Source of the DNA: a virus
Strand: one strand, 5' to 3'
Length of the DNA stretch: 41,380 nt
Virus record (IMG/VR): IMGVR_UViG_3300031974_002706
Span: 1-41,380 of that record
In this document: piece by piece, positions 1 to 41,380 of the stretch
How the letters are laid out: the number at the start of each line of letters is the position of its first letter
Position numbering within the stretch: position 1 is the stretch's first letter
Made by a program: the position numbers and the translations under genes
Notes under the pieces: model-generated
What the model saw: the letters and a program-made list of their open reading frames with translations, nothing else
What the model was told of the DNA's origin: nothing
Databases searched by the model: none

Positions 1-1348
1 CTCTACCAATATCGTTTACACCTAATGGTGCTAAGTCACGTGTTCTTAATGTACCTGTTGCACTTTCAGTTCTAAGCACAGGATTATTTGTTATTTCAAG
101 TATTTCATAATATGCTTGAAGTTCAAGTGTAATAGTTCCTGTGTTACCGCTAATATTGTAAACTGCTCTATATTGACCGCCAGCGGCATCTGTTTCATTA
201 TATAAGTTTGAAACTTCGTATGGAACTCCTGCAACTCCTGTTACTGTGTCTATAGTTTCCCATATAGTTGTTGCTGTATTATATCGTTGAATACTTGCTG
301 TTACTGCTGACGCTGTAGTTCCACTATCTAATTGATACCCTACTGTGTAATTTAAAACCCCTTGTGTAGGTTGGCTATTAAATAGAAATGTTTTTGTAAT
401 TGTATTTGTTGTAACTTCACGCTCTGCTGTTGTTAATCTTAGTGCGTCATCTACAGTACCGTTTCCTAAAAATTCTGCACTTGGCGAAACAAATCCGTCT
501 TGAGTTGCACTTTGTACATCACCAACTTCAAGATCTTCCATGTAAAGTTTATTTGTAGTAATTGCATTTCTTTTAGTTACAGTGTGTAATGTATCAATTT
601 CTGCAACAGCAAAAGATCCAATTTCAATTTCGTTTGCATTTTTTCTTGTAAGTGTAATACCACCTGTAGAACTTAATTCTACATGGCTTGTGCCAGAGTT
701 TACATCTGTCAACTCAATATTTGTAGTACCTGGAGGTACATCTAAAGTATAATCAACATCAATCATCATTAGATCATTACCTGCTGATGTTAAAACTTGA
801 CCTCCTTGATCTGTGTTATTAAATGAATGATAGTAAAATGTTCCAGGAGCAGAATCGTTTAATTCAATTTTAATTTTTCTATTAGTAGTTGATGTAAAGT
901 TTAAATTATAATCTGCTTTAGAAACTGGTAAATCGTCAATAAGATAAGTTACACCAGTTGCATATTCGTCACCACTAATTGCACCACTTACAGAACCGTC
1001 TTCTGTGTTACTGAAAGTTAGTGGGTGATTGTATCCCCCATATCCAGCATTTGATGCATCGCTTTGATCAAATATATATGTTCGACCTTTTACAAGTGTG
1101 ACATTTTTACGTTCAACACCGTCAAGGTAATATGCTCCTGTAATTTGACCTGTTGCTGTATGAAATCCCACAGTTACAGCAATAGTCCCGCTTGGACTAA
1201 CAGTTGGAACATTCCAACTTACTCCGTCTCCTCTACGAATACTAAGTGTATCAGTTACACTATCTGCTTCAAGAGTCAACTCAAGGTTGCTTCCGTCGGG
1301 TGAATAAAGTTTAATAAATCTAAATATGTCGTGTATTGCTGTAGGCAT
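1..1348 (-). CDS. virion structural protein, fibre-like (3' end outside window)
   Basis: The frame is open on the minus strand from ATG at 1348 to the window edge, giving about 449 codons without a stop. The start is preceded by AGGA at 1361-1364 and a late-promoter-like box at 1376-1383. The translation is rich in Thr, Asn, Ser and Gly, as phage fibre proteins are. Around residues 75-105 it carries the pattern YYLDGVERKNVTLVKGRTY followed by FDQSDASN and NHPLTF, and later GTFYYHSF. This resembles a cupredoxin-like module often found in marine phage structural proteins, here without the usual cysteine. The exact role (fibre, baseplate or whisker) cannot be fixed. The gene diverges from the next block. 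Confidence 0.75.
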   Translation of the reverse strand, partial: MPTAIHDIFRFIKLYSPDGSNLELTLEADSVTDTLSIRRGDGVSWNVPTVSPSGTIAVTVGFHTATGQITGAYYLDGVERKNVTLVKGRTYIFDQSDASNAGYGGYNHPLTFSNTEDGSVSGAISGDEYATGVTYLIDDLPVSKADYNLNFTSTTNRKIKIELNDSAPGTFYYHSFNNTDQGGQVLTSAGNDLMMIDVDYTLDVPPGTTNIELTDVNSGTSHVELSSTGGITLTRKNANEIEIGSFAVAEIDTLHTVTKRNAITTNKLYMEDLEVGDVQSATQDGFVSPSAEFLGNGTVDDALRLTTAEREVTTNTITKTFLFNSQPTQGVLNYTVGYQLDSGTTASAVTASIQRYNTATTIWETIDTVTGVAGVPYEVSNLYNETDAAGGQYRAVYNISGNTGTITLELQAYYEILEITNNPVLRTESATGTLRTRDLAPLGVNDIGR

Positions 1349-1375
1349 AGCCAGTATTTTTCCTATCGTTATATG

Positions 1376-1388
1376 TATTTATTAAATA
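1376..1388. promoter_or_regulatory. overlapping divergent late promoters
   Basis: On the minus strand AATAAATA (1383-1376) precedes the structural gene starting at 1348. On the plus strand ATTAAATA (1381-1388) ends four bases before the ATG at 1393. Both resemble the T4-type late box TATAAATA. The two boxes share three bases, so one site may fire in both directions. Confidence 0.55.
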
Positions 1389-1392
1389 CCGT

Positions 1393-2007
1393 ATGCTCAT
1401 AATTGGTAACGGAGAAAGCCGTAAAGGCATTAAATTAGATAATATACCCGGTGAAAAGATAGGGTGTAATGCTATTTTCAGAGAAGCAAAAGTACGACAT
1501 ATTGTATGTTGCGACCGCCGCATGGTAACAGAAGCAGTTAAAAAGTTTGTAAATCTAAAATCAGGTATATGGACAAGAACTGACTGGAAAGATGAGTTTG
1601 GAGAAAAGCATAATATAAATGCTGTTCCAGGACTATGGTACTCTACAGATCAAAAAAAAGATCAACCATTTCATTGGGGTAGCGGACCTTATGCTGTGTA
1701 TATAGGATGTATTCTTGCTAAACAAAACGAAACTATAGATATGTTAGGATTTGATTTACATAGCAAATCTAACACTGTGAATAATATTTACAAGGGAACA
1801 CCTAATTACGATAGTGTAGATTCTCGTGCAGTAGATCCAAGTTTTTGGATTCATCAAATATCAAAACTATTTGAACATTATCCAAATAGGCAGTTTAGGA
1901 TCTTCAATAATAATGACTGGGAGATGCCCGAAAGTTGGAAAAAGAATAATGTTTCGTTTTTTAACTTGACACAATTTAAAGAGATGTTAAAATATAGTGA
2001 TGTATAA
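1393..2007 (+). CDS. Rossmann-like protein, DUF115/sialyltransferase-like
   Basis: This 204-residue protein opens with MLIIGNGESRKGI, a glycine-rich nucleotide-binding type start. Around residues 96-120 it has a GSGPYAVYIGC segment followed by IDMLGFDLH. That order (N-terminal GN-x-S loop, central SG-x-x-A motif, then a hydrophobic strand ending in GFD) is reminiscent of DUF115/MptE-like proteins and of GT29/GT42 sialyltransferases. A role in making or attaching a surface or virion sugar is inference; the two sugar-related genes downstream (3184 and 3879) fit it. The ATG lies four bases after a late-type box and has no clear ribosome-binding site. The stop overlaps the start of the next gene. 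Confidence 0.5.
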   Translation: MLIIGNGESRKGIKLDNIPGEKIGCNAIFREAKVRHIVCCDRRMVTEAVKKFVNLKSGIWTRTDWKDEFGEKHNINAVPGLWYSTDQKKDQPFHWGSGPYAVYIGCILAKQNETIDMLGFDLHSKSNTVNNIYKGTPNYDSVDSRAVDPSFWIHQISKLFEHYPNRQFRIFNNNDWEMPESWKKNNVSFFNLTQFKEMLKYSDV

Positions 2008-2638
2008 CCAAGAAAACCTATCCTTATTTCCTACACTTGTTAGTGCATTTGATTTAAATGGACATATTGAAATTGAAAAGTGTTTGGAAATAATTAACAA
2101 ATATGAAACTGGAGATCATGCTTTAATACTAAAAGGCAAAAGCAGTTTTATAAATGGTGATGAAGAATTTTTATTCAACCCAGAATTAAAAAAGTTAAGA
2201 GCAGATATACAAAATTGTATTGATTTATATTGTAGAGATGCAGGACTTGAAGAAAGTATTTTAGGTACAAGTTGGTTCAATGTATTAGGAAAAGACGGAC
2301 AAGTAGACAAACATAGACATGAAGGTAGTGTTGTAAGTGGAGCATTCTATCCATATGTTGATGAAGATAGTTGTCCATTAATTTTTGAATCACCATTACG
2401 TCCTTTGCGTATGAACGATGTATTTGAAAACCAAAATCCTTACAGCAGTTATTTTGCAAGTTGCAAACCTCGTTCAGGTTTACTTTTAATATTTCCAAGT
2501 TGGTTGGAACATAGAACAGATCCAAATCCAACCGAAAAACGAATTACAGTAAGTTTTAACACAATGCGTAAAAAACTTATTCCTTTGGTTGCCGCCAAAA
2601 TGCATCATTATGGTCATTTACCGGTTGACAAAGAATAA
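2000..2638 (+). CDS. 2OG-Fe(II) oxygenase family protein
   Basis: This 212-residue protein looks like the short 2-oxoglutarate/Fe(II)-dependent oxygenases common in marine T4-like phages (TIGR02466-type). Visible residues are H105-x-H107 before a GAFYP strand, FPSWLEH with H171 as the likely second-half metal ligand, and R181 in a RITVSFN strand as the likely 2-oxoglutarate anchor. Substrates of this phage family are unknown; hydroxylation of a protein, nucleic acid or small molecule is possible. I chose ATG 2000 over GTG 1997. It overlaps the previous gene by eight bases. A second member lies at 26911. Confidence 0.75.
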   Translation: MYNQENLSLFPTLVSAFDLNGHIEIEKCLEIINKYETGDHALILKGKSSFINGDEEFLFNPELKKLRADIQNCIDLYCRDAGLEESILGTSWFNVLGKDGQVDKHRHEGSVVSGAFYPYVDEDSCPLIFESPLRPLRMNDVFENQNPYSSYFASCKPRSGLLLIFPSWLEHRTDPNPTEKRITVSFNTMRKKLIPLVAAKMHHYGHLPVDKE

Positions 2639-2653
2639 TAAATTCTGTATAAT
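2625..2653 (+). promoter_or_regulatory. sigma70-type promoter with nested inverted repeat
   Basis: TTGACA (2625-2630), a 17-base spacer and TATAAT (2648-2653) form a full-consensus sigma70 promoter that begins inside the 3' end of the upstream gene. The -10 box lies within the inverted repeat CTGTAT-AAT-ATACAG (2645-2659). An ATG follows at 2661, about where transcription should begin. It should drive the QueD-like gene and the genes after it early in infection. Confidence 0.75.
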
Positions 2654-2660
2654 ATACAGT

Positions 2661-2747
2661 ATGTTTAATAAAGGACTTGGCGTCAACCCTTCTAATTCTG
2701 CCGCCACATATTTTAGTAGGAGAGAAATATATGGCAAAACATTATAG
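2661..2747 (+). CDS. possible 28-residue leader peptide
   Basis: An ATG seven bases after the -10 box opens a 28-codon frame beginning MFNKGLGVNPSNSAATYF. It ends inside the start of the QueD-like gene (TAG at 2745-2747, downstream ATG at 2731). Transcripts from the 2625 promoter would start at or next to this ATG, so translation would have to be leaderless. It could be a short coupled leader peptide or simply untranslated leader. No database relative is known to me. Confidence 0.3.
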   Translation: MFNKGLGVNPSNSAATYFSRREIYGKTL

Positions 2748-3180
2748 TACAAAACATTACGGACACAACATAGGCTTATCGGCAGTGTTTAGACAGCCTA
2801 ATGCTGATCATTCACATTGTCATTTGCTACATGGTTATAGTTTAGCATTTACATTTACATTTGGTTGTGATCATTTGGATAACAAAAACTGGGCAGTAGA
2901 CTTTGGAGGACTAAAACCTTTGAAGGCTTGGCTTGAAGATAGTTTTGATCACAAGGTAGCAGTGGATAAAAACGATCCGCACATGGATACACTAAAAGAT
3001 CTTGAAACAAAAGGTTTAGCAGAACTACGTATCTTTGACGGTGTAGGTGCAGAGAAGTTTGCGGAACACGCATTTAACTTTGCAGACAAACTAATTAGAG
3101 AACAAACTAATAATCGTTGTTATGTAGTAAAAGTCGAATGTGCAGAGCACGGGGCCAACTCAGCAATCTACGAAGGTTAA
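2731..3180 (+). CDS. QueD/6-pyruvoyl-tetrahydropterin synthase-like protein
   Basis: This 149-residue protein has the fold signature of the PTPS/QueD family. The canonical enzymes make 6-carboxy-tetrahydropterin for queuosine and deazaguanine synthesis. C30 and H34 (CHLLHGYS), a VDFGGLK strand (D57) and the FDH pair (D73-H74) match. Two of the three usual zinc ligands are altered: F20 stands where the SAAHR histidine is expected, and Y36 where the second HGH histidine is expected. I recall the same pattern in a subfamily of marine phage and alphaproteobacterial proteins, so the activity may differ from true QueD. I chose ATG 2731, which has AGGAG at 2718-2722, over the upstream ATG 2677. Confidence 0.75.
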   Translation: MAKHYSTKHYGHNIGLSAVFRQPNADHSHCHLLHGYSLAFTFTFGCDHLDNKNWAVDFGGLKPLKAWLEDSFDHKVAVDKNDPHMDTLKDLETKGLAELRIFDGVGAEKFAEHAFNFADKLIREQTNNRCYVVKVECAEHGANSAIYEG

Positions 3181-3183
3181 AAA

Positions 3184-3882
3184 ATGAAAAACTATGTTGT
3201 ATGCCTAAAGTGGGGCGACAAGTATAGTGCGGAATATGTTAATGTGTTAGCCAACATGGTTGCACGAAATACCACTGTTCCTTATGAGTTTGTATGTTTT
3301 ACTGACAATTCAAAAGGTATTCAATCGGGCATAAGAGTTTTGCCACTACCTAATCTTCCAATATCTGGTTGGTGGTATAAGCCTATGTTTTTTGATCCGC
3401 ATTTACCTATTAACGGAAATATTTTATATTTTGATCTTGATGTTATTGTTTTTAACAATATTGATCATTTGTTTACATACAATGACGATAAGTTTTGTAT
3501 CTGTAAAGACTTTAATAGACACCTAAGACCAGACTGGAAAAAGATGAATTCAAGTGTGTTTAGATTTAAAAGTGGCACACAAAATCATGTATGGACTACA
3601 TTTGTCGAACAACAGTTTGTTGCAACCAAACGTATGCATGGAGATCAAGATTGGATCTATAGTCAAGTAAGAAAAGATTTTTGTTTTTGGCCAGATGAAT
3701 GGATACAGAGTTATAAATGGGAAATGCGAGGCAAACCGGAAATGACACGTATTAATGGTGTAAGGAATTTTACTATTCCAGGAGAGCCAAAAATAAAACC
3801 CGAAACCTGTGTTGCAGTATTTCACGGAGAACCTCATCCACACAACTGCGTCGATCAATGGTGCAAGGATAATTGGAAATGA
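3184..3882 (+). CDS. glycosyltransferase, GT8-like
   Basis: This 232-residue protein has a GT-A type layout. An N-terminal strand leads to CFTDN, a DxD metal/nucleotide-sugar motif follows (D84-L-D86 in YFDLDVIVFN), and a C-terminal VAVFHGEPHPHN segment matches the FHG-x-PKP motif of GT8-type enzymes. It probably transfers a sugar from a nucleotide-sugar donor. The target (virion protein, modified DNA or host surface) is not shown. It sits three bases after the QueD-like stop and overlaps the next gene by four bases (ATGA), so it is translated from the same mRNA. Confidence 0.75.
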   Translation: MKNYVVCLKWGDKYSAEYVNVLANMVARNTTVPYEFVCFTDNSKGIQSGIRVLPLPNLPISGWWYKPMFFDPHLPINGNILYFDLDVIVFNNIDHLFTYNDDKFCICKDFNRHLRPDWKKMNSSVFRFKSGTQNHVWTTFVEQQFVATKRMHGDQDWIYSQVRKDFCFWPDEWIQSYKWEMRGKPEMTRINGVRNFTIPGEPKIKPETCVAVFHGEPHPHNCVDQWCKDNWK

Positions 3883-4580
3883 AACACTTTATATTTGATG
3901 TTGACGGAACACTTACACCAAGTAGACAAAATATAAATCCAGAGTTTAAAACATTTTTTAATAACTTTTGTCGTAAGCATAAAGTATCTTTGGTTACAGG
4001 AAGTGATAAAACAAAAACTGTAGAACAATTAGGAGAAGACACTTATAATATGTGTCATACTGTTTTTAATTGTAATGGCAGTGATGTATGGCAAAGTAAA
4101 AAGAATATTCACACAGACAATTGGACATTGCCAGAAGATGTACACGAATGGTTAGCCGGATTTTTAACAGAAAGCAAGTTTGTACTACGCACCGGCCTAC
4201 ACTTTGAACATCGGCCAGGAATGTGTAACTTTAGTATTGTAGGACGTAATGCAACATTAGGCGAACGTATGTTATACGCTAAGTTTGATAAGCAAACAAA
4301 TGAACGTAATACTATTGCCAAAATGCTTAACAAAAGATTCAAATACGTTGACGCAAAAGTTGGTGGAGAAACTGGTATTGATATTTCAAGAAAACACAGC
4401 GATAAATCACAGATTTTCAAATATTTTGATAACAATGAAGAACTACACTTTTTTGGTGACGCAATGCATACAGAAGGGAATGACTATCCTTTAAAGAAAG
4501 TAATACTTGACAAAGGTAGAGGGGTTTGTTATAATATACAAGACTATAAAGAAACTTGGAATATATTAAAAAGACTATGA
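3879..4580 (+). CDS. eukaryotic-type phosphomannomutase-like HAD enzyme
   Basis: This 233-residue protein resembles PF03332 phosphomannomutases, which interconvert mannose-6-P and mannose-1-P. It has FDVDGTLTPSRQ with D7 as likely nucleophile and D9 as likely acid/base, then GSDKTKTVEQLG, FNCNGSD, the cap-domain segment EHRPGMCNFSIVGR with substrate-type arginines, and FFGDAMHTEGNDYP for magnesium. It is slightly shorter than the roughly 250-residue eukaryotic enzymes. Making mannose-1-P for a sugar nucleotide would suit the adjacent glycosyltransferase. The ATG at 3879 overlaps the upstream stop; an in-frame TTG lies at 3873. It overlaps uvdE by four bases. Confidence 0.75.
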   Translation: MKHFIFDVDGTLTPSRQNINPEFKTFFNNFCRKHKVSLVTGSDKTKTVEQLGEDTYNMCHTVFNCNGSDVWQSKKNIHTDNWTLPEDVHEWLAGFLTESKFVLRTGLHFEHRPGMCNFSIVGRNATLGERMLYAKFDKQTNERNTIAKMLNKRFKYVDAKVGGETGIDISRKHSDKSQIFKYFDNNEELHFFGDAMHTEGNDYPLKKVILDKGRGVCYNIQDYKETWNILKRL

Positions 4581-5662
4581 TTAAACGTATAGGTTTTGCC
4601 TGCAAATATATGCACCCTGATCAAACTCAGAAGAAGAAACTTCTTGAGGAGATTCAGCGTCCATTGAACACACGCAGTACAACTGTTGCATGGCTTAATA
4701 GGCAAACAAGAGAAGTTGCCGAGCAACGACTGTGGGACATTATGGTTCACAACATACAGTCATATGAAAACTTGATTAGATACGTAGGAGGATTACCAAA
4801 TGAACTTAGAATGGTTAGGTTGGGAAGTGACGTCTTACCTGTTTATACTGAGCCTACTTGGTCTTACTTCTGGCGCAAGCCTGATGTACGACAATATTGT
4901 GAGAATCACTTCGCTCACGTCGGCGCAACGGCTCGTGAACTTGATGTTAGGTTGTCTATGCACCCTGGTCAGTTTACTGTACTTGCGTCAGATAATCCTG
5001 ATATTGTAAATAGAAGTATAGAGGAGTTTGAATATCATGTGGATGTCATCAGGTGGATGGGATACGGCAAGTCATTTCAAGACTTTAAATGCAATGTACA
5101 TATATCGGGTAGAAAAGGTCCACAAGGCATCATTGACGCCTTACCGCGACTCTCGCCCGAAGCAAGAAACACCATCACGATCGAGAACGACGAAATGTCG
5201 TGGGGCATCGACGCAAGCCTCGAACTTGCAGATCACCTTGCCCTCGTTCTTGACATACACCATCACTGGGTCAATAGTGGTGAATACATTCAACCCACCG
5301 ACGATAGATTTAGTCGCATAGTAGATAGTTGGCGTGGTGTGCGTCCTGTTATTCACTACAGTGTAAGCAGAGAAGATTTACTTGTAGGACATAACGAAAA
5401 CACTTTGCCTAACATGGAAGAACTGCTTGAACAAGGATTTAAGAAAGCAAAACTCCGTGCCCACAGTGATTTTATGTGGAATTCAGCAGTTAATGACTGG
5501 GCTCTATCATTTAACGATCTTGCAGATATTATGGTCGAGTCTAAGGCTAAGAACCTGGCCAGCATTGGACTATATGATTATAGGCTAAATACTGTATGCG
5601 ATTTAGACAACTCACAGATTGTAAAAGAACACGCTCAAGAACTTGTCAGTGTGAAAGCCTGA
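4577..5662 (+). CDS. uvsE: UV-damage endonuclease UvdE
   Basis: This 361-residue protein belongs to the UVDE family (PF03851), TIM-barrel metallonucleases that nick DNA 5' of UV photoproducts and other lesions. Visible motifs are [12 protein letters not shown] (H129), FEYHVD (H154), CNVHISG (H175), TIENDE (E203) and LDIHHHW (D226, H228), a complete set of likely metal ligands. The start ATG overlaps the previous stop (ATGA). Codons between about 5110 and 5300 are clearly richer in G and C than neighbouring genes, which suggests a fairly recent acquisition. For a surface-ocean phage, repair of its own UV-damaged DNA is the likely role. Confidence 0.92.
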
Positions 5663-6144
5663 AACTAATAGTAGAAGCAAAAGAAGCAGTTACGGCTGTA
5701 TGTGACTTAGTCCATTCAGACTCTGTTAAAGGCACTATTTTATTCATGCAGAAACCAGGCACTGCTACTCTTATAAAGGGTAGAATAACTGGTTTGAGTG
5801 AAGGACTTCATGGATTTCATGTTCATGAATTTGGGGACCTATCCAACGGTTGTGAAAGTGCCGGAGGCCATTACAACCCCGATGATGTGGAGCATGGCGA
5901 TCTCGAAAACGGCCATGTCGGTGATTTGGGCAATGTTCAAGCAAACTCAGACGGGGTCGCTGAGTTCACAATTAAAGCAAACCGCATAGATTTAATAGGC
6001 GAAAGAAGTATCGTAGGCAGAGCATTAGTAATACATGAGAATGAAGACGATCTCGGCAAAGGCGGAGATGAAGAATCACTCAAAACCGGAAACGCAGGTG
6101 ATAGATTGGCTTGCGGGGTAATTACACTTACCAAAGGAGAATAA
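5596..6144 (+). CDS. sodC: Cu/Zn superoxide dismutase
   Basis: This is an intact Cu/Zn superoxide dismutase, converting superoxide to oxygen and peroxide. Numbered from 5596, all copper and zinc ligands are visible: H75 and H77 (FHVHEFGD), H92 (GGHYNP), H100, H107 and D110 (GHVGDLGN), and H147 ([13 protein letters not shown]). The disulfide pair C86/C173 and active-site R170 are also present. No signal peptide is seen, unlike most bacterial periplasmic SodC, so it should act in the cytoplasm. The start is uncertain: ATG 5596 overlaps uvsE by 67 bases and has a poor ribosome-binding site. No other ATG, GTG or TTG precedes the domain, which begins near 5690; a CTG lies at 5659. G+C is raised, as in uvsE. 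Confidence 0.9.
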
Positions 6145-6145
6145 C

Positions 6146-6385
6146 GTGTTAAATTGGATTAAAAGTATTTTTACTACAAAAACAGAAAAGACTCAAAAAC
6201 TTTCTGATCATGTAGCAAAAAAGAAACCATTACTTCTTGTCCCTTCAAAAGCAGAACTTAAAAAAGAAACTAAAGTTAAGTTAGAGCAAATGGGCAGAAA
6301 ACATGGAATCGAACTTGATCGCAGACTTACTAAAGATAAGTTAGTGAACGAGTTACACAAACATATGAAGTCACTTAATAAGTAA
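6146..6385 (+). CDS. small SAP/HeH-like domain protein
   Basis: This 79-residue basic protein starts at GTG 6146 with AAGGAGA just upstream. The N-terminal 30 residues are Lys/Thr-rich. The second half (about residues 37-75) has the pattern LKKETKVKLEQMGRKHGIEL followed by RLTKDKLVNELHKH, which looks like a short helix-extended-helix or SAP-type fold used in some nucleic-acid-binding proteins. Function is not known. It follows sodC by one base and precedes a small membrane protein with a good ribosome-binding site. Confidence 0.6.
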   Translation: MLNWIKSIFTTKTEKTQKLSDHVAKKKPLLLVPSKAELKKETKVKLEQMGRKHGIELDRRLTKDKLVNELHKHMKSLNK

Positions 6386-6396
6386 AGGAGAAGAAT

Positions 6397-6570
6397 ATGT
6401 TAGATAAATTTAAAGGTTGGGTTTCAAAGCGTTTCACAGAAAGAACTTCTTGGGACGGTGCGGCTCTTATTGCATTAGGCATTGTTGTGCTTATTGCTAA
6501 ACCATTAGCAGGCATTCTTGCATATGCGGCAATCGCATATGGTGCTTGGACTATTTGGAAATCTGAATAA
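6397..6570 (+). CDS. small membrane protein, 57 residues
   Basis: ATG 6397 follows AAAGGAG at a good distance. The product starts MLDKFKGWVSKRFTERTSWD, a basic amphipathic stretch. About 30 hydrophobic residues rich in Ala, Leu, Ile and Val follow, long enough for one membrane span or a tight pair, and it ends WTIWKSE. Proteins of this layout occur in marine T4-like phages, but no function is known to me. Its stop abuts the stop of the minus-strand gene that follows. Confidence 0.65.
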   Translation: MLDKFKGWVSKRFTERTSWDGAALIALGIVVLIAKPLAGILAYAAIAYGAWTIWKSE

Positions 6571-6858
6571 TTATAACTGATCGATAGTTATTAAACCATC
6601 AACTGTTGTGTTCAATTTGCGTCTTTGTTCGACGCCTTTCTTTTGTGCAAATCGTTTAGGGTCGCAACTTGGACACACATGGTTGAAAGCATTATCTAAT
6701 CTTTTAGAATCAACTTTACCTTTGTCACGTTTAAATTCTTCGTGGCAATTATCACACTCAAATATAACCACAGTCTTTACACGCTTGTAAGGGTGTGTTT
6801 TTCCTTTTTTAGATTTTCTAACGTACCATTTGACTTCTTGTTCTGTTCTAACAAACAT
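6571..6858 (-). CDS. zinc-ribbon-like small protein
   Basis: This 95-residue basic protein has two CxxC pairs (CDNC near residue 35 and CPSC near residue 62) with an RLDNAFNH segment between them. They could bind one zinc ion as a ribbon or a short HNH-like fold, but I see no clear HNH catalytic histidines, so nuclease activity is not claimed. It is the only minus-strand gene between 1388 and 29333. The ATG lies five bases after a late-type box (GGTAAATA, 6871-6864) with no ribosome-binding site, so it may be translated from a leaderless mRNA. Confidence 0.65.
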   Translation of the reverse strand: MFVRTEQEVKWYVRKSKKGKTHPYKRVKTVVIFECDNCHEEFKRDKGKVDSKRLDNAFNHVCPSCDPKRFAQKKGVEQRRKLNTTVDGLITIDQL

Positions 6859-6863
6859 ACAAG

Positions 6864-6871
6864 TATTTACC
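6864..6871 (-). promoter_or_regulatory. late-type promoter box, leaderless position
   Basis: GGTAAATA on the minus strand ends five bases before the ATG at 6858. In T4 late promoters the start site lies about six bases after the box, which would put the first mRNA base on the A of ATG. Confidence 0.45.
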
Positions 6872-6898
6872 TATTTACATTCGGATTACAGAAAATAT

Positions 6899-6906
6899 AA
6901 TAAATA
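6899..6906 (+). promoter_or_regulatory. late promoter box
   Basis: AATAAATA followed by C lies 16 bases before the IscA-type gene start at 6923. A GGAGAAGG ribosome-binding site lies between, so this late transcript would have a normal short leader. Confidence 0.6.
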
Positions 6907-6922
6907 CATAGGAGAAGGAAGT

Positions 6923-7249
6923 ATGTCGGATATAGTAAAACTAACGCCAAACGCTGTAGAGCATATGAATAGTATGCTTAAAGAACACGCTAAACCAATA
7001 GTGCGTTTAAGTTTAAAAGGCGGAGGTTGTGCTGGATTCAAATATGACTGGACTTTAGACGATAGCAAAGAGTTTGATGATGAAGTTATTAAACTTGACA
7101 ACGGAGAGTTTGCTATGGACAGTGCCAGCATAATGTACTTGTTAGGTAGTACAATAGATTATAAAAAAGAAGTATTTGGATCATACTTTACAATAGAAAA
7201 CCCTGCTTCAACATCAAGTTGCGGTTGTGGTGAGTCAATAGGATTTTAG
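6923..7249 (+). CDS. A-type Fe-S cluster carrier (IscA/ErpA/HesB family)
   Basis: This 108-residue protein matches the A-type carriers that hold Fe-S clusters and pass them to apoproteins. All three conserved cysteines are present: C36 in GGGCAGF and the C-terminal pair C100 and C102 (SSCGCG). The start follows a strong GGAGAAGG site, under its own late box. Being late-expressed and directly upstream of virion genes, it may serve phage or host Fe-S proteins during late infection; one candidate client is the phage ferredoxin at 26233. Confidence 0.88.
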   Translation: MSDIVKLTPNAVEHMNSMLKEHAKPIVRLSLKGGGCAGFKYDWTLDDSKEFDDEVIKLDNGEFAMDSASIMYLLGSTIDYKKEVFGSYFTIENPASTSSCGCGESIGF

Positions 7250-7258
7250 GGGTAACAT

Positions 7259-10200
7259 ATGCCAAAAAGAGTAATTAATATCGGTGTTGAAGGAAATGAC
7301 GCAACGGGTGATAGTATCCGCGATGCGTTTAGTAAAACTAACGAAAACTTTTCAGAACTTTATGCTGTATTTGGACAAGGCGGAACAATTCGTTTTACAG
7401 CACTTTCAGATACACCAGATGATTTAGGCTCAAACAAGATACCTGTATCAAACGATAGTGGATCTGAACTACTAATGAAAAATGTAGTTGGAGGTCCAGG
7501 TATACTTATAGACAACACTGATCCTGATCAACTTGTAATTACAAACAGTGGTGGTAAGATTAATTCAGATTTACAACCACAACTTGGTGGCTTCCTTGAC
7601 GGAACATCAAACTATACACTTGGTAATATTGGTCCTATCAATGACGCTTCAGCAACAGCATTTAACACTACCCACGGAACAAGTATTCAAGTTGGAGACC
7701 TTGTTGCAGATAAAAAATATAACGATGTAAGTTATCAAAAAAGATTTACTGCAAATAGAATGAGATCAGAACCAGTTGATGGTTCAGAATATACATTATT
7801 AATTGGTAGTTTTATCAATAACAATTTGATTATCGCCGGTCATGGATACGATCATAATATCAACGGTACACCTTTTAGATATGAAGTATCTGGAGGTTCA
7901 GCCGCGGCAGAACTTAATGACAATCAAGTTTATTATGTAAGATATGTAAATGCTAACCAATTAAGTTTACACAACACACCAGCAGACGCTATTGCAAATA
8001 CAGGAAAAATTTCAGCGAACCAAGGTGCCGCAGGGAATCCAGGTGGAACACACACATTAGTTGATAACGATTATAACAGTGGATTGTATGGATCATATCT
8101 AAGCACAGAAGCAATGCCACGAAGTGCTACTGTACGTAGACAAGGTGATGATATGGAAGGTCCTTTGTACCTACATGATCATCCAGGTAACTTAGCCGGC
8201 AGTGGTACACCAAACGATATCGATGATTTACAAGCGGCTACAAAATTTTATGTTGACAATTCAAGTTTTACAAGTATTGTTGACTTGTATGTCAGAACAA
8301 ATGGTGATGACGAACAAAGATTTTCACCAGTAGGTAAAGAAGGACGTTCATTACAATTTGCATACAAAACAATTGGTAAGGCTTGTGAAAAGGCAGAAGA
8401 ATTAATTTTAACTGCACCTTTAGAACCAGGTGCTTATGTACAAACAGTTACATTCAATGACGGAGCAGACGATTCTGTTATTAATAGTTTAGGAATTACA
8501 TCTACTCACGTAGACGGCATTCCGGCGGCGGCATTGTTACGTGCTAACAAAAAATTTATACAAAAAGAAATTGTTGCATATATTAATCAAACCTTTCCAG
8601 ACTTTCAATATAATCAAAATATTTGCGAAAGAGATATGGGTTATATTGTTGAAGGTCTTGCAATTGATATTGAAAATGGTCTTAATGCAAACTTCCAAGC
8701 AATTCAAGTTGGTAAAAGATATTACAGTTCAGTATCTGGACAAATTGCAAGAACAACGCAATTAAGTGAAACACTTGCAGGTATTAATTATGGTAAAACA
8801 ATTATTAATATTATTTTGCAAAATGGTACAGTTACTCCGATACGAAACGATGACGGAATCACTCAAGTAATTGATGTTGCTCAAGTAGTAACTTCTACAG
8901 TAAGAAATGCTGTTCTATCTAAAATTGATATTTCAACAAATATTATTGAAAATGGTTTAGGCACTCTTGATACAACTACACTAATTGAAGGTTCAACTAT
9001 TACACTTACTGTTTCAAATGGTGGTCAAGGTTATGTTGACCAAGGTGCTCCAAACAATGTAGATATTTTACCTGGTAAAATTTTAAGAGGTAAAACATCT
9101 GGTGCATTAGGAAGAATTGTAAAATACACAAGAGGTGCAAACGAAGATCAAATTAGAGTATTCTTAATTGAACCTAAAACTTTTGTTGCTGAAGAAAGAT
9201 ATGAATACGGTAATTTTACAAACACTACACAAATTTGTATTCATGTAGAGTCAGGAATTTTCTACGAAGACTTTCCTATTAAACTTCCTGCAAACTGTTC
9301 TATTAAAGGTACGGACTTTAGACGTTGTCAAATTAGACCTAAGCAAAGAGCATCTCAGTCTAAATGGATTAATACCTACTTCTATAGAGATGCAAACTTT
9401 GATGGATTAGAATTATTACCTACACAAAATTTAAATGCTGTAGACATTCTAAATCAAAACAGAGAATTTGTTAAAGACGAAACTATTGCTTATATTACAG
9501 ATCAAGTAGCAAATGCAACACCTGGATCAATTTGGGAAAACTTTACATATAACGAAGCCAAATGCGAAAGAGATGTAGGAATTATCTTAAATGGTATTGC
9601 ACACGATTTAAAATATAACGGTAATGCAAAAACTTATGAAAATGCCGCAAAGTATTATGTAGGAACTCAAAGTTTAATTGTTGGTCAAGAAGCACAGACC
9701 GCGGCGGCAAATACATTTACAAGAGATCTTGTATCAAATACAATTTTACCACAGGCGGCTTATACTCCGCTACAAACAGTTACTTCACAAACTACTGGAT
9801 TACCTGCCGCAGAAGCAGGAACACCTGCTACAGTTGTAACTTTAATGGATTACATTATTGATGTTATTCAAAATGGTTTAGCAAACTTACCTGACTTAGT
9901 AGATCCACGCTATGGTTATCACTATACAGTTGATCCTACTAAAGCAGTTAACCAAGGTTCAGATGGAGTTTCTAATCCAGGTAATTTCCCAGGTGCGGCT
10001 GAACTTATTCAGTTGAATAAAGATTTTATTATTGAAGAAACTATTGCATATATTAATGCAACATATCCTGCTTTAAATTATAACGAAAGTAAATGTCGCA
10101 GAGACACAGGCTTTATTGTTGACGGATTAGTTAGTGATTTAATAGACGGCGGAAGAGCAAGTTCACTTGCAAATCAAGCGGCATACTATGAAGGTGCTGT

Positions 10201-13200
10201 AGCCGGCCAAGAAGCAGAAACAACTGATGCAATTAATTATATTAAAACTATTGGTGCAGACGTATTAGCAAAAACTGCATTCAGTGCAAGTCGTCAATCA
10301 AATGTAGCACAAAATACTACGGCAAGTGCAGTTGCAGAAGCAAATGCTCAAACAAACCACGATGCATTAATTGATTGTGTTAAGTTTGCTTTTGATTCAA
10401 ATTATAATCCTCCGAAAAGAAATGATCAAATCGATGTGTTTATGATGAATGATTCTAACAGAATTATGAACGTAACAATGCAAGGTCATGGTGGATTTGC
10501 TCAAGTACTTGATCCAGAAGGACAAATTCTAATTAAATCTCCTTATGTACAGGTTTGTGGATCATTTAGTAGATCACAAAACAAACAAGTATTTGCGGGT
10601 GGTATGTATATTGATAACTTTACTTCTAACTTAACAATGACAGTTATAAGCAAAGATGATCCATTTACACTTAACGTATCAAGTGGTGTTGGAAGTGGTC
10701 TGAGACAAAGACGACCAGAAACACCATGTCCTTTCTATATTCAAGGTATACGTTATCAAGTTGATGCTGTTACAAACTATGACCAAGCGGCAGGTACTGC
10801 AACACTATTCCTAAACCCAACATCAGGTGAAGGAAACGGATTTACTTTTGCAGACTTTACAGACATTGTATTACAGTCCGCTGGTAATACTTCAATGTTG
10901 GCAAACGACTATACACAGGTTAACGATTTAGGTTATGGTATTGTTGTTAACAACGGCGCACTAACAGAACAAGTTTCAACATTTACATATTACTGTCATG
11001 CGGCATATATGGCAAACAATGGTTCACAGATTAGATCACTAAACGGTTCTAACTCAAATGGTAACTATGGTTTAGTTGCGGCAGGCTCAGATCCAAATGA
11101 AGTTATTGACCAGATTACACTTGTTGAAAAAATGGTACAGAACGCTCGTGTTTATGACGATGGTATTTCTATACTCAACGAAGCAGGAAAAAATATTGTT
11201 TATGTTTACGATGTAGATTACATTCCAACTAATATTTCAGAACTTGAAATCAATCATGGCGGAGCAATTGGTATTGTAAGATATGAAATAGCAAGTATCC
11301 AAACAACTTCAGAGACGCCGGTAGCAGGTGCTTCAAGAAATGGTAACATCTACAAATTAAACATTTCGGGTAATGAAGGTTTAGCGGCGGCCTTAACAAA
11401 TAATCAAAAGGTTACAATTAGACAACTTCAAAACTTTGTATTTGACGATTTGAAAAATATTGCAGTTATTAGACCATCAACTGCTATTGTATTTGACGAA
11501 CAAGACGATTACACATATAGAACTATTTCATTCAACGGCACTGATGCTGTAGGTCAAGCATTACCAGGTGCTAATCAACAGTTAGTTACATTTGATGCAA
11601 ACTATGATTACATTAGATTAATTGTAGATCAATCTGGAGTATCAGATACAACTTATGCTCCAAGTGGTACACAAGGTGCTACACAAGGAGATACTGTAAT
11701 TGCTGTAACTACGCTTACAGAAGAAAGTGAAATTAATCGACTTAACAACGGCGATATGTTGTTTGGTTGGGACGGTAAGGTTCATAGAATTTTAAGTTAC
11801 TCACAAAAACCAACGTATGGTATTATTACTATTGAAGATGTTAACGATATCAACGATGCGGCATTAGGCGATAGTATTGTTGCTTCTGGATTAAACAGTC
11901 CTGTAGCAAGTGCTAATGCAATTACTTTACGTGTTGGATTAGATGGTGGAGAAAACGCAGGACTAACTGTTAACATTTCAGTATGTAGAGCGACTGGACA
12001 TGACTTTAATGATATTGGATCAGGAGGATTTAATACTTCTAACTATCCAAGTAAGATTTTTGGAGCACCACAAGAGCCAGTACAAGCAAACGAAGTTCAA
12101 GAACGTGAAAAAGGTAGAGTGTTCTATGTTAGTACAGACCAAGATGGTTTCTTCCGTGTTGGTAGATTCTTTACAGTTGACCAAGGTACTGGTCGAGTAA
12201 CATTCGCGGCAAGTATTGCATTAAGTAACTTGGACGGTATTGGATTCAAACGTGGTGTTGTTATTACTGAATTCTCAAGTGATGACGGTATGACAGATAA
12301 TGCTGTTGACTCAGTACCAACTGAATCAGCAGTGCGTGGTTATGTAAACAGACGTTTACACATTGATGAAAATTCACAATTAGTTACAAATCCAATTGGC
12401 GCAGGCTTCCTTGCATTAGACGGTGCTACATCACCAAGTTCAAATATTAGTTGGGCAAACTATAATATTACAGCATTAGGTGATCCTGGTTCAGACTTTG
12501 ATGCAACAAATAAACGTTATGTTGATGGTCGAACACCATTTGGTGAATCATTAATGTATGGCACAGGTACTAATGGTACAAGAAATGCAAATGATATTTT
12601 AGTATGGACAGGTACCGAATGGGATACTGCTACCCCAACAGGATACTTTGAGTTCACATATAATGCCGTAGACAAAACAGTTGCAACAGGTATTACAGAC
12701 GGTAGTATTGTTAACGCAGATGTAAATGCCGCGGCTCAGATTGCACAAAGTAAATTAAATATGCAGGCCGCAGGTGTAAGAGCAACTGCCGCTGGTATTA
12801 CACAAGGTAACTTAGGTCTTGCTGTATTTGATAGTGTAGTATTCAGCAGTAACAATGGCTTTATTAGCATTGACGATGGTCAACTACCAATTGAAAAATT
12901 AGCAAATATTCCAGATGATACTGTAATAGGTAGAGCACAAGGAGACAGTGCATCAGGTGATGTAAGTGCTATTCCGTTTTCAACTATTGTTAACTCGGGC
13001 GGTACATTTACAACTATTGGTTCTCCTAACGCTATTGTTAAAACACATACAGATGGTTCAATTAACGTTCAAGCATTAGAAATAGACAGTGCAAGAATTA
13101 TTGATACATCGGGTACAACTGTAAACTTTACAAACCCTGGTACAACACTATTCCTAAGTTCACAAACCACAGGTGGCGGTGTTACTAATAACTCAATGAC

Positions 13201-13924
13201 TGGTAACTTAAATATCGGAAATGCAAAATCTGCAGAAAGTACATTCCAAACAAACAGTGCATTGGCTGGTGAAAACTATATGGCCGCTGACTGGACTTAT
13301 ACTTCATTTATTGAAGCGCCAGGCGAAGGTGATACAAACTCAACTGGTATTGGTATTGGTGCAAATAACGGATTTACATCAGCAGATCAAATTGGTTTAA
13401 TTACTGGCGGTACTGCAAGACTTGTAGTAACAGACACAGCAACTATTCCAGGTGAAACAGATGTGTACGATTTAGGTAGCACAACAAAACGTTATAATAA
13501 TGTTTATGCTATTTCGACAAGTGCTCAGGCAAACACAGCACTATACGCTGACTTAGCAGAAAATTATCTTGCAGATGCTACATATGAAACAGGTAGCGTT
13601 TTAATATTTGGTGGTGAACAAGAAGTTACTGTTACACAACTGAAAGACGATACAAGAGTAGCAGGTGTTGTTTCAGAGAAACCGGGTTACTTAATGAACG
13701 CAGGTGCAGAGGGCGATTTTGTTACAGCGATTGCATTACAGGGTAGAGTACCTGTAAATGTTGTTGGTATTGTTAAGAAAGGTGACTTGTTAGTAACAGC
13801 AAGTGTTCCAGGTTATGCAATAGTAAACAATAGTGCAAAAGTTGGAACTGTAATTGGTAAAGCATTACAAGCCAAAGACGATCCCGGATACGGCACAATT
13901 GAAGCAGTGGTAGGGAGAGTGTAA
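7259..13924 (+). CDS. very large virion appendage protein (2221 residues)
   Basis: The protein opens with an N-terminal motif (RVINIGVEGNDATGDSIRDAF, then a second segment with NENFSELY) shared with the genes at 13924 and 18946. In the middle it carries three copies of a module of about 55 residues marked by IAYI, a Cys-x-RD and a GxIxxGLxxD pattern, near residues 432-482, 741-790 and 918-970. The C-terminal 150 residues include ADLAENYLAD, VAGVVSEKPGYLMNAG and ALQGRVPVNVVG, a conserved ending seen in phage fibre-type proteins and possibly an assembly or self-cleavage domain. It is likely a tail fibre or baseplate-attached structural protein. GGGG at 7249-7252 provides the ribosome-binding site. 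Confidence 0.85.
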   Translation: MPKRVINIGVEGNDATGDSIRDAFSKTNENFSELYAVFGQGGTIRFTALSDTPDDLGSNKIPVSNDSGSELLMKNVVGGPGILIDNTDPDQLVITNSGGKINSDLQPQLGGFLDGTSNYTLGNIGPINDASATAFNTTHGTSIQVGDLVADKKYNDVSYQKRFTANRMRSEPVDGSEYTLLIGSFINNNLIIAGHGYDHNINGTPFRYEVSGGSAAAELNDNQVYYVRYVNANQLSLHNTPADAIANTGKISANQGAAGNPGGTHTLVDNDYNSGLYGSYLSTEAMPRSATVRRQGDDMEGPLYLHDHPGNLAGSGTPNDIDDLQAATKFYVDNSSFTSIVDLYVRTNGDDEQRFSPVGKEGRSLQFAYKTIGKACEKAEELILTAPLEPGAYVQTVTFNDGADDSVINSLGITSTHVDGIPAAALLRANKKFIQKEIVAYINQTFPDFQYNQNICERDMGYIVEGLAIDIENGLNANFQAIQVGKRYYSSVSGQIARTTQLSETLAGINYGKTIINIILQNGTVTPIRNDDGITQVIDVAQVVTSTVRNAVLSKIDISTNIIENGLGTLDTTTLIEGSTITLTVSNGGQGYVDQGAPNNVDILPGKILRGKTSGALGRIVKYTRGANEDQIRVFLIEPKTFVAEERYEYGNFTNTTQICIHVESGIFYEDFPIKLPANCSIKGTDFRRCQIRPKQRASQSKWINTYFYRDANFDGLELLPTQNLNAVDILNQNREFVKDETIAYITDQVANATPGSIWENFTYNEAKCERDVGIILNGIAHDLKYNGNAKTYENAAKYYVGTQSLIVGQEAQTAAANTFTRDLVSNTILPQAAYTPLQTVTSQTTGLPAAEAGTPATVVTLMDYIIDVIQNGLANLPDLVDPRYGYHYTVDPTKAVNQGSDGVSNPGNFPGAAELIQLNKDFIIEETIAYINATYPALNYNESKCRRDTGFIVDGLVSDLIDGGRASSLANQAAYYEGAVAGQEAETTDAINYIKTIGADVLAKTAFSASRQSNVAQNTTASAVAEANAQTNHDALIDCVKFAFDSNYNPPKRNDQIDVFMMNDSNRIMNVTMQGHGGFAQVLDPEGQILIKSPYVQVCGSFSRSQNKQVFAGGMYIDNFTSNLTMTVISKDDPFTLNVSSGVGSGLRQRRPETPCPFYIQGIRYQVDAVTNYDQAAGTATLFLNPTSGEGNGFTFADFTDIVLQSAGNTSMLANDYTQVNDLGYGIVVNNGALTEQVSTFTYYCHAAYMANNGSQIRSLNGSNSNGNYGLVAAGSDPNEVIDQITLVEKMVQNARVYDDGISILNEAGKNIVYVYDVDYIPTNISELEINHGGAIGIVRYEIASIQTTSETPVAGASRNGNIYKLNISGNEGLAAALTNNQKVTIRQLQNFVFDDLKNIAVIRPSTAIVFDEQDDYTYRTISFNGTDAVGQALPGANQQLVTFDANYDYIRLIVDQSGVSDTTYAPSGTQGATQGDTVIAVTTLTEESEINRLNNGDMLFGWDGKVHRILSYSQKPTYGIITIEDVNDINDAALGDSIVASGLNSPVASANAITLRVGLDGGENAGLTVNISVCRATGHDFNDIGSGGFNTSNYPSKIFGAPQEPVQANEVQEREKGRVFYVSTDQDGFFRVGRFFTVDQGTGRVTFAASIALSNLDGIGFKRGVVITEFSSDDGMTDNAVDSVPTESAVRGYVNRRLHIDENSQLVTNPIGAGFLALDGATSPSSNISWANYNITALGDPGSDFDATNKRYVDGRTPFGESLMYGTGTNGTRNANDILVWTGTEWDTATPTGYFEFTYNAVDKTVATGITDGSIVNADVNAAAQIAQSKLNMQAAGVRATAAGITQGNLGLAVFDSVVFSSNNGFISIDDGQLPIEKLANIPDDTVIGRAQGDSASGDVSAIPFSTIVNSGGTFTTIGSPNAIVKTHTDGSINVQALEIDSARIIDTSGTTVNFTNPGTTLFLSSQTTGGGVTNNSMTGNLNIGNAKSAESTFQTNSALAGENYMAADWTYTSFIEAPGEGDTNSTGIGIGANNGFTSADQIGLITGGTARLVVTDTATIPGETDVYDLGSTTKRYNNVYAISTSAQANTALYADLAENYLADATYETGSVLIFGGEQEVTVTQLKDDTRVAGVVSEKPGYLMNAGAEGDFVTAIALQGRVPVNVVGIVKKGDLLVTASVPGYAIVNNSAKVGTVIGKALQAKDDPGYGTIEAVVGRV

Positions 13925-15339
13925 TGGCACAAAGAATTATAAACATTGGTTCAAGTGCAAACAAAGGAGACGGAGATCCAATCCGTACAGCATTTGGCAA
14001 AGTCAATGATAACTTTACAGAACTATACGGAAAAGTAACTGTATTAGAAGGACAAATTGTTCTTGTACAAGATGTTAAAGGCGATGTGTTTAGTAGTGAT
14101 AGTTCTAAAGCATACGATTCAGCAACTGGAACATTTTACGGAAAGTTTGTTGGTGATCTAAAAGGTACTATTGCCGCTGATGATTCAACTATATTAGTTG
14201 ACAGTGTTGCAGGAAAACTTAATGCAACTGCACTTACAGGTGCTTTACCAGCAATAGATGGAAGTAATCTAACTAACCTAACTTTCCCAGCACAATCGTT
14301 TGCTTCACTAACAGGTAAGCCAACCACAGTAGCAGGTTACGGTATTACTGATGCATTAACAAGTGTACCAGCACAATCGTTTGCAAGTTTAACAGGTAAA
14401 CCAACTACAATAGCAGGTTATGGAATTACAGATGCTCAATCAACACTGGTATCAGGAACCAGCATCAAGACCATCAACGGAACTTCATTGCTTGGTTCGG
14501 GTGATGTTACTATATCAGGTGGCGGCGGTGCTGATTTATCAGCAGTCAATCAAAATTATACACCGGATACTGATAACGCATACGATTTAGGTATTGCGGC
14601 AGGCAATTTCCTAAGAACAGGTTATTTCGGAACCAGTGTGGTGATTGGTGATGATCAATTTAGTGCCGCTACACTTAGTCGTAATAGTGATGGACATTTA
14701 GTATCCAGTTCGACCATTAGCACATTCGGTCTAACATCAAGTTCATATCTGTCAATAAGTGCTGGGTTTGGTGGATTAATTTTCTGGGGGGAAGAACCAA
14801 CTGGCGGAGCCAATGGTCATAGCGGGTTCAACGGAAACGGTGAAATGGTTTGGTTTGGTGGCAACTATTCACAAAACGGTCCAACATATCAATTGGACAG
14901 AGATCAGGCAAACCTACAGATTGGTGGCGCAGTTACCAAAACAATTTCAGGTGTTACGCTGGGTGCGACAACAAGTTTAAGTTTTAGCGATCCATATTAC
15001 TTTAGTCCCAACTCAACGGTAACCATTACAGGTGTTGTGGGAACAACAGAATTAAACAATCAAACATATTTCATAAACGATTCAGGTCAATTGTTCACAG
15101 ACGCGGCACTGACAACACCACTAAACAGTTCAGCATTCACACCGTATGTGTCAGGTGGAACGGCAGTGGTTGCTCCAAGAGCAACAGCAAGTTTACCCGT
15201 GTTACACAGTGCTCCAACAACTCCTAAGAGTGGTATGATGGCAGTGGCTGATGGAACCAACTGGAACCCAACAAGCACAGGAACAGAAACAATGGTTGTT
15301 TATCTGGGCGGTGCTTGGAGAACAGTAGCAAATGCATAA
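13924..15339 (+). CDS. tail-fibre-like protein with tandem repeat
   Basis: This 471-residue protein shares the N-terminal motif (RIINIGSSANKGDGDPIRTAF, then VNDNFTELYGK) with its neighbours, probably a common attachment module. Residues about 122-175 hold two near-identical 27-residue repeats built on SFASLTGKPTT and AGYGITDA, typical of phage tail repeats. The C-terminal half is Gly/Ser/Thr-rich and ends in a LGGAWRTV-type tail. Codons from about 14450 onward become more G+C-rich, which suggests that the distal, host-contacting part was exchanged. The ATG overlaps the previous stop by one base. Confidence 0.85.
   Translation: MAQRIINIGSSANKGDGDPIRTAFGKVNDNFTELYGKVTVLEGQIVLVQDVKGDVFSSDSSKAYDSATGTFYGKFVGDLKGTIAADDSTILVDSVAGKLNATALTGALPAIDGSNLTNLTFPAQSFASLTGKPTTVAGYGITDALTSVPAQSFASLTGKPTTIAGYGITDAQSTLVSGTSIKTINGTSLLGSGDVTISGGGGADLSAVNQNYTPDTDNAYDLGIAAGNFLRTGYFGTSVVIGDDQFSAATLSRNSDGHLVSSSTISTFGLTSSSYLSISAGFGGLIFWGEEPTGGANGHSGFNGNGEMVWFGGNYSQNGPTYQLDRDQANLQIGGAVTKTISGVTLGATTSLSFSDPYYFSPNSTVTITGVVGTTELNNQTYFINDSGQLFTDAALTTPLNSSAFTPYVSGGTAVVAPRATASLPVLHSAPTTPKSGMMAVADGTNWNPTSTGTETMVVYLGGAWRTVANA
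14287..14448 (+). repeat. two tandem 81-base repeats in fibre gene
   Basis: Copies at 14287-14367 and 14368-14448 both start CCAGCACAATCGTTTGC and encode 27 residues each. They differ at scattered, mostly third-codon positions, so the amino-acid repeat is under selection while the DNA drifts. Confidence 0.85.
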
Positions 15340-15340
15340 A

Positions 15341-15348
15341 AATAAATA
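15341..15348 (+). promoter_or_regulatory. late promoter box
   Basis: AATAAATA followed by C lies two bases after the preceding stop. AGGA (15357-15360) lies between it and the ATG at 15368. Confidence 0.6.
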
Positions 15349-15367
15349 CAGTATATAGGAAAACATA

Positions 15368-17245
15368 ATGGCAGATAGAATACCACTAATAGTAGACGTA
15401 GATGACGGTAATAAGTTAAAAGAATTACCTATCGGTGATAACCTTAACTTAACTGGCTCAGGTATTGTAGGCGCTGGTAATATTGCCGCAACAAGTTTAA
15501 CAATCGCGGGAGTACCGTATAATCCTTTTAGTGGGCAGTATGCTGACTTAATAGGTACTCCAACTATTCCATCTACTACAGACGATATTGTAGAAGGTAC
15601 TAAAAAATATCTTACAGACGAACGTGTTGATGATAGAATTGCGAATTTTCTTGTTGCTGGTTTAGGTATTAATTTAACTTATAATGATAGTGCTAATACT
15701 CTTACTATTGAAGCAACTGGTGTTGGTTCAGGTGGAGGTGGTGGTGGCGCTACTGCACTCGATGGATTAACTGATGTTACTCTTACTAACCCAAGCAACA
15801 ATCAATTATTAAAATACAACGGAACTATTTGGGTAAACTCTACTATAGCATATACAGAATTAACTGGACGTCCTACTTTTGCAAATGTAGCAACATCAGG
15901 CAGTTATAACGATTTAAGTAACAAACCATCTATTCCAAATGATATCAGCGATATGGTTGATGTTGATACACAAAGTACACCACCTCAAACAGGACAAGTG
16001 TTAAAATGGGATGGTATTAAATGGTCTCCAGCAGATGATATTACTTCAGGTGGTTCAGGATTAAATGCAGATACGCTTGACGGATTTGATAGTGCATACT
16101 TTTTAGATTGGAACAATGTTACAAACAAACCTACATATGCTTTATCAGATTTAAATGATATTAGTTTATCATCATCTGCCAGTGGACAAGTTTTATACTA
16201 TGATGGTATTAGTTGGATTAACTCAACTAATCAACCAGACTTTAGCAACATACTTAATAAACCTACAACTATAGCAGGATACGGAATTACAGATTCTCCT
16301 GAAGTACTTACAGACATTGGTATTTCAGACGGCAGTGCAAATGAATTTTTAACTACTGACGGGGCTGGCTCTTTTACATTTACAGATACATTAAGCGGAG
16401 GTGTGCTTACAGCAACATCAAGTTTAAACTTTGCTGGTAGTCCAGTAACTGTCAACAATATTGATAATGATAGCACATTTACAGCAAACAGTGGAACAAG
16501 GCTTGTTACGCAAAGTGCGATTAAGGCTTATGTTGATAGTGCTGTTGTTCCGCAAAACCTTTTTGAAACTCTTAGTGCTGAAACAGGTACTACTACAGCA
16601 GACAATGCTACTGACACATTTAACTTTGTAGGTAGTGGTGGTATTAGTACAACTATTGTTGGTGACACTTTAACTATAACAAACACTGCGCCAAATGTAG
16701 ATCAAAATATTTTTAATTTAATTAATATTACAGGTGGCGTTCAAGATAGTATTAATGCAAATACTCAAACAACAGCAATTAACTTTACAGCCGGCACTGG
16801 GATTGCTATTACATCTAATAATACTACAAAAGAAATAACATTCACAGCAACTGGTGGTGGCGGTAGCGGAACACCAGGTGGTGCAGATACTCAAGTACAG
16901 TTTAACAATGCTGGTTCATTTGGTGGAGATGCTGACTTTGTTTACAATAGTACAACAAATACTTTAACTGTTGTAAATTTAGTTACATCATCAATATCAC
17001 CACCAGCAACATTAACAGGCACATATACAATTTCATCACCAACTACTATTACACTTGATCCTGTAGATGAAATTATTAATGATGCTCCTATGAAGTTAGT
17101 GAGCAAAACAGTTACAGATTTAAGTACATTAGTGTCATCGGTTGGTGCTATGGTATTTTGTACAGATGAATCAGGTGGCGCTATACCTGCTTTCTACGAT
17201 GGAACAAATTGGAGAAGAGTCAGTGACAGAGCCATTGTCTCTTAA
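15368..17245 (+). CDS. tail-fibre-like structural protein (625 residues)
   Basis: It begins MADRIPLIVDVDDGNKLKEL, then carries several degenerate copies of a tail repeat: YADLIGTPTIP, YTELTGRPTFA, YNDLSNKPSIP, WNNVTNKPTYA and FSNILNKPTTIAGYGITD. A Gly-rich linker lies near residue 120. The C-terminus ends AIPAFYDGTNWRRVSDRAIV, a closing motif common in marine phage fibre proteins. It probably forms a trimeric fibre or a fibre segment. It has its own late promoter and precedes the subtilase gene by only six bases. Confidence 0.82.
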   Translation: MADRIPLIVDVDDGNKLKELPIGDNLNLTGSGIVGAGNIAATSLTIAGVPYNPFSGQYADLIGTPTIPSTTDDIVEGTKKYLTDERVDDRIANFLVAGLGINLTYNDSANTLTIEATGVGSGGGGGGATALDGLTDVTLTNPSNNQLLKYNGTIWVNSTIAYTELTGRPTFANVATSGSYNDLSNKPSIPNDISDMVDVDTQSTPPQTGQVLKWDGIKWSPADDITSGGSGLNADTLDGFDSAYFLDWNNVTNKPTYALSDLNDISLSSSASGQVLYYDGISWINSTNQPDFSNILNKPTTIAGYGITDSPEVLTDIGISDGSANEFLTTDGAGSFTFTDTLSGGVLTATSSLNFAGSPVTVNNIDNDSTFTANSGTRLVTQSAIKAYVDSAVVPQNLFETLSAETGTTTADNATDTFNFVGSGGISTTIVGDTLTITNTAPNVDQNIFNLINITGGVQDSINANTQTTAINFTAGTGIAITSNNTTKEITFTATGGGGSGTPGGADTQVQFNNAGSFGGDADFVYNSTTNTLTVVNLVTSSISPPATLTGTYTISSPTTITLDPVDEIINDAPMKLVSKTVTDLSTLVSSVGAMVFCTDESGGAIPAFYDGTNWRRVSDRAIVS

Positions 17246-17251
17246 TGTTGA

Positions 17252-18931
17252 ATGGATATAATTACAGATTTAGATACACAAAGAGAATATATTGTAACAG
17301 TTAAGAAAGGCGTTAACTGGAGAGAAGTTCACGCTGATTTAATTAATGATACATCAACAGACGATTCAGTTGATTCAACCATAGTTCCTGATAGAGTTTG
17401 CGAATGTTGTAAAGAAAGACCTAACAATCCAAGAAACACTCATTACCACTTAACAGAAACTGAAGCACGTAAACTAAGACAAGACCCAAGAATCGTTGAT
17501 GTTCTTGCTGTAGAAACAATTCCGGAAATTCAGCCAAGAGCATTTCAAGACGGACAGTTTAATAGAAACAGTTCGAGTTTTGGAACACACGATAACTGGG
17601 GATTGCTCCGTCATGTAAACGAAACAAATGTTTATCAAAACAGCACAAGCGATCCTGGTGGAACTTATGATTATGTTCTCGACGGTACTGGTGTTGACGT
17701 TGTTATTATTGATACAGGTATTCAAGTAGGACATCCTGAATGGGAAGATGCAAACGGTGTATCAAGATTAAAACAAGTTGATTGGTATAACATCAGTGGA
17801 GTAACAGGTACACAACCTGCAAATTTTTATACAGATACAAATGGTCATGGAACACACTGCATTGGCACAATGGCAGGTAAAAACTTTGGCTGGGCAAAGA
17901 ATGCTGACATTTATAATTTTACACTCTATGCAAATGCCAATAACATAGGTTGGGCAGATATGATTGATATCTTGACTTCTTGGCATACCAAGAAAAATGA
18001 TGTTAACGATGCGGCATATACCGGAAGACCAACAGTGGTTAATATGAGTTTTGGTTATGTATGGTATATAGACACAAGCACAACTCCAAATCAAATTAAG
18101 TTTGCAAGTACCGGTACAGGATATGATATCACCGGCGGCCGTTACAGAGGTGTTACCCATACAGACACAACATATACAAATCTTAGACAGTATGGTATTA
18201 ATGGAGAATATCAAGGCGGAACACTATACGGATTTCCAAGAAAGTTTGCATCAGAAGATGCAGATGTTGAAACGCTTATTAACAACGGAATTCATGTATG
18301 TTGTGCCGCTGGGAATGATAGCATGAAATGTGATGTTCCGGGTGGTGTAGACTATGACAATTACATAGCATTTACATTCTCAGGACAAACATACTATATG
18401 TATTATCACAGAGGCGGAACACCATCCACAGTAGAAGGTGGTAATGTATTTTCAGGACCTTCAGTAAACCCACCAGAGGATAATCCAGCAGGCGATATCA
18501 ATGAAGGATTTTATGTAGGTGCTGTTGACAATACAGCAACACTACAAAATAGTGTTTATGTAGATAACAAAACATCATTCAGTCAATCAGGTCCAATGGT
18601 AAACATTTATACTGTTGGAAGATACGTTATAAGTGCCCAACCAAATAATATGGGATCAACTTATTCCTACGATTCAAATTGGCGCCAATCAAAATATTCA
18701 GGCACTTCAATGGCGGCACCACAGATGGTAGGTATGATTGCTTGTTTATTACAAGCACATCCTGATTGGACTCCTGGGCAAGTTAAATCATATTTCGAAA
18801 ACAATGCAGTTGCTAATATGCGTGATACTGGTGCTAATAACGATTATCAAGTAAGTTCTACCATACATGGAGGACCAAACAGAATAGCATATTTTCCAAT
18901 GAATGGGCAGAAACCATTTGATTATAGTTAA
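17252..18931 (+). CDS. subtilisin-like serine protease (S8 family)
   Basis: This 559-residue protein has a complete S8 catalytic set: D154 (VVIIDTGIQVGHPEW), H199 (NGHGTH), oxyanion N355 (CAAGND) and S486 (GTSMAAP). About 105 residues precede the domain; a cluster of cysteines lies at 50-53, and the N-terminal part could be a propeptide or virion-docking region. No signal peptide is evident. It lies between fibre genes and is co-oriented and tightly spaced with them, so a role as a virion-borne or maturation protease is likely. It may process the giant neighbour or degrade host surface protein. Confidence 0.9.
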   Translation: MDIITDLDTQREYIVTVKKGVNWREVHADLINDTSTDDSVDSTIVPDRVCECCKERPNNPRNTHYHLTETEARKLRQDPRIVDVLAVETIPEIQPRAFQDGQFNRNSSSFGTHDNWGLLRHVNETNVYQNSTSDPGGTYDYVLDGTGVDVVIIDTGIQVGHPEWEDANGVSRLKQVDWYNISGVTGTQPANFYTDTNGHGTHCIGTMAGKNFGWAKNADIYNFTLYANANNIGWADMIDILTSWHTKKNDVNDAAYTGRPTVVNMSFGYVWYIDTSTTPNQIKFASTGTGYDITGGRYRGVTHTDTTYTNLRQYGINGEYQGGTLYGFPRKFASEDADVETLINNGIHVCCAAGNDSMKCDVPGGVDYDNYIAFTFSGQTYYMYYHRGGTPSTVEGGNVFSGPSVNPPEDNPAGDINEGFYVGAVDNTATLQNSVYVDNKTSFSQSGPMVNIYTVGRYVISAQPNNMGSTYSYDSNWRQSKYSGTSMAAPQMVGMIACLLQAHPDWTPGQVKSYFENNAVANMRDTGANNDYQVSSTIHGGPNRIAYFPMNGQKPFDYS

Positions 18932-18932
18932 G

Positions 18933-18940
18933 GATAAATA
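18933..18940 (+). promoter_or_regulatory. late promoter box, leaderless position
   Basis: GATAAATA ends five bases before ATG 18946, so the predicted first mRNA base is the A of the start codon. The stretch AGGATAAATATTAGTATG differs by one base from the site at 26218-26235. AGGA upstream could serve only read-through transcripts. Confidence 0.6.
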
Positions 18941-18945
18941 TTAGT

Positions 18946-19611
18946 ATGACAATACAAACAGTTAATATCGGCGGCGTAGCAAATGACGGAACAGGTGATG
19001 ATCTAAGAGAAGCCTTTGTAAAAGTTAATAATAATTTTGCAGAACTTGACTCACGTAATCCTGAACAAACAACAGCATCTAATCTTGGTACTGTTGGCGA
19101 AGGTGTATTTAAAGATAAAGAAGGTTTTGATCTACGCTTTAAAAAAATTGTTGCAGGAGGAAATGTAACTGTTACAGCAGATTCTACAGGCGTAATTATT
19201 TCAAGTGTAGGCGGCTTACAACAATTAACTGTTGCAACTGATTCTGGAAATATTACACTTGCAGAAGGTGATACATTTACGATTTCCGGTGGTACTAATA
19301 CAAGCACTCAAACAAACGGTGCAAGTGGTATTACTATTAATTCTGTTACAGAATTATCAACAGATGCAACTCCACAACTTGGCGGTCACTTAGACGGACA
19401 AGGTAATGATATTACAAATGTTAGAAATCTACAAAGTTTAGTTTATAATGTAGATGTACGTGATATTTACGGATTTAACTTTTCCACGATAACTGGCGAT
19501 ACTTCAAGCATTATTGAATTTTTAAGTGCATCTGCAGATGTTGATTTAGGCACAATAACTGCACCATCTACAGTAAATATAGACGTAGGAACTATTACAA
19601 ATCCATTATAA
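18946..19611 (+). CDS. small virion structural protein with shared N-terminal motif
   Basis: This 221-residue protein begins with the same motif as the fibre genes upstream (TVNIGGVANDGTGDDLREAF, then VNNNFAELD). The rest is Thr/Ser/Gly-rich beta-type sequence with ATPQLGGHLDGQGNDITNV near residue 142, a pattern also seen as DLQPQLGGFLDG in the 2221-residue protein. It is likely a short fibre or adaptor in the same appendage. A late box sits directly before the ATG. Confidence 0.78.
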   Translation: MTIQTVNIGGVANDGTGDDLREAFVKVNNNFAELDSRNPEQTTASNLGTVGEGVFKDKEGFDLRFKKIVAGGNVTVTADSTGVIISSVGGLQQLTVATDSGNITLAEGDTFTISGGTNTSTQTNGASGITINSVTELSTDATPQLGGHLDGQGNDITNVRNLQSLVYNVDVRDIYGFNFSTITGDTSSIIEFLSASADVDLGTITAPSTVNIDVGTITNPL

Positions 19612-19628
19612 GCATAGTCAAAGATTCC

Positions 19629-19636
19629 GATAAATA
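19629..19636 (+). promoter_or_regulatory. late promoter box
   Basis: GATAAATA followed by C lies 20 bases before ATG 19657, with AAGGA between them as ribosome-binding site. Confidence 0.65.
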
Positions 19637-19656
19637 CTACTGAATAAGGAATTAAA

Positions 19657-22203
19657 ATGGCTACAATCTGGACACAAAAAACAGGATCTAATCTCGGTAT
19701 ATTTGCTGAAAATGCATCTATACGTTTTGCCTTACCATTAAACACTACCAGCAACACAATTAATAATGTAAAAGTTATCACTGGTCAATTGCCAGGAGGC
19801 TTGCGCCTTGAAGGATTGTTTATTGTAGGTACACCATTTGAAGTACAAAGATTGACAGAATCTAAATTTGTACTTAGAGCAACTGACAGTAGTGGTGCTA
19901 TTGAAGATCGAACATTTAGCATTTTAATCGACGGTGCTGATGAACCTGTCTGGACAACACCAGAAGGGTTATTACCTGTTGATCCTAACGAAAAATATTT
20001 TGTTCTTGATAATACACTGCTTGATTTTAAATTACAAGCAATTGATCCTGACTTACCAGCAGGTGATGAATTAGAATATTTTATTGCAGATGACGAAGGA
20101 GAATTACCTCCTGGAGTAAGATTGACTACTGATGGTAGACTTGTTGGTGTTGTAGAACCTGTACTTGCTTTAGATACAAGAGCAGGAAGCGGACACTATG
20201 ATGCAAATGTTTACGGAACGTTTCCTTTTGATTTTGGTGAAAGAAGTGCAAACGGTTTTGATAGTTTCTTTTATGATACAAGAATATATGATGACAGAAT
20301 TCCTACAAAGCAACCTCGTAAATTAAATCGCTTTTATGAATTTATTGTAAGTGTTTCAGATGGAGATACAATAGCAAAACGTAAATTTAAAATTTACCTT
20401 GTAGGTGATGATTTCTTAAGAGCAGACAATACAAAATTACAAATTGCAAATGGATTGTTTACTGCTGATAACACATATCTAAGAACACCATTATGGCTAA
20501 CACCAGAAAATCTTGGATTTAGAAGAGCCAATAACTATCTAACATTTTTTCTTGATGTATTAGATACAGAAACTATTGCTGGTAGACTTGTATATACATT
20601 AGAACAAAACAATGACGACAACACGCCAAGTGAATTACCTCCGGGTATGACATTAGATAGCACCACTGGCGAAATTGCAGGTCGTGTTCCTTATCAACCT
20701 GCTGTAACAAAAGAATACAAGTTTACAATCAAAGCGACACGTTTCGGCGGTGTTCCTGAAACAATTTTAGCAAGTAAAAATAAAACCTTTAGAGTTAAAA
20801 TACTTGGTGAAGTAGATTCAACTATTAAATTTTTAACACCAAGTAATTTAGGAAACATTAGTGCAAACTTTATTTCAACACTTGCTATAAAAGCAGAAAC
20901 TTCAGTTCCAGATTCAAGATTAATTTATAGTGTAGTAACAGGATCTTTACCACCAGGTTTACAATTAGACATTAGTGGTGAAATTATAGGCAAAGTAAAT
21001 CAATTTGGTACTGCTGATAAACCAGGACTTACTACTCTTGACAGCGGAACTATGACGTTTGATGGTGCAAAAACTATTATTGATAGAGAATTTAAGTTTA
21101 CAGTAAAAGCGGAAGATAGATTTGGCTTTAGTGCAGTCGAACAAGAATTTACAATTGATGTTTTAGATCCAGATGATAATCTATATAGTAACTTGTTTAT
21201 GAAGCCATTTATGAATCAGACAAAACGTAACGAGTACACAGCATTTATTTCTGATCCAAATATTTTTCCACCTGATTTAATTTATAGAAGCGGTGACCCA
21301 GAATTTGGTGTGCAAAAAGATATTAAGATGTTAGCATATGCTGGCATACTTACACAAGATATCAGAAACTATGTTGCCGCGGCGGCCAAGAATCATAAAA
21401 GAAGAAAATACAAAATTGGTGAAATTAAAAAAGCAGTTGCTAAAAATCCAGGAACAAATGATGTTGTTTATGAAGTTATATACGTAGAGGTTATTGATCC
21501 GTATATGCCTACAAATGGTAATACAGCAAAATCAATTAATGTTTCAAAGGCTAATAAAAGAATTACTGTTGATAGTGTACAGTTTGAATCTTTAGATGAT
21601 AATAGTGCATTAGGAAGCGGTCAAAGTTCATTTAGTTTAGATGTTCGAGGAGTTGGAACACCAACAATTGAAGTTAAAAGTATTGGTAACGATTTAGAAA
21701 TTGTAACCAGAGGAGGTCGTGTTGTATTTCCTACAGTTGGTAATATTAAAGTTATACTACGAAATGGTTCTACTGTAGTTTCTGAACAGGTTTTTAGCAT
21801 TGAAAAAGCAGAGCCATATAGATTTAGACCAATATCAAATACATTAAAAGTTGACAGCGATGCTATTCAAGTTAGCCAAAATACCAGTAATAAAAAATAT
21901 ATTTCAAATATTAAAAATATGCGAGATAGAATCAGCGAAACAGGTATTACAGAACGTGACTTTTTACCACTATGGATGCGTACAGCACAAGAAAACAGTA
22001 TTCAAGAATTGGGCTATATTACTGCTATACCCATTGCGTACTGTAAACAAGGAAACGCTGATCAGATCTTATTAAATATTAAAAACCAAGATTTCAATTT
22101 CAATAGTATTGACTTTGATATTGATAGATATATAGTAGATAGCACTACAGGTAAGAGTCAAGAACAATATATCCTGTTCGCAAACTACGAGTACAACATA
22201 TAA
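19657..22203 (+). CDS. virion protein with putative-Ig (He_PIG) repeats
   Basis: This 848-residue protein contains at least four beta-sandwich-like repeats marked by a proline-glycine turn: GQLPGGLRLEGLFIVGTP, ELPPGVRLTTDGRLVGVV, ELPPGMTLDSTTGEIAGRV and SLPPGLQLDISGEIIGKV. This pattern fits He_PIG/cadherin-like domains. The C-terminal third (after about residue 520) is less repetitive and has basic segments such as KNHKRRKYKIGEIKKAV. It is probably a structural tail or baseplate component that binds carbohydrate or another virion protein. It has its own late promoter. Confidence 0.8.
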   Translation: MATIWTQKTGSNLGIFAENASIRFALPLNTTSNTINNVKVITGQLPGGLRLEGLFIVGTPFEVQRLTESKFVLRATDSSGAIEDRTFSILIDGADEPVWTTPEGLLPVDPNEKYFVLDNTLLDFKLQAIDPDLPAGDELEYFIADDEGELPPGVRLTTDGRLVGVVEPVLALDTRAGSGHYDANVYGTFPFDFGERSANGFDSFFYDTRIYDDRIPTKQPRKLNRFYEFIVSVSDGDTIAKRKFKIYLVGDDFLRADNTKLQIANGLFTADNTYLRTPLWLTPENLGFRRANNYLTFFLDVLDTETIAGRLVYTLEQNNDDNTPSELPPGMTLDSTTGEIAGRVPYQPAVTKEYKFTIKATRFGGVPETILASKNKTFRVKILGEVDSTIKFLTPSNLGNISANFISTLAIKAETSVPDSRLIYSVVTGSLPPGLQLDISGEIIGKVNQFGTADKPGLTTLDSGTMTFDGAKTIIDREFKFTVKAEDRFGFSAVEQEFTIDVLDPDDNLYSNLFMKPFMNQTKRNEYTAFISDPNIFPPDLIYRSGDPEFGVQKDIKMLAYAGILTQDIRNYVAAAAKNHKRRKYKIGEIKKAVAKNPGTNDVVYEVIYVEVIDPYMPTNGNTAKSINVSKANKRITVDSVQFESLDDNSALGSGQSSFSLDVRGVGTPTIEVKSIGNDLEIVTRGGRVVFPTVGNIKVILRNGSTVVSEQVFSIEKAEPYRFRPISNTLKVDSDAIQVSQNTSNKKYISNIKNMRDRISETGITERDFLPLWMRTAQENSIQELGYITAIPIAYCKQGNADQILLNIKNQDFNFNSIDFDIDRYIVDSTTGKSQEQYILFANYEYNI

Positions 22204-22207
22204 AGCA

Positions 22208-22215
22208 GATAAATA
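22208..22215 (+). promoter_or_regulatory. late promoter box
   Basis: GATAAATA lies four bases after the preceding stop. AGGAG follows at 22221-22225 and the gene starts at 22234. Confidence 0.65.
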
Positions 22216-22233
22216 AGTGTAGGAGAACACAAA

Positions 22234-22836
22234 ATGGCAAGTAATATTGATGAAGTAAGTATTAATTCGGAATATCCTATTGCAGGACAAGATAACGATT
22301 CACAAGGTTTTAGAGATAATTTTGGTATTATCAAAAATAACTTTGTAGCCGCAAAAAACGAAATTGAGGATCTCCAAGATAATACTGCTAAGAAAAACGA
22401 AGCAAATAACTTTTTAGGTAATAATATTACTAATGCTAATTTGGTTAACGTTTCAGAAGAGTTAAACGCAGGTGGTACTCTAAGTTCTTCACAAGATGTA
22501 AACTTTACACTTGGCCCTGTTCAAACATTTACAGTAGGAGGTGATATCACTTTAACTACAACAGATTGGCCAGAATCAGGTAAAGTTGGAAAAATCAGAT
22601 TAATTTTAATCAACGACGGTGAAGATCGAATTGTAACTATTGGTACAGAAGCAGGTAGTTCATTAAAATTTAATGCACGTTGGCCTAATAAATCTGGAGC
22701 AGGTACAGAAGGTGATCCTTATGTATTTGTAAACAACTTAACAGTTGATAGTCAGACTGATCCAGTAGTAATTGATTTTATGACTTATAATCAAGGGTCA
22801 TCAATTTTTGTAGATTATATCGGTAAATTTTACTAA
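22234..22836 (+). CDS. virion structural protein (200 residues)
   Basis: The N-terminus carries a divergent form of the shared appendage motif (ISVN-like SINSEYPIAGQDNDSQGFRD, then NFGIIKNNFVAAKNEIEDL). A coiled-coil-like stretch and a beta-rich C-terminus that ends SIFVDYIGKFY follow. Proteins of this type occur in T4-like marine phages next to fibre genes. The exact place in the particle is unknown. It overlaps the next gene by one base. Confidence 0.72.
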   Translation: MASNIDEVSINSEYPIAGQDNDSQGFRDNFGIIKNNFVAAKNEIEDLQDNTAKKNEANNFLGNNITNANLVNVSEELNAGGTLSSSQDVNFTLGPVQTFTVGGDITLTTTDWPESGKVGKIRLILINDGEDRIVTIGTEAGSSLKFNARWPNKSGAGTEGDPYVFVNNLTVDSQTDPVVIDFMTYNQGSSIFVDYIGKFY

Positions 22837-23060
22837 TGCTACACCCAATTGAAGACAATTTAGAAAAATACACTACTCCACAAGTTGAAGATAAGTTACA
22901 AGAACTATCCAAAAAGTTCTATATGACACGAAATCCAGAAGTCAAAAACCAAATGGCAACATTAATTGAAATGTATAGAATTGAATTAAGAAGCCGTTAT
23001 GCCAAAGAAATGGCAAAGAACCAAGATAAAGATCTTGACAATTTAATCAACATAAGTTAA
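22836..23060 (+). CDS. small conserved phage-type protein, function unknown
   Basis: This 74-residue, mostly helical, charged protein is read from an ATG overlapping the previous stop (TAATG). It has no cysteines, no membrane segment and no recognisable catalytic motif. The helix-rich pattern (VEDKLQELSKKFYMTRNPEV) suggests a small protein-binding or chaperone-type role, but this is a guess. The promoter of the next gene lies within its last codons. Confidence 0.6.
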   Translation: MLHPIEDNLEKYTTPQVEDKLQELSKKFYMTRNPEVKNQMATLIEMYRIELRSRYAKEMAKNQDKDLDNLINIS

Positions 23061-23063
23061 AAT
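23035..23063 (+). promoter_or_regulatory. sigma70-type promoter with nested inverted repeat
   Basis: TTGACA (23035-23040), 17 bases, TAAAAT (23058-23063), then six bases to ATG 23070. The -10 box lies in the loop of a perfect seven-base inverted repeat, CATAAGT (23051-23057) and ACTTATG (23066-23072), whose right arm includes the start codon. No ribosome-binding site is present. Confidence 0.7.
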
Positions 23064-23069
23064 ACACTT

Positions 23070-23627
23070 ATGCTTTTAAAAACAGATTCTAACGGAATAC
23101 CTATCTTCTCTAATAAGAACTTAATTGATATGATTTATCAAGGTCATATTGATAAGTGTCATGTTGTTCTTTGTGACCCAAATGATGAAATTGAAAAGTT
23201 CAACAAGTACTCGAAAGAATTTGGATCAATAGAATTAAAACAGTATATTCCAATTGATGTAGAACAAAAAGATTTTGATGATGTATGTCAAAGTGAATGG
23301 TTTATACCAAATGAATACAAAGAGATAAATCCTAACAAATGGTTAGAAGCAAAATTAATGGAACAACTACAAATAGATGATCCTGACGCTTTGCGTGATA
23401 CACAAGAGTGGATACGTGTTACTGAAGAACTAACAGAATTCTTTGCAAGAGGAATGTATCCTTTACTACAATATATGATTTATCTTGTAGACTTTATGCG
23501 TAAAAACAACATTGTGTGGGGTGTAGGACGTGGATCAAGTGTATCGAGTTATGTACTATATTTGATAGGTATACACAGAATTAATTCAATTCAGTTTGAC
23601 CTGGATTGGCGTGAGTTCTTAAGATAA
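23070..23627 (+). CDS. DNA polymerase III alpha subunit-like fragment
   Basis: The C-terminal half of this 185-residue protein matches the start of the bacterial DnaE polymerase domain: RVTEELTEFFARGMYPL, a hydrophobic helix, then VWGVGRGSSVSSYVLYLIGI and SIQFDLDWREFLR. In DnaE this GRGS region lies just before the catalytic aspartate motif (PDFDVDF), which is absent because the gene ends there. It therefore cannot be a polymerase by itself. Small proteins like this recur in T4-like marine phages; a decoy or clamp/replisome-binding role is possible but unproven. It is read from a near-leaderless early-type promoter. Confidence 0.7.
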   Translation: MLLKTDSNGIPIFSNKNLIDMIYQGHIDKCHVVLCDPNDEIEKFNKYSKEFGSIELKQYIPIDVEQKDFDDVCQSEWFIPNEYKEINPNKWLEAKLMEQLQIDDPDALRDTQEWIRVTEELTEFFARGMYPLLQYMIYLVDFMRKNNIVWGVGRGSSVSSYVLYLIGIHRINSIQFDLDWREFLR

Positions 23628-23630
23628 ATA
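23623..23630 (+). promoter_or_regulatory. late promoter box overlapping a stop codon
   Basis: GATAAATA followed by C overlaps the TAA (23625-23627) of the polymerase-like fragment. AGGAG lies between it and the ATG at 23653. Confidence 0.65.
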
Positions 23631-23652
23631 CTCACATAATAGGAGAATAACT

Positions 23653-24030
23653 ATGGCAGTAAAACAAACAGGTCGTAAGGTTTATAAAACAATGCAAGGT
23701 AAAGCAGTTGATATGGACTTATTACGCCAAAAGAACGAACTTACTCCTGCTGTTGGTAATGCCCGTGTTAATGCACGTGGTGATGAATTAGGACCAGGCG
23801 GAAAGATTATTCGTAAACGTGAAGATGTACTTGCAGATTATTATAGAGATAATCCAGAAAGAGTTCAAGATGAACTTCCTGTAGCAAAGAAATCGGAACC
23901 AGTCGCTACCGTTGTTGAAGAAAAACCTGCTCCAAAGAAGACTGCAAAACAAAAAGTAGAAGAAGTTCAAGCAGTTGACGAAGATTGGGTTGAAGACGAC
24001 GAAGGCAATTTTGTTAAAAAAGGTGAGTAA
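23653..24030 (+). CDS. conserved phage-type protein, function unknown
   Basis: This 125-residue protein has a basic, conserved-looking N-terminal half (MAVKQTGRKVYKTMQGKAVD, then LTPAVGNARVNARGDELGPG) and a low-complexity Pro/Lys/Glu/Val-rich C-terminal half. That layout suggests a folded or nucleic-acid-binding head and a flexible tail. I recall similar proteins in T4-like marine phages, annotated only as hypothetical. It has its own late promoter and ends immediately before the GroES-like gene, which suggests a late or virion-assembly link. Confidence 0.65.
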   Translation: MAVKQTGRKVYKTMQGKAVDMDLLRQKNELTPAVGNARVNARGDELGPGGKIIRKREDVLADYYRDNPERVQDELPVAKKSEPVATVVEEKPAPKKTAKQKVEEVQAVDEDWVEDDEGNFVKKGE

Positions 24031-24435
24031 ATGGCAATTAATCTAAATGCTATCAAAGGTACAGTTAGACCTTTGCACGACAGGTTAATGGTTTCCGATA
24101 TGGAGTTCGGAGAAGTTACAACAAAGGGAGGAATTATTCTTCCAAGTGATGATGGCCAACAACACGGTATCAAACCTCGTTGGGCAAAGATTGTGTCCAT
24201 TGGACATGAGAATACAGATGATTACGAAGTTGGAGATTGGATTCTAATTGAACACGGACGTTGGTCAAGAGGATTTACAGTTGAAGATGAAAATGGAGAA
24301 CAAAAAGTTCTCCGAACAGTAGACGCTTCGGGTGTGTTAGGCGTAGCAGACGAACCGCCAAGCGATCTTGCATACTATGGTGACGCTATTGATTTAAGTG
24401 GTGATAGTCACCGTCCAGAAGATTTTGTAAACTAA
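24031..24435 (+). CDS. GroES/gp31-like co-chaperonin
   Basis: This 134-residue protein resembles Cpn10 co-chaperonins. It has VRPLHDRLMVSDMEFGEVTT, then GGIILPSDDGQQHGIKPRWA and a VGDWILIEHGRWSRGF strand. GGIILP in the mobile-loop region fits the hydrophobic tripeptide that docks into GroEL. T4 replaces host GroES with gp31 to fold its large capsid protein, and this gene may do the same. It extends beyond a standard 97-residue GroES with an acidic C-terminal tail. It is co-transcribed with the gene upstream, with no gap. Confidence 0.78.
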   Translation: MAINLNAIKGTVRPLHDRLMVSDMEFGEVTTKGGIILPSDDGQQHGIKPRWAKIVSIGHENTDDYEVGDWILIEHGRWSRGFTVEDENGEQKVLRTVDASGVLGVADEPPSDLAYYGDAIDLSGDSHRPEDFVN

Positions 24436-24445
24436 AGAGGTTAAA

Positions 24446-24856
24446 TTGTCAAACGTAGATCTTAATAAGTACAAAGAATTTGTACAAGAAGTAACAAGTT
24501 TAGAATCAAACAAAACTATGGTGTTAAAAAACACCATGGAAGAATTAGAAAAAGAAAGTGGTGTTAACATAGCACTACTGCTAACAGGTGCAATTGGTAT
24601 TGCATCAGAAGGAGGCGAGTTTAGTGAAATTGTTAAAAAATGTGTATTCCAAGGTAAACCACTTAACGATGAAACTAAGTTTCATGCTAAACGAGAACTT
24701 GGCGATATTATGTGGTATTGGATTAATTCTTGTAGGGCACTTGGCTTGGACCCTAATGAAGTCGTAGAAGAGAACGTTAACAAACTTAAGGCAAGATATC
24801 CAGGTGGCGAATTTGACGTACACTTTTCGGAAAATAGAAAAGAAGGCGACCTATAA
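24446..24856 (+). CDS. MazG-like nucleotide pyrophosphohydrolase
   Basis: This 136-residue protein has the paired acidic motif of MazG/dUTPase-like NTP pyrophosphohydrolases: E55-x-x-E58 (SEGGEFSEI) and E84-x-x-D87 (KRELGDIMWYW). These bind magnesium to cleave (d)NTPs to monophosphates. Phage MazG proteins are thought to adjust nucleotide pools or alarmone signals. The start is TTG 24446 behind AGAGG (24436-24440); the next in-frame ATG lies 25 codons later and would remove part of the first helix. Confidence 0.82.
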   Translation: MSNVDLNKYKEFVQEVTSLESNKTMVLKNTMEELEKESGVNIALLLTGAIGIASEGGEFSEIVKKCVFQGKPLNDETKFHAKRELGDIMWYWINSCRALGLDPNEVVEENVNKLKARYPGGEFDVHFSENRKEGDL

Positions 24857-24861
24857 AATAC

Positions 24862-24889
24862 TTGACTTTATCAAAAATTAGTGTATAAT
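24862..24889 (+). promoter_or_regulatory. sigma70-type promoter with nested inverted repeat
   Basis: TTGACT (24862-24867), 16 bases, TATAAT (24884-24889), then seven bases to ATG 24897. The -10 box lies between the arms TAGTGT (24879-24884) and ACACTA (24892-24897). No ribosome-binding site separates it from the gene. Confidence 0.7.
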
Positions 24890-24896
24890 AAACACT

Positions 24897-25310
24897 ATGA
24901 CAGTCGGTATAACATTCAGTACATTTGATCTATTTCATACAGGTCACGTTGCTATGCTCAAAGAAGCATCTGATCAGTGCAACCATTTAATTGTAGGACT
25001 ACAAACAGACCCTACTATAGATAGACCAGATAAGAACAAACCTATTCAATCTGTTTTTGAACGTTATGTTCAATTAGCAGGTTGTAAGTATATTAACGAA
25101 ATAATTCCATATTCAACTGAAAAAGATTTGGAAGATATATTACTAACATATACTATCCACAAACGCTTTATTGGCGAAGAATACAAATCAAAAGACTTTA
25201 CAGGTAAGCAGATTTGTGTTGACAAAGGCATAGAAATATATTATAATAAAAGGCAACACTCATTTAGTAGTACTAATTTGAGACAACGAATAGTAGAGGC
25301 AGGTAAATGA
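24897..25310 (+). CDS. cytidylyltransferase-like nucleotidyltransferase
   Basis: This 137-residue protein matches the short HxGH nucleotidyltransferases such as glycerol-3-phosphate cytidylyltransferase. It has GITFSTFDLFHTGH with H14 and H17, RYVQL near residue 60, and a C-terminal SSTNLRQRI matching the ISSTxxR motif. It should join a nucleotide (CTP or ATP) to a phosphorylated substrate; which one is not visible. It starts at or near the predicted first mRNA base and overlaps the clamp-loader gene by four bases (ATGA), so both share the early-type promoter. Confidence 0.85.
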   Translation: MTVGITFSTFDLFHTGHVAMLKEASDQCNHLIVGLQTDPTIDRPDKNKPIQSVFERYVQLAGCKYINEIIPYSTEKDLEDILLTYTIHKRFIGEEYKSKDFTGKQICVDKGIEIYYNKRQHSFSSTNLRQRIVEAGK

Positions 25311-26215
25311 AAGAACTATGGGTAGAAAAATATCGTCCTAAAACAGTAGACGGTTATGTGTTCAGAGATGAACATCAAAGAAAACAAGTGCAACAATGGA
25401 TCAAAGAAGGCACTATTCCACATTTGTTATTTTCAGGTAATGCAGGTATTGGTAAGACAACACTTGCTAAAATTTTATTCAACGAACTTGAAATTAATGA
25501 TTTAGACATTTTAGAAATTAACGCAAGTCGTACAAACAGTGTTGATGATGTTAGAGACAAAATTATCAACTTTGTACAAATGATTCCATTTGGAGAGTTT
25601 AAGGTTGTATTACTTGATGAGGCAGATTACTTGTCGCCAAATGCACAAGCGGCATTGCGTGGTGTAATGGAAGAGTATCATACAACAAGCAGATTTATTT
25701 TAACTTGTAACTATCCAAACAGAATTATTCCAGCACTACATTCAAGATGTCAAGGCTTTCATATTGAGCGTATTGATCAAACAGAATTTACTGCTCGTGT
25801 TGCGAAAATACTAATTGATGAAGGCGTTACTCCTGATTTAGATACACTCGACACATATGTAAAAGCAACATATCCTGATTTACGTAAATGTATCAATATG
25901 GTGCAAATGAATAGTGTAGATGGTACATTACAAAAGCCACAAGAAGGTGATACAGGCGAAGCCGACTACAAACTTGAAATGGTCGAACTGTTTAAAGCAG
26001 GTAAAATTAATCAAGCAAGAAAACTTGTTTGCAGTCAGGTACGTCCAGATGAAGTAGAAGATATTTACAAATGGCTATATGATAATATTACATTGTTTGG
26101 TGAAAAAGAAGATGACGCAGTTCTTATTATAAAACAAGGACTTGTAGATCATACACTTGTTGCAGACCCAGAGATTAATTTAGCCGCAACCATGATTCGT
26201 TTAGCACGTCTATAA
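25307..26215 (+). CDS. 44: sliding-clamp loader ATPase, T4 gp44-like
   Basis: This 302-residue AAA+ protein has Walker [10 protein letters not shown] (44-52), Walker B VLLDEAD (101-107) and the arginine-finger SRC motif (S146-R147-C148), the signature of clamp-loader subunits. With the small gp62-type subunit (not seen in this window) it should open and load the gp45 clamp for phage DNA replication. Length is close to T4 gp44 (319 residues). The start overlaps the nucleotidyltransferase stop. This is one of the firmest T4-like markers in the window. Confidence 0.93.
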
Positions 26216-26219
26216 ACAG

Positions 26220-26227
26220 GATAATTA
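26220..26227 (+). promoter_or_regulatory. variant late promoter box, leaderless position
   Basis: GATAATTA ends five bases before ATG 26233. The region AGGATAATTATTAGTATG differs by one base from the box and start at 18931-18948, so it is probably the same class of promoter. Confidence 0.45.
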
Positions 26228-26232
26228 TTAGT

Positions 26233-26595
26233 ATGACATATCTTGTAAACGAAAACTGTATTAAATGCAAACATATGGACTGTGTTGAAGTTTGTCCAGT
26301 AGACTGTTTTTACGAAGGTGAAAATATGCTTGTAATCAATCCTAATGAATGTATTGACTGTGGTGTATGTGAACCAGAATGTCCTGTAGATGCTATTATT
26401 CCAGATAATGTAGAAGGGGCTGACAAGTGGTTGTATATCAATGAAGAATATTCAGCAAAATGGCCAAATATAACGCAAAAGTGCGATGAAGATGTTCCTT
26501 CCGATGCAGAAGATTATGCACACGAACCTAACAAGTTTGAAAGATTCTTTTCTGAAAAACCAGGCGGGAGCAAAAATGAAACCTCAAAAACTTAG
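26233..26595 (+). CDS. fdxA: FdxA-type ferredoxin (7Fe)
   Basis: This 120-residue protein matches bacterial FdxA ferredoxins. C9, C17 and C50 are placed to hold a 3Fe-4S cluster, and C21, C40, C43 and C46 a 4Fe-4S cluster; C12 and C25 are extra, as in the family. Motifs are [20 protein letters not shown] and [17 protein letters not shown]. It should carry single electrons at low potential. The partner is unknown; possible users are phage or host reductases or oxygenases. The last 20 bases overlap the parvulin gene. Confidence 0.92.
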
Positions 26596-26911
26596 AGCAA
26601 GTCATATTCTAATTAGCCATCAAGGCGCAACAGCACAAACAAGTAATCGTCCAGAACCTGCGGCTGAAGAAGAAGCAGGATTTATTATTCAAGATATTAT
26701 GGAGGGACTTCTTACATTTGAACAAGCCGCAAAAGAACATAGTGCTTGTAGAATAAGTGCAAAGAATGGTGGAGACTTGGGTTGGTTTGATTATCCAGGT
26801 GATATGGAGTATGAAATTGCAAAGCCTATTAGTCAAATTAACAAAGATGAAATGTTAACATTTCCAATTAAAACAGAATACGGATATCATATTTTATTAA
26901 GGACAGGGTAA
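26576..26911 (+). CDS. parvulin-type peptidyl-prolyl isomerase
   Basis: This 111-residue protein is a single parvulin domain. It has RASHILISH near the N-terminus, a loop rich in Pro/Glu, [27 protein letters not shown] and the closing [16 protein letters not shown]. It should speed cis-trans isomerisation of proline bonds during folding of phage or host proteins. I chose ATG 26576, preceded by GGGAG (26566-26570), over an upstream in-frame ATG at 26486 inside the ferredoxin gene. Its stop overlaps the next start (TAATG). Confidence 0.88.
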
Positions 26912-27480
26912 TGGATTACTTTAAAGTATATAAAGGCACATCATCAGAACCTTGTGATATCACAATGGTAAAATACAATCGAAGCGAAATCTTAAATCCT
27001 ATCCTTGAACAAAAAATTAGAAGTTATGGTGATTCTCTCGGACATAAAAGTAATGTAAAAGCAGACATGACTGAATTCACCATGTACGAAGATCCCGATT
27101 TTAAACGTATTTGTGATTTTGCAATTTTTCAATGTATTAGTAGTATAGAAGGTTTAAGTCAACGTGGAGCAGAAATGCTTCGATTTAATATTGTAGACTG
27201 TTGGGGAATGGTTTATAAAAGTAATAAAGGACATCACACTATTGAACACGCACATTGGCCAGCAACATTTAGTTTTGTATATTACGTAAACGCTTGTGAA
27301 GATTGTGCTCCGTTAGAATTTACAACAGCAAATTACAGTGTTAAACCTTTTAGTGGATTGATGGTTATCTTTCCAGGAAATACAAGTCATAAAGTAGGCG
27401 TACAAAAATGCAATCACGATAGAGTTGCAATATCAGGTAACATTAGTGTTACAATTAGAAAATCAGGAGAAACAGAATGA
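26911..27480 (+). CDS. 2OG-Fe(II) oxygenase family protein
   Basis: This 189-residue protein is a second 2-oxoglutarate/Fe(II)-type oxygenase. It has H113 and H115 (IEHAHWPATFSFVYYVN), APLEF, and MVIFPGNTSHKVG with H160. R171 in the RVAISGNISV strand is the likely 2-oxoglutarate anchor. It is only distantly similar to the protein at 2000 outside these motifs. The substrate is unknown. It sits between parvulin and thyX and overlaps both by one to four bases, so it is part of the same transcript. Confidence 0.75.
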   Translation: MDYFKVYKGTSSEPCDITMVKYNRSEILNPILEQKIRSYGDSLGHKSNVKADMTEFTMYEDPDFKRICDFAIFQCISSIEGLSQRGAEMLRFNIVDCWGMVYKSNKGHHTIEHAHWPATFSFVYYVNACEDCAPLEFTTANYSVKPFSGLMVIFPGNTSHKVGVQKCNHDRVAISGNISVTIRKSGETE

Positions 27481-28163
27481 GCGTAAAATTAATTTCATAT
27501 AGCACAGCACCAGAAGGCACAGACCTTGAAAACTGTCAAGAACTTATTGCCTATTGTGCAAGAGTTTCAAATCCAAGTAATCAAATGAATTCAGAAACAA
27601 GTGAAAAACTAATCAAGTATTTGATCAAACACGCTCATTGGTCGCCACTTGAAATGGTTAGTGCTTGTTTAGAAATTAACACTACAAGAGATATTGCACA
27701 TCAAATCGTACGTCATCGTAGTTTTAGTTTCCAAGAGTTTAGTCAGCGTTATGCTGATCCAAAAGAGTTTGGAGATCAATTTGTATTGCGTGAAGCACGT
27801 TTACAAGATACAAAGAACAGACAAAATTCTATTAGATTAGGAACTACCCAACAGGAAATGAATCTAATCAACGAATGGGAATCACAACAAGAAAAAGTTA
27901 TTGCGGCGGCTAAAGAAGCATACGAGTGGGCGATCGAAAATGGTATTGCTAAAGAACAGGCTCGTGCAGTATTACCTGAAGGTTGTACTAAGACACGTTT
28001 ATATATGAACGGCACATTACGTAGTTGGATTCATTATATTGAATTACGTGGTGCTAATGGTACACAACAAGAGCATATGGATATTGCTCATGCCTGTGCT
28101 AAAGTAATCGCAGAAATTTTTCCATTAGCAAAGGATTTAGTAAATGAAGCAGAAGTTCATTGA
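27477..28163 (+). CDS. thyX: flavin-dependent thymidylate synthase ThyX
   Basis: This 228-residue protein carries the ThyX signature RHRSFSFQEFSQRY (79-92), where glutamine replaces the commoner asparagine, and a C-terminal ARAVLPEGCTKTRLYMNGTL segment. ThyX makes dTMP from dUMP using FAD and methylene-tetrahydrofolate. With the overlapping dCMP deaminase, which makes dUMP, it forms a compact dTMP pathway suited to this AT-rich genome. It overlaps the preceding gene by four bases and the following one by 20. Confidence 0.95.
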   Translation: MSVKLISYSTAPEGTDLENCQELIAYCARVSNPSNQMNSETSEKLIKYLIKHAHWSPLEMVSACLEINTTRDIAHQIVRHRSFSFQEFSQRYADPKEFGDQFVLREARLQDTKNRQNSIRLGTTQQEMNLINEWESQQEKVIAAAKEAYEWAIENGIAKEQARAVLPEGCTKTRLYMNGTLRSWIHYIELRGANGTQQEHMDIAHACAKVIAEIFPLAKDLVNEAEVH

Positions 28164-28575
28164 TGCATATATGGACGTTGCAGAGCGTTTTGCAAAATTA
28201 AGTTACGCAAAACGTTTAAATGTAGGTGCTATTGTAGTTAAAGATGATCGTATTATTTCAATTGGCTATAATGGTATGCCTTCAGGTTGGGATAATGACT
28301 GTGAAGAAGTTATTGGACAGGACGATGTAGGAGCATTGACATATAAGTCAAAGCCAGAAGTACTACACGCTGAATCAAATGCTATTGCAAAATTAGCCAA
28401 ATCAAACGAAAGCGGAGATAATGCTACACTATTTTGCACACACAGTCCTTGTATTGACTGTGCGAAACTAATATATCAAAGTGGCATTAGCACAGTGTAT
28501 TACAAAGATAACTATCGTAGTAACGATGGAATTGATTTTTTAAAGAAGTCAAATGTTACAGTAACTAAAGTATGA
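28144..28575 (+). CDS. cd: dCMP deaminase
   Basis: This 143-residue protein has the zinc-dependent deaminase motifs HAE (H75, E77) and PCIDC (C103, C106) and a GAIVVKDDRIISIGYNGMP strand typical of the dCMP deaminase family. It converts dCMP to dUMP, the substrate of ThyX encoded just upstream. It is shorter than T4 Cd (193 residues), as is usual for compact versions. Its ATG lies 20 bases inside thyX, suggesting translational coupling. Confidence 0.92.
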   Translation: MKQKFIDAYMDVAERFAKLSYAKRLNVGAIVVKDDRIISIGYNGMPSGWDNDCEEVIGQDDVGALTYKSKPEVLHAESNAIAKLAKSNESGDNATLFCTHSPCIDCAKLIYQSGISTVYYKDNYRSNDGIDFLKKSNVTVTKV

Positions 28576-29336
28576 TTAATTTTATAAAAAACTTATTCAA
28601 AAAACAAGAACCAGTAATTACCTTTGCTTGTCAAAGTTGGGGTGTACGTAAATATGCACCAATTGAACCTGCTGGCAAATTCTTTCCAGATAAGTTTAAA
28701 GAAATGTCACCATACTATAAAAAAGAACAACATAATATTGACAGTCACAAAACTGTAAGAGCCTGCCCTGGTATTACAGATTACATGAGTATGGGTTATG
28801 TTATTCCTGCTTGGTGCGACATTACTATAGAACCTACTCCAGATGGCAAACATATTATTACAAGATACAGTGACGAAATATATAACGATGCTTACCACCC
28901 TCAAGAACAGTTAGGCAAATTTATGGAACAAAAGTTTAGTGTTCGTGGTGCAGTAAAATTAGATAATCCTTGGTTTACATGGAACAAAAAGGGTTGGAGT
29001 ACATTATATCTACCTATGTACTATCATGAAGGAAAGAACTGGGAAGCAGTTCCTGGTGTAATGGATCACGATTTAGGTGCTCCACAAAGTCCTATCAATA
29101 TTATGTTAAAAGAAATTAAGCCTACAACAATTAAGATGGGCGAACCTTTAGTTCAAGTTATTCCTTTCAAACGTGAAAAACAAATAGCAAGAACTATGGA
29201 ACTGAACGAAACTGCAATGAAACGTCAGTGGGCAATATCCAGCCTACACAAAATGACTTATGCAGGCTGGATTAAATGGGTAAAGACTAAAAAATTATAT
29301 GTAGTTGACGCCCAGGATACTAATTTACCCGGTTAA
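28572..29336 (+). CDS. conserved phage-type protein, function unknown
   Basis: This 254-residue protein begins with a short amphipathic stretch (MINFIKNLFKK). It then has CQSWGVRKYAPIEPAGKFFP, a VRACPGITDYMSMGYVIPAW segment and a beta-rich core with many aromatic residues. The layout recalls an uncharacterised phage/bacterial family (possibly DUF6065), which I cannot confirm. It overlaps the deaminase gene by four bases and ends tail-to-tail with phoH, sharing TTAA for both stops. Confidence 0.7.
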   Translation: MINFIKNLFKKQEPVITFACQSWGVRKYAPIEPAGKFFPDKFKEMSPYYKKEQHNIDSHKTVRACPGITDYMSMGYVIPAWCDITIEPTPDGKHIITRYSDEIYNDAYHPQEQLGKFMEQKFSVRGAVKLDNPWFTWNKKGWSTLYLPMYYHEGKNWEAVPGVMDHDLGAPQSPINIMLKEIKPTTIKMGEPLVQVIPFKREKQIARTMELNETAMKRQWAISSLHKMTYAGWIKWVKTKKLYVVDAQDTNLPG

Positions 29337-30061
29337 ACAACATCTCCATAAATTTCTAATACTTCTTTGACTGCATCATGTCTTTCAATATCTCCTTTAT
29401 GAAATTCTACGACATCGATTTTTTCTGCTGACCCTTTTTGATCTAAATGCCTACAAAAGTCAATAAGTCCGTTATCTCTAAGTCTATCTGCTTGAGCCAA
29501 GTCGCCTGTAACAGCCATCTTAGATCCTTCACCTAATCTTGTTAATAACATCTTCATTTGATTTTGCGTTGCATTTTGCATTTCATCAGCAATGATAAAC
29601 GAACTTTTAAACGTTCGTCCACGCATATATGCAAGTGGTGCAATCTCTACTACACCTTCTGCTATCATGCCTTCGATTTCATTTGCTGAAAAATACTCCT
29701 GAAGCACATCAAAAATAGGTCTTGTCCATGGTGCCATCTTTTGTTCAAGTGTACCTGGTAAAAACCCTAAATCTTCGTCTGCACTTACAGCAGGTCTTGT
29801 GACAATTATTTTGTCGATTTTCCCCTCTTTAAACTGCTTAATCGCAACTTGCACAGCCAACAGGGTTTTACCTGTTCCTGCCGGCCCAATGCCAAAGACT
29901 ATGTCTTTCTTTGAGTCTAACAGTTGAAGCATATAAGTTTCTTGATTAATGTTTCGGGGTAGTATTTTGACTTCTTTTTTCTTCTGAGGAAGAAAGTTGT
30001 TGAATTCTACAATATTGCTATTGTAGTTTTTGCTCTTCCGAGCACTTCTTTTTGCACCCAT
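29333..30061 (-). CDS. phoH: PhoH-like P-loop ATPase
   Basis: This 242-residue protein is a PhoH-type NTPase with Walker A GPAGTGKT (59-66), TRPAVSADEDLGFLPG, a Walker B-like IIADEMQN, and TGDLAQ as sensor motif. PhoH is widespread in marine phages; a role in RNA metabolism or in the phosphate-starved host has been proposed, but its function is unsettled. The basic N-terminus (MGAKRSARKSK) could bind RNA. The ATG follows AAAGGAGG. It is transcribed against its neighbours, and its upstream region holds a micro-ORF and an inverted repeat. Confidence 0.93.
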   Translation of the reverse strand: MGAKRSARKSKNYNSNIVEFNNFLPQKKKEVKILPRNINQETYMLQLLDSKKDIVFGIGPAGTGKTLLAVQVAIKQFKEGKIDKIIVTRPAVSADEDLGFLPGTLEQKMAPWTRPIFDVLQEYFSANEIEGMIAEGVVEIAPLAYMRGRTFKSSFIIADEMQNATQNQMKMLLTRLGEGSKMAVTGDLAQADRLRDNGLIDFCRHLDQKGSAEKIDVVEFHKGDIERHDAVKEVLEIYGDVV

Positions 30062-30079
30062 GCAGTCCTCCTTTATGGA

Positions 30080-30115
30080 TTATAACAAGTAGTCTGCATC
30101 GTATAGTTTTGACAC
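30080..30115 (-). CDS. possible 11-residue micro-ORF upstream of phoH
   Basis: GTG at 30115 opens MSKLYDADYLL with a TAA stop. A perfect AGGAGG lies eight bases upstream (30129-30124), and a weak late-like box ACTAAATA at 30144-30137. The phoH ribosome-binding site follows six bases after the stop. It may be a leader peptide coupled to phoH translation or a stand-alone micropeptide. The strong Shine-Dalgarno site is the main evidence. Confidence 0.35.
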   Translation of the reverse strand: MSKLYDADYLL

Positions 30116-30120
30116 TATAC
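30101..30120. repeat. perfect inverted repeat upstream of phoH
   Basis: GTATAGT and ACTATAC, separated by six bases (TTTGAC), form a seven-base-pair inverted repeat in the 159-base divergent gap. It overlaps the start of the micro-ORF, so in the phoH leader RNA it could form a hairpin next to the GTG. It could instead be a DNA operator. There is no T-run, so it is not a terminator. Confidence 0.5.
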
Positions 30121-30188
30121 GTGCCTCCTACACAAATATTTAGTGAAGATCGCTCGTGATAAAACTACACTGTTATAAATGCTAACCG

Positions 30189-30196
30189 GATAAATA
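30189..30196 (+). promoter_or_regulatory. late promoter box
   Basis: GATAAATA lies 24 bases before ATG 30221. The leader contains no strong Shine-Dalgarno sequence (ATTGGAT only). It should start the 30221-33072 late block. Confidence 0.6.
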
Positions 30197-30220
30197 AGTG
30201 TATAAGATTGGATATTTAAT

Positions 30221-30751
30221 ATGAAAGATGTGTTAGAAGTAATCAAGAACGTACAGGGCATATACGAAAGCGATACTGCATTTACGGTTCTAAAAGACTT
30301 TGAAAGAGTGCTTGACGAACTGGATTTATATGTATATGATAACTGGGAAGATGGCGAAATTGTATCAGGTCCTAATATTAAAAGACACTGGGTAATTTGT
30401 TCATTTATGTGGCCACGAGATAAAATGCCTGACCCAATGGGTGGTAAAAGATTACTCGATTATGACTGTAAAGTAACATATAAAAAAGATTATATTTTAA
30501 TTCCTCGTAAAATTAAAACACCAGACGATATACGTCCAGGTACTAAAAAAGGAAAGTTAGATCGTAAAGAAATTTGGGTCGTAGAAATAATGATGCCTAA
30601 AAAATTAATTGTAGATATCTATAGCGGATATAATGAGATGTTAGATTTAACTACTGAACCTGGTGCTGACCAGAACCCAACTCCAGAAGCACAACCGGCA
30701 GATGCATCAGCAATGGAAGCACCTGCGGCGGCACCTGAAGGAGCAATGTAA
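30221..30751 (+). CDS. conserved phage-type protein, function unknown
   Basis: This 176-residue protein has a mixed alpha/beta N-terminal part of about 140 residues (with HWVICSFMWPRDKMPDPMGG and KEIWVVEIMMPKKLIVDIY). A flexible Pro/Ala/Glu/Gln-rich tail follows and ends AAAPEGAM. No catalytic motif is recognised. It has its own late box and overlaps the next gene by one base, so the two probably act together. They lie next to the lysis cassette. Confidence 0.65.
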   Translation: MKDVLEVIKNVQGIYESDTAFTVLKDFERVLDELDLYVYDNWEDGEIVSGPNIKRHWVICSFMWPRDKMPDPMGGKRLLDYDCKVTYKKDYILIPRKIKTPDDIRPGTKKGKLDRKEIWVVEIMMPKKLIVDIYSGYNEMLDLTTEPGADQNPTPEAQPADASAMEAPAAAPEGAM

Positions 30752-31461
30752 TGGGACTAAGAAAAGACGATCTAAAAGATTTAGTAGATAGTATTTTTGA
30801 GATTGATTCCTTTAAATCTAAAATGGGTAGTGACAGCGACATAGTCGTATTAAGTTTTTCAACAAAAAACGAAGCAAGTGCAAAAGATCTTGAAAACTTT
30901 CTTGAGAAAGGTTATCCTTTTGTGCTTGATGCAGATGCAACATCAGGTGAACAAACTGACGGTATGTACAAAGTATTTGTAGAACTTGAAAGAAGTAAAG
31001 ATTCACCTACACACATTTATGAAATGATAGACGGTATCCAAAAAATATCAGGCTTAGATAGTATGAAGTTTAGATACTATAAGAGTTTTAGAAGTCATGA
31101 TGCTACTGATGCAAATTTAGCAGAAATGGTACCAACAGATAAAGATGCTTATGATATTCGAGTAAATGAAAATAACATGGATAACTATAAAAACTTTTTT
31201 AATAAGAGTTATGCTGAAGAAGTAGATATGCTAAATGAACACACTCTAAGAGTAAAAAACACATATATGGATCCAATTGTTTTCAAAGTTGTTGATTTTG
31301 CTCGAACAGATGAGGTAAATATCAATGAAGCATTAGATGTTAATGGTTTTGCTGAAGTTATATATTTAAGTAAGTATTTAGGTGATTACAATATTACAAA
31401 ATATGGTAAAAAACTTGTGCTTGAAAATAATGGCTACAGTCTAATTTTGAAAAGAGGTTAA
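30751..31461 (+). CDS. conserved phage-type protein, function unknown
   Basis: This 236-residue acidic protein shows two halves. The first (residues 1-110) is a ferredoxin-like alpha/beta pattern with FVLDADATSGEQTDGMYKVF, and the second (after about 130) contains LRVKNTYMDPIVFKVVDF. There are no membrane segments and no cysteines. It is read from TAATG overlap with the preceding gene and stops two bases before the muramidase gene. A virion or late regulatory role is possible, but no function is recognised. Confidence 0.65.
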   Translation: MGLRKDDLKDLVDSIFEIDSFKSKMGSDSDIVVLSFSTKNEASAKDLENFLEKGYPFVLDADATSGEQTDGMYKVFVELERSKDSPTHIYEMIDGIQKISGLDSMKFRYYKSFRSHDATDANLAEMVPTDKDAYDIRVNENNMDNYKNFFNKSYAEEVDMLNEHTLRVKNTYMDPIVFKVVDFARTDEVNINEALDVNGFAEVIYLSKYLGDYNITKYGKKLVLENNGYSLILKRG

Positions 31462-31463
31462 AA

Positions 31464-31988
31464 ATGGCGACAGATAATTTTAAAGAATGTTTAAAGATCA
31501 TCCTTGAACACGAGGGTGGATACGTTGATCACCCAAGCGATCCAGGCGGTGCAACAAATATGGGTATCACAAAACAAACATATGAAGACTGGATGAACAA
31601 AGTAGTAACAAAAGAAGTAATTCAAAATCTTACTGAAACAGATGTTACTCCAATTTATAAAAAGAATTACTGGAATGGCATCTTAGCAGATGACTTACCA
31701 AAGGGATTAGACCTTTGTGTCTTTGATATGTGTGTTAATGGTGGCAGACATAGAGCAACAAAAATGTTACAACAAATGGTTGGATCTAAAATAGACGGAT
31801 GGATTGGACCTAACACGATTGCTAAAACTCAAAGTTATGTTGAACAAGTTGGAATCGATACAGCAATTAACGAATACCAAAAACTTCGTCAAGACTACTA
31901 TGAGTCACTTGCAACATTTAAAACTTTTGGAAACGGATGGACAAACAGAGTAAACAGCACAACAGACTCAGCAAAAGCAATGGTGTAA
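31464..31988 (+). CDS. endolysin, glycoside hydrolase 108-type muramidase
   Basis: This 174-residue protein matches GH108 N-acetylmuramidases, with HEGGYVDHPSDPGGATNMGI near the start; E17 is the likely catalytic acid. A PG-binding-3-type segment with DGWIGPNTI lies near residue 110. It should cut the glycan backbone of host peptidoglycan at lysis. No signal sequence is seen, so export through a holin is expected; a holin candidate lies at 33396. The next small gene begins inside its 3' end. Confidence 0.9.
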   Translation: MATDNFKECLKIILEHEGGYVDHPSDPGGATNMGITKQTYEDWMNKVVTKEVIQNLTETDVTPIYKKNYWNGILADDLPKGLDLCVFDMCVNGGRHRATKMLQQMVGSKIDGWIGPNTIAKTQSYVEQVGIDTAINEYQKLRQDYYESLATFKTFGNGWTNRVNSTTDSAKAMV

Positions 31989-32095
31989 GTTGTAAAAACT
32001 GCGGACACGAATATCACGAAGGACCTCTTTACAAAGAATATTTAGATGGCGATGGTAAACCGATTACCATCGAAGTCTGCAAACAAGGAAGATAA
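31937..32095 (+). CDS. small zinc-binding protein overlapping endolysin
   Basis: This 52-residue frame starts at ATG 31937 inside the endolysin gene and runs 107 bases past its stop. It ends directly before the spanin ATG at 32096. The second half has CKNCGHEYHEG and a later EVC, a Cys/His set able to hold one zinc ion, followed by KEYLDGDGKPITIE. The exact fit between two genes supports it. The true start could lie further downstream. Function is unknown. Confidence 0.6.
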   Translation: MDKQSKQHNRLSKSNGVSCKNCGHEYHEGPLYKEYLDGDGKPITIEVCKQGR

Positions 32096-32584
32096 ATGTT
32101 TAGTTCAATTAAAATAGCAATGGTGGTAATTATGTTGGCAGGAGCCGGAGGTGGTTTCATGTATGTGAAAACACTAAAAAGTGATCTTGCTGTGAGTGAA
32201 GCAAATAATGCTAAACTATTAGATAGTGTATCAGAACAACAAGCAGTAATAGAACAACAGAAAAAAGATTTTACTGCTATTCTTGAGTTAAACAAAGAAC
32301 TTGAAGCAACTAATCAAACTTTACGCAAAGAGTTTGCGGCACTTGATCAACGTTTCAATAAAATTAACGGCAAAGGCGAAGTTAGGGATATTGGAAAACT
32401 TGCTGATGAAAAAGCAAAATTAGTTGAACGTGTTATTAACAATGCGAGTAACAAAGCAATGCGTTGTGCAGAAATTGCTATGGGTGCTCCATTAACAGAA
32501 AAGGAAAAGAACGCTACTAAGAAATCAGAAATCAATTCTGAATGTCCAAGTATAGCGAACCCGAATTATGTCCCATACGATTAA
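32096..32584 (+). CDS. inner-membrane spanin candidate (Rz-like)
   Basis: This 162-residue protein has an N-terminal signal-anchor (about residues 5-25, IAMVVIMLAGAGGGFMYV). A long charged coiled coil follows (about 35-85, with VIEQQKKDF, ELNKELEATNQTL), then a C-terminal part with two cysteines. This is the layout of i-spanins, which bridge inner and outer membranes and fuse them after the endolysin acts. Its position after the muramidase and before two lipoprotein genes supports the call. Confidence 0.72.
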   Translation: MFSSIKIAMVVIMLAGAGGGFMYVKTLKSDLAVSEANNAKLLDSVSEQQAVIEQQKKDFTAILELNKELEATNQTLRKEFAALDQRFNKINGKGEVRDIGKLADEKAKLVERVINNASNKAMRCAEIAMGAPLTEKEKNATKKSEINSECPSIANPNYVPYD

Positions 32585-32948
32585 AAATATTTTCTTAGTA
32601 TCACTGTTAGCAATAGTTCTATCAGGTTGTTCAACTGTGAGCAAACTTGATATTTTTAAAACAGAAGTAGAAAGAGCACCATTAAACTTACCACAGCCTG
32701 AAGCGGCTAAAATGGAAAATATTAAATGGGTAATCATTAACAGTGAAAATGCAGAAGAAGTATTTGCTAAACTAAAAGAACAAGGTAAAGATCCTGTGTT
32801 GTTTGGTTTAAGTGATGATGATTATCAACTACTATCAAAGAATTTCGCCCAAATACGTGCTTATATGATTAAGCAACAAAAGGTGATTGATGCTTATAAA
32901 GAATACTACGAAGGCGATACTGATACTACTAACACTGACTCTAAGTAG
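32568..32948 (+). CDS. lipoprotein, outer-membrane spanin candidate or lysis accessory
   Basis: This 126-residue protein starts with a signal peptide and lipobox (LAIVLSGCST, C21 as lipid attachment site). The mature part contains NIKWVIINSENAEEVFAKL and a coiled-coil-prone C-terminus ending in an acidic Thr/Asp tail. It overlaps the spanin gene by 17 bases and the next lipoprotein gene by 59. Either this or the following gene is the o-spanin; this one is longer than most Rz1 proteins. Confidence 0.65.
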   Translation: MSHTIKNIFLVSLLAIVLSGCSTVSKLDIFKTEVERAPLNLPQPEAAKMENIKWVIINSENAEEVFAKLKEQGKDPVLFGLSDDDYQLLSKNFAQIRAYMIKQQKVIDAYKEYYEGDTDTTNTDSK

Positions 32949-33072
32949 TTGTATATCTGCAACTAATAATTGTTCGGTTAAACCTTCAGTAGAAGTTAAA
33001 AATCTCCCCAAAGATCTTAAAATAGAACGCGACAATGTAGTTACCAAAGGCGAAGTGGCCTGTTCATTTTAA
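32890..33072 (+). CDS. small lipoprotein, o-spanin (Rz1-like) candidate
   Basis: This 60-residue protein starts at ATG 32890 (an in-frame TTG precedes it). It has a signal peptide with lipobox TLSSCIS near residue 21, then a short mature chain with VKPSVEVKNLPKDLKIERD. Size, lipobox and partial embedding in the upstream gene resemble Rz1 outer-membrane spanin subunits. It closes the endolysin-spanin transcript before a new late promoter at 33082. Confidence 0.65.
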   Translation: MLIKNTTKAILILLTLTLSSCISATNNCSVKPSVEVKNLPKDLKIERDNVVTKGEVACSF

Positions 33073-33081
33073 CAAAACATC

Positions 33082-33089
33082 GATAAATA
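33082..33089 (+). promoter_or_regulatory. late promoter box
   Basis: GATAAATA followed by C lies 25 bases before ATG 33115, with AGAGAGGG as ribosome-binding site between. Confidence 0.65.
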
Positions 33090-33114
33090 CACATATAAAG
33101 AGAGGGAAGTTTAT

Positions 33115-33396
33115 ATGTGGGAAATGATCGAAAGAATGGCAACTGACAGACTGTGGATTTACACAGCCTTAGCAGGTTCTTTATTTGGTGCCGCATTTTT
33201 GTTTTGGTTCAAAGATACAAAAATGGCAATGTGGGCAGTAAGAAAGTTTGATGCCTTTCTTGAATATCTTGCAATACGTTGGGGCTGGACTTGGTTCCAA
33301 AATGATCCAAATGCTTGGCGTACAAAGTATCCCCATGTAACCCAGAAAATAGACGAGTTAGAATCTCGTATCAAAAAATTAGAGGGTAAAAAATAA
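33115..33396 (+). CDS. small membrane protein, possible lysis regulator
   Basis: This 93-residue protein has one clear membrane span (about residues 14-32, WIYTALAGSLFGAAFLFWF). A Trp-rich amphipathic region (IRWGWTWFQNDPNAW) and a C-terminal coiled-coil-like helix (IDELESRIKKLEGKK) follow. It overlaps the holin candidate by one base and shares its late promoter, so a pinholin, antiholin or envelope role is possible. No specific family is recognised. Confidence 0.62.
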   Translation: MWEMIERMATDRLWIYTALAGSLFGAAFLFWFKDTKMAMWAVRKFDAFLEYLAIRWGWTWFQNDPNAWRTKYPHVTQKIDELESRIKKLEGKK

Positions 33397-33719
33397 TGGC
33401 CGATACAGAAGTAAAAGTTCAAAGTACAGAACACAAAAAGAAAGTTAATCTTGAGTTAGAAGTAGATGCTTCAGCAAAAGACTTAGGTATTAATCCATAT
33501 GCAAAATTAATACACTTGGCAAGAGCAATTGACAGTTGGAGAATTTTTCCAAGAATCTTTATTTCAACTTATATTTTCTTACTCTACAAAGTAGTAATTT
33601 GGTATATGGAACTTCCAAATCCTACAATGGAACAATCAGGTTTAGTTAGTATCGTAGTTGGTGCTGGCGCGGCATGGTTTGGTTTATATACAGGTTCAAG
33701 AGCAAAGTCAGACAAATAA
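33396..33719 (+). CDS. holin candidate
   Basis: This 107-residue protein has a charged N-terminal 35 residues, then two likely membrane spans (about 53-70, FISTYIFLLYKVVIWYM, and 82-98, GLVSIVVGAGAAWFGLY). It ends in a short basic tail, TGSRAKSDK. Size, topology and position after the endolysin-spanin genes fit a holin that opens the inner membrane for the muramidase. Family membership (for example GTA-type holins) is not certain. Confidence 0.65.
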   Translation: MADTEVKVQSTEHKKKVNLELEVDASAKDLGINPYAKLIHLARAIDSWRIFPRIFISTYIFLLYKVVIWYMELPNPTMEQSGLVSIVVGAGAAWFGLYTGSRAKSDK

Positions 33720-33722
33720 TCA

Positions 33723-33751
33723 TTGACAAACGTCTAATATAAGTATATAAT
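33723..33751 (+). promoter_or_regulatory. sigma70-type promoter with nested inverted repeat
   Basis: TTGACA (33723-33728), 17 bases, TATAAT (33746-33751), then six bases to ATG 33758, so the predicted first mRNA base is the A of ATG. The -10 lies in the inverted repeat AGTAT-ATA-ATACT (33742-33754). It drives the DnaJ-deformylase-ClpA cassette. Confidence 0.78.
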
Positions 33752-33757
33752 ACTGCT

Positions 33758-34603
33758 ATGGATTATTACGAATTGTTAGGCGTTTCTCGTGGCGCTTCAG
33801 AAAAAGAAATTAAAACTGCGTTCCGCAAATTGGCGGCGAAGCATCATCCTGACAAAGGTGGTGATCATAAGAAGTTTACACAACTTAACGAAGCGTATCA
33901 AACACTAACAGATCCACAAAAAAAACAAATGTATGATCAGTATGGTACTGCTGATCCACAACAAGCAGGTTTTCAACAGCAAGGCTTTGGCGGTTTTGGT
34001 CCAGGTGGCTTTGAATTTAATGGTGACATGAATGATATATTCAGCACATTTTTTGGAAGAGGCTTTCAACAACAAAGACGTCCACAACAAAATAGAGACA
34101 TTACTATTGCTTGTGATATTACAGTAGGTGAAGTATATACAGGCAAAGGTGTTATTGCTACTTTTAGAACAAACAGTGGTCAAGAACAAACTGTTAACAT
34201 TGACATACCAAAGGGTGCTAAACACGGAGATACTATACGCTACGGAGGTTTAGGAGATGACAGTATTCCAGGTATACCAAGAGGAAACTTAAATGTAAAA
34301 GTAAGAATACTAAGACATCCAAACTTTGATGTAGATGGAATTAATTTGCATACAGTAACTAAAATTGATATTTTTGAAATGATACTTGGCACTACCACAA
34401 ATCTTACTTTACCGTCAGGTAAGACTATAAGTATTAATGTACCAAGAGGCACACAACCAGGCACAGTTCTAAGCATACACGGTCAAGGCTTACCAGACTA
34501 CAACTCAGGCGCTTCCGGAAATGTTTACCTAAAAGTAAACGGCGTTATTCCAAAAAATTTAACCGAAGAACAATACGATTTGATAAGAAAGATTAAGGAA
34601 TGA
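33758..34603 (+). CDS. DnaJ-family co-chaperone (type II, CbpA-like)
   Basis: This 281-residue protein has a J domain at residues 1-65 with HPD (H30-P31-D32). A Gly/Phe/Gln-rich linker follows (about 70-108, with [12 protein letters not shown]), then two C-terminal beta domains ([18 protein letters not shown] and later [12 protein letters not shown]). The Cys-rich zinc finger of DnaJ itself is missing, as in CbpA. It should stimulate host DnaK and deliver clients to it. It starts directly at an early-type promoter and overlaps the deformylase gene by four bases. Confidence 0.92.
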
Positions 34604-35127
34604 AGTTAGTATATCATCCGCATCCATCTTTATTAAAGCAAGTGCAAGAATTTGACTTTAATAAGTTAGACGCAAAAGACATTGAAAAACAAATGATTGA
34701 AATCATGAACAAAGAACATGGTGTAGGTCTTAGTGCCAATCAGGTTGACTTAGATGCACAAATCTTTGTAATGGAGCCAAAAGATTTAGAAGGACACAAA
34801 GACGGAGAATCATTTGCTGTTATCAATCCAAGAATAGAAGCAGTATCAGATCAGACAGTGTTAGGAGAAGAAGGGTGTTTAAGTTTTCCAGGATTATTTT
34901 TTAAGGTAAAACGTGCCCAGGCTTTGGTAGCAAAGTTTCTTGACAGTAGCGGAAAAGAATGTACAATAGAGTTTAAAGGATGGAATGCAAGAATATTCCA
35001 ACACGAATTTGATCACTTGTACGGAATCAATTATATTGACCGTGTAAGTAAAATGAAAATAGACATGGCTAAGAAAAAACAACAAAAGTATTTTAAAAGA
35101 ATAAAAGGAATGATAAAGTATGGTTGA
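34600..35127 (+). CDS. def: peptide deformylase
   Basis: This 175-residue protein has all three deformylase motifs: GVGLSANQ (41-48), EEGCLS with metal ligand C93, and QHEFDHL with H135, E136 and H139. It removes the formyl group from N-terminal methionine of new proteins. Length is normal and a basic tail ([16 protein letters not shown]) is present. Marine phages often carry deformylases, thought to help host or phage protein renewal. It overlaps dnaJ by four bases and the clpA-like gene by eight. Confidence 0.93.
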
Positions 35128-37372
35128 ACCCAGTGACGATTTGCAGGCAGTATTTGATAAAGCAATGAATGATGCCAAGAAGTTAAATCACGAGTATGTG
35201 ACTCTTGAGCATTTATTATTTGCAATGTTATGCAGTGAGAAGTTTTCTAAAATTGTAGAAGGCTCTGGTGCTGACCCTGAATTTATTAAAAAGAATATTG
35301 AAAATTATTTAAAGAACGAATGTCAAGAAATTACATTGCCTGCAGAGAATTCTAAAAAGTTCAAACCTAAGAAAACATCAACAGTAGAACGTGTGCTAAA
35401 CAGAGCATTTACACAGGTATTGTTTAGTGGCAGACATCATATTGAAATTTCAGACGTGTTCTTAAGTATTATGAATGAGAAAAAATCTTGGTCATATTAC
35501 CATATTCATAAATCAGGATTAACTAAAGAACAGTTTGCCGACTATCTTAATAACGAATTAGAAGCAGTTTATGAAGATGAAGAAGGAAGACTTTTATCTC
35601 AAAAAGCATTACGTGAATATTCAACCGATCTTAACAAAGAAGTTGAACAAAAGAAAATTGATCCAGTAATTGGTCGTGCAGAAGAATTAGAAAGTATTGC
35701 ATTGTCATTAGGTAGACGTTCTAAAAATAATGTACTACTTGTAGGAGACCCAGGTGTGGGTAAAACTGCTATTGCAGAAGGACTTGCATTTAATATTGTT
35801 AATAAATCTGTGCCTCCTTTCTTACAAGAATATAAAGTTTACAATTTAGATATCAGTGCAATGTTGGCTGGTTCGAAATACAGAGGTGACTTTGAAGAAC
35901 GCTTTAAACTTGTAATGAGTGCTATTAAAAAACAAGGTAAAACTATTGTATTCATTGATGAAGCACACATGATTAATGGTGCTGGTGCAGGCGGTGGTTC
36001 TAACAGTGCAAACGATCTTGCTAATATGTTAAAACCTGCTCTTGGTAAAGGTGATATTAAAGTAGTTGCTTCAACAACTTGGGAAGAGTATCGTAAGTAT
36101 TTTGAAAAAGATAGAGCATTAATGCGTAGATTCCAACGTGTAAGTGTTAGTGAGCCAAGCAAAGAAGTTACAAAAGATATTTTACAAGGTATTAAAAAAT
36201 ATTACGAAGATTATCACAAAGTTCTTATTACAGATGATGCTATTGAATCTTCAATTAAGTTAAGTGTAAAGTATATGGCAGATAAAAAACTTCCAGATAA
36301 AGCAATTGATTTAATTGATTTGGCTTGTTCAAGATTTAATCTAAAAGATGTTGAAGGTGATAAAATTGTAGGCAAAGAAGAAGTAGAATTTGAACTTGCT
36401 AAAGCAGTTAAGTTGCCGCCGGAACAAGTATCGCAAAAAGAATCAAGTAATCTTGCACACCTTGAAGATAATCTTAAGAAGCAAGTATATGGACAAGATA
36501 AAGCAATTGATGAAATTGTAGATAAGATCCTTGTTGCACAAGCAGGCTTAAAACAAGATAATAAACCAATTGGTTCATTTGTGTTTATGGGGCCAACTGG
36601 TGTTGGTAAAACAGAAACAGCCAAGCAACTTGCAAATCAATTAAGTGTAGAACTTGTACGTTTTGATATGAGTGAATACCAAGAAAAACATTCTGTTGCT
36701 AAACTTATTGGATCACCTCCGGGTTATGTTGGGTTTGAAGATAATGCAGGATTATTGATTACAAAATTACAAGAACATCCTAACTGTGTATTACTACTCG
36801 ATGAGATTGAAAAAGCACACCCAGATGTTTCGCAGATCCTACTACAAATTATGGATAATGGAAAGATTACTGGAAGCAACGGTAAGGAAGCCGATGCGAA
36901 AAATGCAGTTTTGATTCTAACTACAAACTTAGGTGCAGAACAAGCAGAGAAAAACGCTATCGGCTTCAACGAAGATATGGAAATGGACTATGAAGACACT
37001 GAACTTAAGAAGTTCTTTGCTCCAGAGTTCCGTAATAGACTTGACGGTGTAATTGCGTTTGGTAAACTTGAGAAGAATACAATGATTAAAATTGTTGGTA
37101 AGTTCCTTGTTGAATTACGTGATATGCTTAAAGAAAAGAATGTTACTGTTGATATTACAGATGATACTATTGATTATCTTGTTGATGTTGGATTTGACAA
37201 AAAGATGGGTGCAAGACCACTACAACGTACAATAGATAAAGAAATTAAACGTGATCTAAGTAAGATTCTACTGTTTGGAGAACTTAAAAACGGTGGACAT
37301 TTACATATTGATATAAAAGATAAACAAATACAATTAGTGCCTACTAAAAAGACAGAAACTGTAACTGCATAA
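35120..37372 (+). CDS. clpA: ClpA-type AAA+ unfoldase
   Basis: This 750-residue protein has the full ClpA layout: an N-domain (about 1-145), a first AAA+ module with GDPGVGKT (209-216), a second with GPTGVGKT (491-498) and FMGPTG, and LLLDEIEKAHPDV as Walker B. There is no ClpB-type middle coiled coil. At 614-616 it carries IGF, which lines up with the IGL/IGF tripeptide that docks ClpA/ClpX onto ClpP, so it could recruit host ClpP. Length matches E. coli ClpA (758 residues). It ends the three-gene cassette begun at 33758. Confidence 0.93.
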   Translation: MVEPSDDLQAVFDKAMNDAKKLNHEYVTLEHLLFAMLCSEKFSKIVEGSGADPEFIKKNIENYLKNECQEITLPAENSKKFKPKKTSTVERVLNRAFTQVLFSGRHHIEISDVFLSIMNEKKSWSYYHIHKSGLTKEQFADYLNNELEAVYEDEEGRLLSQKALREYSTDLNKEVEQKKIDPVIGRAEELESIALSLGRRSKNNVLLVGDPGVGKTAIAEGLAFNIVNKSVPPFLQEYKVYNLDISAMLAGSKYRGDFEERFKLVMSAIKKQGKTIVFIDEAHMINGAGAGGGSNSANDLANMLKPALGKGDIKVVASTTWEEYRKYFEKDRALMRRFQRVSVSEPSKEVTKDILQGIKKYYEDYHKVLITDDAIESSIKLSVKYMADKKLPDKAIDLIDLACSRFNLKDVEGDKIVGKEEVEFELAKAVKLPPEQVSQKESSNLAHLEDNLKKQVYGQDKAIDEIVDKILVAQAGLKQDNKPIGSFVFMGPTGVGKTETAKQLANQLSVELVRFDMSEYQEKHSVAKLIGSPPGYVGFEDNAGLLITKLQEHPNCVLLLDEIEKAHPDVSQILLQIMDNGKITGSNGKEADAKNAVLILTTNLGAEQAEKNAIGFNEDMEMDYEDTELKKFFAPEFRNRLDGVIAFGKLEKNTMIKIVGKFLVELRDMLKEKNVTVDITDDTIDYLVDVGFDKKMGARPLQRTIDKEIKRDLSKILLFGELKNGGHLHIDIKDKQIQLVPTKKTETVTA

Positions 37373-37377
37373 GATCG

Positions 37378-37385
37378 GATAAATA
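37378..37385 (+). promoter_or_regulatory. late promoter box, leaderless position
   Basis: GATAAATA ends five bases before ATG 37391. There is no ribosome-binding site between, and the predicted start site is the A of ATG. Confidence 0.62.
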
Positions 37386-37390
37386 GTTGT

Positions 37391-37732
37391 ATGCCAAGTA
37401 ACAGTGAAATAATTTTATCAGCAAATACTCATCCAGGCGATAGTTCAGTTCAAACTATTACCGGGGACAAGTACAAAGGTGACGGATATTACAGCAGAGC
37501 AGACGGTGTTCATACTGTACAATATAATTATTCCGGATTAACAGGAACAATTAGTATAGAAGCATCACTTGCTACTACACCTACTGCTGATGATTGGTTT
37601 GAAGTGCATTCATATACAGCCGCACAAGAAACTGATAGCAAATATGCTAACTTCACTGGTAACTTTGTATGGGTTAGAGCAAAAGTAGTTTACACAGATG
37701 GCACTATTAACAGCATCTTGTTAAACCATTAG
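37391..37732 (+). CDS. small beta-rich protein, probably virion-associated
   Basis: This 113-residue protein is rich in Thr, Ser, Tyr and Gly, with VHTVQYNYSGLTGTISIEAS and NFVWVRAKVVYTDGTI. The pattern reads as a compact beta-sandwich. It has its own late box, so it is likely made with virion proteins and may be a capsid decoration or tail accessory. No family is firmly recognised. The next gene follows behind AGGAG. Confidence 0.6.
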   Translation: MPSNSEIILSANTHPGDSSVQTITGDKYKGDGYYSRADGVHTVQYNYSGLTGTISIEASLATTPTADDWFEVHSYTAAQETDSKYANFTGNFVWVRAKVVYTDGTINSILLNH

Positions 37733-37740
37733 GAGTTAGT

Positions 37741-38010
37741 ATGAGTAATTTTATTAATATTGTATGGCAAAGCAAACAAGAAGATGTTGATGCTATTGTT
37801 GCTGAACAAGTGTTAAACTGCACAGACGAAGCACTAACAGAATCAGAAGCACTATATGAAGTATATGAATCCGATAAGGGCGAAACAGTGCTTACTATTG
37901 ATACCCACAAGCAGTTAGATGAAGCAGAATCCAACGCTGTTGCTGAAAGAATAGCAAATAGACTGTTTGATTTAGGGTTTTCTAAGTTCGATATCGAAAT
38001 CTCTGTATAG
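37741..38010 (+). CDS. small acidic protein, function unknown
   Basis: This 89-residue acidic protein starts at ATG 37741 behind AGGAG. Its first half is Glu/Ala-rich and helical. The second, with KQLDEAESNAVAERIANRLF and FSKFDIEISV, looks like an alpha/beta unit with no catalytic residues visible. It shares the late transcript of the gene upstream. Confidence 0.58.
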   Translation: MSNFINIVWQSKQEDVDAIVAEQVLNCTDEALTESEALYEVYESDKGETVLTIDTHKQLDEAESNAVAERIANRLFDLGFSKFDIEISV

Positions 38011-38019
38011 ACAAACTGT

Positions 38020-38027
38020 GATAAATA
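38020..38027 (+). promoter_or_regulatory. late promoter box overlapping possible sigma70 promoter
   Basis: GATAAATA followed by C lies 33 bases before ATG 38061. The same stretch also fits a sigma70 promoter: TAGACA (38008-38013), 17 bases and TATAAT (38031-38036). The gene may therefore be read in both phases of infection. Confidence 0.5.
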
Positions 38028-38028
38028 C

Positions 38029-38048
38029 TTTATAATACGTATTATAAA
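38029..38048. repeat. perfect 20-base palindrome
   Basis: TTTATAATACGTATTATAAA reads the same on both strands and sits between the promoter and the gene at 38061. It covers the possible -10 box and first transcribed bases, so it is well placed to be an operator or an RNA hairpin. No T-run follows, which argues against a terminator. Confidence 0.6.
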
Positions 38049-38060
38049 GGGTGCGATCAT

Positions 38061-38729
38061 ATGACTAAAAAATTTAGAGATTATCTCGCTGAAACCATCA
38101 ACGAAGGTGCAGGTGATTTACAAGACGATTACGGATACACTTGGAACTGCAAAAAGTGTAACGCTGAAAATGAATTTACAATGACTCCGCAAGAAAAACA
38201 AGAATACATCGACGACTGGGAAGCAGACAATCAAGATTTAGTAGCAGATGGCGAAACAGGCGAAGGTGCATTAGATAATTTGTTGATGGACCAAGGTGAA
38301 GAAAGTGGAATGCATTATGGTGACAAGTGTGTGAAATGTGGCACTGTAGCAGAAGATCCATATAGTGAATCAAACGAATTAGCAAGAATCAAAGAACTTT
38401 CTAACATTGACGAAGAAACATATGACGGTGACGACTTTTATAATGCATACGGCGAACTATGGTTCAATGAAGATGATGTAATTGACGAAGCAGAATATCA
38501 AGGACGCAAAGTACAACTTGGCAAACCGATGCGTGGTGATGTTAAAAAGTTCAAAGTATATGTCCGTGATCCCAAAACTAAGAATGTTAAAAAAGTTAAC
38601 TTTGGTGATCCTAATATGAAAATTAAAAAATCAAATCCAGCACGTAGAAGAAGTTTCCGTGCAAGACACAACTGTGATAATCCAGGCCCAAGAACAAAAG
38701 CAAGATATTGGTCCTGCAGAAAGTGGTAG
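38061..38729 (+). CDS. phage-type protein with Cys-rich regions and conserved basic C-terminus
   Basis: This 222-residue protein has three parts. The N-terminus is short (MTKKFRDYLAE). The first half holds two zinc-type pairs (CKKC near 30 and CVKC near 93). The C-terminal part of about 75 residues is basic, with KKFKVYVRDPKTKNVKKVNF, FGDPNMKIK and RARHNCDNPGPRTKARYWSC. That last segment recurs in many T4-like marine phage proteins, some beside capsid or prohead genes, but its function is not known to me. An uncharacterised nucleic-acid or virion role fits the charge. Confidence 0.7.
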   Translation: MTKKFRDYLAETINEGAGDLQDDYGYTWNCKKCNAENEFTMTPQEKQEYIDDWEADNQDLVADGETGEGALDNLLMDQGEESGMHYGDKCVKCGTVAEDPYSESNELARIKELSNIDEETYDGDDFYNAYGELWFNEDDVIDEAEYQGRKVQLGKPMRGDVKKFKVYVRDPKTKNVKKVNFGDPNMKIKKSNPARRRSFRARHNCDNPGPRTKARYWSCRKW

Positions 38730-38735
38730 ACAGAT

Positions 38736-39065
38736 ATGAAATTTGATGATATAATGACAAATAATGATAACCCATCATATGATGTACCAAGTGATTTGCT
38801 TTGCCATATGAGAGACGATACTTCTTTCTATAGACAAATGTATTATCCTACTATGGCAAAATGTCAAGAATGTTATAATAAAGGTGACAAAAATAAATCA
38901 ATGGAATTTATTTTACCAATGATTAATAAAGGTGTAGGCCATTATGTAAAAAAATATGACATTCCGGGTAACCCAGATGATTTAATCACAATGGACGAAA
39001 GAAAAGCACTTGGTGAAAAAATTCTTGAAATGGAAGTAGAAGCATTTAAAGAAGGCGAGTACTAA
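38736..39065 (+). CDS. conserved phage-type protein, function unknown
   Basis: This 109-residue, mostly helical protein starts at ATG 38736 six bases after the previous stop and overlaps the next start by one base. Segments such as VPSDLLCHMRDDTSFYRQMY and MINKGVGHYVKKYDIPGNPD suggest a helical bundle. Cysteines at three places are not spaced for a zinc site. No function is recognised; its neighbours imply part of a conserved small-gene string in this phage group. Confidence 0.6.
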   Translation: MKFDDIMTNNDNPSYDVPSDLLCHMRDDTSFYRQMYYPTMAKCQECYNKGDKNKSMEFILPMINKGVGHYVKKYDIPGNPDDLITMDERKALGEKILEMEVEAFKEGEY

Positions 39066-39637
39066 TGCAGTTAAGAGAATTGTTTGTTGAACAGTCGGGC
39101 AAAGAAGTTAGTTTTGCTTTAGGAAGACTTAATCCGGCTACAACAGGACACGGCTTACTTGTTGAAGCACTTAAACAAGGTCCAGGTGACGCAATTCTTT
39201 TCTTGACAGACAGAGCCGCAAAACTTCCAACAGATCCTCTAAACCCAAATGAAAAATTAGATTGGGCAAGAAAAAGTTTTCCAGATGTTAAAATAGAACT
39301 TGCTAAAAATATTATGTTTGCCGCAAGTGATCTGTATGCCAGAGGTTATTCTAAAGTAACTTTCTTTGAAGGTGAAGATAAATTAGGAAAACTATTAGAA
39401 AAATACAACGGTCAAAAATCAGCACATGGATTTTTTGACTTTGAAGAAATTAAATTTGAAAGATTATCACGTAATCCAGATGCAGATGATGCAACAGGAA
39501 TGAGTGCAAGTAAAATGCGTCAAGCAGTTATTGATGGAAACTTTGAAGCATTCAGCAAAGGTGTAACTAAATCTGCACAACCTTATGCTAAAAAGATGTT
39601 CGATAACTTATCAACAATACTTGGTGGTGCGGCATAA
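39065..39637 (+). CDS. nucleotidyltransferase-like protein (HxGH superfamily)
   Basis: This 190-residue protein has FALGRLNPATTGH, matching the TxGH nucleotide-binding motif of cytidylyl/adenylyltransferases, and later MSASKMRQAVIDG, matching the ISST-x-x-R region. It may add AMP or CMP to a substrate, as NMN or pantetheine-phosphate adenylyltransferases do, but the first motif histidine is replaced by threonine, so activity is uncertain. It is distinct from the shorter nucleotidyltransferase at 24897. Confidence 0.72.
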   Translation: MQLRELFVEQSGKEVSFALGRLNPATTGHGLLVEALKQGPGDAILFLTDRAAKLPTDPLNPNEKLDWARKSFPDVKIELAKNIMFAASDLYARGYSKVTFFEGEDKLGKLLEKYNGQKSAHGFFDFEEIKFERLSRNPDADDATGMSASKMRQAVIDGNFEAFSKGVTKSAQPYAKKMFDNLSTILGGAA

Positions 39638-39855
39638 TGGATTTAGAAACTCTTAAACAATTAGCAGGTGTAGGCAAGTATAGTTTTAAAGGATTACAAG
39701 CCGTTGATGAGAATCTATCTATTACAGGCACTGAGAAAAGACGCATTGAAAGAGAAAAAGGAATCAAACCTGGTGATCCAGATTGGTTTAAATTATGGTT
39801 TAGTTTGCCACACATGACTGGCGGTATGCCTCAGTTCAGAGGACGTAAAAAATGA
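39637..39855 (+). CDS. small basic protein, function unknown
   Basis: This 72-residue protein is read from ATG 39637, overlapping the previous stop by one base, and overlaps the next gene by four (ATGA). It contains GTEKRRIEREKGIKPGDPDW and ends MPQFRGRKK. The basic tail could bind nucleic acid. No family is recognised. Confidence 0.58.
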   Translation: MDLETLKQLAGVGKYSFKGLQAVDENLSITGTEKRRIEREKGIKPGDPDWFKLWFSLPHMTGGMPQFRGRKK

Positions 39856-41380
39856 AGTTTATAGATTTTAAAGAAGCCGCAGGAGTAGGGCGAATTACAA
39901 AACAAAATCAAACTGCTGATGTAGGTCCTGGTGAAATTTCAAAACAAGCCGCAAAGTTTGGAAACAAGGTAGACAAAGACGGACGTCCACCTACACTATC
40001 TAAAAAAGTAAAAGGTTCTAAAACAAATGTGCTGTTTAATTTAGGCATGGCCGAAAGTGTTGCTGAACGTTCATTAACCAAAGACGAAGAAAAAGACAAA
40101 GAAAAATACGTCAAGGGTATGAAGAAAAATAAAAAAGATTTTAAGAAACGCTATGGCGATGATGCTGAAGCAGTAATGTATGCTACTGCAACAAAAATGG
40201 CAAAAGAATCTAAACTTGACGAACTTAAAGGTAAAGAACTATCAAGTGATTCAGAAATTTACGTAGATATGGATGGTGTACTTGTAGACTTTTTTGGCGA
40301 GTGGACTAAGATGATGGGTGTTAGTGATTGGAAACAAATTAAAAATGTTGATAAAGCACTGCAAAAGATTAGAGATACAGACGATTTTTGGTTAAAACTA
40401 AAACCAACTGCAAACGCAGATAAACTTTTAAGTATTATTAAAGATATTAAGGGCGAATACAACATCTTATCTGCTCCATTAGCAAATGATGATAGAGCAG
40501 AACCTCACAAACGCGAATGGGTTAAAAACAACTTAACAGCATTTCTGCCTAAGAAAGTTATTATTACCACAGACAAACAAGCATATGCTAAACAGCCAGA
40601 TGGTACACCTAACATATTAATTGACGACTTTGGTCAGAATGTTAGCAAATGGGAAGCATCAGGTGGTGTAGGTTTTAAACACAAGGATCATAAGTTTGAA
40701 AGAACTGCATCAAGTTTAAAAGATTACTTTAACAAACCAGCAGAAGAAGATACAAACGAGATTATGGGATTTACTATTGCCCGTAGTCCTAAACGTGCAA
40801 CAATTAAAAAGAAACCAGAAAAGTTTGAGCCAAGTGTACAAGATAAATTAAAGGCAAGAAGAGCCGCGGCGGCACGTGGTGATAAAGATGCGTACACACA
40901 TAAGTTTAATAAAAAAACAGATGAAGGTGATCTAATTCCTAATCCAAAAAACACTTCTTTAGTAAAATCAGATGCAGACTATGACTTTATAAAACTTGGC
41001 ACTAACATGGCTAATGTTAAAAGTGTTGACAAATCTGATATGAATCCAGACGATCCAGATATCATGGTACAGTTTTATGGCGGTGACAAAGAAAAAGCCT
41101 ATATGTTAAAACAACTAAAACGTCTTGGCTACAAGGTACAAGATGCTGATGGTTATAATGATGCACAGTATGATGAAATGTACAGTGATGATCCTAATGC
41201 ATACAGATTAATTATTGGATTAAAGCCTTTGGTGGAAAATACACAATCTCGTGCCAAGTGGGAAAAGTCTATGATTAAGAAGTATGGCAAAGATGGTTGG
41301 TATGATATTGCAGATGCTGTTAGAGACTATTACGAATCCAATGCCATAATGGGCAACACTATAAGCGATATAATCAAAAT
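39852..41380 (+). CDS. multidomain protein with HAD/5'-deoxynucleotidase-like domain (3' end outside window)
   Basis: The frame is open from ATG 39852 to the window edge, about 509 codons. Residues 1-125 form a basic region with KYVKGMKKNKKDFKKRYGDD and AVMYATATKMAK, a motif common in marine phage proteins. Around 135-300 lies a HAD domain: YVDMDGVLVDFFGEW with D139 and D141 as likely nucleophile and acid/base, ILSAPLANDDRAEPHKREWV, and ILIDDFGQN. This resembles 5'(3')-deoxyribonucleotidases, which remove phosphate from dNMPs. After about 340 come Lys/Asp-rich parts with MVQFYGGDKEKAYMLKQLKR. The fusion of small modules is typical of these genomes. Confidence 0.78.
   Translation, partial: MKFIDFKEAAGVGRITKQNQTADVGPGEISKQAAKFGNKVDKDGRPPTLSKKVKGSKTNVLFNLGMAESVAERSLTKDEEKDKEKYVKGMKKNKKDFKKRYGDDAEAVMYATATKMAKESKLDELKGKELSSDSEIYVDMDGVLVDFFGEWTKMMGVSDWKQIKNVDKALQKIRDTDDFWLKLKPTANADKLLSIIKDIKGEYNILSAPLANDDRAEPHKREWVKNNLTAFLPKKVIITTDKQAYAKQPDGTPNILIDDFGQNVSKWEASGGVGFKHKDHKFERTASSLKDYFNKPAEEDTNEIMGFTIARSPKRATIKKKPEKFEPSVQDKLKARRAAAARGDKDAYTHKFNKKTDEGDLIPNPKNTSLVKSDADYDFIKLGTNMANVKSVDKSDMNPDDPDIMVQFYGGDKEKAYMLKQLKRLGYKVQDADGYNDAQYDEMYSDDPNAYRLIIGLKPLVENTQSRAKWEKSMIKKYGKDGWYDIADAVRDYYESNAIMGNTISDIIK

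Follow-up and report, generated by a model that had tools for sequence, protein, structure and literature searches.

The stretch of DNA analysed here, referred to as the window, covers 41,380 nt (positions 1 to 41,380 of the IMG/VR record IMGVR_UViG_3300031974_002706) and comes from a marine jumbo-type bacteriophage. Three intact genes on its + strand code for a DnaJ protein, a peptide deformylase and a ClpA unfoldase. The features of the locus are the following:

33115-33396, + strand: small ORF belonging to the late region upstream; a GATAAATA box lies 5′ of it at about 33082-33089
33396-33719, + strand: PHROG 10198 ORF, directly 5′ of dnaJ
33723-33751, + strand: sigma70-type promoter, TTGACA-N17-TATAAT (12/12 match), with 6 nt between its end and the dnaJ ATG
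33738-33745, + strand: T4-late-like box TATAAGTA, inside the sigma70 promoter, 12 nt before the dnaJ ATG
33758-34603, + strand: dnaJ, 281 aa (Pfam DnaJ, 5e-23; DnaJ_C, 3e-31)
34600-35127, + strand: def, peptide deformylase, 175 aa (Pfam Pep_deformylase, 4e-45; PHROG 2890)
35120-37372, + strand: clpA, 750 aa, two-ring AAA+ unfoldase with N domain (PHROG 4871, E 4e-244)
36959-36967, + strand: IGF ClpP-docking tripeptide, ClpA residues 614-616, aligned with E. coli IGL in the D2 loop

The operon dnaJ-def-clpA at 33758-37372 is arranged as the original prediction had it, with consecutive ORFs overlapping by 4 nt (ATGA, dnaJ/def) and 8 nt (def/clpA), overlaps from which coupled translation would be expected. 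To establish how far this order extends, we considered the 75 IMG/VR relatives in which at least 700 nt are present before clpA. dnaJ lies immediately 5′ of clpA in all 75, an adjacency that thereby appears obligate; def is found between the two genes in 56, and the other 19 show a gap of 14-138 nt and no def. The C-terminal coding part of the PHROG 10198 ORF (WFGLYTG...) is also recognisable 5′ of dnaJ in many relatives. When mapped on the ClpA tree, the presence of def requires at least seven gains or losses. With or without def, the dnaJ-clpA pair is found again in phages whose ClpA is 41-48% identical, namely Atu_ph07, PA5oct and members of seven metagenomic lineages; the order in phage Phosso is exactly dnaJ-def-clpA. 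Because the adjacency is invariable and recurs in distant phages while def varies, the core of the cassette, as judged from gene order, is dnaJ-clpA, and def is an optional insert. The earlier view of a three-gene unit thus holds for the order, but not for def as a core part, since def comes and goes while dnaJ stays.

The window ClpA aligns end to end with E. coli ClpA (residues 7-734, E 9e-189) and contains the Pfam domains AAA_2 (2e-56), AAA, AAA_lid_9, ClpB_D2-small and Clp_N. Walker A and B motifs are kept, as are the pore loops KYRG and GYVG. Aligned to E. coli ClpA, the 750-aa protein has no insertion corresponding to a ClpB-type M domain; with this coiled coil absent, it was not assigned to the ClpB/Hsp104 disaggregases. 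The predicted IGF at the ClpP-docking loop of a full-length ClpA was confirmed, residues 614-616 falling on the IGL position of E. coli ClpA. An AlphaFold2 model of the monomer was of moderate quality (mean pLDDT 73, pTM 0.47), with residues 607-626 forming a low-confidence, mostly unstructured loop, and the best Foldseek matches of the model in the PDB were ClpC and ClpA, including the ClpC-ClpP and ClpAP-ClpS complexes. In the modelled structure, both observations agree with a flexible, exposed loop and are no proof of docking. Among IMG/VR relatives with 70-98% ClpA identity, the tripeptide reads IGF in almost every sequence and VGF in the remainder, and unlike this near-invariant tripeptide, the columns flanking it in the marine relatives carry 2-3 bits of variation. 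Altered tripeptides (LGM, IGM, MNM, IGG, IGV, IGY and VGF) are seen in the Rak2-like jumbo phages of enteric bacteria and in a small number of other phages. Since the operon is conserved and its docking loop intact, ClpA probably feeds a ClpP, with which docking is predicted. Phage ClpA with an intact docking loop was initially thought to be unusual. For phage ClpA this proved incorrect: with a cut-off of E<1e-100, PHROG 4871 is matched by 96 GenBank phage records, and it is common in jumbo myophages. We excluded Acinetobacter MD-2021a and some Listeria, Salmonella and Escherichia 'phage' records, whose Clp/DnaJ genes look cellular and probably stem from host contamination.

The DnaJ protein of the window belongs to class B (CbpA-like), with a J domain containing HPD, a G/F-rich region and a DnaJ_C domain, and without the zinc motif. 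The same holds across the family, in which HPD is kept in 72/72 J-proteins and the zinc motif is found in none (0/72). No HSP70 was found in the 16 phages searched, which rules out a phage DnaK as partner there, so the J-protein must use host DnaK; recruitment of host DnaK and stimulation of this Hsp70 are predicted from the domain architecture. The deformylase contains the motifs G-x-G-x-[AS]-A-x-Q, EGCLS and HExxH, all kept in 58/58 family members. A GroES-like co-chaperonin is encoded at 24031-24435 and a parvulin-type PPIase at 26486-26911, which brings the genes for protein folding or turnover in the window to at least four in addition to the deformylase. A Subtilase-family (S8) peptidase is encoded between tail-type proteins at 17252-18931. 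Elsewhere, a UvdE endonuclease gene overlaps a Cu/Zn superoxide dismutase gene (4556-6144), the UvdE region being near clpP in relatives. An ORF at 23070-23627 (GVGRGSSVSSYVLYLIGI) resembles by eye a fragment of DNA polymerase III alpha, possibly from a split polymerase.

We then asked whose peptidase such a ClpA would serve. ClpP (PF00574) was found in all ten ClpA-positive cultured phages tested, and ClpS (PF02617) matched in the same ten, nine above the cut-off and one below. Among nine large phages without ClpA, ClpS was found in none and ClpP-type matches in three, while all five ClpP-positive contigs longer than 200 kb encode ClpA. ClpP is present in four of the 14 marine-group contigs, exactly those whose sequence extends for some 60 kb or more on the side of dnaJ, and ClpS in three of these four (G003, G005 and G010); in the marine relatives, clpP lies roughly 40-65 kb from clpA, on the dnaJ side. 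Neither protein is encoded in the 41-kb window or in its 156-kb sister contig (L005/G001). On the dnaJ side the window extends for just 35 kb and, like the sister contig, stops short of where clpP would be expected, so that the absence of ClpP from it is uninformative. The sister contig extends 43 kb on this side and ends in a block that is about 6 kb from clpP in L168, and a nucleotide synteny search for the clpP of the window's clade returned only a block near clpP and no same-clade contig with clpP. We infer from these gene contents that clpP is likely to be encoded in the window's own genome, and that the virus probably comes with a protein-degrading machine of its own instead of using that of its host. 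Beside the phage clpP of G010, an ORF on the minus strand (L085, about 830-1490) resembles by eye the Bax-inhibitor-1 membrane family.

All 24 phages with both ClpA and ClpP have an intact Ser-His-Asp catalytic triad in ClpP. The 17 with an IGF ClpA invariably have Phe or Tyr at the ClpP pocket position equivalent to E. coli Phe82, together with dnaJ in the clpA cassette; the seven with an altered tripeptide have Met, Asn, Cys or Ser at position 82 and no J-gene. Decay of the tripeptide in phages without ClpP was rejected as an explanation, since all ten ClpA-positive phages tested have ClpP and decay tracks the changed pocket. On a ClpA tree built with the loop columns removed, the association of loop, pocket and J-gene corresponds to one or two independent changes, of which one is on well-supported branches. 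The co-variation was therefore rejected as a set of independent data, for which the uncorrected Fisher p of 2.9e-6 is unreliable, and in these alignments it is suggestive. The residues that form the N-degron pocket (N34, D35, T38, M40 and H66) are retained in ClpS of the marine relatives, whereas in that of the Rak2-like phages they are not. In the Rak2-like phages L120-L124 the ClpS-like protein is long (about 180 aa) and its pocket His has been lost; it is possibly a re-purposed adaptor. Positions are given relative to E. coli ClpA, ClpP and ClpS; the ClpA and ClpP reference sequences agree with PDB alignments, and the ClpS positions are provisional.

Expression of the cassette was considered from the signals upstream of dnaJ. 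The 12/12 sigma70 site at 33723-33751 is the sole one at 29000-41380 (12.4 kb, both strands), and from its position dnaJ is predicted to have a leaderless start. This promoter (11-12/12, 17-nt spacer, 6 nt from the ATG) is kept only in the window's clade (L003-L014 and L024, about 14 sequences), and a strong sigma70 promoter is absent upstream of dnaJ in the rest of the family. The motif [AG]TAA[AG]TA occurs at most 30 nt before dnaJ in 63/69 sequences, compared to a mean of 3.4 in shuffled sequences, with a spacing to the ATG of 5 nt in 49 and 12 nt in 13. Boxes of the GATAAATA type precede about ten genes in the window, many of them tail or virion genes, a pattern that would fit promoters of the T4 late type. 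Two spacing classes are apparent among these boxes, as they lie 5 nt before the ATG at starts 18946 and 37391 and 18-33 nt upstream elsewhere. Sigma70-type promoters are also seen at 23034-23070 and 24861-24897, which like that at 33722-33758 have a −10 ending 6-7 nt before an ATG, with a 6-nt peak clade-wide; all three would be predicted to yield leaderless early transcripts. Virion, lysozyme and spanin genes lie upstream of the cassette, and read-through into it from the small ORF at 33115-33396, in the upstream late region, is possible. The simplest reading of these signals would be early and late expression in the window's clade and late-like expression elsewhere. The single early-type promoter originally assigned to the cassette is thus present, but it is a feature of one clade, the late-like box precedes dnaJ in most of the family, and genes for lysis and virion proteins lie next to the cassette.

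Our preferred interpretation, to which we give a probability of roughly 0.6, is that this locus supplies the unfoldase for a ClpAP(S) protease encoded by the phage itself, and alongside it a J co-chaperone acting on host DnaK. The IGF loop of ClpA would dock on the phage's own ClpP, and phage ClpS would hand N-degron substrates to ClpA. The J-protein, together with host DnaK, would keep abundant or misfolding proteins soluble, and proteins failing on DnaK would be unfolded by ClpA and degraded. The deformylase would help the burst of newly made phage proteins to mature faster, and might also change the N-termini that ClpS and ClpA see. The benefit may lie in removing host or regulatory proteins or in quality control of virion proteins; a takeover of host protein turnover, as proposed from the initial inspection, is possible. 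Several points count against the ClpAP(S) reading. Neither ClpP nor ClpS is encoded in the window or its sister contig, the association of loop, pocket and J-gene goes back to one or two changes, and the AlphaFold2 model is of moderate quality. A hand-off from DnaK to ClpA is to our knowledge no established route, as ClpA has no M domain, the part of ClpB with which DnaK works. The virion and lysis genes around the cassette would also fit an assembly chaperone. A broader form, which we put forward tentatively and consider doubtful as a whole, is that a large group of jumbo myophages possesses a complete, private N-degron ClpA/ClpP/ClpS protease with a co-evolving loop and pocket, in which a J-protein obligately coupled to the unfoldase would make host DnaK a triage step ahead of degradation directed by the phage; this would amount to a quality-control and degradation pathway for proteins that belongs to the phage.

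In an alternative reading, akin to the assembly role suggested for phage ClpA/ClpX by Iyer et al. 2021 (PMC7824862), ClpA and DnaJ would act late in infection, mainly to fold or remodel virion proteins, and proteolysis would be minor. The structural, spanin and lysozyme genes next to the cassette speak for it, as do the late-like box found before dnaJ in 63/69 sequences and the position of clpA in Rak2-like phages, where it adjoins a tail-sheath stabiliser and structural genes. We nevertheless judge it unlikely, since a tripeptide kept amid varying flanks is expected only if ClpP binding matters, and the ClpA-positive phages also have a triad-intact ClpP. We find it about equally improbable, if not slightly more so, that ClpA works on host ClpP and, with DnaJ/DnaK and the deformylase, diverts host protein turnover in the early phase of infection, which is the partnership first proposed for this locus. 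An IGF fits the cellular consensus, the window is without ClpP, the clade has its 12/12 sigma70 promoter, and an early expressed phage J-domain protein acting on host DnaK has a precedent in Rki of phage RB43 (PMC3486835); however, the relatives encode their own ClpP and ClpS, the docking loop co-varies with the pocket of the phage ClpP, and the early promoter is not kept family-wide. That three auxiliary genes, each acting alone, were gathered by chance would account for the coming and going of def and for stand-alone phage deformylases elsewhere, but is very hard to reconcile with a dnaJ-clpA adjacency found in 75/75 relatives and again in distant phages.

If the ClpAP(S) reading is correct, jumbo phages could do without the host degradation machinery and could set which proteins die during infection. 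Phage ClpS, proposed to serve host ClpAP in the survey that reported ClpA, ClpP, ClpS and DnaJ in jumbo phages (Iyer et al. 2021, PMC7824862), would be reassigned to the phage's own machine, and the diverged pairs of ClpA loops and ClpP pockets would form a natural series for the study of unfoldase-peptidase recognition. Clp, DnaJ and deformylase genes are already known in jumbo phages: ClpA is a core family of moraphages (PMC12619734), and Sinorhizobium phage AP-J-162 has six Clp proteins as well as a deformylase (gp154) and a DnaJ (gp155) adjacent in numbering (PMC11242549). The cassette and the loop/pocket pairing appear undescribed, as we found in the open-access literature no description of an obligate dnaJ-clpA pair, a joint ClpA/ClpP/ClpS rule or a loop/pocket pairing.

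The window ClpA shares with E. coli ClpAP/ClpS its full-length architecture, pore loops and docking tripeptide site, and the likeness extends in relatives to a triad-intact ClpP and a pocket-intact ClpS; in contrast to E. coli, the phage clpA shares its operon with dnaJ (and def), the loci of clpP and clpS are distant, and the tripeptide is IGF rather than IGL. The J-protein resembles RB43 Rki in being a phage J-domain protein predicted to act on host DnaK (PMC3486835), but Rki is no generic co-chaperone, whereas the window protein shows all parts of a class B J-protein and its gene is coupled to clpA. The Rak2-like jumbo phages (GAP32, 121Q and Munch) possess the same ClpA family with ClpP and ClpS-like proteins, but have no J-gene, a degenerate tripeptide (LGM, IGM or MNM) and an altered ClpP pocket and ClpS. 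In the Pseudomonas phage PA5oct group (40% identity), dnaJ-clpA lies near PhoH and structural genes and is accompanied by the phages' own ClpP and ClpS and by an IGF, although the deformylase is absent. Agrobacterium phage Atu_ph07 (gp292 ClpA, gp293 DnaJ, gp676 ClpP, gp708 ClpS) likewise has dnaJ directly before clpA and an IGF, but no def between them and a ClpA only 41% identical; its description (PMC6102473) lists ClpA, ClpP, ClpS and DnaJ together and mentions neither an adjacency rule nor a pairing of loop and pocket. The Sinorhizobium phage Phosso (PV764938), a soil jumbo phage with 43% ClpA identity and non-overlapping genes, has the same dnaJ-def-clpA order as the window, together with ClpP and ClpS.
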